The notes beneath the pieces are model-generated. The model made no database searches. It saw only the letters and a program-made list of their open reading frames with translations, and had not been told where the DNA came from. This document shows positions 1 through 64,000 of a DNA stretch of 64,000 nt, one piece after another. The translations under genes were made by a program, and so were the position numbers. This DNA is from Phorcus lineatus (Eukaryota > Mollusca > Gastropoda > Trochida > Trochidae): contig OV121094.1 of assembly GCA_921293015.1 (NCBI GenBank), positions 8,484,764 through 8,548,763 of the forward strand, in the 5' to 3' direction. Every line of letters starts with the position of its first letter. The stretch's first letter is position 1.

Positions 1-55
1 TGTAATTAGACGATAATGTTGGGAATGACCTCATCCCGTGAGGGCGTCTCCTACG

Positions 56-63
56 TATAAATA
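56..63 (+). promoter_or_regulatory. Putative TATA box of the C-type lectin gene
   Basis: TATAAATA lies 172 bases before the lectin ATG at 235. This would put the transcription start near 85-95 and leave a 5' UTR of about 140 bases. The placement fits a lectin gene whose first coding exon holds the signal peptide. The TSS is inferred, not seen. Confidence 0.5.
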
Positions 64-234
64 ACGTCGTCGAAGAAGAACATATGTCATTTAGGGAAAA
101 AGCAACTGATATTTTTGGACTTGGTACTTCAACATTTATACATATAAGTCTTTGAACGTGCTTCGTCTGTGAACGGGCATGTTTTAAAATTATATTTAAT
201 CATTACATGTAGATGGTGACCACAAGGTGCTAAC

Positions 235-3200
235 ATGAAAATAGTAATTTTGTTGGCTGTTTGGTTGACATATGCCGGTAACAGTTGTTGTCTGGATTCT
301 GCAGAAGACATCGATTTGTTGATGGATGAAGTGACCGCTACACGAGTTGAAATTCTTCGAGCAAGATCAAACTTCAGACGTGAATTGAGACACCTGCAAA
401 ACCAAATAGAGGTCAAAGTGAGACAAGTTGTTAAACAGGAGTTGTCTCACATGATGAGCAACAATATTTCTATGGAGACCGTTCTCATGGATAATATTTT
501 CAAGAGGGACGGGCTAAAAGAAATCTTCAGAGACCTAGTATCGAATGTCATTGATGACCAACTAAACGCTGGCAACATTGGAATAGTTGTCGACAACAAT
601 ATCATGAACCAACTTCATCGACTCAGAGGTCAACTTCAACAACTGAAGACATCTCTCAAACGCGCACCAACTGTACCTGAGCCCCGGATGAAGAATTCAC
701 GTGCACGCGAGAGCGAGATGCATGATGGGAAGTGGCAGCGAGAGCTGATCGAGTCTACGAGTCAACAAGTGGATCAATTAAAAGACAAGTTTGCGTCTGT
801 GACGGATGAAATTTCGCACCAAAGAGAAATGTTGGGCGAAGCAATGGAAGCTTTATCAATGTTGCAGAACAAAAATCAACAACAGCAAGATAAAATAGGG
901 AAACTTATCGATGATTTCTCTGATCTTAAAGCTGACTTTTCATCAAACCACCAAGCATCCCAAGGTAAACATCTTAAGTTATTTTCATATTCGACTTAAC
1001 AAATGAAACTTATTTAAGAAAGCTTAAATGACAAAGTTCATGTTGATATACAATCAAACAAATATGAACCTAAAACTGTCAAAATGTAAAGAAGTCTAGA
1101 GTTCTTTGGCACCTTTTCCTAACGATTCTTTTGTGAACGAACCACCAAATATGGCCCACTTGTGATAGCGGTTCGTGAAGAGATGTAAGTTCAGTAGTCT
1201 TCATGGAGAAAGAAAGATGGATTAAATGTTCATCCATTTTTCTCCCTACAGAGTTGACTGGGCTAATATCTACATATGTTACCTCTGTTCTAATCCCATG
1301 GTGTAATAGGATAATCCTGCAATCACAGTTCGCTGTCTAATTAGCGACGTTGCTTCAAAGTCGTGATTCGGATTTTCCAAATCACCGTCAAGATGTGTAA
1401 GGTTCTGTCTCTTGTGCGATGTGCACATATTTTTTAGAAGATAGATATCAAACTAAAATGAAAGATGCTTGTGAGTTCACAGAAAAAAAGGCGGATATCC
1501 GAATTTTAAATTCTAAAGTGCTATAGTGATTCGCCAGATCCGATAAATTTGGCGTAATTGTAACAAAGGATACGTCGTTTGAATTGACATGAATAAATTC
1601 TCTATTTCAGAAAGCTGTCCTATCGGATTTGAGCAGTTTACTAACTCTTGCTACTGGTTTTCTACTGTGTCTGCGAATTATGCCGAAGCCATTGTATGTA
1701 TACCTACCGATTAAAAGTGATTCACAAATAAAGAGTCCATATGAAATCCATGGTTTTTCGAAACAAACGTTTGATAATTTATTTTATTTACGAAAATAAT
1801 GAACGTGAGAATATGAAATTAAAAATTTTTAAAATAAACTAAAATAATATTCTTTCACCACATATGTTTTATTCAATGTATCAGGCCACTAGTCTCTTCA
1901 TTAATGATATGGATTTCAGTGGTTTACAAAATAAGTTCACCATCAAAGACAGTCTGTATTTTATCCCTGAATAATATATATTGATCTTACTTTAGAAAAC
2001 ACTTTAAATTTACATGTCTACATGTATAATATCTTTACAAAAAAAAGTTGTCTTTTATTGCCAGTATGGACCTACAGTTTCATACTATCCCATGTCCCTT
2101 TTTAAGACCTTGTGTGGCCTGCTCAACAGCCGACTCGCGCATGTGGAAACGGAAGAGGAAAACAACTTTCTAATACTGCATCTTCGTCAGCGTAGAAAGG
2201 GTAAACGAACTTCTTAAGCATGGTTTCAGAGCCTATCCGCTGACTGAGAGATCTTAAAAAACATTTTTACCTCAAAAATTGCTTTTAAGAATGTTTGTAT
2301 TCGTCACCTTCAATGCTTCAACGTGGAAATGAAACATATAAGTGGTTTCTACTTAGCATGTTATTCTTTCATTCAAAAGTTGAAGGGCTAAGTATTCCAA
2401 ATAGTACCGTCGTGTGATCCACATAAACTTACTAAGTTCTTTTAACCTTTACTTTAGTGCATGGGTATTGCTACACTTTAAATGTTAACTAAACAGTTAA
2501 CATGTAAACTTGATTCGGCACATAGATAAGACCCGTTATCTAGATGATAATTAACTAAACAAGAAATTATATACAATATACAACATTGTATTACACAAAG
2601 AAATCACCGCCTTTATTACATCACGAATCTGTCAAAACACCCGTATAATGGTCTAGCCTATAAACGGCAATGGGTAGAATTATTTGATTGACAAACAGGA
2701 ATTAAAGGATTCTGAAATTCATTCGAAAATTTGAATATCGTAGGCATTTCCCATTTATTTTTTTAAAAAGGGGGCTAATAGTCTGGGGGCCGTTGCACAA
2801 AACAACTTAAAGTCATAGTCTCATTTTTTCAAGGCAAATTGTAATAAATGCCGGACAAATAGTTCACCACTCACAGAAATCTTTCCCCTGACGTTTGCAA
2901 CAATTTTCAGAACTCTGCAGGCATTCTAGCCCTCAATAATGAAGTTTAAACTACCCTACCCTACCCGAATATTATGTTTTTTGCGAGCGTTAGTCCTTAC
3001 CACGTCATTTCGCTAAGGCCGTGACGAAGAACACATAAAATTTCCCAGCTGAATATCCAATGAAAATAGCTAATAGCTTACGCTTTTTCAAATACAGAAA
3101 TAACAAAAAGGTGGTAAACTCAGTGAAGAATGCGTCTGTCATAAGTATCGGCTTTGCGATGACTAGATTTCCGGTGTTTCGTACTCGCGATGGGATTGCA

Positions 3201-5834
3201 CTTGATTCGGTACCTCATCGGTCTGAAACGGCATACGCCAATAAGCTGCTTCATCCAAAACTGTAAAACGGGCATAAAAATGAAAATCTTTGCAAATGCG
3301 ACAGGGAATATTTGTGTTAGTGATCAGATTTTGTTCGTGAAGAATAATTAGTTCAGTTTAGTTGCCTTACAAAAATGAGACTATGACTTTAAAGTTTATA
3401 TAACCACAAAGCTATTTCACTATTTTCTTTGAAATATATGAATGTCTAATTACAATTTTGTATAGTGCGTCAAAGGTCGCTACTCAAATATGTTCAGTTT
3501 GGTAATGAAAGCCGTCTTTTAATACCACTTTTGATGGGCCGCTTAGATCTATCTGGCCACAAACCAGTGAATGCATGACTGGTCACACTCCCTTTTTGTG
3601 ACGTCATAAACAGAATCATTGTCTCGTGATCTATATATCTATCGTAACAATATCACAGAAAATAACCATTAATTAACGATTTTCAGAGAATGTTTCCACT
3701 CAGTCAGATAAATCATTTGACGATGTAACACTATTAAGCGTTTGGTGTATAAAAGGTACCCACATCAATGGTAATTAAACAATTATTTAAGGCGGTATTT
3801 CAGTTGAAATAATGATGCGCCACTCTGTACAGTCTGTTTATTACGTCACACCCGGCGAATTTTATGGCCCATAGCCCAGGTGGGTTTTTCACAGCCTATA
3901 GATACGCTGTCTTAATGAAACACGTATTAAAGGTGTTTATTTGACGAATTAACAAAAATAAAGCCCAATTCTTATTTTGTTGATAAGTCTTTGAACGAAA
4001 GTCGAGAAGAGATAAAGTCGAGGTTACCGGTTGTTTAAAGACGTTCCGAAACTATTATTTGTTATCATCTAAAGAGTATGACTTAATTATGAACATAAGC
4101 ACCGAATGCTTCCCGAACCTTCCCGAAACGGGCCGACTTGATTGAGGTCTATTCCTCGTCGTAATAGCTCCGCAAACTGGTGAACTTTTATCGTGCAAGT
4201 AATAGACCTTTTGAGAGGAAGTTTTGAGGTTAAATCTTTATATTTTGTGATCAACCTTATCATCCCACTATCTGGGATGATGCTTCTATGGCCCCGGTTC
4301 ACCCAAAGTTTGAAAAACCTTAAATCATTTACAAATACATGTAGAAAACATTTGTCATATTGAAAAGGTGTGTTTTTAAAATTTATTGTGAATACTAATA
4401 TTTTGTTCACACGTGATTTGACCAAGAGACAATGAATGTCTTTTGACACTTCAAACATTTCATAACACTGACCTTAGAATGTCATGAAATACTTTGAAAC
4501 GGGATAAACTGTGTTTTTACATGAATTAGCTTTCAAGGAAAATGAAGAGTTACCTCCCCTTATGCGTTTGTTCATAAGTAATTTTAACTTCAGCTTTAAA
4601 TATCTCGGAAGGTAGGTCCGTGACATATCTTTTTTCTTTCAAATTAATTCTTTTCAATATGTTTTATTCTATCTAAAACGAATTTGATCTATTTTTCATT
4701 TATTTTTATTACTGAACGTGTCTTTTGAAGCTATTTTTGTAGCGATCATCATCGAAATTGTATCTTTAATATTTGCTGATAAGTTACAAAAGACAAAAAA
4801 AGAAATACCAGACATAAATTTTCTATTATATTATCATCTCATTAATTGGAAAAAAGTAAACTGAACTCTAAATGTTTTTAATTTTTTGTTTTAAAGATTA
4901 AATAAGCAAAATTGGAAATTTCCCCATTTTATTAAACAAACCCGTCAAAAATCATCATTTCTCTGAAAGGGAAGGTCCGTGACATGACTTTTTTATTTTT
5001 GAATATTTAAGAATACATATTTAGCTTTCACCATGCAAATTTACAGCAATTTTTCATTTATTTTGTTTATTGGCACGAACCTCTTTAACACTCATCTTCC
5101 CCGCAAAGCCTAGCTAGCCAACGTTGCCTAAGATGAGCTCGTTTATAGAAAACGTGCGCTAGCTTGGCCTTGCGGGGAGGATGCTCAACACTAAGGTTAA
5201 CCTTAGTGCCATCATTTAACATTGCACTAAGGCTACCTTAGTGACTTAAGGTACCCTTAGTATTTTGTGCAACGGGACCTGGTTTGCCACCCATAATCAT
5301 GCGTTTAAAGGCACAAGTGAACACCATTTTTTCTTATTTTAAACGAATTAACAGATAACGAATATCTCTCGATATCACTAGAAACGATCTACACCCAGGT
5401 AACTTTGTTTAACAAACATGTACATATTCAGGTTATCAAGTTGTCTCTTGACCGGGAGTATTTAATGCAGTGTTTCATTATATCCGCATGAATATATACG
5501 CTTTTCAAAATTTATTACACCCAGAAGACCGAAAACGGCAGCTTTCTGAAATCGGTTAAGTTACAAGATTGTAAGAAATGTGACTTATATTTTAGGTTGG
5601 CATTACCTAGGCGCAAGTGATTTGAGAAAAGAAGGCGTTTGGATGTGGGAACAACCAAACCGGAACTTAAACTTCACCAACTGGGGTACTGTCGAACCAA
5701 ACAACAGAGGCGGAGAACATTGTCTGGTCATAACTGAAACCAGGAACAGCAAAATGTGGAATGATATAAAGTGTAACATAAGGAGTTATTTTGTATGTGA
5801 GTTGGAGTTAGACAGAAGAAACGGGAAACTTTGA
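235..5834 (+). CDS. Secreted C-type lectin with N-terminal coiled coil
   Basis: Four coding exons join in phase: 235-964, 1611-1693, 2107-2200 and 5596-5834, giving 381 residues. Residues 1 to about 17 are a signal peptide (MKIVILLAVWLTYAG). Residues ~25-240 are charged and heptad-rich with many Q, E and K, read as a coiled-coil oligomerisation stalk. Residues 246-370 form a C-type lectin domain of the long (extra N-terminal Cys pair) form: C246, C257, C274, C345, C362 and C370. The Ca2+/sugar site is canonical, with EPN at 336-338 and WND at 357-359; in this family EPN predicts mannose/GlcNAc-type binding. The middle exon gives CGLLNSRLAHVETEEENNF, the usual helix-2 region. The protein is probably an oligomeric secreted pattern-recognition lectin. 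The 3395-base third intron contains a foldback repeat. No clear AATAAA was seen before the MITE that starts 98 bases after the stop. The ligand is inferred from the motif only. Confidence 0.93.
2804..3396. mobile_element. TIR element (MITE) in lectin intron 3
   Basis: Inverted arms of about 24 bases face each other: AAAGTCATAGTCTCATTTTT near 2809-2828 and its complement AAATGAGACTATGACTTT at 3373-3390. They enclose about 590 bp with no transposase. The left arm is preceded by GGGGGCCGTTGCACAAAACA, a phrase typical of interspersed repeats. No clean target duplication was found. Confidence 0.6.
5094..5280. repeat. Hairpin-rich repeat in lectin intron 3
   Basis: ATCTTCCCCGCAAAGCCTAG near 5093 is complementary, with mismatches, to CTAGCTTGGCCTTGCGGGGA near 5159, forming a ~90-base hairpin. 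It is followed by short palindromes (ACTAAGGTTAACCTTAGT) and TTTTGTGCAACGGGACC. A similar CCTTAGTGACTT/GTGAAAGG arrangement recurs at 44735-44850. Confidence 0.5.
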
Positions 5835-5931
5835 AGGGTCAGTAGGCAGGTTTTTAGGTAATCAATGTGATCTCTTAAATGAAAACTTAAATGAAGGCCA
5901 TGACCTCAAAACCTGTCCTCATCTTCTTCTC

Positions 5932-6374
5932 CATACTCTCCCCACAGAGGTAGCTCCGTCATAAAATCCTATACAACCTCTGTCTTAATACGAAGGTTTC
6001 TCGGGCTTCCGGCAGATTCCCCAACCGGCACAATGTTGCAACTTAACTAACTGGCAATATTTCAGCCAATGAAAACAACTAATGCATGAATAACATATTT
6101 GTTGTCACACAGGCCTGTGCAATGATACAGTCGCAAAATGAGGCGTTTGTGTTCTGTAAAGACGATTCAAAGAGCAAGGTGCAACTTCGAATAAAATTTA
6201 GATTTTGGAAAGCTTACGGAAATAACTTAAGCGATTTGAATGATAACTTTTGCACAATTAACTTTGATTGCATCAAATCAGTGTTCTACATTTCTAGACC
6301 AAGAAACCTTAGTACTAAAAGGTATTACGTTGTATAGGAATTTATGACGGAGCTACCTCTGTTGGGAGAGAATG
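5932..6374. mobile_element. MULE-like MITE, copy 1
   Basis: A 443-bp element with long terminal inverted repeats beginning CATACTCTCCCCACAGAGGT, ending in the complement (ACCTCTGTTGGGAGAGAATG). It is flanked by a perfect 9-bp duplication, CTTCTTCTC, at 5923-5931 and 6375-6383. Long TIRs plus a 9-bp TSD are characteristic of Mutator-like elements. The interior holds a short open frame (6086-6337) that is also recognisable in copy 2. No transposase is present, so the element is non-autonomous. Confidence 0.85.
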
Positions 6375-6383
6375 CTTCTTCTC

Positions 6384-9042
6384 TAGAACAGATAGGATGA
6401 AAAGGCTGAATGTTATTTACAGGTGCCTTGGCAAATAGAAAATCTAAACTGTAGATTGTGGGATACTATGACCCTGTTTGTCTAAAGGGCCTAGCCCTGA
6501 AAAAATATTTTCATCATGTTTTTTTCTCTAAATGAATTTATTCATTATTTTAAAGAAATATTAGACTTCGCTATAGTGTCTTTAAACTCATGCGAGCATA
6601 AGGTGAAAGCTGGATAGATGAATGGACAGAAACGGTGCCATATTGAAATAAACGTTCAGATTTCCTTAATTTCATATTTATTATTTTCAATATTGACTAA
6701 ATGGGAAAATCTAATCAAAATGATCTTGAATGTGTATCAAAACGGAGTAATTGACTTATTTAAATCCTTCTCCCTCACTCTTTTCATAACCAACTTTTCC
6801 ATAATGATGATAATACACCATGACAGACATTGGTTTCTTAAGCTACCAGGGCTTTGAATGATATATTTCTTGTTATCTTGGCAAATATACCAGTAAAAAC
6901 AATGTAAATCCTACCCAACCACTTAGTAAAAGAAATGAAACTTTTCCCTCTTCTCATAACGGGCCCGTGATTTACATTAAAAGCTGAAGCAGAACGGTTA
7001 GTTCAATGCTTATTGAGTTAAAAGGGATAATCATATTTGCTTCAGCTTGTACATACTTATTTCTTCTTATGTACTCATATCTAGGTGCATAAGGGCCATA
7101 CGCGCAGCACGCCTATGGTGAAGTGGCACTTGAAATACTTGGGGTACTTGTTACATGCCAGAATATAATCTGGTCAAGTCCTTCAGAACAGAATACGTGC
7201 CGTCGTCATATACATAATTGTTTAAATAAGTATATAAGTGCATCTGCACAAACACAAGGCATTTTTTAATATTCTAATCAAAATTCGGTGATTAACATAT
7301 TTGGGGATGAATATTGATATTTTTTAGGTGAAAATGGTGTTTTTCTATTGTAATTTTCTTAAACGACGATGAAAAAAATTTGAATCGTGAAAAAGGACCA
7401 AAACTCAAAAGGCATACACTTGTACTTATATAAATAATTACACTTGAAGTAATTCGTATTGTTTACATTGATATAAAAATATGCTGTAATTATGACATCT
7501 ATATACCATATATATGTATCAACTGAGCAATAAACCTTTTCACTTACTTAAAGTGACACAGAGTATGTTTTACTCGTCATGTGGCTTAAACAAGAACCAG
7601 AATACCATATGTCTCGAGACATGTTCAAATCGTCTCCAAAAACTCACATTTTGTTTCTGAAATGCAAACAAAAATATCATAATAACTTGCTTAAAATAGT
7701 GATAGGAAAACAGTCATATTGATGTTAAAAAGTCGAAATTCTGCGTCACATTTAAATCATCGTAATTTTCTTTATGGACCTTCACATGTAAGAGTTGTTT
7801 TTTTTCGTGACCCTCTCCCAAATCATATCTACGAAACTGCTTTCAAAATGGTCTTTTTAAGATTTATGTTCAGTTCTTCATTAAAATTTTTTTCTTTGAT
7901 ACCTTAAACTTACAAGAATGTTGAAAAGAATTTTTGTCCTTTCAATTGATTGGTTTAACACGATGTCTGATAATGGTATACACTGTTTTAAATTCAGTTT
8001 CATTAGAATCTTTTTTACAGCGATCATCTTAAAACATCAACTAAATAATATCAAAATAGGTATTCGATACCATTGCTTATAATGCATAGACAGTTTCAAC
8101 ATGGTGTAAATTTAATCTTTCAATGTTGAATGAAAAGTTTAAAATCTACAAAAACCTTGAGAGTAAAGGACCGAACAGTGTACAAAGGCAAATCTTCACT
8201 TCGTAGGGAATAAATTATCACATACCATAACATTTAAACTGTTAGTGTCTGAGTTTGATTTAAACAAAATTGAACGTCTTCATTAAGTCTGTAGCAAGAG
8301 AGGTCTACAGAATTTTGAGGAAACATAACATCTAGGAAACATAACATCTAGGAAACATAACACAAGGCACATCTAGGAACCATAGAAATTACATATGTTA
8401 CATTTGTTAAATGTCACATAATATTTTATCAATTAGTTTTTGAGCTATGAGAGGAACAAAAGACACGGGGAATAAACATAGCAAATGTTCCAAATTTTTG
8501 AAATATTAACATTGGAATTTATTTATCTTTATGTGCATTTAGATATTTTAGTCGTATGGCTATATTGAGACATTTGCACAAATCAAGCCATTTAATGAAG
8601 TGTTAAAGTTTCATAAATTTATTTCATCGAAAAAAATTAATATAATCATTCAAATATTAATAAATATTCAAGCTGTTTAACTGTATGAGTCTATTCAGTA
8701 TCATTAGAATTTTTTATATATCATATTATTCATATGCATCTATGCTATATGAATATATAACAAACAGTACCAAACGCCTTTTATATATTAACTACTCGTA
8801 TTAACGCTCAGTCCAACGGAACTACTTTTCTACTTTCTGTTCTTTAAGTATAACAAAAACAATGAATAAGGCAGAGAATCCATGGTGATTTTTTTATTAC
8901 AAGATTCAGTTTTTAAGGATATAAACCATTCTTGATCGAATTCTGTATTATTTTTTTTTCATTTAAAATGGCTTCTTGATAATGTTTCATCCCCTCTTTC
9001 AATTCCTAAAGAAGATGGTTTTATAAATTTCTATTTTAGAAT
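6384..9042. other. Gene-free stretch with scattered old repeats
   Basis: No supportable exon or RNA gene was seen. It contains a diverged repeat at 7551-7780 that resembles 17168-17400, and three tandem copies of a ~16-base unit (GGAAACATAACATCTA) near 8320-8361. The rest is AT-rich with no signal I can name. Confidence 0.5.
7551..7780 (+). repeat. Diverged interspersed repeat (also at 17168-17400)
   Basis: Both copies start AAGTGACACAGAGTAT, keep AGAATACCAT/AAAATACCAT and TTCAAATCGTCTCC/TTCAAATATCCTCC, then resume with AAGTCGAAATT about 120 bases on. The central parts differ. Family unknown. Confidence 0.5.
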
Positions 9043-9051
9043 GACCCTCCC

Positions 9052-9497
9052 CATTCTCTCCCAACAGAGGTAGCTCCGTCATAAATTCCTATGCAACCTC
9101 TGTCTTAATTCGAAGGTTCCTTGTGCACGAAATGAAGAACGCTAATTGGATGCAATCTAAGTTAGTTGTGCATTCAGCGACGCCGTTTCAAATATTAGCA
9201 TTCAAATCGCCTAAGTTATTCCGTAAGCTTTCCAAAAGCTAGACTTTATTCGAATATGCACCTTGCACTTTGAGTCGTCTTTACAGAACGCAAACGCAGC
9301 ATTTTCCGACCGTTTCATTGCACAGGCCTGTGTGACATCAAATATGTTATTAGAGCATTCGTTCTTTTCATTGGCTGAAATATAGCCAGGCAATATTGTC
9401 CCGCTAGGGGAAAGTGCCGGAAGACCGAGAAATCTTCGAATTAAGACAGAGGTTGTATAGAAATTTATGACGGAGCTACCTCTGTGGGGAGAGAATG
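9052..9497. mobile_element. MULE-like MITE, copy 2 (opposite orientation)
   Basis: A 446-bp copy of the 5932-6374 element, inserted in reverse. The termini read CATTCTCTCCCAACAGAGGT and its complement ending GGGGAGAGAATG. The 9-bp target duplication is GACCCTCCC, at 9043-9051 and 9498-9506. The interior, read on the minus strand, gives the same frame as copy 1 (for example TQACAM followed by FCKDDSK and FWKAYG). Two copies with different perfect 9-bp duplications establish true element ends. Confidence 0.87.
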
Positions 9498-9506
9498 GAC
9501 CCTCCC

Positions 9507-12500
9507 CGGCCCTTCGAATTTTTGTAATTGAAGGGCGATTCTAGATATTTCCACAACGTGATCAAACGATATTGTAACACCAACAGGGGTAGGCCTTATG
9601 TAAACTATGATCGACTGGACTTATGGGACGTCCGATTAACTATTCGTGTATTTGTGTGAATTATCAGAGAATGTTATATTATTATCTATGTGAGATGTGT
9701 GGTAGCGTATTTCACTAAGATAAACTGTGACCTAATTTATTGACTATGTTTACATAACCCTTTGTTAGCGTGTACTACGAGTTCGCCTGTTCCACCAGGA
9801 ATAAATGTGTAACTTTTCTCTTTCATGTGTGCGGAGAAACCTTCTACTTTATTCAAGTCGAATAAACCATATTTCACCACTTTCCAATGAGTGTGTACTC
9901 ATAATTCTTGAGGACAAAGTGACAGCATTAAATTACATGGACGACGCCATGTTTGTTTACACCGGAAGAGACTCGTTCAACTGTACTTAGTTAAATTACG
10001 TTAGTTTCGGAAAAGCGAGTCTGTCATTTACATACGGCCAGGGACCGTCTCAAACTGTGACTTAGAATATTTGCAGCCATCACTGTATCCTCAACATTAT
10101 AAGACACGAAACGTTCACTTGTAACAAATGATCGAGTTACGATCGGAAAACAAACTTGGAAGACAAAACAGACTAAATACTTAAAGTTCAATCATAATTT
10201 ATTTACAAGTTATAAAATATCGACATTAATAAGTTATTGCAAGTGTTATGTGATGAATCTAAGTGACGCCATGTCTTCACGCTAAAACCAAGAACTTTTA
10301 CTAATTACCCAGAAAAAGACTAAGAAACCGTTAAACTTAGAATAAATATCCCCAAAGTACTTCTGCAACTTAGACAAATTTTACTTATAAAAACTTAGAA
10401 TGATTTCGACTGAAAATAACTTAACCAAAACCAGAGAGGCATGCCTTTCGACAAGGGGAGCTGCTTGACCCTTAGCTACAGTTGCTTTGCCAAAATAGGC
10501 TCTTTGATACCCTGACGTCGCCTTTTTGGCTGCAGACACATCCTTAGAAAAACTAACCTGTGCGAACCAAATCTGGGTTCGCTGGCGTTAATGTTGGAGT
10601 AACCAGAAAATGAAATGACCAAACGCTCTAATATTTGGACCAATTACAGATGAGAATTATGTTTCCAACATCAAATGATTACTTTAATGTTAACGCCGAT
10701 AATTAATATAATTTTAAGCCTGAAAATTTGTCTTCTAAGTTTTTCCGTTCATAAAAGCCGCCATCTTGTTTACGTATGCAAATGAGCGAGAATCACGTCA
10801 CGGAACGAAGACACGTTATCAAGACGATAGCTACGCAAACTGGGCTACTGTCTCTACCTGCTTCTTTTCAAGAGTTTCAGCAGAAGCATACCATTGAATT
10901 TGAACATATCATATGCCTATAAGTTTTCGTTAATCTAATTTTTTTTAAAATTGTGTAACACTTGTTTTCTTACTTGGATAGTCTTAATCACTGCCGTCCC
11001 CATGTCGATCGCCTTTCTTATTCGCATCGGCTTGTGAGTGTTGAACTTCGACATGAATTATTAGGCTTCATTTATTAGATCAAATATATATATGCCACAA
11101 GAAAGTCACGTTATACCTTAGAAAAGACAAAAAAATTATTGATATTTGATATCTAAAAAGTCTCCTTATTGCTTTTTTCTACCAGTGGATTCATTATCAT
11201 TTTCAAGTTCCGCAAAATATTCGCAATTTCTTTCTTGGAAAATACACAGTGAAAATGTTATTCAATAATGAGATACATAAATACATTGAAGGAAAGATAG
11301 GAATTATATCTTCTTCCTTTTTTTCAAACTCTAACTCCATGTATTAAATTAACCCGTTTATCGATATATTTTCATATTAAAAAAAAAAAACTAACAATCA
11401 GTGACGGAAACTACGTATCAAGATAGGAATTTGTTTATCATAGAACATGTATGAAATACACATAATGAGTATATTTATTTTCTCTCTTTGATACTGATCT
11501 AAATTTTGTTTTTAATGTTTAAAGATAACCAAATTGCGTTGTTGGGGCATCTTTTTTATTCTTAGAACTCGAATTTTTTAGATACCAGCAATCGACTATC
11601 GTAATGTTTCTAAAGACTGAGAAGGCTACCTTTAAAATCATTCTTTTTTAAAAAAAAAAAATATCAAACCAGTTATCGTAAAATAATTTAAACTGCAGGT
11701 TGACAGGTTTAAGCTAAATGTAACGACTAACGAGTGGGTTTTCGATGTGACATACTTTATTTTCTTTTCTTTGACTTCATTTATTTTTAGGGGATTTGTT
11801 TGTGTTCATGGGATTTTGATCGATTCAACCCCACTGATCGTATATCAATAAATGTGACGGTTAATAAACTCAAGGTTTCCAAAACATCATATACCTAGGC
11901 TTAAACGATATATTAATGGTCAACAAGTAATTTTTAAAAATCTAATTTTCAAAGGAGAACGATACAGCTTTACAATAAAGTGCTGTTACACTGTTTGATA
12001 ACTAGATGCAAATTAAATAGATTCAATCATCGGCTTTACATACTATATTTAGACAAAGTTTAATCTGAAAGTCGCCGACTACCTGTTACGTCTTCATCAA
12101 AACATCGATTGCGTCCCCGCTTTTACTGCATATATTTTTACGCACTCGTTTCTTATGTCAGTAACCAGTCTTGAATTTACACATCACGTGACCGTAAAGG
12201 GGAATTCTAAGTAATTAGCATTATCTAAAAATAGACTCAAGATGGCGTCACCGTACCGCTGAGTTGCAGTGAATGTAAAAATAAACAAACGGTAAAACTA
12301 ATATTATGATGATTATATGAAAAAAAAATATATGCGGTCATAATACATAACAGTTGAAGAGTATTTTATCGTTAATGAATAGTTACAGGGCTGTTTTGTT
12401 CGGTGTGAAAGACTCTTGAAAGAGAAGGTACAGTACCGATTGAATATGGAAATTGGTTAGGCTTTTCATGTGTAGACTCTGTAGCTATAAACTCGATGAT

Positions 12501-12970
12501 ACTGGGGGAAGAGGTTATATAGCTACAGCTCTGCAGCTACTTGACCCTAAGCTGAAAACAAACTCGACCCCCGAGCAGACCCCGCCTCCTTTTATACCCT
12601 TTGACCCGACCCTCGTTACCTATAGTTACGCCCACGCGAGACATGACGTCATTTCCCTACAGATGCTAAAGAGAAAATGGCGGCCACTAATCAAGAGCAC
12701 GGTCAACGTAACAATTCTTTTTGCTATAATAGTTATAAAAACGAAGTAGTGACTATCTTACTAAGAAAATACGATGCATACAAGGTACTACGATTATATA
12801 AATAGGTAAGTGATAGATGACATTACATATTTTGATTATTATTTACGAAGTTAGTCACTGCCATTTCAAATACATTATCGGCCACATGTTAGAATACCGC
12901 GAATATAATCGATCAGTGCTTTGCCTTACGTTGATCCCAAACTAATATAACCCCCTATTTCTTACAACTT
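9507..12970. other. Unassigned stretch, no recognised gene
   Basis: A block at 9530-9580 (GGGCGATTCTAGATATTTCC) resembles the 3' flank of Ly6 gene B (21668-21700), so it may be a displaced duplicate. 12453-12749 holds an open frame of 98 codons in locally GC-richer DNA with GACGTCA motifs. It matches nothing I know and I do not call it a gene. The remainder is AT-rich. Confidence 0.4.
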
Positions 12971-13045
12971 AAACCCTCGCAGTATATTATATCATCCTCG
13001 TTTAAAAGTATACTTGAGACATCCCCGTTCTTACAACCCGATTAA
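12971..13045. repeat. 3' flank of Ly6 gene A shared with gene B
   Basis: The sequence from TAAACCCTCG to the TTAA at 13042 aligns, with substitutions, to 21708-21775 just beyond the gene B stop codon. The segmental duplication that made the two genes therefore extended past their 3' ends. In gene A this flank is split from the coding exon by the MITE at 13046-13516. Confidence 0.6.
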
Positions 13046-13516
13046 AGAGCCACTCCGTGAGTTGTTTGAGTCATATATGCCAAACTTAATCAATCGTGTC
13101 ATTTGATTGCGAAGTATCGACTGTTACAAAAAAGACACATCTTAGAGCTTATTGTTTTTTTACAGTGACAACATGAAGGTAGCAATTATGATCGAAAACC
13201 GGACAGTGGCGCGCGTCAAATAGTCAAACGTAATTTTGGAGACTTATTCTAAACAGCCAGAAGGGCAGTTAGGAGTTAATAACGTTTGTTAGGTTATATA
13301 ACTAGTCTGAGTAGTCTCCATGTATATTGGACGTGATATCTTCACCTCTGTGCATTAATAAGGCTGTTTTTAGATTTTCAGGAAAAAACAGTATTTGTCA
13401 TACCTATGTCTTTTGGACATGAAAAGTTAAGATGTTTTGATTTTATATCAACACATATGACATTTAGGTCCGTTTCAAAGGTAAATAATATTTTATGAAA
13501 ATCACGGAGTGGCTCT
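13046..13516. mobile_element. TTAA-flanked MITE, copy 1
   Basis: A 471-bp element with terminal inverted repeats AGAGCCACTCCGTGA / TCACGGAGTGGCTCT, bracketed by TTAA at 13042-13045 and 13517-13520. It has no coding capacity. TTAA duplication is the signature of piggyBac-type integration, though these ends start AG rather than the usual CC. Close copies lie at 20539-21010 and 42730-43197, and decayed pieces at 17424-17482 (inverted) and 55884-56130. The right TTAA contributes the stop codon of Ly6 gene A. Confidence 0.88.
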
Positions 13517-16500
13517 TTAAACCATATATCTTAGCAGCAAGCAAATGCTAAGAAGAAATATGGAAAGTTCCGTAATGGAACCAGTTGAAACACTTGGACC
13601 ATTACAAAAGCTGTCTTTGCACAAAGATACACAGCCCAAATATCCTTTCATATGGAAACCACACGTCGTAAAGTTGTTGGCAGTCATATTCTGAAAAACA
13701 GTCACGTTTCCAATTGAAAACGTCTTTCCGTCAGAGCAGTCACGGATGTAGCTGAGGACGGCTCTCGTCTCTGATGATGATAATAATGATTATGAAAATG
13801 TTAACAATAATGATGATGTGATATAATGGATAGTATAACTTTCGTGAATTTGAAGTTTAATTTATAAATAAATGTTCTTGAAAGAGGATTTCCATATTTT
13901 ATTAAATCAAACAAAGTGGATATATTATATACATAGGTGTTCACTTAGGTTCGACTCACGCAAAAGTTATCATTTTTTCAGGAGATGAAGAAACATCATG
14001 TTCCTACACTGTATCTTGTATTTAATTTTCATATTCCTAATCCCACACATTTTGCATTGATTTGTGATTAAGGGTTCAAATGCTAAAACTTATTTTTAAG
14101 AATTATAATTTTTCAAAACGAACGTAATTTATATCATAAAGTTAAACTTTATTAAAAACTTTGTCGAATATTTCCGGAAATGCGATTAATCGATATTTTT
14201 AATTGAAGAAATAGGAACATCAAAATTCTCAGTTTAACCCCATGTTTCTTTTGGGTCATGCCGGAATTGCCACCACACGCCACATATATATAACCTTTTG
14301 TACCTTTTTGTAGTATTAATATATGCCCTTAAGATATTGATCCTTAAGTATGGTCTGGTATGTTTCGTAAAGAATTGGAGATAATTAATTAATTTAAATT
14401 AATATTAATATATATATGAAAGGTTGCAATATCATTTGAAGAATTCATAATTCACTCACCGCTATTCACAATCTCTTCAATCATACAGTTTTCTCTCCCA
14501 ACGTCACATTGTTTTACGTAGGGGAGAAAGCCGTCAGTGTTCCAACTGACGTCCGTGAGGTCATCATCTGACGAGTTCTTGAGTGCCGCCAATACCTTTG
14601 TACTTGACTTTGCCATCCCTTCAATGTCTGCTTTACAATCACCATCGGTACCCGTGCTTCCGCATTGGTAGCAGAGCAGACCGTCTGTAAACAGAATTGT
14701 TTTATAAATAGATGATATTCAAGGCATCGTTTCACGTTTATGGATATTTATTTTTGTTAACAAAAATGAATGTTTAATCCAAACTCTCTGATATATATCA
14801 TTTTAGAGGGCAAAACATCTCATTACTCAACCGAATTATTCGTAGCCATGGAGAAAGTGGCACGTATCATTAAGAAACTCCATTTGAAACTCTTATTGAC
14901 GCTTTGACTTTGCAACGATTAACGAACTTTGTACTTTCGTTTGAGATCTACTTTTTTGAATTCAGACAGTTTGTTCGCAGGTAATGAGCCTACACTATCG
15001 GTGCGAAAGAGACATGCCATCGATCTGCGTTGCTGATAATTGTCCTGTCAAACAGCGTAACTGGAGATATTCACCCATTCATCACGGATATTAAAATAAT
15101 AATGTTTGAAATTTCAATGAACATAGCATACAATGACCATTTATTATACTAACATTTATTTCAACATAAAGACTTTGTAAAAGAGATGTCGTCATATTCT
15201 AATTTTGGATAACCTTTTGAAATTCAACTGAAAGTAATAAACGTTGAAACAATTGTGAATCAAGTTTCGAGTTTGTGTTTGATAGGCGTTCCTCTCGAAT
15301 ATTCGGTACATCGGCATTGTCTTCGGGAAAGGCTTCGTTGTCACTCGATAAATCATTAAAGGGTTTTATTATTTTGAAATGTTTTTAATTTAACATATTT
15401 TCACTTGAGACACGACATTAAGATTATATATTTTTTGAAAATCTTTACATTATTACAAATATGCACTTAAAATATGACCAACTTAGGTTATATATTCTTT
15501 TTTTACTGACAATCATACAAACCAATTAACCATTGGTACATATATTCCTCTTTACTTGAATGGTTAAATAGAAAATATAGGCGTTCCAATAAAATTTGAA
15601 ATATTAATCTACGTAAATTCTTTTTAATTTTAACACTGAAAAAGAACCTTGAGTTGAACAATTATGGAAGAGGATATATGATTAAATTTAATGGCTCGTC
15701 CGTCTTTCTTTGCGTTTTCTTACAAGGAGAGCAAACATCGGTTGCTTTAAATAGATTAGGGGATCTCCATTATTTCATGAAATAGCCTCTAAACAGTGTT
15801 TTTTCAGGTACTACTCTTCCCACAATGCAAGTTGTTTTCTTCTTAATTAATTCTAAGAATTTTAACGATTATTCTTCTACATTTTTTTCTTAAATGGACT
15901 TAAGAGGAAATTTAAGATATTTCTTAAAGTTAAGAATTCTTAAGGAATCTTAAGTATAAAACTAAGAAAATTCTAATAACTAAGAAAGTTTTGTGAATAC
16001 CGGCCCAGGTTCATACAGGTCGTGAACATCCGCTGGGACCGACCGCGTCCGAATGACAACTCTCCAAAATTGAAGATTGCACACAGTCATTCAAACAGAC
16101 AAATTTCGTTTTATATAAAAAGATAGACTTTAGGAGTTTTGTACAAGTATATGGTTACACATGATTCATTTTAAAAATTCAATGCACTGACAATGAAACA
16201 AGGGTCCATACTATTACTATTCATTTAACACAGGTTAGTTCAAAACTGACTGAGGATTCATACTGTCTATTTAAACGATTTGAAAATGTTACCTGTCTGT
16301 TTATAGTTCTTATTGCCGTAAATCAAATTTTAAAAAATCTTAGCATTTTATAATCTGAAATTCCGAAAAACACAGCGATGCTGAAAGTCAAATTAATCTA
16401 GCACACCTTGTTATTGTTAATGCGTATTTGGCTTGGGTTGAACTTTTTTTCCTGTTTTCCATTTGAATTGTTATCTACGGTTCCGTAGTTATCCTTCCAT

Positions 16501-16645
16501 AAAAAGTTGTTATCTGTTATGTTCCCAAACTAACATAGGTGGACTCATTTCACTGCCAATTAGTCAAAGGTGGATAGAACAACTTACCCATCAGGCCGGA
16601 GAAACTGACAATCAGAAGAACACAGGTAATTATCCAAAGCTCCAT
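13517..16645 (-). CDS. GPI-anchored Ly6/uPAR (LU) domain protein A
   Basis: Three exons on the minus strand join in phase: 16645-16588, 14684-14460 and 13770-13517, giving 178 residues. Exon 1 is a signal peptide (MELWIITCVLLIVSFSGLM). Exon 2 begins DGLLCYQCGSTG, the LU-domain start, with later QCD and ENC cysteines. Exon 3 carries RDC, TTCGF and the diagnostic LCKDSFCN (CxxxxxCN) end of the fold. The C-terminus is a hydrophobic segment (ELSIFLLSICLLLRYMV) suited to GPI anchoring. About ten cysteines suit a three-finger fold. The cysteine layout is closer to sleepless/quiver-type surface proteins than to secreted toxins; the role is unknown. Gene B (21760-26675) is a paralogue with the same exon lengths (58/225/254). 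The stop codon lies inside a MITE target duplication and the C-terminal tail differs from B. Transcription is not shown. Confidence 0.9.
15810..16012. repeat. Palindrome-rich interspersed repeat in Ly6 A intron 1
   Basis: The block runs from GTACTACTCTTCCCACAATG to GTGAATACCGGCCCAGG and is dominated by TTAAGAATTCTTAAG-type palindromes. It looks like a foldback repeat, but the ends were not resolved. Confidence 0.35.
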
Positions 16646-17770
16646 GTCGCGTTTAATCCAAGTACTTTGAACGCTAATTTCCAGGTGAATTTACAGTTTA
16701 TTAGTTAGCATCTGCACCGGCGTAGCTACCTGTACGCAATGTACTCAATTAAGTACACTTTTAAACATGGGAAAACATAAATAAACCCCACTTATCTCTT
16801 CTACTGTATGTTTGATTGAAAATAGAAGCTGATCATTGATACAAAAAGGGACATTATTGTAATTAATACTATAGGGGATCCCTCACGTGGTTAACAGTTT
16901 AGCAAATCAACGCTGTAGAATCACGAAATGTCCTTATTTGGCGGGTTCTTCTCGGTAAGAATATTTTTCTTAAAGATGAGTTTCTTTTCATGAGGATGCA
17001 AATTACAATGTAAACAAATTTTTAACAGCCTACTGATTTAAAATGCGTATTGGATTTCGTCCTTTCAGTCAGACACGGTCTACGTGGTTGGAGTCACTTA
17101 TGTCAAACTATTGTAATGGAGCAATTTGAAAATGAACTACCGGATGTTGTTGCATGTACCATGTTTAAGTGACACAGAGTATCTTTTATAAAAAGTTTAT
17201 GTTGCTTAGATAAAAGCCAAAATACCATCTACCTTAAATTCAGTTCAAATATCCTCCATCTTTCAGGGGCGGATTCAGAAATTTTCAACGGGGGGTAATA
17301 CTAAAACAACCATATATGTGTTAATAAGTCGAAATTATGCGCCCAGTTTACATGAATATGAGATACATGACCTATAAGACACTACCTACCAATATATATG
17401 TCTCTGTGCCTACTATTGATATAAGTTTCCAAAATTACGTTTGACTCATGAACGCGCGCCACTGTCCGGTTTTCGATCTCAACCTAAACCTGTTTATTGT
17501 TTCTATGTTGAACTGATAGACTCTAATATGGTGATTTTCAGAAACAACCACTACACCTCACTAAAAATTACACGTTTTATCGAGTTAGACATATTTGACT
17601 TCAAAAACACCCTCTGTGCCCCGGTGTGAACCTATAAAGTTTAATAAGAAAGAGTACAACAGTAAAAGAAATTGTAAGACTTACATATCCACGGATTGTT
17701 AGTATAGTAATATAGTATATAATATAGTATATAATAGTGACAGCAGAGTATGTGTGTCATATCACTTATG
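16646..17770. other. 5' flank of Ly6 gene A with repeat fragments
   Basis: The first ~80 bases upstream of the ATG align with the same position of gene B (CCAGGTGAATTTAC, GTTTATTAGTTAGCA), so they are duplicated 5' UTR or promoter. No TATA box was identified. 17168-17400 is a diverged copy of the repeat at 7551-7780. 17424-17482 is an inverted fragment of the TTAA MITE (CGCGCGCCACTGTCCGGTTT). Confidence 0.5.
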
Positions 17771-17820
17771 AAAGGTGCTCACATATTTAACGATTTCGTT
17801 GCTCATCCCATGAATTATGC

Positions 17821-18165
17821 ATTGAAACTGGTAGATATTCAGATGTGCCAAGAGAAAATAGAATATGTCAACTTTGTAACAGAAATAATATAGAAAATGA
17901 ATTTCATTTCCTACTTATATGCCCTTTCTATCCGGATCTACAAAAAAAGTATCTCAATTCATATTACTATAGAAATCCTAGTGAACGAAATTTAATTTCA
18001 TTGTTAACAGCGAAAAAACACGTTATTATTACAGAATTTGGCGATGTACATATATTTTTCAATGGCGTTAAGAAGGAAGATTGTATTAGAAATAAACTGA
18101 TATGTAACTTTGTACTCATGAGACATAGGCCTGTGTCCTCTTCAGTACTGGATAAAGATTGATTG
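17821..18165 (+). pseudogene. 3' tail of a non-LTR retrotransposon (LINE) ORF2
   Basis: The frame reads ETGRYSDVPRENRICQLC followed by about 30 residues ending in HFLLICPFYPDLQKKYL. This C-x2-C ... H-x4-C cysteine-histidine segment with a GRY..VPR.NR lead-in is typical of the C-terminal end of LINE ORF2 proteins. Reverse transcriptase and endonuclease are absent, and after about 70 codons the frame loses its likeness. It is a 5'-truncated dead fragment lying 50 bases from the Tc1 insertion. Confidence 0.65.
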
Positions 18166-18214
18166 ACATATTGAACAAGATGATACAGAGGATTTAGTCA
18201 AATGAACACTATTA

Positions 18215-19855
18215 CACTCATGGCAAAAATGGTTGTCACCCCCAGACTGAGAACGCTACGTCAAGTTTAACTGAGTGTTGACAAATAATCAAACATGCAA
18301 TAACTGTCAGAATGATTTGTGTGATTGGGAAAAACATTCGTAAAACATACCAGCTTGTATTTTGGTCTTGTGCTGGCCAATTTAAGAAATTCTACTAGGA
18401 TATGTATGGTCCCTGTGAAAAAGGGCAATTTTTTACAGTATCCATATAGTATCAATTGGATGGGTATCAATAAAACAAATTACATTTTCAAGTTCAATTG
18501 TCGGTTTTATTTCATTCTGCAGTCATGTATGAGTATATTTACAAGCCTAATATCGGGTAGCACCGCCTCTGGAATTTTCAAGGGCGATAATTCGGGCAGG
18601 CATACTGTCTATCAGTGTGTTGATGTTTGCAACAGCCAAATTGTTCCATTCATTCACAAGAGCAGCCCGCAATTGCTGTAAATTTGCAGGAGCAGGGTCC
18701 AGTCTTCTAATTGCACGGTCAAGCTGATCCCAAGCATGTTCTATCGGATTCATATCCGGACTTTTTGAAGGCCAGGGCAATCTTGTTACTCCTTGTGCCT
18801 GAATGAAAGCGTTCACTGTACGTGCACGATGGGCTGGTGCATTATCGTCCTGCAACAGGAAGTTGTTGCCATACACTCTTCTTGCATGTGGGAGGCAAAC
18901 GGTTTCAAGAAGACGTCTGTACGACCTCTGGTTGACGTTTCCTTGAAGGACGACAAGATCCGTTTTACCGTTATGGTGTATTCCTGCCCATACGTGTACA
19001 GAACCGCCACCGTGGGCAACCTGATGCTGCAGACAGTCGTCATTGAGCCTTTCCCCACGTAAACGTCGCACTCTCACTCTCCTGTCCACCTTATGTAGTA
19101 GGAAACGAGACTCGTCAGTAAATATGACGTGACGCCAATGTCCAAGTTGGATTCTGCGGTGCTGCTGCGCCCAAGCAAGCCGTGCCCTGCGGTTGGCCAG
19201 TGTCCAGAATGGTTTGATGGCAGGTCTTCTTGCCTTATATCCATGCTGGAGCAACCTGTTCACTACAGTTCTCCGGCAAATGGGCGTATTAATATGAGCC
19301 CCCCATCTCTGTGCAAGAGTCAAAGACGAAAGACTTCTATGACGTCGGGTCAAACGAAGAAGAATTCTATCCTGACGAACCGTAGTTTTCTTGGGACGGC
19401 CTGAAGACTTATTCGGAACAACATTTCCCTGTATGGCGTGCAGTCTTTTAATCCTTTGAACAGTTCTAACACTGACGTTACATGCTGCAGCAATGACACG
19501 ATTCGAAGCGCCACCACGACTCATGCCAATGATTTCATGTCTGATTCCTGGTGGAGTGGGACCAGGCATGGTCTATGCTTTTCAGAAACTATAGTCGTGA
19601 AGCTGTATCTTATGAAAGAGGTCTATAGTAATCGATGGAAATGACAAACCTAAGGAGACAAATTTCCATCATTTCAATGAAATGCACGTGGTCTACATGA
19701 AACCGCTGACACTGTTCATTGTAAAGTGTGAGTTAATGTAACTTCATGCCTGTAATGACATTTCCATGGAAAACCAACATTGCCATGCATACAATGTGAT
19801 ATAAACTCCAATTTAATTAAATATTAGGGGGTGACAACAATTTTTGCCATGAGTG
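18215..19855 (-). mobile_element. Full-length Tc1-type DNA transposon
   Basis: The element is 1641 bp with ~29-base terminal inverted repeats. The left end reads CACTCATGGCAAAAATGG and the right end is its complement (CCA[t/a]..TTTTTGCCATGAGTG). It is flanked by TA dinucleotides at 18213-18214 and 19856-19857, the expected Tc1/mariner target. The two ends differ at only about one position over the TIR and the transposase frame is open, so the insertion is young and may be autonomous. Confidence 0.95.
18547..19569 (-). CDS. Tc1 family transposase (DD34E), intact
   Basis: 340 residues, the normal Tc1 length. The N-terminal third is a paired-like helix-turn-helix region (GASNRVIAAACNVSVRTVQR), then a GRPKKT hook. 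The catalytic triad is complete: the D of FTDESRF, the first D of DNAPAHRA, and the E of MNPIEHAWD, with 34 residues between the second D and E. There are no stops or frameshifts. It cuts and pastes DNA at TA sites by binding the element's own inverted repeats. It sits inside the 18215-19855 element between Ly6 genes A and B. The start ATG (MPGPTPPGIRHE) lies about 290 bases inside the right TIR, as usual. Activity is inferred from intactness only. Confidence 0.97.
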   Translation of the reverse strand: MPGPTPPGIRHEIIGMSRGGASNRVIAAACNVSVRTVQRIKRLHAIQGNVVPNKSSGRPKKTTVRQDRILLRLTRRHRSLSSLTLAQRWGAHINTPICRRTVVNRLLQHGYKARRPAIKPFWTLANRRARLAWAQQHRRIQLGHWRHVIFTDESRFLLHKVDRRVRVRRLRGERLNDDCLQHQVAHGGGSVHVWAGIHHNGKTDLVVLQGNVNQRSYRRLLETVCLPHARRVYGNNFLLQDDNAPAHRARTVNAFIQAQGVTRLPWPSKSPDMNPIEHAWDQLDRAIRRLDPAPANLQQLRAALVNEWNNLAVANINTLIDSMPARIIALENSRGGATRY

Positions 19856-19857
19856 TA

Positions 19858-20534
19858 TGTCGGTGTAATACAGGGAGCATCTTTCAAGAAGGATTTTAGT
19901 GTAAAGGTTCTCTTCGGGAAATTTTGGTGGAATAAACATTCCGAAGGACATTCTAATTTTAAAACATTTTGAATCAATACATTACTATTTTATTTGGGGT
20001 TATTATTTTAAATTATGATTAGGGTTACTATTTTCTTTGCTTTCGGTTTCATGAATCGACAAAGAAAAACGTGATGTCATTGAAATAGAAAAAAACAATG
20101 AGAAATGAATCAATGCATATATTATGTCTTTATTGGGTAGTAAAATAATTAAAAATACAGTAGGTTTATTTTCATGAAACGCCAAAAATGGCGGACCGGA
20201 AGCTGATAGAACATTTTCTTTGAAGGCAGGAGCGAATACGAATATCTGGTAATTTACAACTACACAACTATTAGCACAGAAACTGCATATATCTCGATAT
20301 TTCAAACGATCCGCATATTCAGATTTTAAATTAAAATCTTTAAAACCGAAAGTATTTCATGCAACGTTGCAATAGCTACACGTGAACTACGATATCGGCA
20401 ACATTGAATTTTTACACGCAGTCTGAAAACCTAAAACAGACAAGTGGACACGAATATCTCTAAAGCACAACTAAAGCACAGATAATGCATAGTTCTCTAT
20501 AATACTTACGACCCGCACTCAGGTAATCTACCAT
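19858..20534. other. Intergenic stretch, nothing recognised
   Basis: AT-rich sequence between the Tc1 element and the second TTAA MITE. The open frames are short and lack splice or domain signals. Confidence 0.4.
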
Positions 20535-20538
20535 TTAA

Positions 20539-21010
20539 AGAGCCACTCCGTGAGTTGTTGTAGTCATTTATGCCAAACTTAATCAATGATGTCATTTGAT
20601 CGCGAAGTACCGTCTGTTACCAAAAAGACACATTTAATTATTAAAAACTGTTATTTAACAGTGACACTCTGAAGGTAGAACGTCGCAGTTATGATCGAAA
20701 ACTGGACAGTGGCGCGCGTCAAATAGTCAAATGTAATTTTGGAGACTTATCTAAAACAGCCAGGAGGGCAGTTAGGAGTTGATAGTGTTTGTTAGGTTAT
20801 GTAACTAGTATCTATGTATATTGACGTGATTTCTACACCTCTGTGCATTTATGAGGCTGTTTTTAGATTTTCATGGAAAACCAGTATTTGTAATAAATAT
20901 GTCTTTTGGACATGAAAAGTTAGGATGTTTTGATTTAGTATAAACCACATATTACATTTAGGTTCGCAACAAAGGTAAATAATATGTTATGAAAATCACG
21001 GAGTGGCTCT
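20539..21010. mobile_element. TTAA-flanked MITE, copy 2
   Basis: A 472-bp copy with both AGAGCCACTCCGTGA termini intact and TTAA at 20535-20538 and 21011-21014. It is very similar to the copy at 13046-13516 over its whole length. It lies about 750 bases beyond the 3' end of Ly6 gene B. Confidence 0.88.
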
Positions 21011-21014
21011 TTAA

Positions 21015-21759
21015 GTTATTCGGCAAGTATGTAAGAATTCTAGTTATAAAGTTAAAAGATCAGAAGTATTGAAAACGTTTCAATAAATCTGCACGAACTA
21101 CGATATTGGATTTATTCAAATGTTCTTTCGGCAGGAATAGCAACAACAGCACTCCGTTACAGTTAATCAACAACAATGCTAATACTGGCTTTATCAAATA
21201 GGTTAAGTTCGTGATTGTCTCGGTAAACAATATTTTATCATTTATTCTCAGTTCAAAAAGTAACACAAGTTCAAAAGCTGCACACATAATATCTTCAGCC
21301 GTTTGCATAGTATCAAGCAACATAAAAACATGGTTTGCATAAAATGAAATATAATATGAACTTCAAACCTTCAATGCCTTACGTGACTTAATTAGTGGAT
21401 TAGCTCAAGCGTTGAAATACGGTTAACTTCAAGTTAACAATAAAATTTTATGTAGACGAAGATGGTAAACAGTTGCCAAAAGGAACATTTTAGTGATCAG
21501 TCGATCTGATAACTATATAACAAACTAACAATTTAACTTAAATGAAAAACATTTCAAGCAAGGAAATCTTGGAGGGTACTTTACAATTTACAATTTACAA
21601 TTTATTAAACGATATATTCTCCGACACGACCTTTCAGTATATTATTTCCGGCTTGGATAAATTGTAGGGCGATTCCAGATATTCCCACAATATAATCAAA
21701 CGATATAAACCCTCGTAATATACAATATCATCCTTGGAACATTTGACATCGGCCCATTA
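21015..21759. other. 3' intergenic region of Ly6 gene B
   Basis: No gene seen. The last ~120 bases contain the flank shared with gene A (21708-21775) and the GGGCGATTCCAGATATTCCC block also found at 9535. TTTACAATTTACAATTTACA forms a short tandem at 21579-21600. Confidence 0.4.
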
Positions 21760-24700
21760 TTACAATCTGATCAAACTATAGACTAAGCAGGTGCCAAGAA
21801 GAAATATGGAAAGCTCCGTAATGGAACCAGTTGAAACATCTGGACCATTACAAAAGTTGTCTTTGCACAAAGATACACAGTACAAATAGCCTAGGATATG
21901 GTAACCACACGTCGTAAAGTTGTTGGCAGGCAAATTCTCAAGGACAGTCCCGTTGAATGAAAAGGACTTTCCGTCAGAGCAGTCACGGATGTAGCTGAGG
22001 ACGCCGCTTGTCTCTGAAAAAAGCATTGATTTCATTATAAACTCCCAGGTAAAAGGTTTCTTCTTTTTTTTCATGAAAACTTTAAGAGAGCTGGTATGGG
22101 TTTATTCTAAGCAGGAATGGTAATATTACTGCCGCGTTTCCTCTAAACGAACACATCGCATCGAACGCAGCCACTGTAACATAAAGAACACCAAAAGTAT
22201 GCCAAGACTTACGCAAGCGCAACGTGACCAAACGATCGGTATGTCCACTATATGGGTTTCCCAACGTCAAATGGCAGGAACCTTCAACTGCAGACCTATC
22301 GTTCGTTCCTTTCATCAAACAACAGCCAAGAAGATTGATATTGCAACACGACAACGCAAGACCTCACATTGCCGAATTGTAAGAGACTATACCTCGAGAA
22401 AGCCAACGTCCCTGTTTTGCCGTGGCCAGCAAATTTACCAGATATGAACCCCATTGAACACCTTTGGGATCACCTTGACCGCCATTTGGGACAGTCACCT
22501 GTTACCTCAAAACAACCAGCAAGAACTTGAGTAAGTTCTGTTTAACATGTGGAACAGGAGCTCTGCTGACGTCATCCGACGCCTGACGACTTCAATGAGG
22601 AGGCGTGGTGGTTACACTCGCTACTGATGACAAACTACGTGATTTAAAGATTTTATGGGAAAATTATTTCTGTTTATAAACCAATCGTCATATCTGCGTT
22701 TGTTTTTATCTTATAGACTTGATAAATGAGTGAAACTTTTGCCTGGTAGTTTAATAATGAAAATGAAAATGATGATCATGATGATGATGATGGTGACGAT
22801 GGTGAAGACAATAATAAAGATGGTTATTATTAAGGTGCGGATAGCAATAATGACGACGACGATGATGATAATAATAATAATGACTATGATGATACAATAT
22901 TATGATGAGGATGATAGTGATAATAATAATACATTGTAAATGTGTTAAGATAACTCTCGTGAATTATGTTATCGCATTTCAAGCTTTGTCGATAAACTTT
23001 AAATCGGTGAAGGATTATATATTTCCTACGATTTTCTCATGATTCCTTAGTAATGGTGTTGTTTGCATAGAAATGTTTGGCTAGTCAAAATTACATATTC
23101 TTGTGATAATGTCAAGCTGTGTCAATTTGGATAGGTATTAATATTCTTTAAAGAATTCATATTTCACTCACGGCTATTAACCACCTCTTCAATCATACAG
23201 TTTTCTCTCCCAACGTCACATTGTTTTACGTAGGGGAGGAAGCCGTCAGTGTTCCAACTGCCGTCCGTGACGTCTTCATCTGAGGAGTTCATGATGGCCG
23301 CCAATACCTTTGTACCTGACTTTGCCATCCCTTTAATGTCCGCTTTACAATGTCCGTCTTTACCCGCGCTTCCGCATTGGTAGCAGAACAGACCGTCTGT
23401 AAACAGAATTGTTTTTATATAAGATAATATTTAAGGCACCGTTTCACGTTTATGAATATTTTTTTAAAACAAAATTGCCCTTTCAACCAAAGTCTCTGAT
23501 ATATATCATTTTAGAGGGTAAAACATCTCAATAGTCAACCGAATTATCCGTAATTATTGAAAAGGTGACGAATAAATTGTGGAAACTCCTTGAGGTCATT
23601 TAATGTTACCACCGTAAAGAAATTGGTTTTGCAAAGATTAAACGAACTTTGTACTTTCGTTTGTGAACTACTTTGAAGCTTGATTTTCAAATTAAAAAAG
23701 ATACCCCCTCCCCCATGAAATCCCTTTATTCAAATATGAAACGTACTACAGTTAGAGTTATCTCTCTTTAAGTGGTTTCCTATTTTATTACACTTTTAAG
23801 GGTAATGATAATTCAACAGATTATTTGAGTATGAGTGTTATAAGAAATCGCTTTTCGTGAATACATCCACGCGTTCTCTTTTTGACCTTCCACTTCTGGT
23901 TTCTGCTCAGTAATAGTGATTCATTTTTTGCTATTTCGTATCCTTTCAATGCGTCTAGCTACATTGTGATGTGGTTTCGTCGCGTGTGGTCGTTTCGTTG
24001 TTTTTTGTTGCAATTCATTTTGTTTTCTTTTTCAAGGCCTGAGTTGGCACGGTCAATGCTGGCAGTGATGCCTGACGATGGTGTTGGTTCGAATCCCGCA
24101 AAAGACTCGACTCGGAAAAGAACAAGAATGTTTGCTATTGCAGAGCAGTGTGATCCCAAATATAACAATTTTACACGTGCTGATTGTTGATGAATCGTTC
24201 TGACTCTCCACTAAATGTCGCTTCTTATCTGAGAAATATATTTCTTAAAGTTGTCGTTCTCTGGTGTATTAATATTTAAAAGGTTAGGTTCAAGTCTATA
24301 AATTTGGAGCCTGTCGACGGCATTTATACAACAATTTAACTTGACTTCAAAGACGTTAACATGCCAACAAACACATCATGAAATCTATTTCTTATTAATT
24401 CAAAATTTCAAATTCTCAATTTCCGAATGACATTGAAAATTACAAATAAATGCAAAAGTTAATCACAGTAAATCGATTGTTTTGACTTTTTAAGTTACAG
24501 ACCATAAGCTCTGCAAGCCTCGTTCTTAATAAGGCTCTCCACAACCTATAAATTGGGAAAAAGTGTTTATGAGCATGAAGGCTGACATCAATCTTGAAAG
24601 ACCATCGTCAACACTAGCTTTATATGTGACGGCATGGACACTGTTTGGCTGTGCAATTATATACCAGGAGATCATGCAAAGGGTAAATCAGAGCTCAGTG

Positions 24701-26675
24701 GACAAATACTGACCACTAAACTTTGACATTTGGGTAATATGATATGGCAGGATCAACTTAACACGTTTTTTGGTCCATAGTTATTGTAAAGCTCTCAAGG
24801 CTTGTCAATGATTTAGCACTTCTTAGACATTTCAAAACATAAACCCTCAAGTGTCAAAGTGGGTTATACACTAGATAAACAATTGCGGGACACCGTCAAA
24901 GCAGAGAAGCCCCTAGACTTGGTGTTTCTACACAATTACAAATTAATGATATTTTCTTTTTCTAAATATACCACGGAGAACAACTGGACATTAAAATCAA
25001 GAAATTGCACGTTCAATTAGTGAAATTCAGATGTCAGGACTATCATTGGGGTTTCTTCAGAAACTTTTGATGGACATTTTAAGTGATTTCAGAACACTTG
25101 GACTTTGTCATTTCTGATTTCAAAATTGTATTTCTCTATATCTCGTTACCTTCAATGTCGCACAATTAATGATCACTTTTCATTGGGAATAAAGATCGTG
25201 CAATGACTAAAGGTGGTAACAGTTGAAATAAAGCATTTATGCAAAGACCTCTCTGCAACCTCTACCTTTGACAGGTTGCAGCTTAAACTTCCAAACCGTT
25301 TAATTTCCCATAGTCGATAAATACCAAATAAATAAATAATAATACCTCAAAGCAGAAATTTGTTCATCGTGTTTAAAAGTTTTTTACTCAATCTCATTAA
25401 AATAAAATCTAAAATTGCTGTACTACGTTACGCACATTTGAGTAGTGAAGCATTTAGATTTCATTTCAATGAGATTGTGTTTTACTCATTTCATAATACG
25501 TGACCTTGACCTTTAACCTTGAATGTGAACATGTCGAAAAATCTCTGAAAATCTTAGCGGGAAGTCGTATCCAAATCAAAACGTGCAAGCGATGGAGGTT
25601 GAAAGTGTATAAAACTAATACCGACTGGGGCTGCTGATACAAAGTGGTGCCAGACGCAGTCATGTTCATGTGAGTTCGTTTGTTGGTTGACACTCGAGTT
25701 GAGCATATGTGGCCTTAATTAAAAACAATTAACAAATTAATCAACTTTCGAGGGAAAAATAAGAACTTTGTTTTCGAACCCTTACCGACAACATGATTTG
25801 GTGGTAAGTTGTTTAAGGGATTGGTTGATTAAATAGATTATCTTCACCTCAAAGTTCTGCAGGCGTTAGAGTAACAAGTGACAGGTTTATTTGCAGTTTT
25901 GACCTAGTGACCTATATAGCTTAAGCAGCAAAGATTGCGCACAGTCTTTCAAAAGGACAAAATTCGTTTTAAATATAAAGACAAAGCCCTTTTGAGGTTT
26001 GTACGCGTATAAGGTAACAACTGATCACATCAAAATTCCAACGTATAAACAATAAAACAAGGGTTCACACTTCTTGCTATTCATTTAACACGGTTAAGTT
26101 CAAAACTGACTGCGTATTCATACTGTCGGCTCCAACGATTAAAATTTTTTACCTATCTGTTTACCCTGTCCATTTCAAATTGATAATTTTAATGTCTAAA
26201 ATCAAATACAACGAAACATTTAAATCTAAAATACAAATAAGGTACCAACGCGAGTACGACAGTCAAGTCAAAAACTTTTATTTTTTAAACTTGTAACAGT
26301 TTGATATTTTTGCATTTTCCACAGACTTCTGTCATTCTTAACGCCATTCTTTTAAAGAATGGTTGGTTTAAAAGAGGAGCCTTACCTCTAATTTCGATCG
26401 TTTTTCATTAGAAATTCAAAGTTGGTGGTACGATTTTTCGTACCTCAGTTTATCTATCACAGATTGCCTATTTACAATTGGTTGAAATATTTCACCTGTT
26501 ATTCATTGTTATTCACTGCTGTAGTTCCACGTTAACAATTTAACGGTTGTGATTCCTAACTTACACAGGTGGACACATCTAACTGCCAATTAGTCAAAGG
26601 TGGATAGAACAATTTACCTGTCAGGCCGGAGAAACTGAAAATCAGAAGAACACAGGTAATTATCCAAAGCTCCAT
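21760..26675 (-). CDS. GPI-anchored Ly6/uPAR (LU) domain protein B
   Basis: Paralogue of gene A. Minus-strand exons are 26675-26618, 23396-23172 and 22013-21760, in phase, 178 residues. The signal peptide (MELWIITCVLLIFSFSGLT) is nearly identical to that of A. Exon 2 starts DGLFCYQCGSAG and keeps all cysteines. Exon 3 keeps RDC, TTCGY, LCKDNFCN and a hydrophobic tail ending LGTCLVYSLIRL. Differences cluster in loops and in the extreme C-terminus, where reading to the stop differs from A. Because exon 2 ends in C rather than G before the GTGAGT donor, the residue split across intron 2 is Gln here and Glu in A. Intron 2 carries a dead Tc1 remnant and a GAT/AAT microsatellite; intron 1 shares blocks with gene A (25940-26110 vs 16070-16240). 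Surface expression is inferred from the signal and GPI-type tail. Confidence 0.9.
22199..22626 (+). pseudogene. Internally deleted Tc1-type transposase remnant
   Basis: The N-terminus reads MPRLTQAQRDQTIGM, like a Tc1 start. It then jumps to a degraded QHDNARPH-like block (ATATTGCAACACGACAACGC) and, after frame changes, LPDMNPIEHLWDHLDRHLG, the catalytic-E block. The first catalytic Asp region is missing. It is a different Tc1 lineage from 18547-19569 and lies antisense in intron 2 of Ly6 gene B. Confidence 0.75.
22745..22935. repeat. GAT/AAT/GAC trinucleotide microsatellite
   Basis: An impure run of ATG, GAT, GAC and AAT triplets in intron 2 of Ly6 gene B. The homologous place in gene A (13771-13830) has only a short GATGATGATAATAATGAT tract, so the array expanded after the duplication. 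The methionine-rich frame across it is not a gene. Confidence 0.85.
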
Positions 26676-27590
26676 TTCGCGTTCAATCCAGGTACATTGA
26701 ACGCTAATCTCCAGGTGAATTTACCGTTTATTAGTTAGCACCTGTCCTTCCTAGTTACCTGGGACAGGTAACATAGAGTGGCGTAGTTGCCCTGTTGGGG
26801 TGCTGAATCCATAAATCAAACTAAACTTTTATCGGGGAGGGGTCTTTTCGATTATATATAGGTCTTATCTTGCTACTTGAAATTTCCTTCAAGTGTAAAC
26901 AACGTTGTAGTTTACATGATAGGTAAACATATAGTTAATTAAAGGTCTTTAAATTGCCCAAGAATGATACGTAAAAATATAGGTTTTAGTTAGATTAATC
27001 CAATCTGTGATGCCTTATACTCTACCATCAGATTGTATTACCGATATGAGTGAAACATAACTAATGTCATATATATCGTAATGTGCATAGGTACATAAAT
27101 AACGTTCCATAACCATTGTCCTTAGACGAGTCCACCTTGTTTTTTTTATATTTCTACTTACGTAAAGTAAATTGCTCTTTGAAGATTTTACTCCACCAAA
27201 ACAATGACAAACAGAATTAATTTCATATAACGACTTATTTAACAAGTGTATTTTTACAGACACCAACCAACACCTGCAAATAAATGTTTTGTCAGTAAGA
27301 CTGATTTGCTTTTCTTGCGTTCGGTGTTACGTATGCCTCTTGTTTGTTTATCTTCACATCGATAAACCATTCCTATGTTGACGACGTAAAATTGCTTTGT
27401 GGTCATCTCAGTCCTTAAGGCCAGATACAATAGAAAATGATCGCAAAAAAGAGCCCTGTTCTCCATAACTCATCCAGTATTTCATTTAATAATCAAAATG
27501 AAAGGCATTTTCCCACGCATGGCTTATTTTTACATCAGCCCGAATGACTTGCTTTAAGATAGGCCTTGCCGCATTTCCCTAACTTTTCTG
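26676..27590. other. 5' flank of Ly6 gene B and intergenic DNA
   Basis: About 80 bases upstream of the ATG are shared with gene A. No TATA box or exon was recognised. From about 27510 the sequence belongs to the interspersed repeat also seen at 44440-44690. Confidence 0.4.
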
Positions 27591-28190
27591 TGCTTGTCAT
27601 CTAGACTATTTAAAATCGACCGTGTTCCGAGGAATAAAGGTTTCAAAATATTGACTCTACCGAGATTCGAACTCTATCTGTCTAGGCTATCCTCTCCACA
27701 ACGGTCTAACCGCAGCCTACTGTAGCGCACGTTCTTACGTAAACGCAGCTAACCAATCACAATGCGTGCGGCAAAACCATTCGGTATCAGTAGCTAGGGG
27801 CAAGTAACTCCCATTAACCATTCGTTAACCTTGATCGCCGCTATCCTTATTTTAAACGCGACGATGTGATTGGTTTGCTAATGACTAGGCTTTGTCTGCG
27901 CTAAACTGGTGTAAGCACGTGCGAGCAGTGAGGCTGCCTTCAGACCGTTGTGGAGAGGTAATTTCTAAAAAAAACTTATATTCCTCGGAACACGGTCGAT
28001 TTTAATCAGACTGCTTGTCATCTAGGCTGCTGTGACGAATCGCGATAGTCAAATCAGAAATTGTATGAGAATTGCACCTTTTCGCCGAAGAGGGCGCTGC
28101 ACTCGACACACGAATTATGACTGGTCGGAAGCAAGGTGTAAATTAGCCAGTGATAGGCACTGTTGCCCTTTCAAACCATGCGGTGGAAGA
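27510..28190. repeat. Interspersed repeat interrupted by a palindromic insertion
   Basis: Segments 27510-27604 and 28012-28190 together match 44440-44690. Shared phrases include CCCACGCATGGCT, GGCCTTGCCGCA, CTTTTCTGTGCTTGTC, TATGAGAATT, TTTTCGCCGAAGAGG/TTTTCACCGAAGAGG and AATTAGCCAGTGATAG. The 44.4-kb copy is uninterrupted, so it shows the empty site. Family unknown. Confidence 0.7.
27605..28011. mobile_element. Palindromic tRNA-SINE-like element with 14-bp TSD
   Basis: The 407-bp insertion is bounded by the direct repeat TGCTTGTCATCTAG at 27591-27604 and 28012-28025. Its ends are inverted repeats (AAAATCGACCGTGTTCCGAG and its complement), and the arms pair onward through CCTCTCCACAACGGTCT. 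On the minus strand the left arm holds a tRNA-like promoter: an A-box-like GGCTGCGGTTAGACCG near 27702-27717 and B-box GTTCGAATCTC at 27672-27662. The right arm repeats the A-box side but lacks the B box. It may be two SINE heads joined head to head, or a foldback element that captured one. Confidence 0.7.
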
Positions 28191-28484
28191 TGAAGTATGA
28201 AAGGTTGAAAACTTACACGTCACATAAATAGGACCTGGAAGTGTTCTATTATAGTCAAGTCAGTCACCAAGTGTACAACTCATACTTTTCAGAGATGAAA
28301 GCAAGTTTACACAAAATTCCAGTAAGTTAACCTTACTTTCTAAGGAAGAAGTATCAAATTGGTTATAATCTAGGGCCACTTTAGCATCAAAGTCAGAGTT
28401 GTACAATTTAAAGTCAGAAATCTTAGACTCTTCAGTTTTCGAAGATACTTTTACATTTCAGCCTCCTATGCAGACTGGTTTGGG

Positions 28485-28797
28485 TGAGGTGAGGTGAGTT
28501 GGTGTTTAACGCCGCTTTCAAGATTATTTCACTTATATCGCGGCTGCTAGTATTATTGCAGGGAGAAAGCCCGCAACACTATAGTGGCTATGCATTGCGG
28601 TGAAACCTGCGAGCATCGGCTGGAACTAGCAAACCATGGGTAGTACTGCGCTGAATTTCAGTGTAGCATTGCACCCAAACCTGCGTGTAGAACAGTTCTC
28701 TACTGCAGACAAAGTTGCCGAGCCCCTGGCGGGATTCGAACTACGGACCTCCTGATCCGAAGCCGAACGCGCTAACCACTGCGCTATCCCGCCCCCT
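28485..28797 (-). mobile_element. tRNA-derived SINE, full length, 13-bp TSD
   Basis: The 13-bp duplication AGACTGGTTTGGG flanks the element at 28472-28484 and 28798-28810. On the minus strand the head is tRNA-like: A box TAGCGCAGTGGTTAGCGCG and B box GTTCGAATCCC. A body and a 3' domain (AAGCGGCGTTAAACACC) follow, and the tail is a (CTCAC)n run. The 3' domain resembles the widespread SINE domain called Nin-DC. Related copies are at 48418-48715 and 41574-41798. Confidence 0.92.
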
Positions 28798-31700
28798 AGA
28801 CTGGTTTGGGAGGTTTTTTTTTATATTTTAGGAAAATAACATCAACGCCAATATTTGATAGGGGGTTTTAAAATTTTAAATCCCCTTAATGAATGGTACT
28901 TTCCCACAAAATACCTTTATAGTACAGCATATATAGTAATTTTACAGGGAAAACATAATTGACATTCTTCGACAATTGCGATTAAACACTCAACCTGAGG
29001 TTACGTGACAATATAGGAGCTCAGTAAATTCTGTTGGCAATAATTCAACTTCCTCTTTTCAGAAATCCATCGCAAATATATCAAACTATAGAAGTGTACT
29101 AGAGGCAATGCTTTCTGTCCTAAAGTGTCTAGAATATTCCTGAAGTTTTCAGAGATTTATTTATTCTTATTTCGTTTTAACATTTAATGTCCATTTTCTA
29201 GTCCAACTTTTTATAGAGTCTGATGCCATGCCTTTTCCATTGAACCATGTGTATTTGAACCGCGATCCTATTTTCTGATCCTTCGTGCTATGTACTGTGT
29301 GTGAATGTGATGTGATTAAACGGCTGTCAACCGAATAAATCCGAATAGTGCTTTCTATTCAAGACACTTTCCCAACCAGGAAGTCACGTGTAGGCTAAAT
29401 AGGACTTACAAAAAGTTTATTGTTGTCGGTGAACTTTTGGAGGGCAGATTATCGCCAGATTGTCTTACAAAAGGTAACTACAACTTGAAACTCATGTTTA
29501 TCTACCCGGACTGGGACAATTAGCCCTGGGACGTTCACCACCTTAGCCTTAAAGCCAGACTACCTCAACATTAGATATGAAACTCAAGGTTATATTCCTT
29601 AGCCATAATGTGAGACTGCCTTAACATTAGATAGGAGACTCATCGTTATCTGCCAGCCTAATAAGTCAGACAAGTCACTTGCCCAGCAACTAATTAGCCC
29701 CGGTTGATAATAATGAGTTTCATTTCTATTACGGCTGCAGTCTCGCTTTAAGTTTTTCCCTGCAGCCTTATCCAGGGCTTCAGGAGAATGAGGCATCGCT
29801 TCAACAATTCCACACAACAAACTTGATTTTAGAACAAACTTTTTAATAACACTTGATGACAAGCCTAGCAATACATCAATTAGGAAACATAACAAGAAAA
29901 GGCACATTATCTGGAAATACAACATGAACGTTACTCGGTGGTACAATACTAAACTCATGATACAAAATGAAACATTTTTGTCTTTTGATTTCTTTTGTCT
30001 AAGCATTAAAATGTCACTTGATATTAAAAACTGATGTATAAGCAAATAATGTTATCTAACCTTGAAACTGCAGACACATTTTATTCAGAATTAACATTCA
30101 CAGAATACAATTTCAATTCCTATGGCTGCTTGCCCTAATAATACAGCATGCCAGCAAGCCCATGTAAGCAGCTCCTACAAAGGTTTCTAAAGGTATGAAT
30201 CACACACTAAATTAATGCTGAATAAAAGAATTTTGGTAACTTGTACATTATCATAAAGTCAAAAATGATTAATGTTTTAAAAAAAGATCAATCCAATTCA
30301 CTTCTAAATTTTTTCCTAAATGATATTTAGTTTGAAATTCCTTTTTCTAGCCCAAAAAACCCATAGAATATCTTGTATTGCAGAGAAGTGTGGATCTTTA
30401 CTGGACAAAAAATAAGATACCCGTTTTATTTCTGTTACTGGCTTTGGAAAGTATTCTTAAAGTAATTAACATAGATATCAAGATCCATTTCATTATTTTC
30501 AGGAAATCTGTAAATAATCAAACAGAAACTAATCAAGAGTCATAAAAGTTTCTTTTAAGGATTATTCATTGGTAGACAGTGACGGTTTTTTGGGGATATT
30601 GCAGTTGAAAATGCTTATCTTCAGACAAAGAATTCTGGAGCCCCTGACTATATTCATTAGTCTTCTGCATCAAGATTCTACAGTTAACTGAATTGTAGCA
30701 CTAGTTCCGAGTAGGCTGAAAATAATGCTGAAAAAAGGTCACTACACTATCTGTAACTATGGCAGTACCTCTATTGCTAAACATGTCATTGTACAAGTCA
30801 ATTGAGATACATCTTTAGTGAAACTTCACTGAGGCCAATTCAAATACAAAGACCTGAAGAAAACTAAGACAAAGTACAAAGCAATGCTTTTAAAATGATA
30901 GCATGATCATCATATATATAATTCTTAAAGGGATACTCCAAATTATTTTTAAATATAAAACCAGGAAAGGAATTTGAGCACACTGTGAACGATTAAACTT
31001 TGGCTCTTTCCACCATTTTAGTCCTTTTAAAGCTTGTTAAATAAAAACATTGCATTCTTTAAAGTGGCAATAGCAAGTTGTTTTTTTAAAAATAATTTTC
31101 TCAGATAAACATTAGTCAATGCCAAATGTATAATTTTCAAAGGGGTAAAATATCTCTTTTTACAACCTAATCATTGTAGAGAAATTGATGAAGTTTAAAA
31201 CAAAAACTACTTGTAGCCATTTTTGTGTGAACACCATTAACTCATTTAAGGAGGAAATGGATTCACATAGCTAAACAATGATTTTAGTACCTTAGTTTTA
31301 AAACTACTTTTCAAACATTATATAACAAGCCCTTGCAATTGAAATTATTTTCGTGAGATCACTTTATTTATCCAAAAAAACCTGGCTGCTGTCCCTTTAA
31401 AACCCTGTGAAAATTACTTACTTTATCTTATTTGATGATCAATCTGAAACCTATCTGGACTTTAAGATCCTGATTAATTCACACAATGCCATGAAATGAC
31501 CTCAATGAAATTCCATCATAACTATGGATCTAATCTTTTTGAACAATTCCATTTGAACACATTGGTGGGATTATGAATCAGTTTACAACTAGCTATCAAA
31601 CTACTGACTACATTGAAAACAATGTTTGGGCAAGTCACTACATACTACAACAACATTTGAGTAGAAATCTACCTACAAGCAGCACTGTTTGAGATCATAT

Positions 31701-31999
31701 TTGTATAATAGTAAACAGTTAAAAGCACCTCTAATTGATTCCTACAAAATTATTCTTTCACAGTGATGTCAATAAGTCACATCACCTTTCAAACTTTTCA
31801 GTTTTCTACCATGTATTATGGCGACACCTTGGGCTGGAAATCTCAACTTAAATATGTATTTATGATCCAACTTAAGAAATGGTGAGAAGCGAGGGAGGAA
31901 GGGAGATGGCAATACAGTTCCCTAGTGAACATTTTGGCGTATTCTGAACTGATCAGTCTATTAAAAATGGTAAAAGTAGCCCAATAACATTTTTAAGGT

Positions 32000-32203
32000 G
32001 CCTTAAAGCCAAAAAGTGGTGAAATTCCCAAAGGTTGGGAAAGACACCTTTGACAATGGGCCATTTTTAGGGTTTTTAACTTTTTATGGAATTTTGAATT
32101 GGAGTCGTCCTTTGAAGCAATGTACATTTCTAAATCTAATCAGCCACTCTTCCATTCAATGTGAAAAGTGGCCCATGGCCCCTACCTTTCCCAATCCCTG
32201 AAT
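32000..32203 (+). repeat. Short interspersed repeat (GGGAAAGGTAGGGGCC family)
   Basis: The end CCCATGGCCCCTACCTTTCC is found in reverse complement at 54720-54760 (GGGAAAGACAGGAGCCATGG) and 55638-55660. The start GACAATGGGCCATTTT recurs inverted at 54857-54872. The copy length is about 200 bp. The two TCF19-intron copies are in the opposite orientation. Confidence 0.65.
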
Positions 32204-33341
32204 CTCTGCAGGAACATTGAGAGACGGAGGCAGAGAAGAGTGAGATTAACTGATGAAGGCTCAGGAAGAGCAAGAACAAGAATGTTCTAATGAATAAAGC
32301 TGCTGAGTCCACTGTGGCTTCACAAGCTCCTTCTCCCTCCTCCTCACCTTACATGATCTCGGGACCTAAGTGTCTTCACTTGAAAACTGGTGTGAATGTA
32401 TGAGATTGATTTAGCCTAGATCAAAATACGACCAGTAACATGGGAGAATAGTAGAAGATGGAGCCATGGAAGTCATTGGAACTTTTAGTTCAGGTCGTTT
32501 CATCCAGTTCTCTGGATACAAAATCAGCCTCTTGGATTTCAGCAAGTTTTACCAGGGATATTGAAGTACAATGGAAACTATTATCATTGGAATAAAAATC
32601 AGTTATTCACATTAGGTAAGAATCTATGAGACAATTAAAAAGCCTAGGTATCTTCAAGTACAAATTGGTAAAGAGATTGCAAATGGTAGCAAGTCTTACC
32701 TAAAGCAATAAGGATTTAACGTTTACAAGCTTTGTGGATCACCAATAATCTGCAATTCTTGGTAATGAAAGATCTTATCAGAGGTAACATTACTATGTAA
32801 GAGTTTTAAAAATTTTGATTTCATATTTGATTTCAATTGAAGTTGTTGAAATAAAATAGTATTTTCATGATGTAATATCTAGTCATGTATTCACAATGAA
32901 CCATGTTTGAACAAGAATCCAGTACATAAAACGCCTAAAAAATAATTTTCTCATCTACTGTCTTTCAGCATATTAAGTGTATATCAGCACAGGGTGGTTA
33001 AACTGACCAATTTTGCAGCAGAATTTGATGTTCAGCATATTATCTGATAACATATATGCTATTACAATTATTTCAATCCTCAATGCTTAAATTTACATAT
33101 AACTAGACAACTCAAACACAGAAATGAAACATTTCTACCTCAATGGTTAAAGAAGACCAAAATGGAAGGTTTTTAAAAACTGAAATGACAAAATTAATGC
33201 AAGGTTTACACTGCAGCAGTTGTTTGGAAGAATAATCTTATAAGCAGTTTATCAAGGTACATTGGAATCTCACTTAATGAATAATATATCAAAGCATTTA
33301 CTTGTCTGCAATTAAACTTCGACAGACAGCCATACTTACGA

Positions 33342-33991
33342 CATTCTTTACCCACAGAGGCTACTCAAGTAATTTCATCTCACCATAAAGGGGCAGTAGC
33401 TTTTATTTTTTAAAAATATTTCATTCATTGTCCTCAATAAATATTACATTCCTCATTCAACATGTCCTCAAACAATTTAATTACAAGATGGTCAAACATG
33501 TGAGAGTTAGTTGTAGAGGAAACTATCAAGAATTAAGAAAAACTGTTGATGGCAACTTAAGTGTCAACACCTTTAAATCATTTACGACCGGGAAATGCAC
33601 TCGCATAGCTTATCTAAACAAAACCTTCATTTTAGAACTGCCACTTCTGATCAAAAAACATTTTTTTGCAATTGGACATATTTATTTTTGTTTTCTATCC
33701 CTTTGAGTGACACACTGAGTTTGATGGATGTGGAGTCACATTTGCTCAACATTGTGACTAGAAAAGTAATATCTGAATTCTAATCCGTTTGGTTAAGTTG
33801 CAATGCAAATGCATAAGGTCATGATTTTGCTTGTGACAAAACACATTTCTTCAAAGAATATTTGATTGAATAGATATATGAACATTATCAATTATGCAAA
33901 TAATTTTTGGGGATTTATAAAGAATAGAGAAATATCGCTTTTTACAGAATTTGTGTGAAAGGAGTTGAGTAGACTCTGTGGGGAAAGAACG
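33342..33991. mobile_element. TIR element related to the MULE-like MITEs
   Basis: The left end CATTCTTTACCCACAGAGGC and the right end GGGGAAAGAACG (with TTGAGTAGACTCTGTG) are inverted copies. They recall the CCCACAGAGG core of the elements at 5932 and 9052. The interior (650 bp) is unrelated and no 9-bp duplication survives, so it is older or a different subfamily. Confidence 0.6.
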
Positions 33992-35157
33992 TAAAAAAAA
34001 TGTATCTAAAATTATACAATATTTCAAATTTACACAGATTTTACCAAAAAGTAAAGATACAAAATAAAACAATATTTTCACAAAACATGGGACCTTTTAC
34101 GCAATTTATACTTGCACATATGACAAAATCTAACAACATAAAAAAAATCTGTTGATTCAGCAATATAGAAAGGGTTTGGTTTTCAGGATATTTCATATTC
34201 TCTCTGAAGCCTAAATGTCGATTTCGCTAATAAATCCAAATTCTCTCATTCTTAAAATATGGGCAAAAATTGTGGCATTGAAAAAGAAATATAGTCATGT
34301 TAGTTGCTCTTATTACAGCAGGTTAACAAGAAATACAGTGATTACTCTATTAATTCAACCAAAGAATTTATTTTTTTGAATTCTGAAAATTTTCGTTCAC
34401 TTGGTCCTATGTTCAAAATTACATTTGAAAGCTTTAACTTTTGCAATTATCTAATTTCATAGATTATCACACATATTACAGTTTTATATTAGATCACCTA
34501 ATAAACTTTTGTGTAGAAATGACATTCTCACTGAAAGGGTTTTAGAATTCATCATAGTGACGTCCATGAATAATTTCGATTTAATAAGAGATATTTCACC
34601 CTCGAACTTGATACTTTGAAATTATTTCACAATTTTTAGCAAAATGTTCAATGGATTTAAGACCATGGTCCAATTATTAGAACATCAACAATGAACTTTT
34701 GACATGTGATTGAAATATCTTACTCTATAAGAGTCATATCATTTACTAGTCAAATTATCTGAGACGTTGAATTAATGGAGAAATTATTGTATTTAAGAAT
34801 TTCAAAAGGAAGAAATTCACTTTCAACATAAACAAACTGTTAATAAGTATTGTTATGCCCACTTAGGGTCCAGTCAAATTAATCAAAATATAACTCATAA
34901 TCATCTAGTGCTTTCTACCCTTTGTTATTATATGAGCAAGTGAGTCATATGGATTTTTTTAAGAATTTTATTTCATCCCATGGCACAATTTCAAGTAAAA
35001 TTGTAATTTTTCTCCCATTTTATTCCATTTTAATCACAAAAATATAATCCCCCCTAAATGGCCTAATTCCCTTGAGACAGTCATTTAACTTCCCCATAAA
35101 ATGTAAGTAATTCTAGCACATTGCATTAATTTGCCAAGTATTTAAAACAGGTTTGAG

Positions 35158-35214
35158 TGAGTGAGTAAGTTATTGTTTAACGCCGCTTAGGCAATATTTC
35201 AGCCATTAGCGGCG
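35158..35214 (+). mobile_element. Solo 57-bp stem-loop (SINE 3' domain) insertion, copy 1
   Basis: Exactly 57 bases lie between perfect 15-bp direct repeats TAAAACAGGTTTGAG at 35143-35157 and 35215-35229. The insert is a GAGT-rich tail, then TTAACGCCGCT, a loop containing GGC-AATATTTCA-GCC, and closing AGCGGCG. CGCCGCT pairs perfectly with AGCGGCG. There is no tRNA head or SINE body. Confidence 0.85.
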
Positions 35215-35973
35215 TAAAACAGGTTTGAGGCCACTTGTCGTAAGTAGTGAGCACTAGATGAAATTGATTACTTTCATCAAGAAATACAGAAATACTACAA
35301 AGTGTCACTCACAACAATAAGCACACTTCATAAACAGCACCAGAAAATAACAATTCTTGTATTTTGCAATACAATGTGAAAATCAAGTAGATAACAGCCA
35401 GTAAACATGGTGACAAAATATGCATGATCAGCGAAAATGAAATGTGGTTTCTAATGTGGTGATCAACCATGTTCAATGACAAAATCAAGGTTTGTGCTGT
35501 AAAATATTCACTCAACACTTGCCTTTCAATATAAATTCAGTTGTAAAGTTCAGGTGGGAAAATAGAAGGATATCTGTAAGGTGATGTTTGAGTTGTCTCC
35601 CTTTAACTGGAAATGAGTATTGATCTTAAATATGGCCCATTCGGTAGGTACCTTTTCGAAAAGATGTCTCCCTCTAATTGGAAATGCTTTCAATAAATAA
35701 ACAGAAAAAATAATACCTTTTGCCTTAGAATTTTGTAAAAGGACATTACCTGTAATAAATTAATTATGATAAAGAATAATATGAGGGCGAAAAGTTCAAA
35801 ATGGATATTGCTGTTGACACAACTTCCTCTAAACTGGCTAATTCAAATCTTGTTGCATTCCATGACATTTCTGTTTAAGAACTTGATAGTCCATTTATTA
35901 GGAATCTTAGGATGATTGCAACATTCAAAGTGGTTACAGCACTCAAACCATGAATTATGGTGCTCAGCATGGA

Positions 35974-36206
35974 CTGGAGCTGTGACGATATATAATAGTA
36001 TTGAACATCTTAAAACTTAATCTGGTGATATATGTATCATGATTTGTCTCATTTTGCCTTAAAATCAAGGTGTTCGTCAAAAGTTGTTCTTCCTTTTCAT
36101 CAAAAATCCCTGAATATGGTGTATCGTGACATATATAGAATCATATTGTTAGGAGATATTGTGATACGTAGTGTATCGTGAAATATCTGCATCGTCACAC
36201 CTCTAG
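35974..36206. mobile_element. Short hAT-like MITE
   Basis: Termini CTGGAGCTGTGACGAT and ATCGTCACACCTCTAG are inverted, 233 bp apart, enclosing ATCGTGA/TCACGAT-rich sequence. Ends of the (G)AGGTGTGACGAT type are common on hAT-derived MITEs. No clear 8-bp duplication. Confidence 0.5.
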
Positions 36207-36847
36207 TTTGGACAACACAGGTTCTGTCTTGTGGGGGATGTTGGGTTAAACCAGGGTCCAAAAATAAACATACCTAGAACAAACTCACAACATACAAGAA
36301 ATAACACACTATTCAAGGGTTTAGACACTGAGCAATCTCATTAAAATATGTTGAACATAGAACATTGCTGTAAAAGATCCTAATGATGCTTAGCAGGGTC
36401 TTGTCTTGTTACCTAGTTTGTGACCTTGTTTGGGACCTTTCACCTTCCATAATTCCTTTTAATAACAGATCCTGGTTAGGTATCAATCACCTCCAAGATT
36501 TCCTAGCTGGAGTGAAGTCGCTGAAGTCGTATGCAGGTGGTGAAGAGTTGAGTCTGACTTCAATGAGATTGCTCACATGCACTGTTAAAAGTTGATGCTA
36601 ACACCGAGACATTAATACAATCACAGAACTGTGATAAAATACATAATCACTTAAGTAGAAATGGAAATGTATGTAGACATGGATCATATCACAAATAAAA
36701 GGTAAAGTATTAGAAAAATATATTTCGAGAGTGACCTCCCTTGTTTCCATGACGATATGTTCAATTGTTAATGAACAATTTTAATATGACAATTCCTGAT
36801 AATTTGGGGAATTCTCAGACAATTCTCTCCATGCAAGGGAAATTATT

Positions 36848-36862
36848 GGGGGGGGGGGGGGG
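36848..36862 (+). repeat. Poly-G run of 15
   Basis: Fifteen consecutive G residues in AT-rich DNA. The run could form a quadruplex and is prone to sequencing error. Confidence 0.9.
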
Positions 36863-38846
36863 TCTTTTAAGACAATGTAAATGGCATAATAAACAGTACT
36901 TCAATGTCCCTCATATTCAATACATTTCCGTGAAAACATTTGGTCAATCTATGCAGGAAATCAAAAGTTCAAAAGCTCAAAAAATGTCAAGGTGGAACAG
37001 CTGTTATGAGGTACATCGCTACTTTTCACACATGGCTGTTACAATTATTACTGAAGTGGCTTGAGTTACCTCCCTTTTAGTCACAGTAGATGAGAAACAG
37101 TTTGAGAATTATTATCATCAAAGGGTAGTCAAATTAAAATCGACAGTGTTCCTAGGAATGACTTATCGATCAGTGTTGATATACTTTGTAACAGAAAACA
37201 CAGGGGGAAGGATAAATTGGGCAGGACTCCGGGAACTTATGAACCAAGAGCATAAATATCCAACAAGGATAAATCAAATGATAAACATGGAAATATAGCT
37301 GTGATCAGGCAATTTTCACATCTATTTGTACGATGGTACTGGTGACTAGAAAAATGGCATATATGGGAGTCAAAGAAAGAAAAACATGGAGATAATTGTG
37401 AGACAATCCCTAAAATCATTGAGCATATTTTTACATTACACTTACACACCCTGAAGTTATTGAGGACTTTCTTGACGTGTAGCACATGGAAATATGGTAA
37501 CAAATTTCGAGATGAAAATTTACACAAAATGATCAACAAAGTTCAACCAACCAATGAAAATCTTTAAAGACAAGGAAAAGTTCTTGTTTCACATGTCACA
37601 TCTAGGCTAAGAAGACCCTATTGTTTGTTGCGTTTCAAATATAATAAGATTGTTAAAACTACACATCTGAACTACATTTGAACACTTTTCAAATAAACAA
37701 TATCACTAACAGAGAGAATTTAGATAGAAAACCATATAAAAAATAACCTGTCTTCAGTATTTATGCCTGTTATGAAAAATTATGTAACCAAATTCTCTGT
37801 AAAAATTTTAAAAAATTGGGTCATGATTAATTTGGTACAATGAACTTATCTTAAAAAACCTTTCTGTTGTGAAACCATTCTATGACTAAATTCTCTGTGA
37901 AAATTTAAAAAAATTGGGACGAGTTGGCATATTCTAAATTTGTAAAATGGACATGTCACAAATAACCTATTTTCACTGTCAAAAAAAATCCTTTGACTAA
38001 ATTCTTTGTGTAAACTAAACAAAATTGGGTTGATATACCTTACACTTCAGCCAAGCCATGAGAAGCTAATGAGTAATAGAAATTTACTTGATTGCATACA
38101 AAGTTTTCACAAGGATATCTAATCAATGATTCTCAACTATTTGGATGCACTGACACATAATCAAACTAGACACTAGCTCGACTCGCAAAATCATTTTCTG
38201 ATTTTCTTTCTTGGCTGACTTGCAAGTCAACATTTTGTAGCAATCAAATGGATGATTTCGTGTTTATGAGAGATGAAAATGCTTGCACAAACGCTCCAGT
38301 GGATGATGAATATATATCTATTGCACTAAAGGTCACTGACATTTGGATCTCAAAATATTTTGGGACTGAAAAATACTGAAACTGCGAGGCATGAACAATA
38401 ATAATGAAATATTGGAAAATAGGTAGTTTGTATGAAATAAAATGAAGTTACACAGATTGTCAACAAGTAAAATGATAATGTTTGATGATTGAGCATTTAC
38501 AAATCAAGCACAGCTTGAAGTACGCCTAAATATTCTCGTTTAAGATGAAAACCATTCAACAAAATCGGCTGCATCTGCTTGGCAGAGAGTTTGCATTTAA
38601 CAAAATTCTACTCTAGTAAAGAAACAGAAATTAATTTTCTAAGATAATACTTGAGGCCATAATTATATATGCCAATTAAACAATGCCATTTCATGATTAC
38701 AATCAGGGTTTATCAGTCCGCTTTAAGCAAGGAAAAACTATCTTTAAACCTCAGCATTGTAAAACCTTAACATAAGGAATGTCCCCCTTATTCTACAATT
38801 TCTATAGTTTTCAGTAAATTCCTTAAAATATTTTTAAAAGTTTGTT

Positions 38847-38852
38847 TTTATT
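38847..38852 (-). terminator. AATAAA just after the TCF19-like stop codon
   Basis: On the minus strand AATAAA begins two bases after the TAA stop (TAAGGAATAAAAAC). Used alone it would give a 3' UTR of only 20-30 bases, so a more distal signal may be the real one. Confidence 0.3.
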
Positions 38853-38854
38853 CC

Positions 38855-41800
38855 TTACATGGCCTTTTCTTTACTAGAATTCTGTAGCTCTTCTATAAAT
38901 TTCTGTATCCTATCTCCAGGTATGCCGTATCTTCGAACTATTGTATCGTCTATGGTTTTCTGAAAGAATAACATTATAGTATTGCTCTAAACCTAATCTA
39001 CAGATTTCTACATAGCTTTTCTGGATTTTTTTTCATGTAGGGTTTTCTGTTATTCATACCACTGAATTTTTTCAGATTATTTCTGTAACTTTTTCTTTCA
39101 AAAATTAATTTCTTTTTTCTTTGGATATTACACACATCCACAGTGGAATTCCATTTGAGAGTCTTTCACATCGTCATAGCGACAGCCAACGCACACAGTG
39201 TGGAACCATAGGTCACAGTCATCACACTGCACCTGAAAAAAAAGAAGATTATTTGAATTGCAGATAAATCAGAGATTTGAATGTTTATACTTGTATTCCC
39301 TAGAAAAACAGATTTTAGACTTTCCCCTTTAGAGTTGAGTTGGGTTGGGGGTGATGGTGGGAAGTTGAGGACATCAAGTCGATGCAATACAAACCTCTTG
39401 ATGCGTAACAATTTACAAATGCAAAACACTGATGAGCAGAGTCAAGACAAGTAGAGTTTAAGCTAGATAGAGTTCACACCACTCTCAGCAGCATATGACT
39501 TGGATATCATTGATAGATCACTACTAATTTTGTCCGAAGAGAGTCAGAAACATTATCATGGTGATGCATGGGAAAGAAACCTGTGTGTAAACGACAGACA
39601 TAATTTTAAGTAAACGCAACTAACACAAACACAGATGAATTAAGATAGAGTTTATGGTTCTGCAGGTCATCTTGTTTCTTATAATAAACTATTTATATCA
39701 GAAATTAACCTCCAATAGCCCTAAATGAATATTCACAGTATCAATAAGCTTTTGGTGTGCAAACATATATCCATGGCAACAAATACTTGTATTTACCCAA
39801 TTGATCCTTGAATTTATGTGAAAAATAAAAAAAACAGGACTCAAGTCAACTTGTGAACCATTGACAATATGAAAATTAAGTTAAGTGCTGGAGGACTTGA
39901 TTGAGACATAAGAAATGTCCTTTACCAGGGTTATGGTAAAGTACAATGGCACTTGCATATTTTTAGGTACAATTTTTAATGTACTTTTGATTTTTTTTTT
40001 ACAAAGTACTTACTTGAGTCAACTATGAAAGTACTTGAAATAATAAGTACATTTTAAGTACTTTTCAAGGTTAAACAGTTTTAATGTTAAAGAAAAATAG
40101 CTTCAGCATTGCATTTTTTTGCTTTGTATATTGTTTAGGATCCATTGTTAAAAGGTAAATTTTAGATTTCCCCTAATAATGGTATATGAAGAACAGAAAT
40201 ATGAAAACAGCAACTTTCTTTAAAAAAATCTGATAAAGCCATTGTTTTAAGAGGATACACCTGCTGACCACATGTTTGACAGTAGAAACATACAATAGGG
40301 GGATTATAAATTTGATGTGTAAAGGCTGATACCGCTGAATGATCCGATGTAATTAGATCACATAAGGTTCGAATAATTAATATCCTTACATTAGATTACA
40401 TGTTTTCCATGCAAATTATGTTAATGTTCTGTTCTCCATGAATTTTCCCGCATAAATGGTGGCAGGTGGCAGATCGTGTGTATAGTCAATATGTAACCCT
40501 TTTGGTGCACTGCTGACCTAAGGTTGTTATATTTCTTAGCCAATATTGGCCCTTTTAACGTTTTCATTGTTGATTGCAGGTCAAATAATCCATATATAAT
40601 TGCATTAGCAGAGGGTTAAAGTGAGTGCCTATGCCCCAATGTGCCTTAAGATACCGAATTTGAGCTGTAAAATGCATGCTATATTGCTCAAAAGTTACAG
40701 ATGTCATTTCCACCAAACATTCAATTTGAGCTCACTGTATGATATGATTCGTTATTCGCACCTTGAGCATTGGAATTGAGACGGAATTAATTGTATCTCC
40801 TAAAGGCAGGGGAAGAATGTTGAGCAACTTGAACATCATCTATATTATTCAAAGATGATCAGTTTATCGAGTCATTTTGGCTTATTTTTTAAAAGATCTG
40901 AACCCTTAAAATTGTCAAGTAAAATTTTAGAGTACTCCCACAAAGCCAGTTTCCAATTCCTGGACAGTAAACAAATACCGGATTACAATCAACAACCCTA
41001 ATTAATTTAATCAGGCGATCTATTTTCATGGCAGAGTGACATGTGAACTTAGTTCACCATATTTAATGTGTGAAAAGTAAGGGTGTCATGATACATAATT
41101 GTATCGATGTATCGATCCATTTTTACTGCCAATAGGATACATGATACGTGACTAGTGTATCGATTCTTTTAACAGTATCAATACATATTTTTTGCAATAT
41201 CAATATCTTCTTCATTAAACTTATCTTGGTATTGTTCATTTGAGGCTTTTATCTTTTTAATTTTGATATGTGACAATATATCCTATGTTCTATCTATTTC
41301 CTTTAACAAATATCCCATCTATTTCAATATCGTTTCAATTTCATTTAACAAATAAAGTTGGTTTATTTGATTTCTTTATCTGAAGTAGAAGTGTTCTTCA
41401 GAAACGCACCTAAAATTGTCAGTCACTTGTTGTTAACAGTTTAACCCGTAAACACAGTCTTTTCTTCAGCAATTTGAATGAAAAATATGAATCACAATAC
41501 GTATTGTATCGTGACATCCCAAATGAAAAGTATTCCATCTCCAAAATAACCGCTAGAGACAGCAATGAGGGATTGAGTGATTTGGGTTTTAACGCCGTTT
41601 TCAAGATTATTTCACTTATATCGCAGCTGCTAGTATTATTGCAGGGAGAAAGCCCGCAACACCATTGTGGCTGTGCATTGCGGTGGAACTAGGGAACCAT
41701 GGGTGGTACTGCACTGAAACTCTGTGTAGCATTGCACCCAAACCTGACTGCATGTAGAACAGTTCTCTACTGCAGACAAAGTTGCCGAGCCCCTGGCGTA

Positions 41801-44800
41801 ATCACAGCATGGTAAAGATATAAGGAGAAGAATTGTGACTCACCCACTGAACTCTGCGGTCAGACGGCCGACTACAGTCACATGATGCACACGTCTCCAC
41901 CTCGTACCACTCAACCCCTTCCTCCAACTTCTCGTCGTCCTTCCTCATGACCCTTGACCTCTTCTGCCGTGTTGGTCCAAATCTTTTCTCTGTAACACCA
42001 TCAATCAAATTCTTTTTTAACCATTTGCCCATATATTAGCAGTCTCTGTCAGGGCTAGCAGAACAGTTATTGAACTTGTTTACAAATGAAGACGAGCTAA
42101 AATGTTACAATTGATCTGGTCAGAAAAAATCAAATATTTCTACATACCAATCATGCCAAGTACAAATGGAATTTCAGGAAATACAACTTCTTGGCAGCAA
42201 AATTTAAAGTATGAATCATCATATATATTTTAATTTAATTTTAATTTAATCAATTAAATTTTAATATATTATATAAATATTTTCATATAATTACTTACTT
42301 TTTCTTTTCTTGGTTGAGTTGGTTGATATATTGGAGGGTCTAATGTCCGAGGACTTGCCTAAGAAAACAAGAGGGATGTTTATTAAATCATTCTCCACCA
42401 ATAAAAATATTTAACTTTTCATGTAGCCTCTGTCACCATTGGACCCTTTTCCTAGAAATGTCTCCAAGGTCAACTAGTTGTGGAATTTTTTCAACTCGGA
42501 TAAGAACTTTTTTTTATCAAATACCAAAAATTCTTATTTCTCAAATGTGAAAGCCGATCATGTGTAAATTGCAAAGCTAAAATCACCTGCAATTATTACA
42601 ATTAAGAAGTTTGTCATCCAGAAAAGATTGCCTTCCTAATGCATGATACTTTTAAATGCCCTACAAAGACTTGAAGGAAATCTATTCTTTAATTTAGTTT
42701 GAAACAATGTCACCGTTTTCAAAACTTAAAGAGCCACTCCGTGAGTTGTTGGAGTCATATATGCCAAACTTAATCAATGGTGTTAATTTGATCGCGAAGT
42801 ATCGACTGTTACCGAAAAAGACACATTTTAAAGCTTGTTGGTTTTTTACAGTGACAATATGAAGGTAGAACGTCGCAACTATGGCCGAAAACTGGACAGT
42901 GGCGCGCGTCAAATAGTCAAACGTAACTTTGGAGACTTATCTAAAACAGCCAGGAGGGCAGTTAGGAGTTGATAGTATTTGTTAGGTTATATAACTAGTA
43001 TCCATGTATATTGGACGTGATAACTATAGCTCTGTGCACTTATAAGGCTATTTCAAGATTTTCATGGAAAACCAGTATTTGTCATATATGTCTTTTGGAC
43101 ATGAAAAGTTAAGATGTTTTGATCTTATATCACCACATACGACATTTAGGTTCGTATCAAAGGTAAATAATATATTATGAAAATCACATGGTGGCTCTTA
43201 AGGAGTTTTTATTTCTAGACATGAAAGTTCTCCATGTGTAACAGAGGCCATGTGGGAAAAAAAGACAAGGGAAAACTCTTGAAGAGTGAAAATGAATCAG
43301 TGCTGAAACAAGCAGCTGACATGGTCAAGCTATATCCCTGCAACTTGAAAAAGTTTTGAGGTATAATGATATAATACATTATATCAATTTAAGAGTTTCT
43401 ATGACTGTATTAGAGTTAACGATTCCTTAGTATTATTTTACTGACTAATGTCATTTGCATTGTTGGAAATAATGAAAGAAGGAAACTGTTCAATAAAAAA
43501 TGACATGAAATCAATATTCTTAGGAGAAACTCACAAAATTTAAAGGAAATATTTTCAAATCATGTTTGTTGTAATTGTACCGATTCAAATCCAAAAAGAG
43601 AAATAGTATAGGCAGAGAAGAGTGGATCATTTCAGGATTTTTTATATCAAAATGATGGGTCCAAAATAAAGTCCTAAATGATTTTTTTTCAAATCTATCT
43701 TCATGTATTTCTGGATCTCTGTGATGAGTTTTCAGATCAAATTTCTTTGGATGAATAGTTTAGAAGCTTTCCCTCAAATCCAAAATTTTTATTAAAGACT
43801 TCTCAAAACAGGTAACTATGACATATCATTACATATTTATTAATTGCCAAGGCAAATTTGAATTGAAAAGTTTGATTATTAACTAAGTTATGAGCTTAAC
43901 ACAATTCTTAAGGACTGACGGACGGACAGTGCCCATTTTAATACCCCCAGAAACTTTGTTGTTGCGGGGGGGACAAAAACTTATAATTGATTGAACGTTG
44001 GTGAAATTTTGATTCAAATATTGATACAAATGTTTGCAATTTGCAATATACAATATCCATAACGCATGCCGTGAGTCATTTACAAATAAACACAATGCGT
44101 TAACAAAGGTTAATTCCTGAAAATCAATACAAACTAAGGCTTTCATGCAAAAGAGGAAACTCATGATGTTATTTGATAAAAATACAATTCATTCAATGTG
44201 AACAAGAAATATCAAGCAGGAATAGAGTTGACCTTTTTTCTACTAAATAAATATGTTATGCGTGAACTTGTGGATAAATTTTGCAGTAAATATCAAGCTT
44301 AAGAGAATCGTTTTTCATTCACAAAGAAGGGGCTGACAACATTGCAGTCATGCCTAAGTCCTTTACATCCCTTGGGCTTCATTTACAGAGAATTTGGAAA
44401 TGCGTCAAACAGTAGAAGGCCCAATACAACAAATCATATCTTCCCACGCATGGCTCATTCTTGCATCAGGCCCAATGACAAGCTCAGATGGGCCTTGCCG
44501 CACTTCCCCAACTTTTCTGTGCTTGTCGTCCAAGCTGCTTTGACGGATCCCAGTAGTTCAACAAGAAATCATATGAGAATTAAAACTTTTCACCGAAGAG
44601 GCGCTGCACTCAAAACACAAATTTTGAAGGGTTGGCAGCAAGATTTAAATTAGCCAGTGATAGAGAGTGGTGCAACGAAGCCATTTCGGGGGAAGATGAA
44701 CAAATCACAGGAGAGCTGAATACTCCTCGATAGGGGCCCATTTCACATAGCTACCCTTACTCGGGTTAACCTTATCTACCATTCTTTAAAATTGAACTAA

Positions 44801-47800
44801 GATTACCTAAGTGACTTAGGATAAACTTTGTGAAAGGAAACCTTTTCAGAATTTGACTTCTAAAAAGGGATTGATTGAGCTTTTGTATATCACAGCCACA
44901 CCTCAAATATAAAGGTCACTTTCTGATGAGTGATAAACGAAAATGTTTTTCTGTGACCAGGTTGCATCCAGCACTCAGAAGGTTAACTAATAAGTAAAAT
45001 TTGAAAGGAACCAAAACAAGCTGGAAAAGCAGCCAGCCTATAAGAATCCCTCACAGTTCATAGGTCAAAATCAAAAAGGAAAATCTTAACAAGTAAAGAA
45101 GTGAGCTCAGCTCACATACCCCCGCTTCAAACTATAGTCTGGCTTTCTTTGTTGGTCTTACCCTCAAAAAGCTCACTTAGGGATCATGGTTGATAAGTGT
45201 ATTAAGTTTGTTGAAGCTAGCATGTATAGTTTAGGAGATATGCTCAGGAAAAAGCACTTTGTCAGATAGTCATTGTTTTAGTAATGTTTCCATGTAAAAC
45301 GCAAAAAATTAAAATAAATTTTTGGTCTTACCCTCAAGAGACGCACCAATATGGATAAGTGTATGAAGTTTGGTGATGATAGCATGTACGGTTTAGAAGA
45401 TATACTCCGGACAAAGGACTTAGTCATAAATTCACCGTTTTAGTCATGTTTCCATGGAAAGCGCAAAAAAAATAAAAATCATTTGTTGGTCTAACCATCA
45501 AAAGGCACATCAATGGATCATGGTTGATAAGTGTATGAAGTTTGGTAAGGATAGCATGTATAGTTATGAAGATATATCCGTACAAAGGACTTTGTCACTG
45601 TTTAAGTCATGTTTCCATGGAAACCTCAAAAAATAAAAATCATTTGGTGGTCTATCCCTCAAAAGGCACATCTAGGGATCATGGTTGATAAGTGTATGAA
45701 GTTTGATGAAGATAGCATGTATAGTTTAGGAGATACGCTCCGGACAAAGGACTTGGTCATAGAGTCACTGTTTTAGTCATGTTTCCATGGAAACCGCAAA
45801 AAATAAAAATCATTTGTTAGTCTAACCCTCAAAAGGCACATCTAGGGATCATGGTTGATAAGTGTATGAAGTTTGGTGAAGCTAGCATGTATAGTTTAGG
45901 AGATACGCTCCGGACAAAGGACTTGGTCATAGAGTCACTGTTTTAGTCATGTTTCCATGGAAACCGCAAAAAATAAAAATCATTTGTTAGTCTAACCCTC
46001 AAAAGGCACATCTAGGGATCATGGTTGATAAGTGTATGAAGTTTGGTGAAGCTAGCATGTATAGTTTAGGAGATATGCTCCGGACAAAGGACTTGGTCAT
46101 AGAGTCACTGTTTTAGTCATGTTTCCATGGAAACTGCAAAAAATAAAAATCATTTGTTGGTCTAACCCTCAAAAGGCACATCTAGGGATCATGGTTGATA
46201 AGTGTATGAAGTTTGGTGAAGCTAGCATGTATAGTTTAGGAGATATGCTCCGGACAAAGATTTGTGACGGACGGACAGACGGACAGACAGACAGACGGAC
46301 GGACAGAATGAACGCTATATACCCCCGCTTACGCTGTAAGGCGGGGGTATAAAAATTGCCAATCTGGAGCTAGTGGCCTGTAAATCGGCTGTCGGTTAGG
46401 CTATACTATATACACTGCAGTGACAAATATAATTTGCAGTAGTATCAAAGTTATGAAAACAAACATATCATGCTAAACAGGCAGTCAGTAAAAGGTCAAT
46501 CAAAATCAAATCATGGTTAGGTAAACAAAGTGTAAAAGTGTAACAAACAAGTATATTTCTCCTTTTTTCATTCAAATAATCTTTTTCAATTCATTAAAAT
46601 TCTCAATGTGCATATATGTAGATCACATAAATAAGAGATTAGCATTAACAAGATTGAGTAAAAATCACGACTGATATAAATTATTCATGAGTTAGTGAAG
46701 TAAATATTATTCTTCAAACAACTAACAAATGCTAGATCAACAGTACTTCAAAAGCAAATATATCAAAAACAAGGCAGACAGAAACAAATTTGCAATCTGC
46801 ATCGGACAGGAAATGAATAAATCGAAACAGGAAGTACCAGCAGAGCTGTCGTCGGTGTGGACTTCCTGTAGCAGTAGCTTCACCTGATGGTGGATCGCCT
46901 GAAGATACCGCTCTCCTTCACCATACAAAATACAGTTTGATAGTCTCGCACCAGAACTCAGTCTCCAGCTTTTTACATACACTGGGATATCATCCAAATA
47001 AAAGCCACACCCTGTGGCCTGTGACCTTTGAACTAGCTAACAATCGTCAACCAATAGCAACACTTGAAATCAAGTCTGCAATATCAAAATCATCCTGCTT
47101 CATCAGCGTTTCTTAATAATAATAATAATGATGAACTTATATAGCACCTTATTTCCAGCAAGAGCTGCTCAATGGCGCTGGAGAGGGAAAGAAAGGGTAA
47201 GATACAATGTACAAAGGTCATGGAGATGTAGGAATTCAGCGGAAAGAGAGCAGATATATTTTTAAGTCTTTCTTGAAACAGTCTAGAGATTCAGTTATGA
47301 ACTCCTTCCAAACACCCTCTTTCAAGCCAAATGCCTTGTATCGCAAGCTTTCTAATCAGCCAATGAGACGACTCGCATCCAACAACAGCAGGATGGGAAA
47401 ATATGTAGCTTCAAGCCCGACATTTCATTTTCTATACAAGAAATATAAGTTGAGCAAAGCAATGAAAGCCACAAGGGTTTGGGTTCGAAAGAGATCAGGG
47501 TATTGAGAAGGAGCTCAGCGGATTCAAAAACGCTGATGTTGCAGGATGTATAAAGATTGCACCACCTTGTTCCCAGGTTTCCAACCTGGTTCCTCCAATC
47601 GGATCAATTCGGAGCTCCTACAGGTTCTCATTACAGTGATTTCAAACAAATTATACACCTACTTTCATAAATTCGAAAAGCCTTTGATTTCACCTCCCTC
47701 ATCTAAGGATAACACCACACAAAGGTAATAATACTGTTATTATCAAGAACCATCTCACTAAAACTGTCTGATTGCCTGGACAGAAGTCACAGAGCATAGC

Positions 47801-50800
47801 TATTAGTGGGATAATATTCAAGGTTATGTAAATGGAGTGAGAGCATAAACATTTTACCCTCCCCCCAAAGAGGTGGCATAAGTCATGAAATCCTACACTA
47901 ACCTCTGTTTTATCTCATTTTTCTGCCCACAGAGGTCGCTCAAGTCAAAAAATCTTACACTATCCACTCTTATCTCTTTAGTAAAGAACTTTTCTTACCT
48001 CTGATCTAATTCAAGCACTTCTCAGGCAGGTTAGTAAGGCAATCAGTGTGCAAATCAAAATTTATCATTAGCAAGCCATAGTTCAGGAAAATAGAATTAT
48101 TGAAGTGTGAAGTACACTCTTGAGTCTACAATGACAGAATACAGTCACACTCTATGTCCACTGAACCATGACACCTGCCCAGGTGACAGAAAGAAGAACA
48201 TGCAAAATTTCCTTGGCTGAAATTTTGTAGCTAGTTTGTGTTGCAAGTTTTTACACTAGGGCACCTCCTGAAAGCCTTAGAAGTGCAAAATTGAACAGAA
48301 GTTAGCGGAGGATTTTTTAAGCTACCTGTGTTGGGAGATGCGATAAAACAGAGGTTGGTGGAGTAGATAATATAACTTGAGCTACCTCATGGGGAGAGAA
48401 TAAGGTAAAAAAAGAGGTGAGGTGAGGTGAGTTGGGGTTTAACGCCGCTTTCAAGATTATTTCACTTATATCGCGGCTGCCAGTTTTACTGCAGGGAGAA
48501 AGCCCGCAACACTATAGTGGCTATGCATTGCGGTGAAACCTGCGAGCATTGGCTGGAACTAGCGAACCATGGGTGGTACTGCGCTGAATTTCAGTGTAGC
48601 ATTGCACCCAAACCTGACTGCGTGTAGAACAGTTCTCTACTGCAGACAAAGTTGCCGAGCCCCTGGCAGGATTCGAAACACAAACGCGCTAACCACTGCG
48701 CTATCCCGCCCCCAGGGTAAAAAAGAGGTTGGTGGAGGATTTTATAACTTGAGCTACCTCGTGGGGGAGGATGAAATAAAAAAGAGGTTGGCAGAGGATT
48801 TTATGGCTTGAGTTACTTCTTTGAGGATAGAATGAACGCAAATGTGTCTTCTTATTCAAGGGCCTTGCATACAATTTCAGGGAGATAAATCCTAGGTCAC
48901 TGGCCTATCATTTACTGCTTTCAGACCCTCCAAACATCTTCAGAAGGTAGGGCAAGTAACCTCTTGCTTCAAACAGATAATTTGGAAATAATTTTGGCTT
49001 TGTTTGAATCCGTTGCAAATAGATTATTTCATTACTGAATTACCTGGAATTAGTACTTGTCATATCTTGCTACAATGAAATTGTAAGAAAAAATAATATA
49101 AAGCAGAATGACTGAATAAAGGGTGAAAAGATACACCAGACGCAAAATACAATCTTGATGAAAATACATAGACATGTGGACAATAATTTGCTCATATAAT
49201 GAAAGAAGCAGTGATCCCTTTCAGAGACAATTAATGACATGCAAGATGATGTTCCATCATCAGAAAAAATTGGCAAAATCAGGGCTCCAGTTAAGATGCG
49301 TATCTGCGTAAAATACGCACGGGTAATTCATAAATACGCATTTAAAATGAAATCAATGAGTAACTGATACACACAACTTTTGCAGAATACGAGTCAGATA
49401 TTTGTTTACAGGAGTGATCGTGACTTGTCAAAATAAAGTTTCATTTCTACATGTCTGATCTTTACATCTCGAATAGTAGCCAACTTGATGCCAACGTTTA
49501 TGAAAAGAAAGTGTACCGAGTTTATATCTCATCAAAGATAAATGACTCCTTTATTTACAGTTTAAACGTGTGGAAAACATAATCAACGACTAACATCGAA
49601 AAAGATATTAACTTGGAATGAGGATCCGAAAACAACCAACCTTGAAATACTCCTACTTAATTTCATGTGGTAAGTTTACTCCTCAATTTTAAAATACCCC
49701 TGAGTACAAATAATTATCTGGAGCCCTGAAAATTATTCAATATTCTGACAATTGAATTTCGAGAGCAACAGAGCACACATCTTTGCAGAAAGTAAGAGCT
49801 GAACTGTTCAGTACTTACTGTCGCTATCTTCACTGAACATCGAGTTGGACTCTCCATCTTGGTCACGTTTTGAACTGAAACAAATTGGGAAAATACTAAA
49901 GGTAAATACTTCCTAGGCCTATTCTAAGGTTAAGCATTTGCTGTGATATAAATCTGGGTACAATGGGAGATAAAACGACACCTTAGTGGATAAAAATTAT
50001 GGTTGAGGTTATGTTTTTTTTATGGATCTTACTTGTTTAGTTATGATTCCACTTGAATAAATGTCAATTAAGTGTATCAAATTTTGGATGTAAATAAAAC
50101 AACCTTCACCGGAGACACTGCTTTTGATGCCATAGCACAATTGTTTTTTAAATGTCGATGTCCCAAAATTGTTCTGCAACATGACAACACTAAACAAAAC
50201 ACTTTGTTTAGACATGAATGCCATTGAATGGAGTTTAGAGCTTTGATGAAACACGACTCAGTGTTTCATGCTGAAAATAAGCAGATTTGTTCCTCCCTTC
50301 ATTTCTCTAACTATGAATAAAAGAATATTCTCCAAAAGACTTATATTATCCCTGTGGGACTAGTCTCTTTGCTCTGATTGGTTGTCAACCTCAGCACCAT
50401 AGAAGTTTTGTTGAGACAAGGAAACTACCAAGTTTGTTCAATACTATTTGTTAAATTATCACATAATACATATCTGTGGATATGTAAAGTGCATCATATG
50501 AACCAATGTGAAACTTTATATTATATGAGCAAGGCTTATACACAAATTCAGGAGTTTCGTAGTTCAGCAGGCTCATTTTAAAGTGTAATAATTTATTTTT
50601 GTACAAATCTGACTACAACTGATCCGCAAAATAAAAGAAAAGGGCCTGATTCTTAAAGATGGCCTGCTAAAATGACAAACGTCAAAGGTTTTTAATGGCA
50701 TCACAGACAGCAAAATCCTGATAAAATTACCAAAATCGGAAAGTGCACATGTGCACATATGGAAAATTGCTACAGTTTATCGTCTATTAATGATGGCCTG

Positions 50801-53800
50801 CTAAAATGACAAACTGCAAAGGTGTTTCATTGCATCATAGAAAGAAAAATCCTGATAAAATGTCAACTTGCCAAAAGTGGAAAGTGCACATATGCACATA
50901 TTGAAACTTGCTACAGTTTATGTGATTGTTAAATCATCCTCACCTTGTGTCACTCTCTTGGGCACTATCTGTTCCTAGTGCTCTTCCCTCCAAAAGAATC
51001 TTGCTCGCCTGGGTAATGTCTCTTTTGGTGAGACAGGTGTCAGTTTTGTCACATATTGTGGAGTCACTTTTGTCTTTCCTCCAAACATTACTCATTTCTT
51101 TGAAGTCACCGTCACATTCGTCATAACCGTTTGCACTTTTAGCACTTCCAGGACGTGAGTTAGATTTTTGCGGATTTGTATTTTCATCATTTTCACTCAA
51201 ATTACCTGTAATGTCTTTAGCAGCCTTTGAAGAATCTCCAGACTCGTTAATAGTTTCTTTGTCCCTGAGATCCAAATCTGAGTCTCTCCTTTCACAGTTT
51301 TTCACCTTTGCAATGTTGAAATGTCTCACTTGACTAGAATCAGAGCTTTTCGATGATGAAATTGTTGTGCGTTGTTCAAAAGATGTGACTTCGATGACAT
51401 TTTCAGCGACAGAAACTGAATTTCTGCTCGGGAGGGAATTTGTTCCGTCCAATACTTCAACTTCCTGCATGAAGTCGGGAACAGATGGTGGGTTGGAATT
51501 CTGGTCAACAATGCTGGGTGATGATGCGTACCTGACTGTACAGTCATGCTTTAAAGTCACACCCTCGGCATTAGGGGACGGCGGCACACGTGGTTCTAAA
51601 TATTTCGATGGTGAAGTTGTTTTTAAGGCACCATTTTTGTCCAGATTGTCACAACATTCGCTCCGATCATATTCAGGAGATGTAGGCAATTTCCTGTTTG
51701 TACATCCGATCCTGGTTTGGTGATACTCCACACTGTCGAGTCCTCGCTTGTTTGGGACGTCACTCGAAGGACATCTCTCAAACTTTGAAATAAAATTCAT
51801 CAGGTCAAATATTATAAACATGCTGCTTCATAAAACTAAAAGAACTTTTAAAAATGAAATAAATGCATACATAAGTTAATGCCTTTACAAAATATTCAAT
51901 AAAGTGTGAGCTTCATTAGTTACTGGCTATCAGAAAGGCTTAATTCTCAACACTGATTAATCTTAACCGTTGAATCTGACTGGGACAAAACTGATGCTTT
52001 TTTATTTTCCTTTTTAACATATCAATGCTATTTCTTGTTTAACAAAATGGCTCCATTCGTTAGTTATCATGAATAAATCATTGTAGTTGAAAGTAGCTGA
52101 GTTTATCAGGTTTATCATCAGAAAAAAGTGTACCTTTATCTTATCTCTTCATGCCATAACATTTAGAAAGCTACGCCAATAGACTAAGAATCCTCACAGT
52201 TGAGAAATAGCAGGAAAGCAATTTAATCCACATTACATTAGTGTTTTGATCAAATTATTTATTTATCAGAATAATAAGTTAACCATACCTTAAGATTTTA
52301 GTAGCAAAGACATAAATGAGTCTTATTTACAGTTGTTGATTAATAATCTCAAAACGTTCATCCATTTAATGCGTTTAAGAATCCTTTTGCCTCTTCAATA
52401 TTAAGGCAGAATATAAATAAATTTGATTTTTTGTCACTGTCACTTAAGTTTCAGAAACAGTTGAACAACAATGAATCCTGGAAATTCAAAAGGAGAACTG
52501 GTTTGTGAAATTGTGATATAACCGTCCATTATAATTATAATAAAAGCTTTCTTGTAACGTGCATATATCCATGACAGTGCATGCTTAAAGCTGCAAATTG
52601 CATTTCTACCCTGAGGGAATAGAACTTCAATGCAGCCTATTAAGTGCTTTGCACCAACGTGTAGGTCCATCCTTCCCTTGTTCAGGTATCTAATTGTACA
52701 GCTGGGTGGACTGAGTGCAATCTGTACCATTATAAGTTAAAGGGGGAGTTCTCTTTTTGTGTAGACATTTTTTGGAGCAGAAAGGACTTGGCATGACGTG
52801 TACCATATAGCTTGCTTGTTGTCAGCCTTCATTCACTGCCCAATTAAATTTTAAAATGGCAGAATACCTTATCATTAATAAGGACATTGAGGCTGATTGA
52901 AAATTTATTCTGTTTCAGTATAATAACTAGTGAATATTTTGTGCATACAATTATCTATATCAATCAGAAAGTAACCAAGAAGCCTTCTAAGTGTTCTGCA
53001 CTTCTATTTATCACCAGTCAAAACTAAGATATAATTTGAGATTTTCCTGAATTGAAATGAATATATAGAGATTATTACCCGAGGAAGTGCGTCATATGAC
53101 TAACTAGACTAATATGGCTAATTAGTGTATTACCCTCGCTCTTGCAATACAAAAATTCACACTCATTTCGTAAAAGTCAAATGAAATGCTACTCAATTTC
53201 AAAGGCATGGAAATATTCAGAAAACGGCATCTTTCCCTTCCGCCGTCCCGCTACCGTGACGTCACCAGCAATGATTTTATGACGTCACAGGCGACGAAAA
53301 ACGGTAACTCACGGTATGACAATCGTTGCTAGGCAAAAGTGATATGTGCACATGTGCTCATATTGAAAATATGAGACCGCTTATGAATAACCATATGGGT
53401 AATAAAAATTGTTATCGTAATCTGCTCTCTGTTCAGTGATTGGCCAATCAAAATAAAGCTTTTGTTATTACGAAATAAACTGCCTTGTCAATTGCTTATC
53501 AAATCAACAATCCCATTGAAAAGAAACATCAAAGTCAAAAGGTTTTTTTTACATTCCTGGAAGGGATCCTAAAAAACACAAAACATGGCCACTGCGTTGC
53601 TAGTGCCAAAATTGGCAAATGAGAAATAAAGTGAAAATACCTTTAAATTTAAAATGTGTCAGTTATGAGCTCACGAAAAATATTAATGCAGATTCTGATC
53701 TTAAAATCATTTATTTCATAGGAATTGAAAACTTGATTAAATATTATTCAGGTTAAACCCTAACACCCTTAGATAATTATTAACCAACTCTGCTATATGG

Positions 53801-56800
53801 TGTTGAAAGTGACTGAAAGCATAAATATAACAATTTAACTATGCGGACAGCAACAGGTCAAAGGTCAAAATAACAGGCTATTAGTTATAAAACAATGGCG
53901 AGGATGAAAGGCAGGGTCAGTTCGCATTGCTAAAATTGAAAACTAACACAATACCTGGTACAACAGCTTGTTTGTGTATCAGTAATTCTCTAGGTGGTTC
54001 TGGCCCTATGATTGTTTGTTTATCATTATAATATACATGCATTCATAAGCTCTTAAAAACATCAACAACAATTTGATTAAATTATTATGGAAGACAATAT
54101 AAAATCAACAAACAACTAAATTTTAAAATTATTTTTGATATTTTGATGAAATCTTTTTTAAATATGGAATGATGCCAATAGTATCTAAGAGACCCACTTT
54201 AGGTCAATGACCTAATGCCATATAGCCACCCTGGACAGTGTCACACAGATGAATAATTGTGACATCAAAATGTGGCCTCGGGAACTGCAGTCAATTTTTT
54301 GGAAAATGACAAAATGACATTCACACACTAACACAGAATAATAAAACCTTTAGACAAGCAGAATCTACTTTACATAATGTATCCTTTTGCAGTGTTTTGG
54401 CCTAGCAAACTTGTGGGATTTTAAGAAACAATTTCAAATCAACTATTCAGAATCAAGAATACACCGGTTGTTACGCTACATAATATGTACACACAAGAAA
54501 CATACTTACAATGAACTGGAACTCTGAATGGGGTTGAATGGAGTGCTGACCAGGGGCTATCTTGTAGCCGTTTGTGTGACCAAAAGTAATTTTATCTCCC
54601 TCCTTCAAAATGCGATGGTCTTTTATCTGTGATTGTAAATAAAGAAAAGAAATATAAAATTGATATTATAAGTGTTACTTTAAAGCGTAACCAATCAAGA
54701 CAAATATTCTGTTCATTTTACAGGAATTGGGAAAGACAGGAGCCATGGGCCATTTAGCACATTAGATGAAGAAATGGCGTATTAAAATTAGAACTTTTAC
54801 TTTTGTTATCAATGAAAATTGCGCATTCAAAATTAAAAAAATGACTAAAATCCCTAAAATGGCCCATTGTCAAAGCTGTCCTCAACGATCCCTGTATTAG
54901 AACTACTAGAAAATGAAATATTTAATGATATCAAATGATTGATTAATGATAATACATGCAATATATAAACTGCATCATCACTGGAAGTTTCAAACATTCG
55001 AAGATATTTGAGAATGATTTATTGTTTAATGCCGCTTGATCAATATTTCAATTGTAAGCGACATGCATTCGAGAGATAGATAATGCTTTTTAAACAATAA
55101 GTTTACATGAAGGCACCTGTTCTAGTCTGAAAAGATGAAAACATTTTATCGTGTATCATGTGTATGGTCCAGTCAATGACATACTGTTGAAAACCTGTGT
55201 AAATGACTTTTTGCAACCTTGTTATATGAAATTAAATCTCACACTCTTGCCCAGAGTATTGTAACACTTTCATTGAAAAACTAAATTTATTTTCTTCAAC
55301 ACTTTTAGATATGTTTTGGGAGAATCTTCTACCCACCCTAACATCGTTGATGAATGTTCCATTGAGGCCCCTTTCTTGAAGAACAAATTCAACCTGACCA
55401 TTCTCCTTTAGTTTGGCTTCGATGTTGGCATGGTGACGAGAGATAAAGTTCTTCAACACCTTAGAGTCCAGGTAGAAGTCGTTGTCAGGACTCCTTCCAA
55501 ACCGATTCACACCAAGTCTCAGTCTGGAATGACATCACTTCATCAGATTGGACATCAACATATATACAGACAGAGTCGACAAGTGCATTACATTCACTTG
55601 TCTGTTGTTGAACCCTATAGTCTTCTAAAACAATCAGGGATTGGGAAAGGTAGGGGCCATTTAGCAGCACATTGGATGAAAATATGGCCCATTTAAATTA
55701 TACATTACACATAACCGGTAATTTCAAGCTTTAAATGGTAGTCAATTAAAAAATTAGTTGGGAGCCGTGTTTGCAAGTCATTTTTTAGCCGTTTTTGCCA
55801 ATTTGTAGCTGTTTACGCCAGTAGACGTTTTTTCCAGATCTCTGTTAAAAATGAACAACTAAGCATCACCATCACAAAAGAGTCTCTTTATCAAAGGGGC
55901 ATAAATTATGTTGTTGGAGTCAAAAATGTCAAACTTCATGAATGGTGATATTGTATTGAGTATAGTGGTTGTATCTGAAACTTAGCATCTACATGCTTAT
56001 CAGTTCAGTACAGTGACAGGTAGAAGTAGTGATTTATGATCGAAAACCGGACAATAGCACCTGCCAATGACTCAAATGATTTGCAAAATTATTATTGCAG
56101 ACAGAAAGACAAACATTGGCAGTGATAAGTAAGTGATTCAAATCATATAAATGTAAATGTGACATAAAATTTCTGATTCTGAATATTTATTTCAGGTATA
56201 AGGGTTTCGATAAAGGGTATCTCAAAGCTAATTAATGTCTGTTATTCGAAAAATGCAGTTGATATCATGTCATAATAATGAGATTATACATTGGGTAATA
56301 TATATGGTTTTAACTTTGTTCAGATTTCAACTCCATCAATGTCCACCGGCACTGGTTTTGTCTATAAATTTACGGGTTTACACTACAGCACCCAATGCCC
56401 TATCCTCTAAGACGTTGAACTTGAACAACTCAGTCCGTAAACACGTTCAGTTCTCATTTGGAAAATGGATTTCTTATTTCTATAACGGGTAGGGCCTAAC
56501 GTTGTGTTGGTTTTTTTTGACAACATCACTTATCCACTTGGGCTTATAAATCAATCGTTTCCGAAATAAAGCTTGAATATGTAAAGGACACTGACATAGT
56601 AAAAGTCAAGCACGTAATGTAACGATGCGAGAATAAAAAACAAACTAGGCCACAATCATTGTATAACAAAACACAAAACATGGACGCGGAAGCTAAGCAT
56701 GTTACAGTGCTGTCGGGTAAAGCTACGCACCTAAGAGATAGATGTTCATTCTTCAGGAAAAAATACAGTAAATGGGATAAAAACCACTTCATTGTTAAAG

Positions 56801-57416
56801 TTTAGAGCTTCACTGATAATATTAATGTAAAATATTCATGCTGAAATGTGTTTGTCAGTGACACTGAAAGTTTTCCAACGACTACCCCCCTATTCCCGTA
56901 GGTGGTCACGTGTAGGCTAAAGATACGCACGCGGGGTTTGAATGCACCATACACTTCCAATATTATGATTTTGATAGATTTTTAAACTGTTTTCTGAAGT
57001 CTAGGTTAGGACAGACTGATAGTCGGATCAATACTTTGGTTTCCAATAACATTTGTTATGTGGGAAGGAAAACTGCTTGATTACGATATGTTTTCTAGGA
57101 ATTTTGTCAATTTTTACCGATGTTTTGCCAATAATCAACAATTAAGTCCTTTTTACCTTTTCAAAAATGTCATGATTACTTCTAAATTGCCTAAAGATGC
57201 ATAGACATAAATTTATTACAAGATAACACTCATCCTGCTTTACTAGGTTAAGTTTTGTGAGAGTGCGTATCTTTATCCGACGCGTATCTTTACCCGACAC
57301 GGCTGTACACGTCGTCACAAGAAAAATACAAACCTCATCACACTTAGTACTCTCCTGCACGAGGCAGCAGGGCCTACCCTGCGGATTTGCCAAGTTTCAC
57401 ATTCCTTGGTGTCCAT
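38855..57416 (-). CDS. TCF19: TCF19-like protein: FHA domain plus PHD finger
   Basis: Minus-strand exons: 57416-57361 (first exon, tentative), 55523-55337, 54626-54510, 51782-50944, 49874-49819, 42358-42299, 41989-41844, 39232-39134 and 38959-38855. All phases match; total 554 residues. Residues ~20-120 form an FHA (phosphothreonine-binding) domain with RFGRSPDNDF, FISRHHANIEA and GLNGTFINDVR, followed by HRILKEGDKITFG and HSEFQFIF. Residues ~121-430 are a Ser/Asp/Glu-rich disordered linker. KKRKKKRFGPTRQKRSR is a likely nuclear signal. Residues 472-520 form a PHD finger: CASC, WVQCDDCDLWFHTVCVGC and a closing HCGC. FHA followed by a C-terminal PHD with WVQCDxCDxWFH is the layout of vertebrate TCF19, a chromatin reader linked to cell-cycle genes. 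This protein is longer (TCF19 is ~345 residues) because of the linker. The last zinc pair is C-x-C rather than the usual C-x2-C. The true first exon is the least certain part. Confidence 0.9.
41079..41523. mobile_element. hAT-like MITE with 8-bp TSD, TCF19-like intron 7
   Basis: Terminal inverted repeats AAGGGTGTCATGATAC and GTATCGTGACATCCC, flanked by the 8-bp duplication TGAAAAGT at 41071-41078 and 41524-41531. The interior is rich in GTATCGAT-type palindromes and has no transposase. An 8-bp TSD with GGGTGTCA ends fits hAT. Confidence 0.75.
41574..41798 (-). mobile_element. SINE, truncated at the tRNA end
   Basis: It matches the SINE at 28485-28797 from the 3' domain (TTTTAACGCCGTTTTCAAG) to GCCGAGCCCCTGGCG but lacks the tRNA head, so it is 5'-truncated. 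It also lacks the ~17 bases corresponding to CTGCGAGCATCGGCT. It ends 46 bases from the splice donor of the PHD exon (41844). Confidence 0.85.
42730..43197. mobile_element. TTAA-flanked MITE, copy 3
   Basis: A 468-bp copy of the 13046-13516 element in TCF19-like intron 5, with TTAA at 42726-42729 and 43198-43201. The left terminus is intact (AGAGCCACTCCGTGA); the right has changed to TCACATGGTGGCTC. Confidence 0.85.
43895..43975. repeat. GACGGACGGACAG plus CCCCC/GGGGG hairpin end
   Basis: GACTGACGGACGGACAGTGC is followed by ATACCCCCAGAAAC and TTGCGGGGGGGAC. The same order (GACGGACA repeats, then a CCCCC...GGGGG hairpin) ends the minisatellite element at 46267-46352, so this is a related element end. 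Confidence 0.5.
44440..44690 (+). repeat. Uninterrupted copy of the 27.5-kb interspersed repeat
   Basis: It matches 27510-27604 joined to 28012-28190, with CTGTGCTTGTCGTCCAAGCT where the other copy carries the palindromic insertion. It therefore serves as the empty-site reference. Confidence 0.7.
45116..46352. repeat. Minisatellite element, ~170-bp unit, seven copies
   Basis: The phrase ATGGTTGATAAGTGTAT and its variants recur near 45187, 45352, 45519, 45679, 45849, 46020 and 46191, a period of 160-171 bases. The later copies are nearly identical. The array is preceded by CACATACCCCCGCTTC at 45113-45128. It is followed by a GACGGACA-type tract (46267-46308) and a terminal hairpin, TATACCCCCGCTTAC with GTAAGGCGGGGGTATA (46318-46352). 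The shared TACCCCCGC at both ends suggests one mobile unit whose interior has amplified. It lies in TCF19-like intron 5. There is no coding function; frames through it are short. Confidence 0.85.
47118..47240 (+). repeat. (AAT)n plus TATATAGCACC interspersed repeat
   Basis: AATAATAATAATGATGAACT then TTATATAGCACCTTATTTCC and GCTGCTCAATGGCGCT is a phrase found repeatedly in invertebrate interspersed repeats. The 3' limit is unclear, and the following ~300 bases read open without any domain I know. Confidence 0.5.
47855..48840. mobile_element. Foldback element with multiplied arms, hosting a SINE
   Basis: Left arms at 47862-47920 and 47928-47985 carry CCCACAGAGGTCGCTCAAGT-like sequence. Right arms at 48306-48334, 48351-48402, 48728-48780 and 48783-48835 are the complement (for example AACTTGAGCTACCTC). 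The arm sequence is related to the termini of the MULE-like MITEs at 5932 and 9052. The SINE at 48418-48715 interrupts the right arms. It lies in TCF19-like intron 5. Confidence 0.65.
48418..48715 (-). mobile_element. tRNA-derived SINE with TSD, deleted tRNA stem
   Basis: The duplication GGTAAAAAAGAGG flanks it at 48404-48417 (one extra A) and 48716-48728. It is nearly identical to the 28485-28797 copy, but about 25 bases between the A and B boxes (the anticodon region) are missing, and the B box reads TTTCGAATCC. It probably no longer transcribes. Confidence 0.9.
50658..50922 (+). repeat. Tandem 134-bp duplication
   Basis: GATGGCCTGCTAAAATGACA starts copies at 50658 and 50792. Both run through TCCTGATAAAAT, a GTGCACAT palindrome and TTGCTACAGTTTAT. 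It sits 22 bases beyond the splice donor of the long linker exon of the TCF19-like gene. Confidence 0.85.
53070..53410. mobile_element. Possible TIR element (TTATTACCC ends)
   Basis: ATTATTACCCGAGG and CATATGGGTAATAAAA face each other about 340 bp apart. The interior is GC-richer, with paired TGACGTCAC motifs at 53258-53267 and 53279-53288. There is no target duplication, so this is weak. Confidence 0.35.
54720..54893 (-). repeat. Inverted copy of the 32000-32203 repeat
   Basis: It starts GGAATTGGGAAAGACAGGAG and ends CCTAAAATGGCCCATTGTC, matching 32000-32203 in reverse complement. A third, partial copy is at 55633-55695. These flank the FHA exons. Confidence 0.65.
55007..55065 (+). mobile_element. 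Solo stem-loop insertion, decayed copy 3
   Basis: ATTGTTTAATGCCGCTTGAT, CAATATTTCAATTG and AAGCGACATG match the 35158-35214 unit with about ten changes. CATTCGAAGATA (54995) and CATTCGAGAGATA (55066) are imperfect direct repeats on each side. It has a similar length to the other two solo copies. Confidence 0.6.
55884..56130. repeat. Decayed fragment of the TTAA MITE
   Basis: GTTGTTGGAGTCAAAAATGT, ATGATCGAAAACCGGACAAT and other phrases match 42750-42960 with many substitutions. The termini are lost. It lies in the TCF19-like first intron. Confidence 0.65.
57361..57416 (-). CDS. TCF19: Candidate first coding exon of TCF19-like gene
   Basis: From ATG at 57416 the frame reads MDTKECETWQIRRVGPAA, then splits a codon at GT (GTGCAG). 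The exit phase (2) is exactly what the exon at 55523 needs. The C-x2-WQIRRVG string resembles the opening β-strand of TCF19-type FHA proteins. A GTAGGC donor at 57377 is an alternative but would break the phase unless another exon exists. Confidence 0.45.
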
Positions 57417-57781
57417 TTGGGGGGTCAGGGGCCCAAAAAATGACCATGACCCGAATGCTTTGAAATTGCCGCGAAAATGGCGGCCACGAAATATTCACCA
57501 AATGTGACGCTTTTGACAGCTCGTTTTTTGCCGTCGAGGTGCGATTCCACGGAAATGCGCGATGTTTACCGAACACTCGAAGGAGTAATTATTGTAAGTT
57601 GAACAACTAAATCAAAACAAATTACATTTGTGCAATAACACTATGATAAAATTCTTAATAATTCTGTAAAATAATACTAAAAGCTATTGTTTCAAAAAAT
57701 AACACTCAAATTCGGTAACGAAATTTTGCTTCGATACATATTTCCAACGACTAGTGGATGGTCCCTCATTTCGGGAAATGA
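57417..57781. promoter_or_regulatory. Divergent CpG-rich promoter, TCF19-like / TMEM222
   Basis: The two ATGs point away from each other, 365 bases apart. The interval 57440-57560 is clearly richer in CpG (ACGACGC-, GCCGCGAAAATGGCGGCC-, GCGCGATG-type sequence) than its AT-rich surroundings. AAAATGGCGGCC (57473-57484) matches the YY1-type core. No TATA box was seen. Confidence 0.55.
57758..57781 (+). promoter_or_regulatory. uORF whose stop abuts the TMEM222 start
   Basis: ATG GTC CCT CAT TTC GGG AAA TGA encodes MVPHFGK. Its TGA (57779-57781) is immediately followed by the TMEM222 ATG at 57782. A second ATG at 57778 opens a 15-codon frame overlapping the main start. Both would affect initiation if the transcript begins upstream, which is not known. 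Confidence 0.5.
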
Positions 57782-60700
57782 ATGGCGACCATAACAGAGA
57801 GACAACCGTCTATGGAGGGTTCTAAAAACGAAAAGACGACGATCAACATGCCAGGTCAACTTCCTATGTACAACGGAAACAACAGGGTAGATCATAAGAA
57901 GTGTCGTTACCCACACTGTATTGTGTGGACTCCCATTCCGTGCATCACGTGAGATTTTCATTATGTTGTCGAATCTGGAACCTTTGTTTACGTAAATAAT
58001 CCTTCAATACAAAAAATATAAATAATGCAAAATCTTATTATATAAGTAACCAAATGTTTTTCATAGGGTGAAACATTGCTAATATGAAAAAGGTCCTATT
58101 TGGGTCTAATTCTCTATAGAATCTCTCAGCAACTAAGGCACCTCAGACGTGTATGAAAGTGTATGAAAGTAGCTGCCCGCGTGTTAAGATTTTAAAAATA
58201 AAAAGCCTTGTAGATGATGATCATATATGTAGGACTCAGATCTGTGGCGGGTCCCTAATCTATGACGGGTTTCCTTATCTGTGGATTGTTTGATTGTTAG
58301 ACTGTTTCATGACGTCATGCTAAGTGACGTCATTATGCGATGACATCATAATAGCTAACTGTTCCCGTCGTAGGGCCCAATTGCGACGCTAGCGTAATAC
58401 TGTAAAATCATAATATTTCGCGGGGGTTTAATTTTCGCGCTTTTCGCGCAAAGCCATAATGCGCGAATAATAAAACATCGCGAAATATTATGGTTATGAA
58501 CGTGAAGAAAACCAATGACAGACAAATAATTTAATTGACACATTTTATTACTCACAGGAATGTACCATGGTTCGTTCATTAATGACGAGTCACTAATTAG
58601 AGCTCTCACAAGTGTGTACGCCGATTTGCACGTTGTTTGTTGTGCAAACACAGTCATCACAATAATCCGGCCTGGCGGAATCCACTCTTGATCGCCAATA
58701 TGCGTGTCCTGATGTTTTGATTGCGGTACGCTTCAGCTTCGATTCGGTGCGTATTGCGGTACAGGACCCTCGATTCGGTATATTTTCGTCGCCGCTAATG
58801 GCTGAAATATTGCCCAAGCGGCGTTAAGCAATAACTCACTCACTCACTCGGTATATTTTCAGTTCGGTATGAAATTTCTTTGAACGAGATCTCGAGAAGT
58901 CACATCATTCGAACACTATTGTTTGTAGTTAAAGATCAAACTAAACCGTTCCAAATGTTTACTTCCGGGAAAACCTGGCAACAGGTATCGTTACCACTTC
59001 AAAACTTCAATAAGTTTAATGACAATAAATACAAGAAAATTGATCATTGACTTTTTGAATAAATATTATTGTTTTTATAAGTTAATTACTACTAGTTTCA
59101 CTGTAATCTTTGCTGCACGGTGCATGTAGTTTTGCTCACTAAATTTTTCCTACTGCTTAGTCGATGTGCGCGAAAATTAAACCCCGCGAATCAGTCATTT
59201 TTTGTGTTTGCGCGAAAATAACACCCCGCGAAAATAAATGATTTTACAGTAATTAGGGAAGTCACAGGGAGATATTGCGAAGGGATAACGATCAAATAGT
59301 AAAGAGTCCATATCCCAATTACGAAAATACATTAAACAATACCTTACATGTAAATGAGACATTTGCGGCTTTGTGCCACATCAATTGTGTTTATATTGTA
59401 GGATATTTTTAGTCCTCGGTGAGTCTGTCTTCTTTAGCCCTTAGATATTGAAAGACTATCTTTTGTAACCCTTGGGTTCCTGTCGACAAATTTTAGGGTA
59501 AGTTTGTCTAGCGTAAGGTTTGGTTAATCATTGCAGAATAATAAAAAAAAGGTACAAATGTCAGGCATTTGAAAATCTGCCATAGATTTTTGAAATCCGC
59601 CACAGATTTGAGGCCTGCCATGGATTCGAGTCTTACACATATGTATATTTTGATAATTTTGTAAAATAAGTAAAAGTAAAGCACCCTTTTTCATAGCTGA
59701 GGGAATTCCCTCCCACTGACAAGCAATGAAAATAGTGATTGAAGGGAATCCCCTTTCAAAGTTTCTATTGACAGCATGACTTTAAATTTTCTTTCAGATG
59801 GCTTATCCCAATCATAGGCCATATGGGAATAGCAACAACTTCTGGTGTCATCAGAGATTTTGCAGGACCTTATTTTGTGTCTGTAAGTTAGTTTCTTTTA
59901 AAGCATCTTTGTTTAAATGTCCTGTATGGCATTTGTTAATCTGATTTTATATGTAGAGAGAGGCATTGTTATGTTAATGTTACATTCATGAACTTTTTTT
60001 GGATTACATTAATTTATTTTTTTACAAATTGTATATTCTTTTATATATATTTATTATCAATTCTATTGTTTTTATTATTAGTTCTTTATGTTTCTGCATT
60101 CTGTGTTGTAGGAAGATGAAATGGGATTTGGGAATCCAACAAAGTAAGTTTGTTTAATTCAATTGAATATTTTTTTCCGGCAAAGTTTAAACTTAACTCT
60201 TACGTTGCTGAATATTATTTTGACCAGTTTTGCCCCCGTGGCTGAATTTTCCAGCACTCGCCTCGCTACCGTTATAGCGCAATTAGCCCCTGTGGCCGAA
60301 TTTTCCAGCACCGCCAGATGCGACCGTTTTAACAACATATGGCGTGTTTACATGGCGAATTACGGACATTATCGTCGTTTTATACAAAGCTAGTCGGCGA
60401 ATCCCGTGTTACAAATGGATGATACTTACTTGACGCTTTGAATGAAATTTCTATCACCCCTGGAACGGTTTCTACAACTGAAGTAAACTTGTTTTCAATT
60501 CGGGTGCCGTAACTCAATAAATTCCAAGAGCGCATGCGCGAAATCAAAACGAAACTAAAGATGAATAGTTCCTCTTGACATCGATATAAAAATTATTTTT
60601 ATAATATGTTTAGAACGAATTTTACAAAATTTTAAAAATTGTCTTCATTTCAAACATTATAAAATCATTTAATCACTGAGTGCACACATGCAAATTATAT

Positions 60701-63700
60701 ACGGAATTGAAGCTAATTTTTTGCTCTATATTTCACGATAAATTTTATTACGATACGCCATCCTAAACGAAAGATATAAATTACGAAAACAGGGTAGTGA
60801 TAAATCCCGATAACGTTCTGACCCCCACAGTAATATTACTAAGCTAATAGCCCCGGGCAAACGCACGCGCTGAGCGCGTGCAGGCGGGGTATCCCCGTTG
60901 AAACATACACTCACACACAATATAAATTGTCTTTATTTCCAACTTTATAAATCATGTTATTCGCTTTGTATACATGCAAATTATATATGGAATTGAAGGC
61001 AATTTATTCTTCTTTACGAAGAAATAAATCATAACAATCTTTTGCACTGTAATTAGAAGTTATTACCAACGAAACGTGGGTATAGCTAGTAATAAAGTCT
61101 TTGATAATCGCCTTACCGCAACATATGTCGCATCGTTCCCACACGTTTTATTTTGATGCAAATATGGGCAAATTACACATGAAAATGAAGGTATTTCTTT
61201 CTGCTTTACGATGATATGAAAATAATAAATATGTACCACTTGGTTTGGAATATATGAAGTTTGCAAAGATGGTACCCTCGGGTATTTTAGAACAGATTTT
61301 GATAATTGCGACATCACTAACCGCTCCTTTATTGTCTAATTGTTATTTGCAAATTTTATATAGAATTGAAGACGATCCTTTCCTCTTCATTGTGATATAA
61401 AAATGTCGATAATGCGCTCTGCTGTTAAATGGATAGGAAGTGTAAAAAGCAGTTGAAAATAAATCGCTTCTCGGTAAACAAAATATGAATAGAGAAATTG
61501 CCTGTTTGTGCGATGTGCGCCGGGTCCTTTCTGATTTTCTTGTACATACCAATTTTACATGGCAATAAAGATTATCCTTTTCTCTATATTTTGATATATG
61601 AAATTGCAAAATTTACCGAGAAGTTTATGTGATATAAAGTGCGAGAAAATGGTAAAAACGTAAAGAATAAACAAAAGTCACAATTTTGCGGAACTTGCTG
61701 TATCTTTATTCTATATGGTGTATATAATTTTTTTTTATATCAAATCGAAGACAATTATTCCTTCTTTATCACGATGTAATCAATTTCAAAATACGCCTAG
61801 CTGTTGAGAAGATATGAGCGAAAGAAAGGCACATGTCAAAATCACCGTTCAGTCTACATGATTTGAATCGAGAAATAAGCTTTTTGTGCGGCGCTTGCTG
61901 TGTCTTTATTTATTATCGCGCATGTACACATTTTACATGGAAAGAAAGACAATCTTTCTCTCTGTCTTATGATATAAAAATTGTCAAAATACGTTGAGCA
62001 CATCATGTAAAAATTGATGTGACAAAATGGTGTAAAACTAAAAATATGTAAAAATCACCTTTTTTGCGGCACATGCTGTATCTTCAATTCAGGTAGCGTA
62101 GTTACGTATTTTATATTGAATTGAAGACAATTTTCTGCTCTTTCAAATGATCCAACCGGTATTGAAATCCGCCCAAGGGTTCAGAGCATAGGGCGTGCGA
62201 TATAAGGTTGTGCGTTTGGTGTGAGGGCAGGCTTGTAAGCAAACGATAGCACGCGCGGGACGGTAAGCTCGTGCGAGCAGGGAGAAAGTGCCCACAGGCT
62301 ATTAGCACGTGCGGCGGGGAGTGGGGGAAAATTGAGTGATTTTAACGCTTATTTTCGGTACGATAAACGGTATCAATGTTTGCATAATTTTCGGGACATG
62401 TACGCGCATTATTTAGAACACCAACGAAACAAAATTCGGTAGCTTAGCGACAGACGGACGGAAAGTACTAGCGTTGAAATGACACTACTGCCGTGCAACA
62501 ATTGCCCGTCCTTCGCTACTGTGAACCTCGGCGTTAATGAGCTAGCGTGAGAAAAATAGAGTTTGGATGTCGCATCTCGCCCAGAGGACATGCGGTCAAA
62601 GCAAATTTCAACCCGGACAGGCCCGGGACCCGCATCTTAAGGGTTAACATACCAAAAATTTGATATAACAATGATGACTATTCCATTAAGCTAACGGTTA
62701 CTATTTTGCATTTTTTTTATCAAAAGTGATTCTGAGAAACATTTTTTGTCCAAAAAAGAAAGGCTCATGATATGTTTTGAAAAACGTGCAAAGGATTCAA
62801 TTAAGCCGTATGATTTAAAGGAGTACCTGTATTGATGTTGCAGATACTGGCAGCTAGAACTGGAGAAAGTACGGGGAGGGAAGGAGACGTGGGACAAGGC
62901 GGTGGCGGATGCATCAGAGGAGTATAAACATAGAATGGTGAGATTTAGCCGTGTGATGTACCAGTCATTCAAATCAATCTTTGGTTTGTCAGTCAATTAA
63001 TGTTTATTAGAATTCTTGATCGAGAAATTTTGAACAATCATTCTGTAATCAATTGAAGAATGACCTCAATTCCAAACATTTACGTCATCTCATTTGACAA
63101 AACAAAATTTCGAAAAGAAAGAGAAACAAGTAGCTGTAGTCACATGAACAAAGGGAGATAACTCTCAATTATTCTAGTTCTTGAAAGGCATGTTTTGTTA
63201 ATAAAAGTTTTCGATCTTTTTCAAAGTGACAGAAGTTTTCCTTTTAACTTTAGTTACATGAACAAAGGGAGATAACTCAATTATTCTTATTATGCAGGAA
63301 ACGACATTTTTGTTAACTAAAGTTTTCGATCTTTGTTCAATGTGACGGAAGTTTTCCTTTAGACCATATTTAACTCATCTGCAGGGCTCCTTCTAAATAC
63401 CCTGATCTCCTTCAGGCTAAAAGCCTTGTTTAACTGACATCTGTTTTGCATGGGTATGGTAAGTGTGTAATTGCTTTAGCAAATGAAATTTTCTTATGCT
63501 TTGAGCTAAAAGCTAGTAGATTTTCAATCAGGGTAGTGCCTCTATTGCTGAATGCGAGTCATTTCATTGGCTGGTTATATAACAAGCGATATGAGGCTTT
63601 TCGGCGACCCATTGCTAATTCAAAGGCTAGTCAAAATATTATCCATATTATGATATATATAGATTTAAGCTTTGAATATTTGAATATGTTTTTCAGCACA

Positions 63701-63827
63701 ATCTTTGCTGTGATAATTGTCACTCGCATGTAGCGATGGCGCTAGATCTAATGAATTACGGGAACAGTCGATCTTGGAACATGGTGAAGCTCTGTTTTCT
63801 AATGCTGTGTCATGGGAAATATGTCAG
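57782..63827 (+). CDS. TMEM222: TMEM222, transmembrane protein 222 (3' end missing)
   Basis: Five exons are visible: 57782-57948, 59798-59882, 60112-60143, 62844-62937 and 63697-63827. All join in phase, and the last ends at a CAG|GTAATT donor, so at least one more exon lies past the window. The product begins [18 protein letters not shown], with a variable polar N-terminus. It continues through [40 protein letters not shown] (signature block) and [20 protein letters not shown]. Next comes ASEEYKHRM, then [20 protein letters not shown] and [20 protein letters not shown]. These strings match the conserved core of animal TMEM222 almost word for word. The visible part (~170 residues) lacks the final membrane segment. 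The conserved Cys/His motif CCDNCHSH is intact. Molecular function is poorly known. It is a membrane protein widely conserved in eukaryotes. Confidence 0.95.
58398..59251. mobile_element. MITE with TACTGTAAAATCA termini
   Basis: The ends TACTGTAAAATCATAATATT and AATGATTTTACAGTA are inverted. CGCGGGG/CCCCGCG and TTTTCGCGC/GCGCGAAAA motifs repeat inside. There is a TA target, about 854 bp, and no transposase. ACTGTAAAATCA-type ends are common among metazoan MITEs. Confidence 0.75.
58788..58847 (-). mobile_element. Solo 60-bp stem-loop (SINE 3' domain) insertion, copy 2
   Basis: Sixty bases lie between perfect 13-bp repeats TCGGTATATTTTC at 58775-58787 and 58848-58860. On the minus strand it reads GTGAGTGAGTGAG, TTATTGCTTAACGCCGCT, GGGCAATATTTCAGCC, AGCGGCG: about 95% the same as 35158-35214. 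It sits within the MITE at 58398-59251, itself within 58228-59645. Confidence 0.85.
60231..60313 (+). repeat. Two-copy direct repeat (53-base spacing)
   Basis: GCCCCCGTGGCTGAATTTTC at 60230 recurs as GCCCCTGTGGCCGAATTTTC at 60283, each followed by CAGCAC. It lies near the start of TMEM222 intron 3. Confidence 0.7.
60600..62160 (+). repeat. Decayed tandem array, ~190-bp unit, eight copies
   Basis: A module of ATGCAAATT, ATAT.GAATTGAAG, then a pyrimidine-rich CTTT stretch and GATATAAAA recurs near 60688, 60975, 61158, 61348, 61550, 61723, 61922 and 62098. Spacing is 173-287, mostly 173-202. Between modules GC(A/G)..TTGCTGT.TCTTTATT recurs. Units have diverged strongly, so this is an old satellite-like array filling TMEM222 intron 3. 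Confidence 0.75.
63137..63367 (+). repeat. Tandem duplication, ~115-bp unit
   Basis: Two copies run from ACATGAACAAAGGGAGATAA to GACAGAAGTTTTCCTTT / GACGGAAGTTTTCCTTT, with AAAGTTTTCGATCTTT in each. They lie in TMEM222 intron 4. AAAGGGAGATAACTC is a familiar molluscan repeat phrase. Confidence 0.8.
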
Positions 63828-64000
63828 GTAATTGTAGTTGTTTATCTTTAAATTTACGATCTATTTCCTACATGGTTTGATGTCCTTATGTACTCATGTA
63901 TAATTTTCAACATATTAATATCATTGTTATTTTGATTATAACTACAGCTATTGACAAACAGAATGCAAACTATTCAGTTGGAGATTTAAAGGGCCACAGA
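63828..64000 (+). other. TMEM222: TMEM222 intron 5, truncated by window end
   Basis: Begins with the GTAATT donor. No acceptor or coding sequence for the final TMEM222 exon is visible before the end. Confidence 0.8.

Follow-up and report, generated by a model that had tools for sequence, protein, structure and literature searches.

Bov-A-type SINEs carry the 3′ end of a LINE and have no tRNA head, as is also the case for the solo unit described here, and they are about twice as long or more. LINEs with tails of the stringent type, such as UnaL2, ZfL2-1/2, and SART1, likewise end, at the 3′ side, in a stem-loop close to a short repeat tail, and by analogy a LINE protein may recognize the hairpin of our unit. 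The tails of those LINEs are the ends of long elements, whereas here the tail region alone is the inserted, high-copy unit. Stringent-type LINEs are described as recognizing their 3′ stem-loop, which some share with SINEs (PMC5135761, PMC4176376). For example, the ZfL2 proteins require and bind their own 3′ stem-loop (PMC4176376). SINEs of the tRNA type with LINE-type tails are like the solo unit in being non-autonomous and in having a LINE-type 3′ hairpin and a repeat tail, but the solo unit is without tRNA head, body, or internal promoter. The tailless retropseudogenes of mammals reported by Schmitz and colleagues, as summarized in a later account (PMC3747384), are tail-free insertions from RNA of tRNAs or tRNA-related SINEs. 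They resemble our unit in being short RNA fragments that were probably inserted by a LINE enzyme, but our unit retains the LINE hairpin and the repeat tail. Finally, 5′-truncated LINE copies have a common 3′ end and target-site duplications (TSDs), as the solo copies do, yet one truncation point dominates in the solos.

A literature search by title and the start of the abstract, with the main papers on mollusc SINEs outside its coverage, returned no description of LINE tails as separate high-copy units, and a search with sequence words returned no paper on a related repeat. Priority for such units is not claimed. Solo hairpins are a class of repeat that annotation can miss; one bivalve survey curated SINEs by a tRNA-related head and LINEs by the 5′ decay of alignments (PMC10294476).

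Solo hairpins in the 64-kb window

The window, meaning the whole 64-kb stretch of DNA analysed here (C29:8484764-8548763), contains three solo copies of the unit. A first-pass annotation had described a 57-nt stem-loop between perfect 15-bp repeats, which was borne out at 35143-35229, and had placed further solo copies at 55.0 and 58.8 kb. Both are present, each with a 5′ end 2 nt before the stem (0 nt for copy 1). The features are listed below, with the stem, loop, and tail motifs of copy 1 given in the sense of the unit.

35143-35157, no strand: TSD copy A of solo copy 1, sequence TAAAACAGGTTTGAG
35158-35214, minus strand: solo hairpin retroposon, copy 1, 57 nt, sense on the minus strand
35208-35214, minus strand: 5′ stem arm of copy 1, CGCCGCT, at the sharp 5′ boundary
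35188-35207, minus strand: loop and inner 3-bp stem of copy 1, AATGGCTGAAATATTGCCTA
35181-35187, minus strand: 3′ stem arm of copy 1, AGCGGCG
35158-35180, minus strand: 3′ tail of copy 1, TTAAACAATAACT and a (CTCA)n-type repeat
35215-35229, no strand: TSD copy B of solo copy 1, TAAAACAGGTTTGAG
54995-55006, no strand: imperfect left TSD of solo copy 2, assigned by eye
55007-55065, minus strand: solo hairpin copy 2, decayed, 59 nt, stem kept through G-U pairs
55066-55078, no strand: imperfect right TSD of solo copy 2, assigned by eye
58775-58787, no strand: left TSD of solo copy 3, TCGGTATATTTTC
58788-58847, plus strand: solo hairpin copy 3, 60 nt, starting GT + CGCCGCT, TTAAGC variant
58848-58860, no strand: right TSD of solo copy 3, TCGGTATATTTTC

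In the sense direction, copy 1 reads CGCCGCT-AATGGCTGAAATATTGCCTA-AGCGGCG, followed by TTAAACAATAACT and a tail of the (CTCA)n type, which continues into the target copy. The two copies of TAAAACAGGTTTGAG are perfect over 15 bp and flank a 57-nt hairpin with 7-bp arms; no further exact copy of this repeat was found elsewhere in the window on either strand. The CTCA (sense) of the repeat may be part of the tail, which would make the duplication 11–15 bp. The perfect TSD of copy 3 measures 13 bp, and an exact search (at least 8 nt) detected none for copy 2, where an imperfect repeat is visible by eye.

Folded as RNA, copy 1 reaches −17.0 kcal/mol (z −3.88), and 0 of 200 shuffles were equally good. 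Rfam at a relaxed threshold gave four matches in 35100-35260, all far below gathering (two microRNA families, a Tombusvirus element), and the only match at gathering level across the window was the SINE tRNA at 28727-28793. Snap-back of cDNA was rejected: the inner loop is asymmetric and is kept between copies 1 and 3. The 16-mer hairpin core TGGCTGAAATATTGCC also occurs at 6053-6068 and 9372-9387, once exactly and once with a mismatch, inside two inverted copies of another repeat that lie 3.3 kb apart.

Position of the 5′ end among genomic copies

The genome (957.8 Mb in 74 contigs) was searched with the exact 26-mer AAGCGGCGTTAAACAATAACTCACTC, which covers the 3′ arm and the tail. The 5′ arm was not required, which avoids a bias toward intact hairpins. 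This word occurs at 1191 places and its reversed control at 0. Sample 1 comprises the first 100 of the 1191 places in genome order (95 on C1, 5 on C2), and sample 2 takes 40 places of the exact 25-mer CGCCGCTAATGGCTGAAATATTGCC, the first in its list that are not already in sample 1. For sample 1, a TSD script in which the 5′ end was free to fall anywhere in the 370 nt upstream placed 70 ends at the stem base (offset −3 to +3), 9 in the common LINE body, 4 inside the hairpin, and 2 farther upstream, with 15 copies left without an assigned end. Inspection by eye puts the ends of the “upstream” copies L068 and L140, whose targets are of low complexity, at the stem base as well. It also shows L154, one of the 15, to be LINE-linked, giving 10 LINE-linked copies in this sample. 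The TSDs were 11–14 nt long in 53 of the 70 stem-base copies.

Solos were then defined strictly, by an exact TSD of at least 8 nt ending at the stem base. Under this rule, the 140 copies of both samples comprise 101 solos, 12 LINE-linked copies, and 27 copies without an exact TSD; sample 2 accounts for 30, 2, and 8 of these, respectively. Exact TSDs of at least 8 nt were found in 101 of the 128 non-LINE-linked copies versus 59 of 2541 mismatched flank pairs, and those of at least 10 nt in 86 of 128 versus 0 of 2541. The TSDs of the solos range from 8 to 21 nt (12–13 nt in 50/101), and 139 of the 140 copies have CTCA in the tail region. Approximately 72 of 100 ends lie within 3 nt of one point, and the earlier proposal of a discrete unit, sharply bounded on its 5′ side, stands. 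The boundary at the stem base is dominant rather than absolute, since 27 of the 128 copies have no exact TSD under the strict rule and the 5′ arm is missing from 9 of the 100 copies of sample 1 (10 have more than three mismatches in nine positions, but L066 only through a loop deletion). The first-pass annotation had also named outcomes that would speak against its proposal, and the sampled copies show the opposite of each: no continuum of 5′-truncation lengths was seen among the 140, most are not joined to full bodies (12/140 are LINE-linked), and most solos do have a TSD (exact in 101/128).

If the copies were simply LINEs or SINEs truncated at random on the 5′ side, the likeness of the three window copies would be a matter of chance. 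Variable ends do occur among LINE-linked copies, three of which start 45, 59, and ~283 nt upstream while L157 extends beyond 2 kb, and the starts of SINE alignments are scattered. However, the clustering of ~72 in 100 ends at one point, with the others spanning more than 2 kb, refutes random truncation for the sampled copies, and we give it very little credence.

The 120-nt upstream flanks of the 140 copies yielded 65 matching pairs in which both members are LINE-linked and 5 other matching pairs, one of them L152/L153, a single insertion inside a local duplication that is counted twice. No common sequence was found in the 120 nt upstream of the non-LINE-linked copies. Three copies (L111, L169, and L170) have an upstream repeat in common. 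A set of 28 loci ranked by similarity (L028-L055) was kept out of the counts except for L048, which is also in sample 1. The L048 solo interrupts one member of a dispersed repeat family, and uninterrupted relatives at 20673-20733 and 42863-42923 have a single copy of its target; this comparison is paralogous, not allelic. In the window, the host repeat family is found at 13042-13517, 20535-21011, 42726-43199, and 56018-56078. Another locus, L036 (C25:2915249-2916249), holds two solo hairpins in opposite orientation with starts 131 nt apart. Solo-like copies in L051 and L154 were found within ~240 kb of sequence outside the window; as a rough guess, with the density taken from few cases, the total including old copies may be of the order of 10^4. 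Pattern scans of viral and prokaryote contigs returned 27 loci, with the hairpin in none, and these look like chance bacterial or phage matches.

The parent LINE and the local tRNA-SINE

The solo unit is the 3′ end of a LINE encoding RT and RNase H. The 3′ UTR of this LINE ends in ...ATTAAATCTCA-CGCCGCTAATGGCTGAAATATTGCC.AAGCGGCG..., and the body-linked copies have a common ...TTTGCTTTTGCAATCAATTTCATTTCATTAAATCTCA before CGCCGCT, with small differences. At L073 (extended as L157), frames matching RVT_1 (PF00078, 1.5e-32) and RNase_H (PF00075, 2.7e-8) lie upstream of the same 3′ end. The RNase H presumably fits I-type LINEs, among others, as a candidate clade for the parent. The bivalve survey gives Nimb and Ingi as the I-superfamily clades of molluscs (PMC10294476). 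A search with the RNase H part of the protein found relatives in assemblies whose labels name Solemya gill symbionts or a Thiodiazotropha species (P0139, P0164, P0226); other assemblies are labelled Campylobacter or NC10, for instance, and the majority are unlabelled. Those in symbiont-labelled assemblies probably represent host DNA, which makes a bivalve or a different mollusc the likely owner of the genome studied here. A protein search with ORF 220-999 gave no match. Directly upstream of one truncated LINE copy, a long tandem array (L158:185-2938, within C1:42622100-42627100) has two frames open over several hundred codons.

A tiny MITE-like hairpin DNA transposon would account for the perfect 7-bp inverted arms of copy 1 and its flanking direct repeats. 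Against this, the unit does not stop at the 3′ arm but includes a variable (CTCA)n tail beyond it, the TSDs are not of one length (8 to 21 nt), and the sequence equals the 3′ end of the LINE. The tail and the LINE-linked copies refute a MITE origin, to which we assign a negligible probability.

The first-pass annotation had taken the hairpin for the 3′ domain of the local tRNA-SINE, and in this it was mistaken. The tRNA-SINE at 28483-28793 has an Rfam tRNA, a 13-bp TSD, and a (CTCAC)n tail. Its hairpin is related to the solo hairpin but has another 5′ arm and loop, and an origin of the solos from this SINE was rejected on the strength of the different hairpin and tail. Copies of the SINE family, each with its own LINE-type 3′ hairpin, lie at 28483-28793, 48416-48710, and 41577-41798 (minus sense); one of the three has a 13-bp TSD, one a near-TSD, and one is truncated.

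An exact 32-mer from the 3′ domain of the tRNA-SINE occurs at 2186 places genome-wide. Among the first 40 copies, 19 extend to the first SINE base (L210 as two pieces), another 19 have scattered starts between positions 3 and 175, one starts at the hairpin boundary (L222), and one starts inside the hairpin (L230). The stretches spanned 330 nt upstream of the word, and these starts are alignment starts by similarity rather than TSD ends. Ends at the stem base thus counted are 1/40 for the tRNA-SINE versus 72/100 for sample 1 (Fisher p 2e-15). Since the tRNA-SINE gives only this one case, a hairpin and tail of such a kind are insufficient on their own to produce solos.

We class the solo unit as a LINE-mobilised retroposon and not as a SINE because a promoter-bearing head was looked for and is absent. 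The first-pass annotation was correct that the unit has no SINE body and no tRNA promoter: at 57–60 nt, it is without the Pol III promoter head (tRNA, 7SL, or 5S) by which SINEs are defined, while its 3′ end is common with a partner LINE, as in SINEs. Insertion by LINE machinery, also proposed there, is supported by the TSDs, the repeat tail, and the identity with the LINE 3′ end. The solos have the TSDs of variable length and the 3′ simple-repeat tail beside the 3′ TSD copy that mark products of target-primed reverse transcription (TPRT). They do not have the scattered 5′ ends of 5′-truncated LINEs, nor the inverted repeats at either terminus and the constant TSD length that characterize MITEs.

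The template for insertion

Four points are established: the unit itself, a sharp boundary immediately above the stem, the TSDs, and sequence identity with the LINE 3′ end. Going beyond these, we lean toward a promoterless retroposon of ~57–60 nt, consisting of the LINE 3′ stem-loop and (CTCA)n tail, that arises when a stub protected from decay is inserted alone via TPRT. In this model, the LINE protein would bind the 3′ stem-loop of its own RNA, as has been shown for stringent-type LINEs elsewhere. The RNA upstream would be lost, most likely through decapping and 5′-to-3′ decay that comes to a halt 1–2 nt short of the bound stem. Copying would then run to the end of the protected stub, in some cases with one more nucleotide added without a template, and the product would be joined to the target. 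LINE sublineages would continue to produce solos in this way, roughly ten times as often as longer copies. Precedents for individual steps appear in earlier reports: MOV10 recruits DCP2 for the decapping of LINE-1 RNA (PMC12140422), and non-templated bases may aid the jump from RNA to target (PMC2881922).

From the clustering of ends above the stem, the scarcity of ends inside the hairpin, and the 42 of 101 junctions with bases that do not fit the LINE, we infer that the template for insertion was a short RNA with its 5′ end 0–2 nt above the stem. Among the 101 junctions, 17 have no extra base, 13 have A, and 14 have CA. Non-fitting bases are expected of run-off at an RNA end; when their leading base was checked for a cap signature, it was G in 16, A in 15, T in 9, and C in 2. 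The count of extra bases depends on maximal extension of the TSD, and the assignments for L068, L140, and L141 are uncertain. The simplest maker of such a short RNA would be 5′-to-3′ decay stopped at a hairpin bound by the enzyme. As a counterpoint, the related tRNA-SINE is not trimmed to its hairpin, and decay of this kind needs the SINE RNA to escape it or to use another LINE.

The main rival to the protected stub is drop-off of the RT. Here the template would be a long LINE RNA, and an RT that holds the hairpin through an RNA-binding domain would leave after copying the 5′ arm, so that most insertions would be 5′-truncated at a single hot spot. The anatomy and the TSDs fit equally well, the LINE-linked copies show that longer copying occurs, and many junctions (the 17 without an extra base, the 13 with A, and the 14 with CA) need no non-templated nucleotide. 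However, a block at the hairpin should stop the enzyme at the 3′ arm rather than beyond the 5′ arm, and ends inside the hairpin are few (4/100 by TSD; 9/100 without the 5′ arm). The 42 junctions with non-LINE bases resemble run-off at an RNA end, and the tRNA-SINE, with its related hairpin, shows no such stop (1/40). From genomic sequence alone, a truncated template and an RT stop look the same; on balance we consider drop-off unlikely, if the strongest of the competing explanations.

Sequence variants bear on the source of the protected stubs. An exact LINE-linked 32-mer occurs at 84 places, a lower bound given that the prefix match must be exact, versus 1177 for the hairpin 25-mer. The LINE-linked fraction is similar for the TTGCTC variant (10/104, 9.6%) and the main form (84/1177, 7.1%; p 0.33). 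Such agreement is expected of sublineages that produce solos at similar rates and would be unexpected of self-copying solos; it favours LINE RNA as the source from which solos continue to arise. Immediately before the stem, 66 of 91 main-form solos and 10 of 12 LINE-linked copies have A, whereas T is found there in 7 of 9 GCG solos, 5 of 6 TTAAGC solos, and the LINEs L069 and L166. This match between solo variants and LINE copies makes the 1–2 bases above the stem seem templated, from a template ending just above the stem.

A separate small-RNA gene could also supply the unit: one or a few loci with an outside promoter would make a ~58-nt hairpin RNA that the LINE protein inserts in trans, and the unit would replicate independently, much as a SINE would if it lacked an internal promoter. 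The roughly tenfold excess of solos over LINE-linked copies is in keeping with this. The GCG variant occurs at 116 places genome-wide and in 9 of 72 solos; it was not seen among the 10 LINE-linked copies of sample 1 (the search word of sample 2 excludes GCG). If anything, this variant speaks for a separate solo-only lineage. However, several variants, together with two bases before the stem, demand several source loci, and the TTGCTC form and a T before the stem are also found in LINE copies. The like LINE-linked fractions (84/1177 and 10/104) are unexpected for self-copying solos, and the solos have no common promoter-like sequence upstream. We therefore regard a small-RNA gene as improbable.

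If stubs are indeed protected by the LINE protein, the ~58-nt retroposons may record what it protects, and most new insertions of this LINE would be footprints of the enzyme rather than copies of the element, a suggestion that we hold tentatively. The minimal RNA needed by a LINE machine in vivo could then be read from a genome: a hairpin and short repeat tail of 57–60 nt, with no body or promoter. Such a unit would also provide a natural test of whether LINE 5′ truncation originates in decay of the template or in a stop of the RT, and retrotransposition assays would gain a very small natural substrate.

The window holds further repeats of other kinds. A 341-aa Tc1-type transposase frame without stops (DDE_3) lies at 18547-19572 on the minus strand, and a 99% identical protein is present in public contigs. 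A tandem array with a period of 170 and 6.6 copies occupies 45148-46259, and a degenerate array at 60534-62159 has nine 60-nt members spaced 152–286 bases apart, mostly 178–199.
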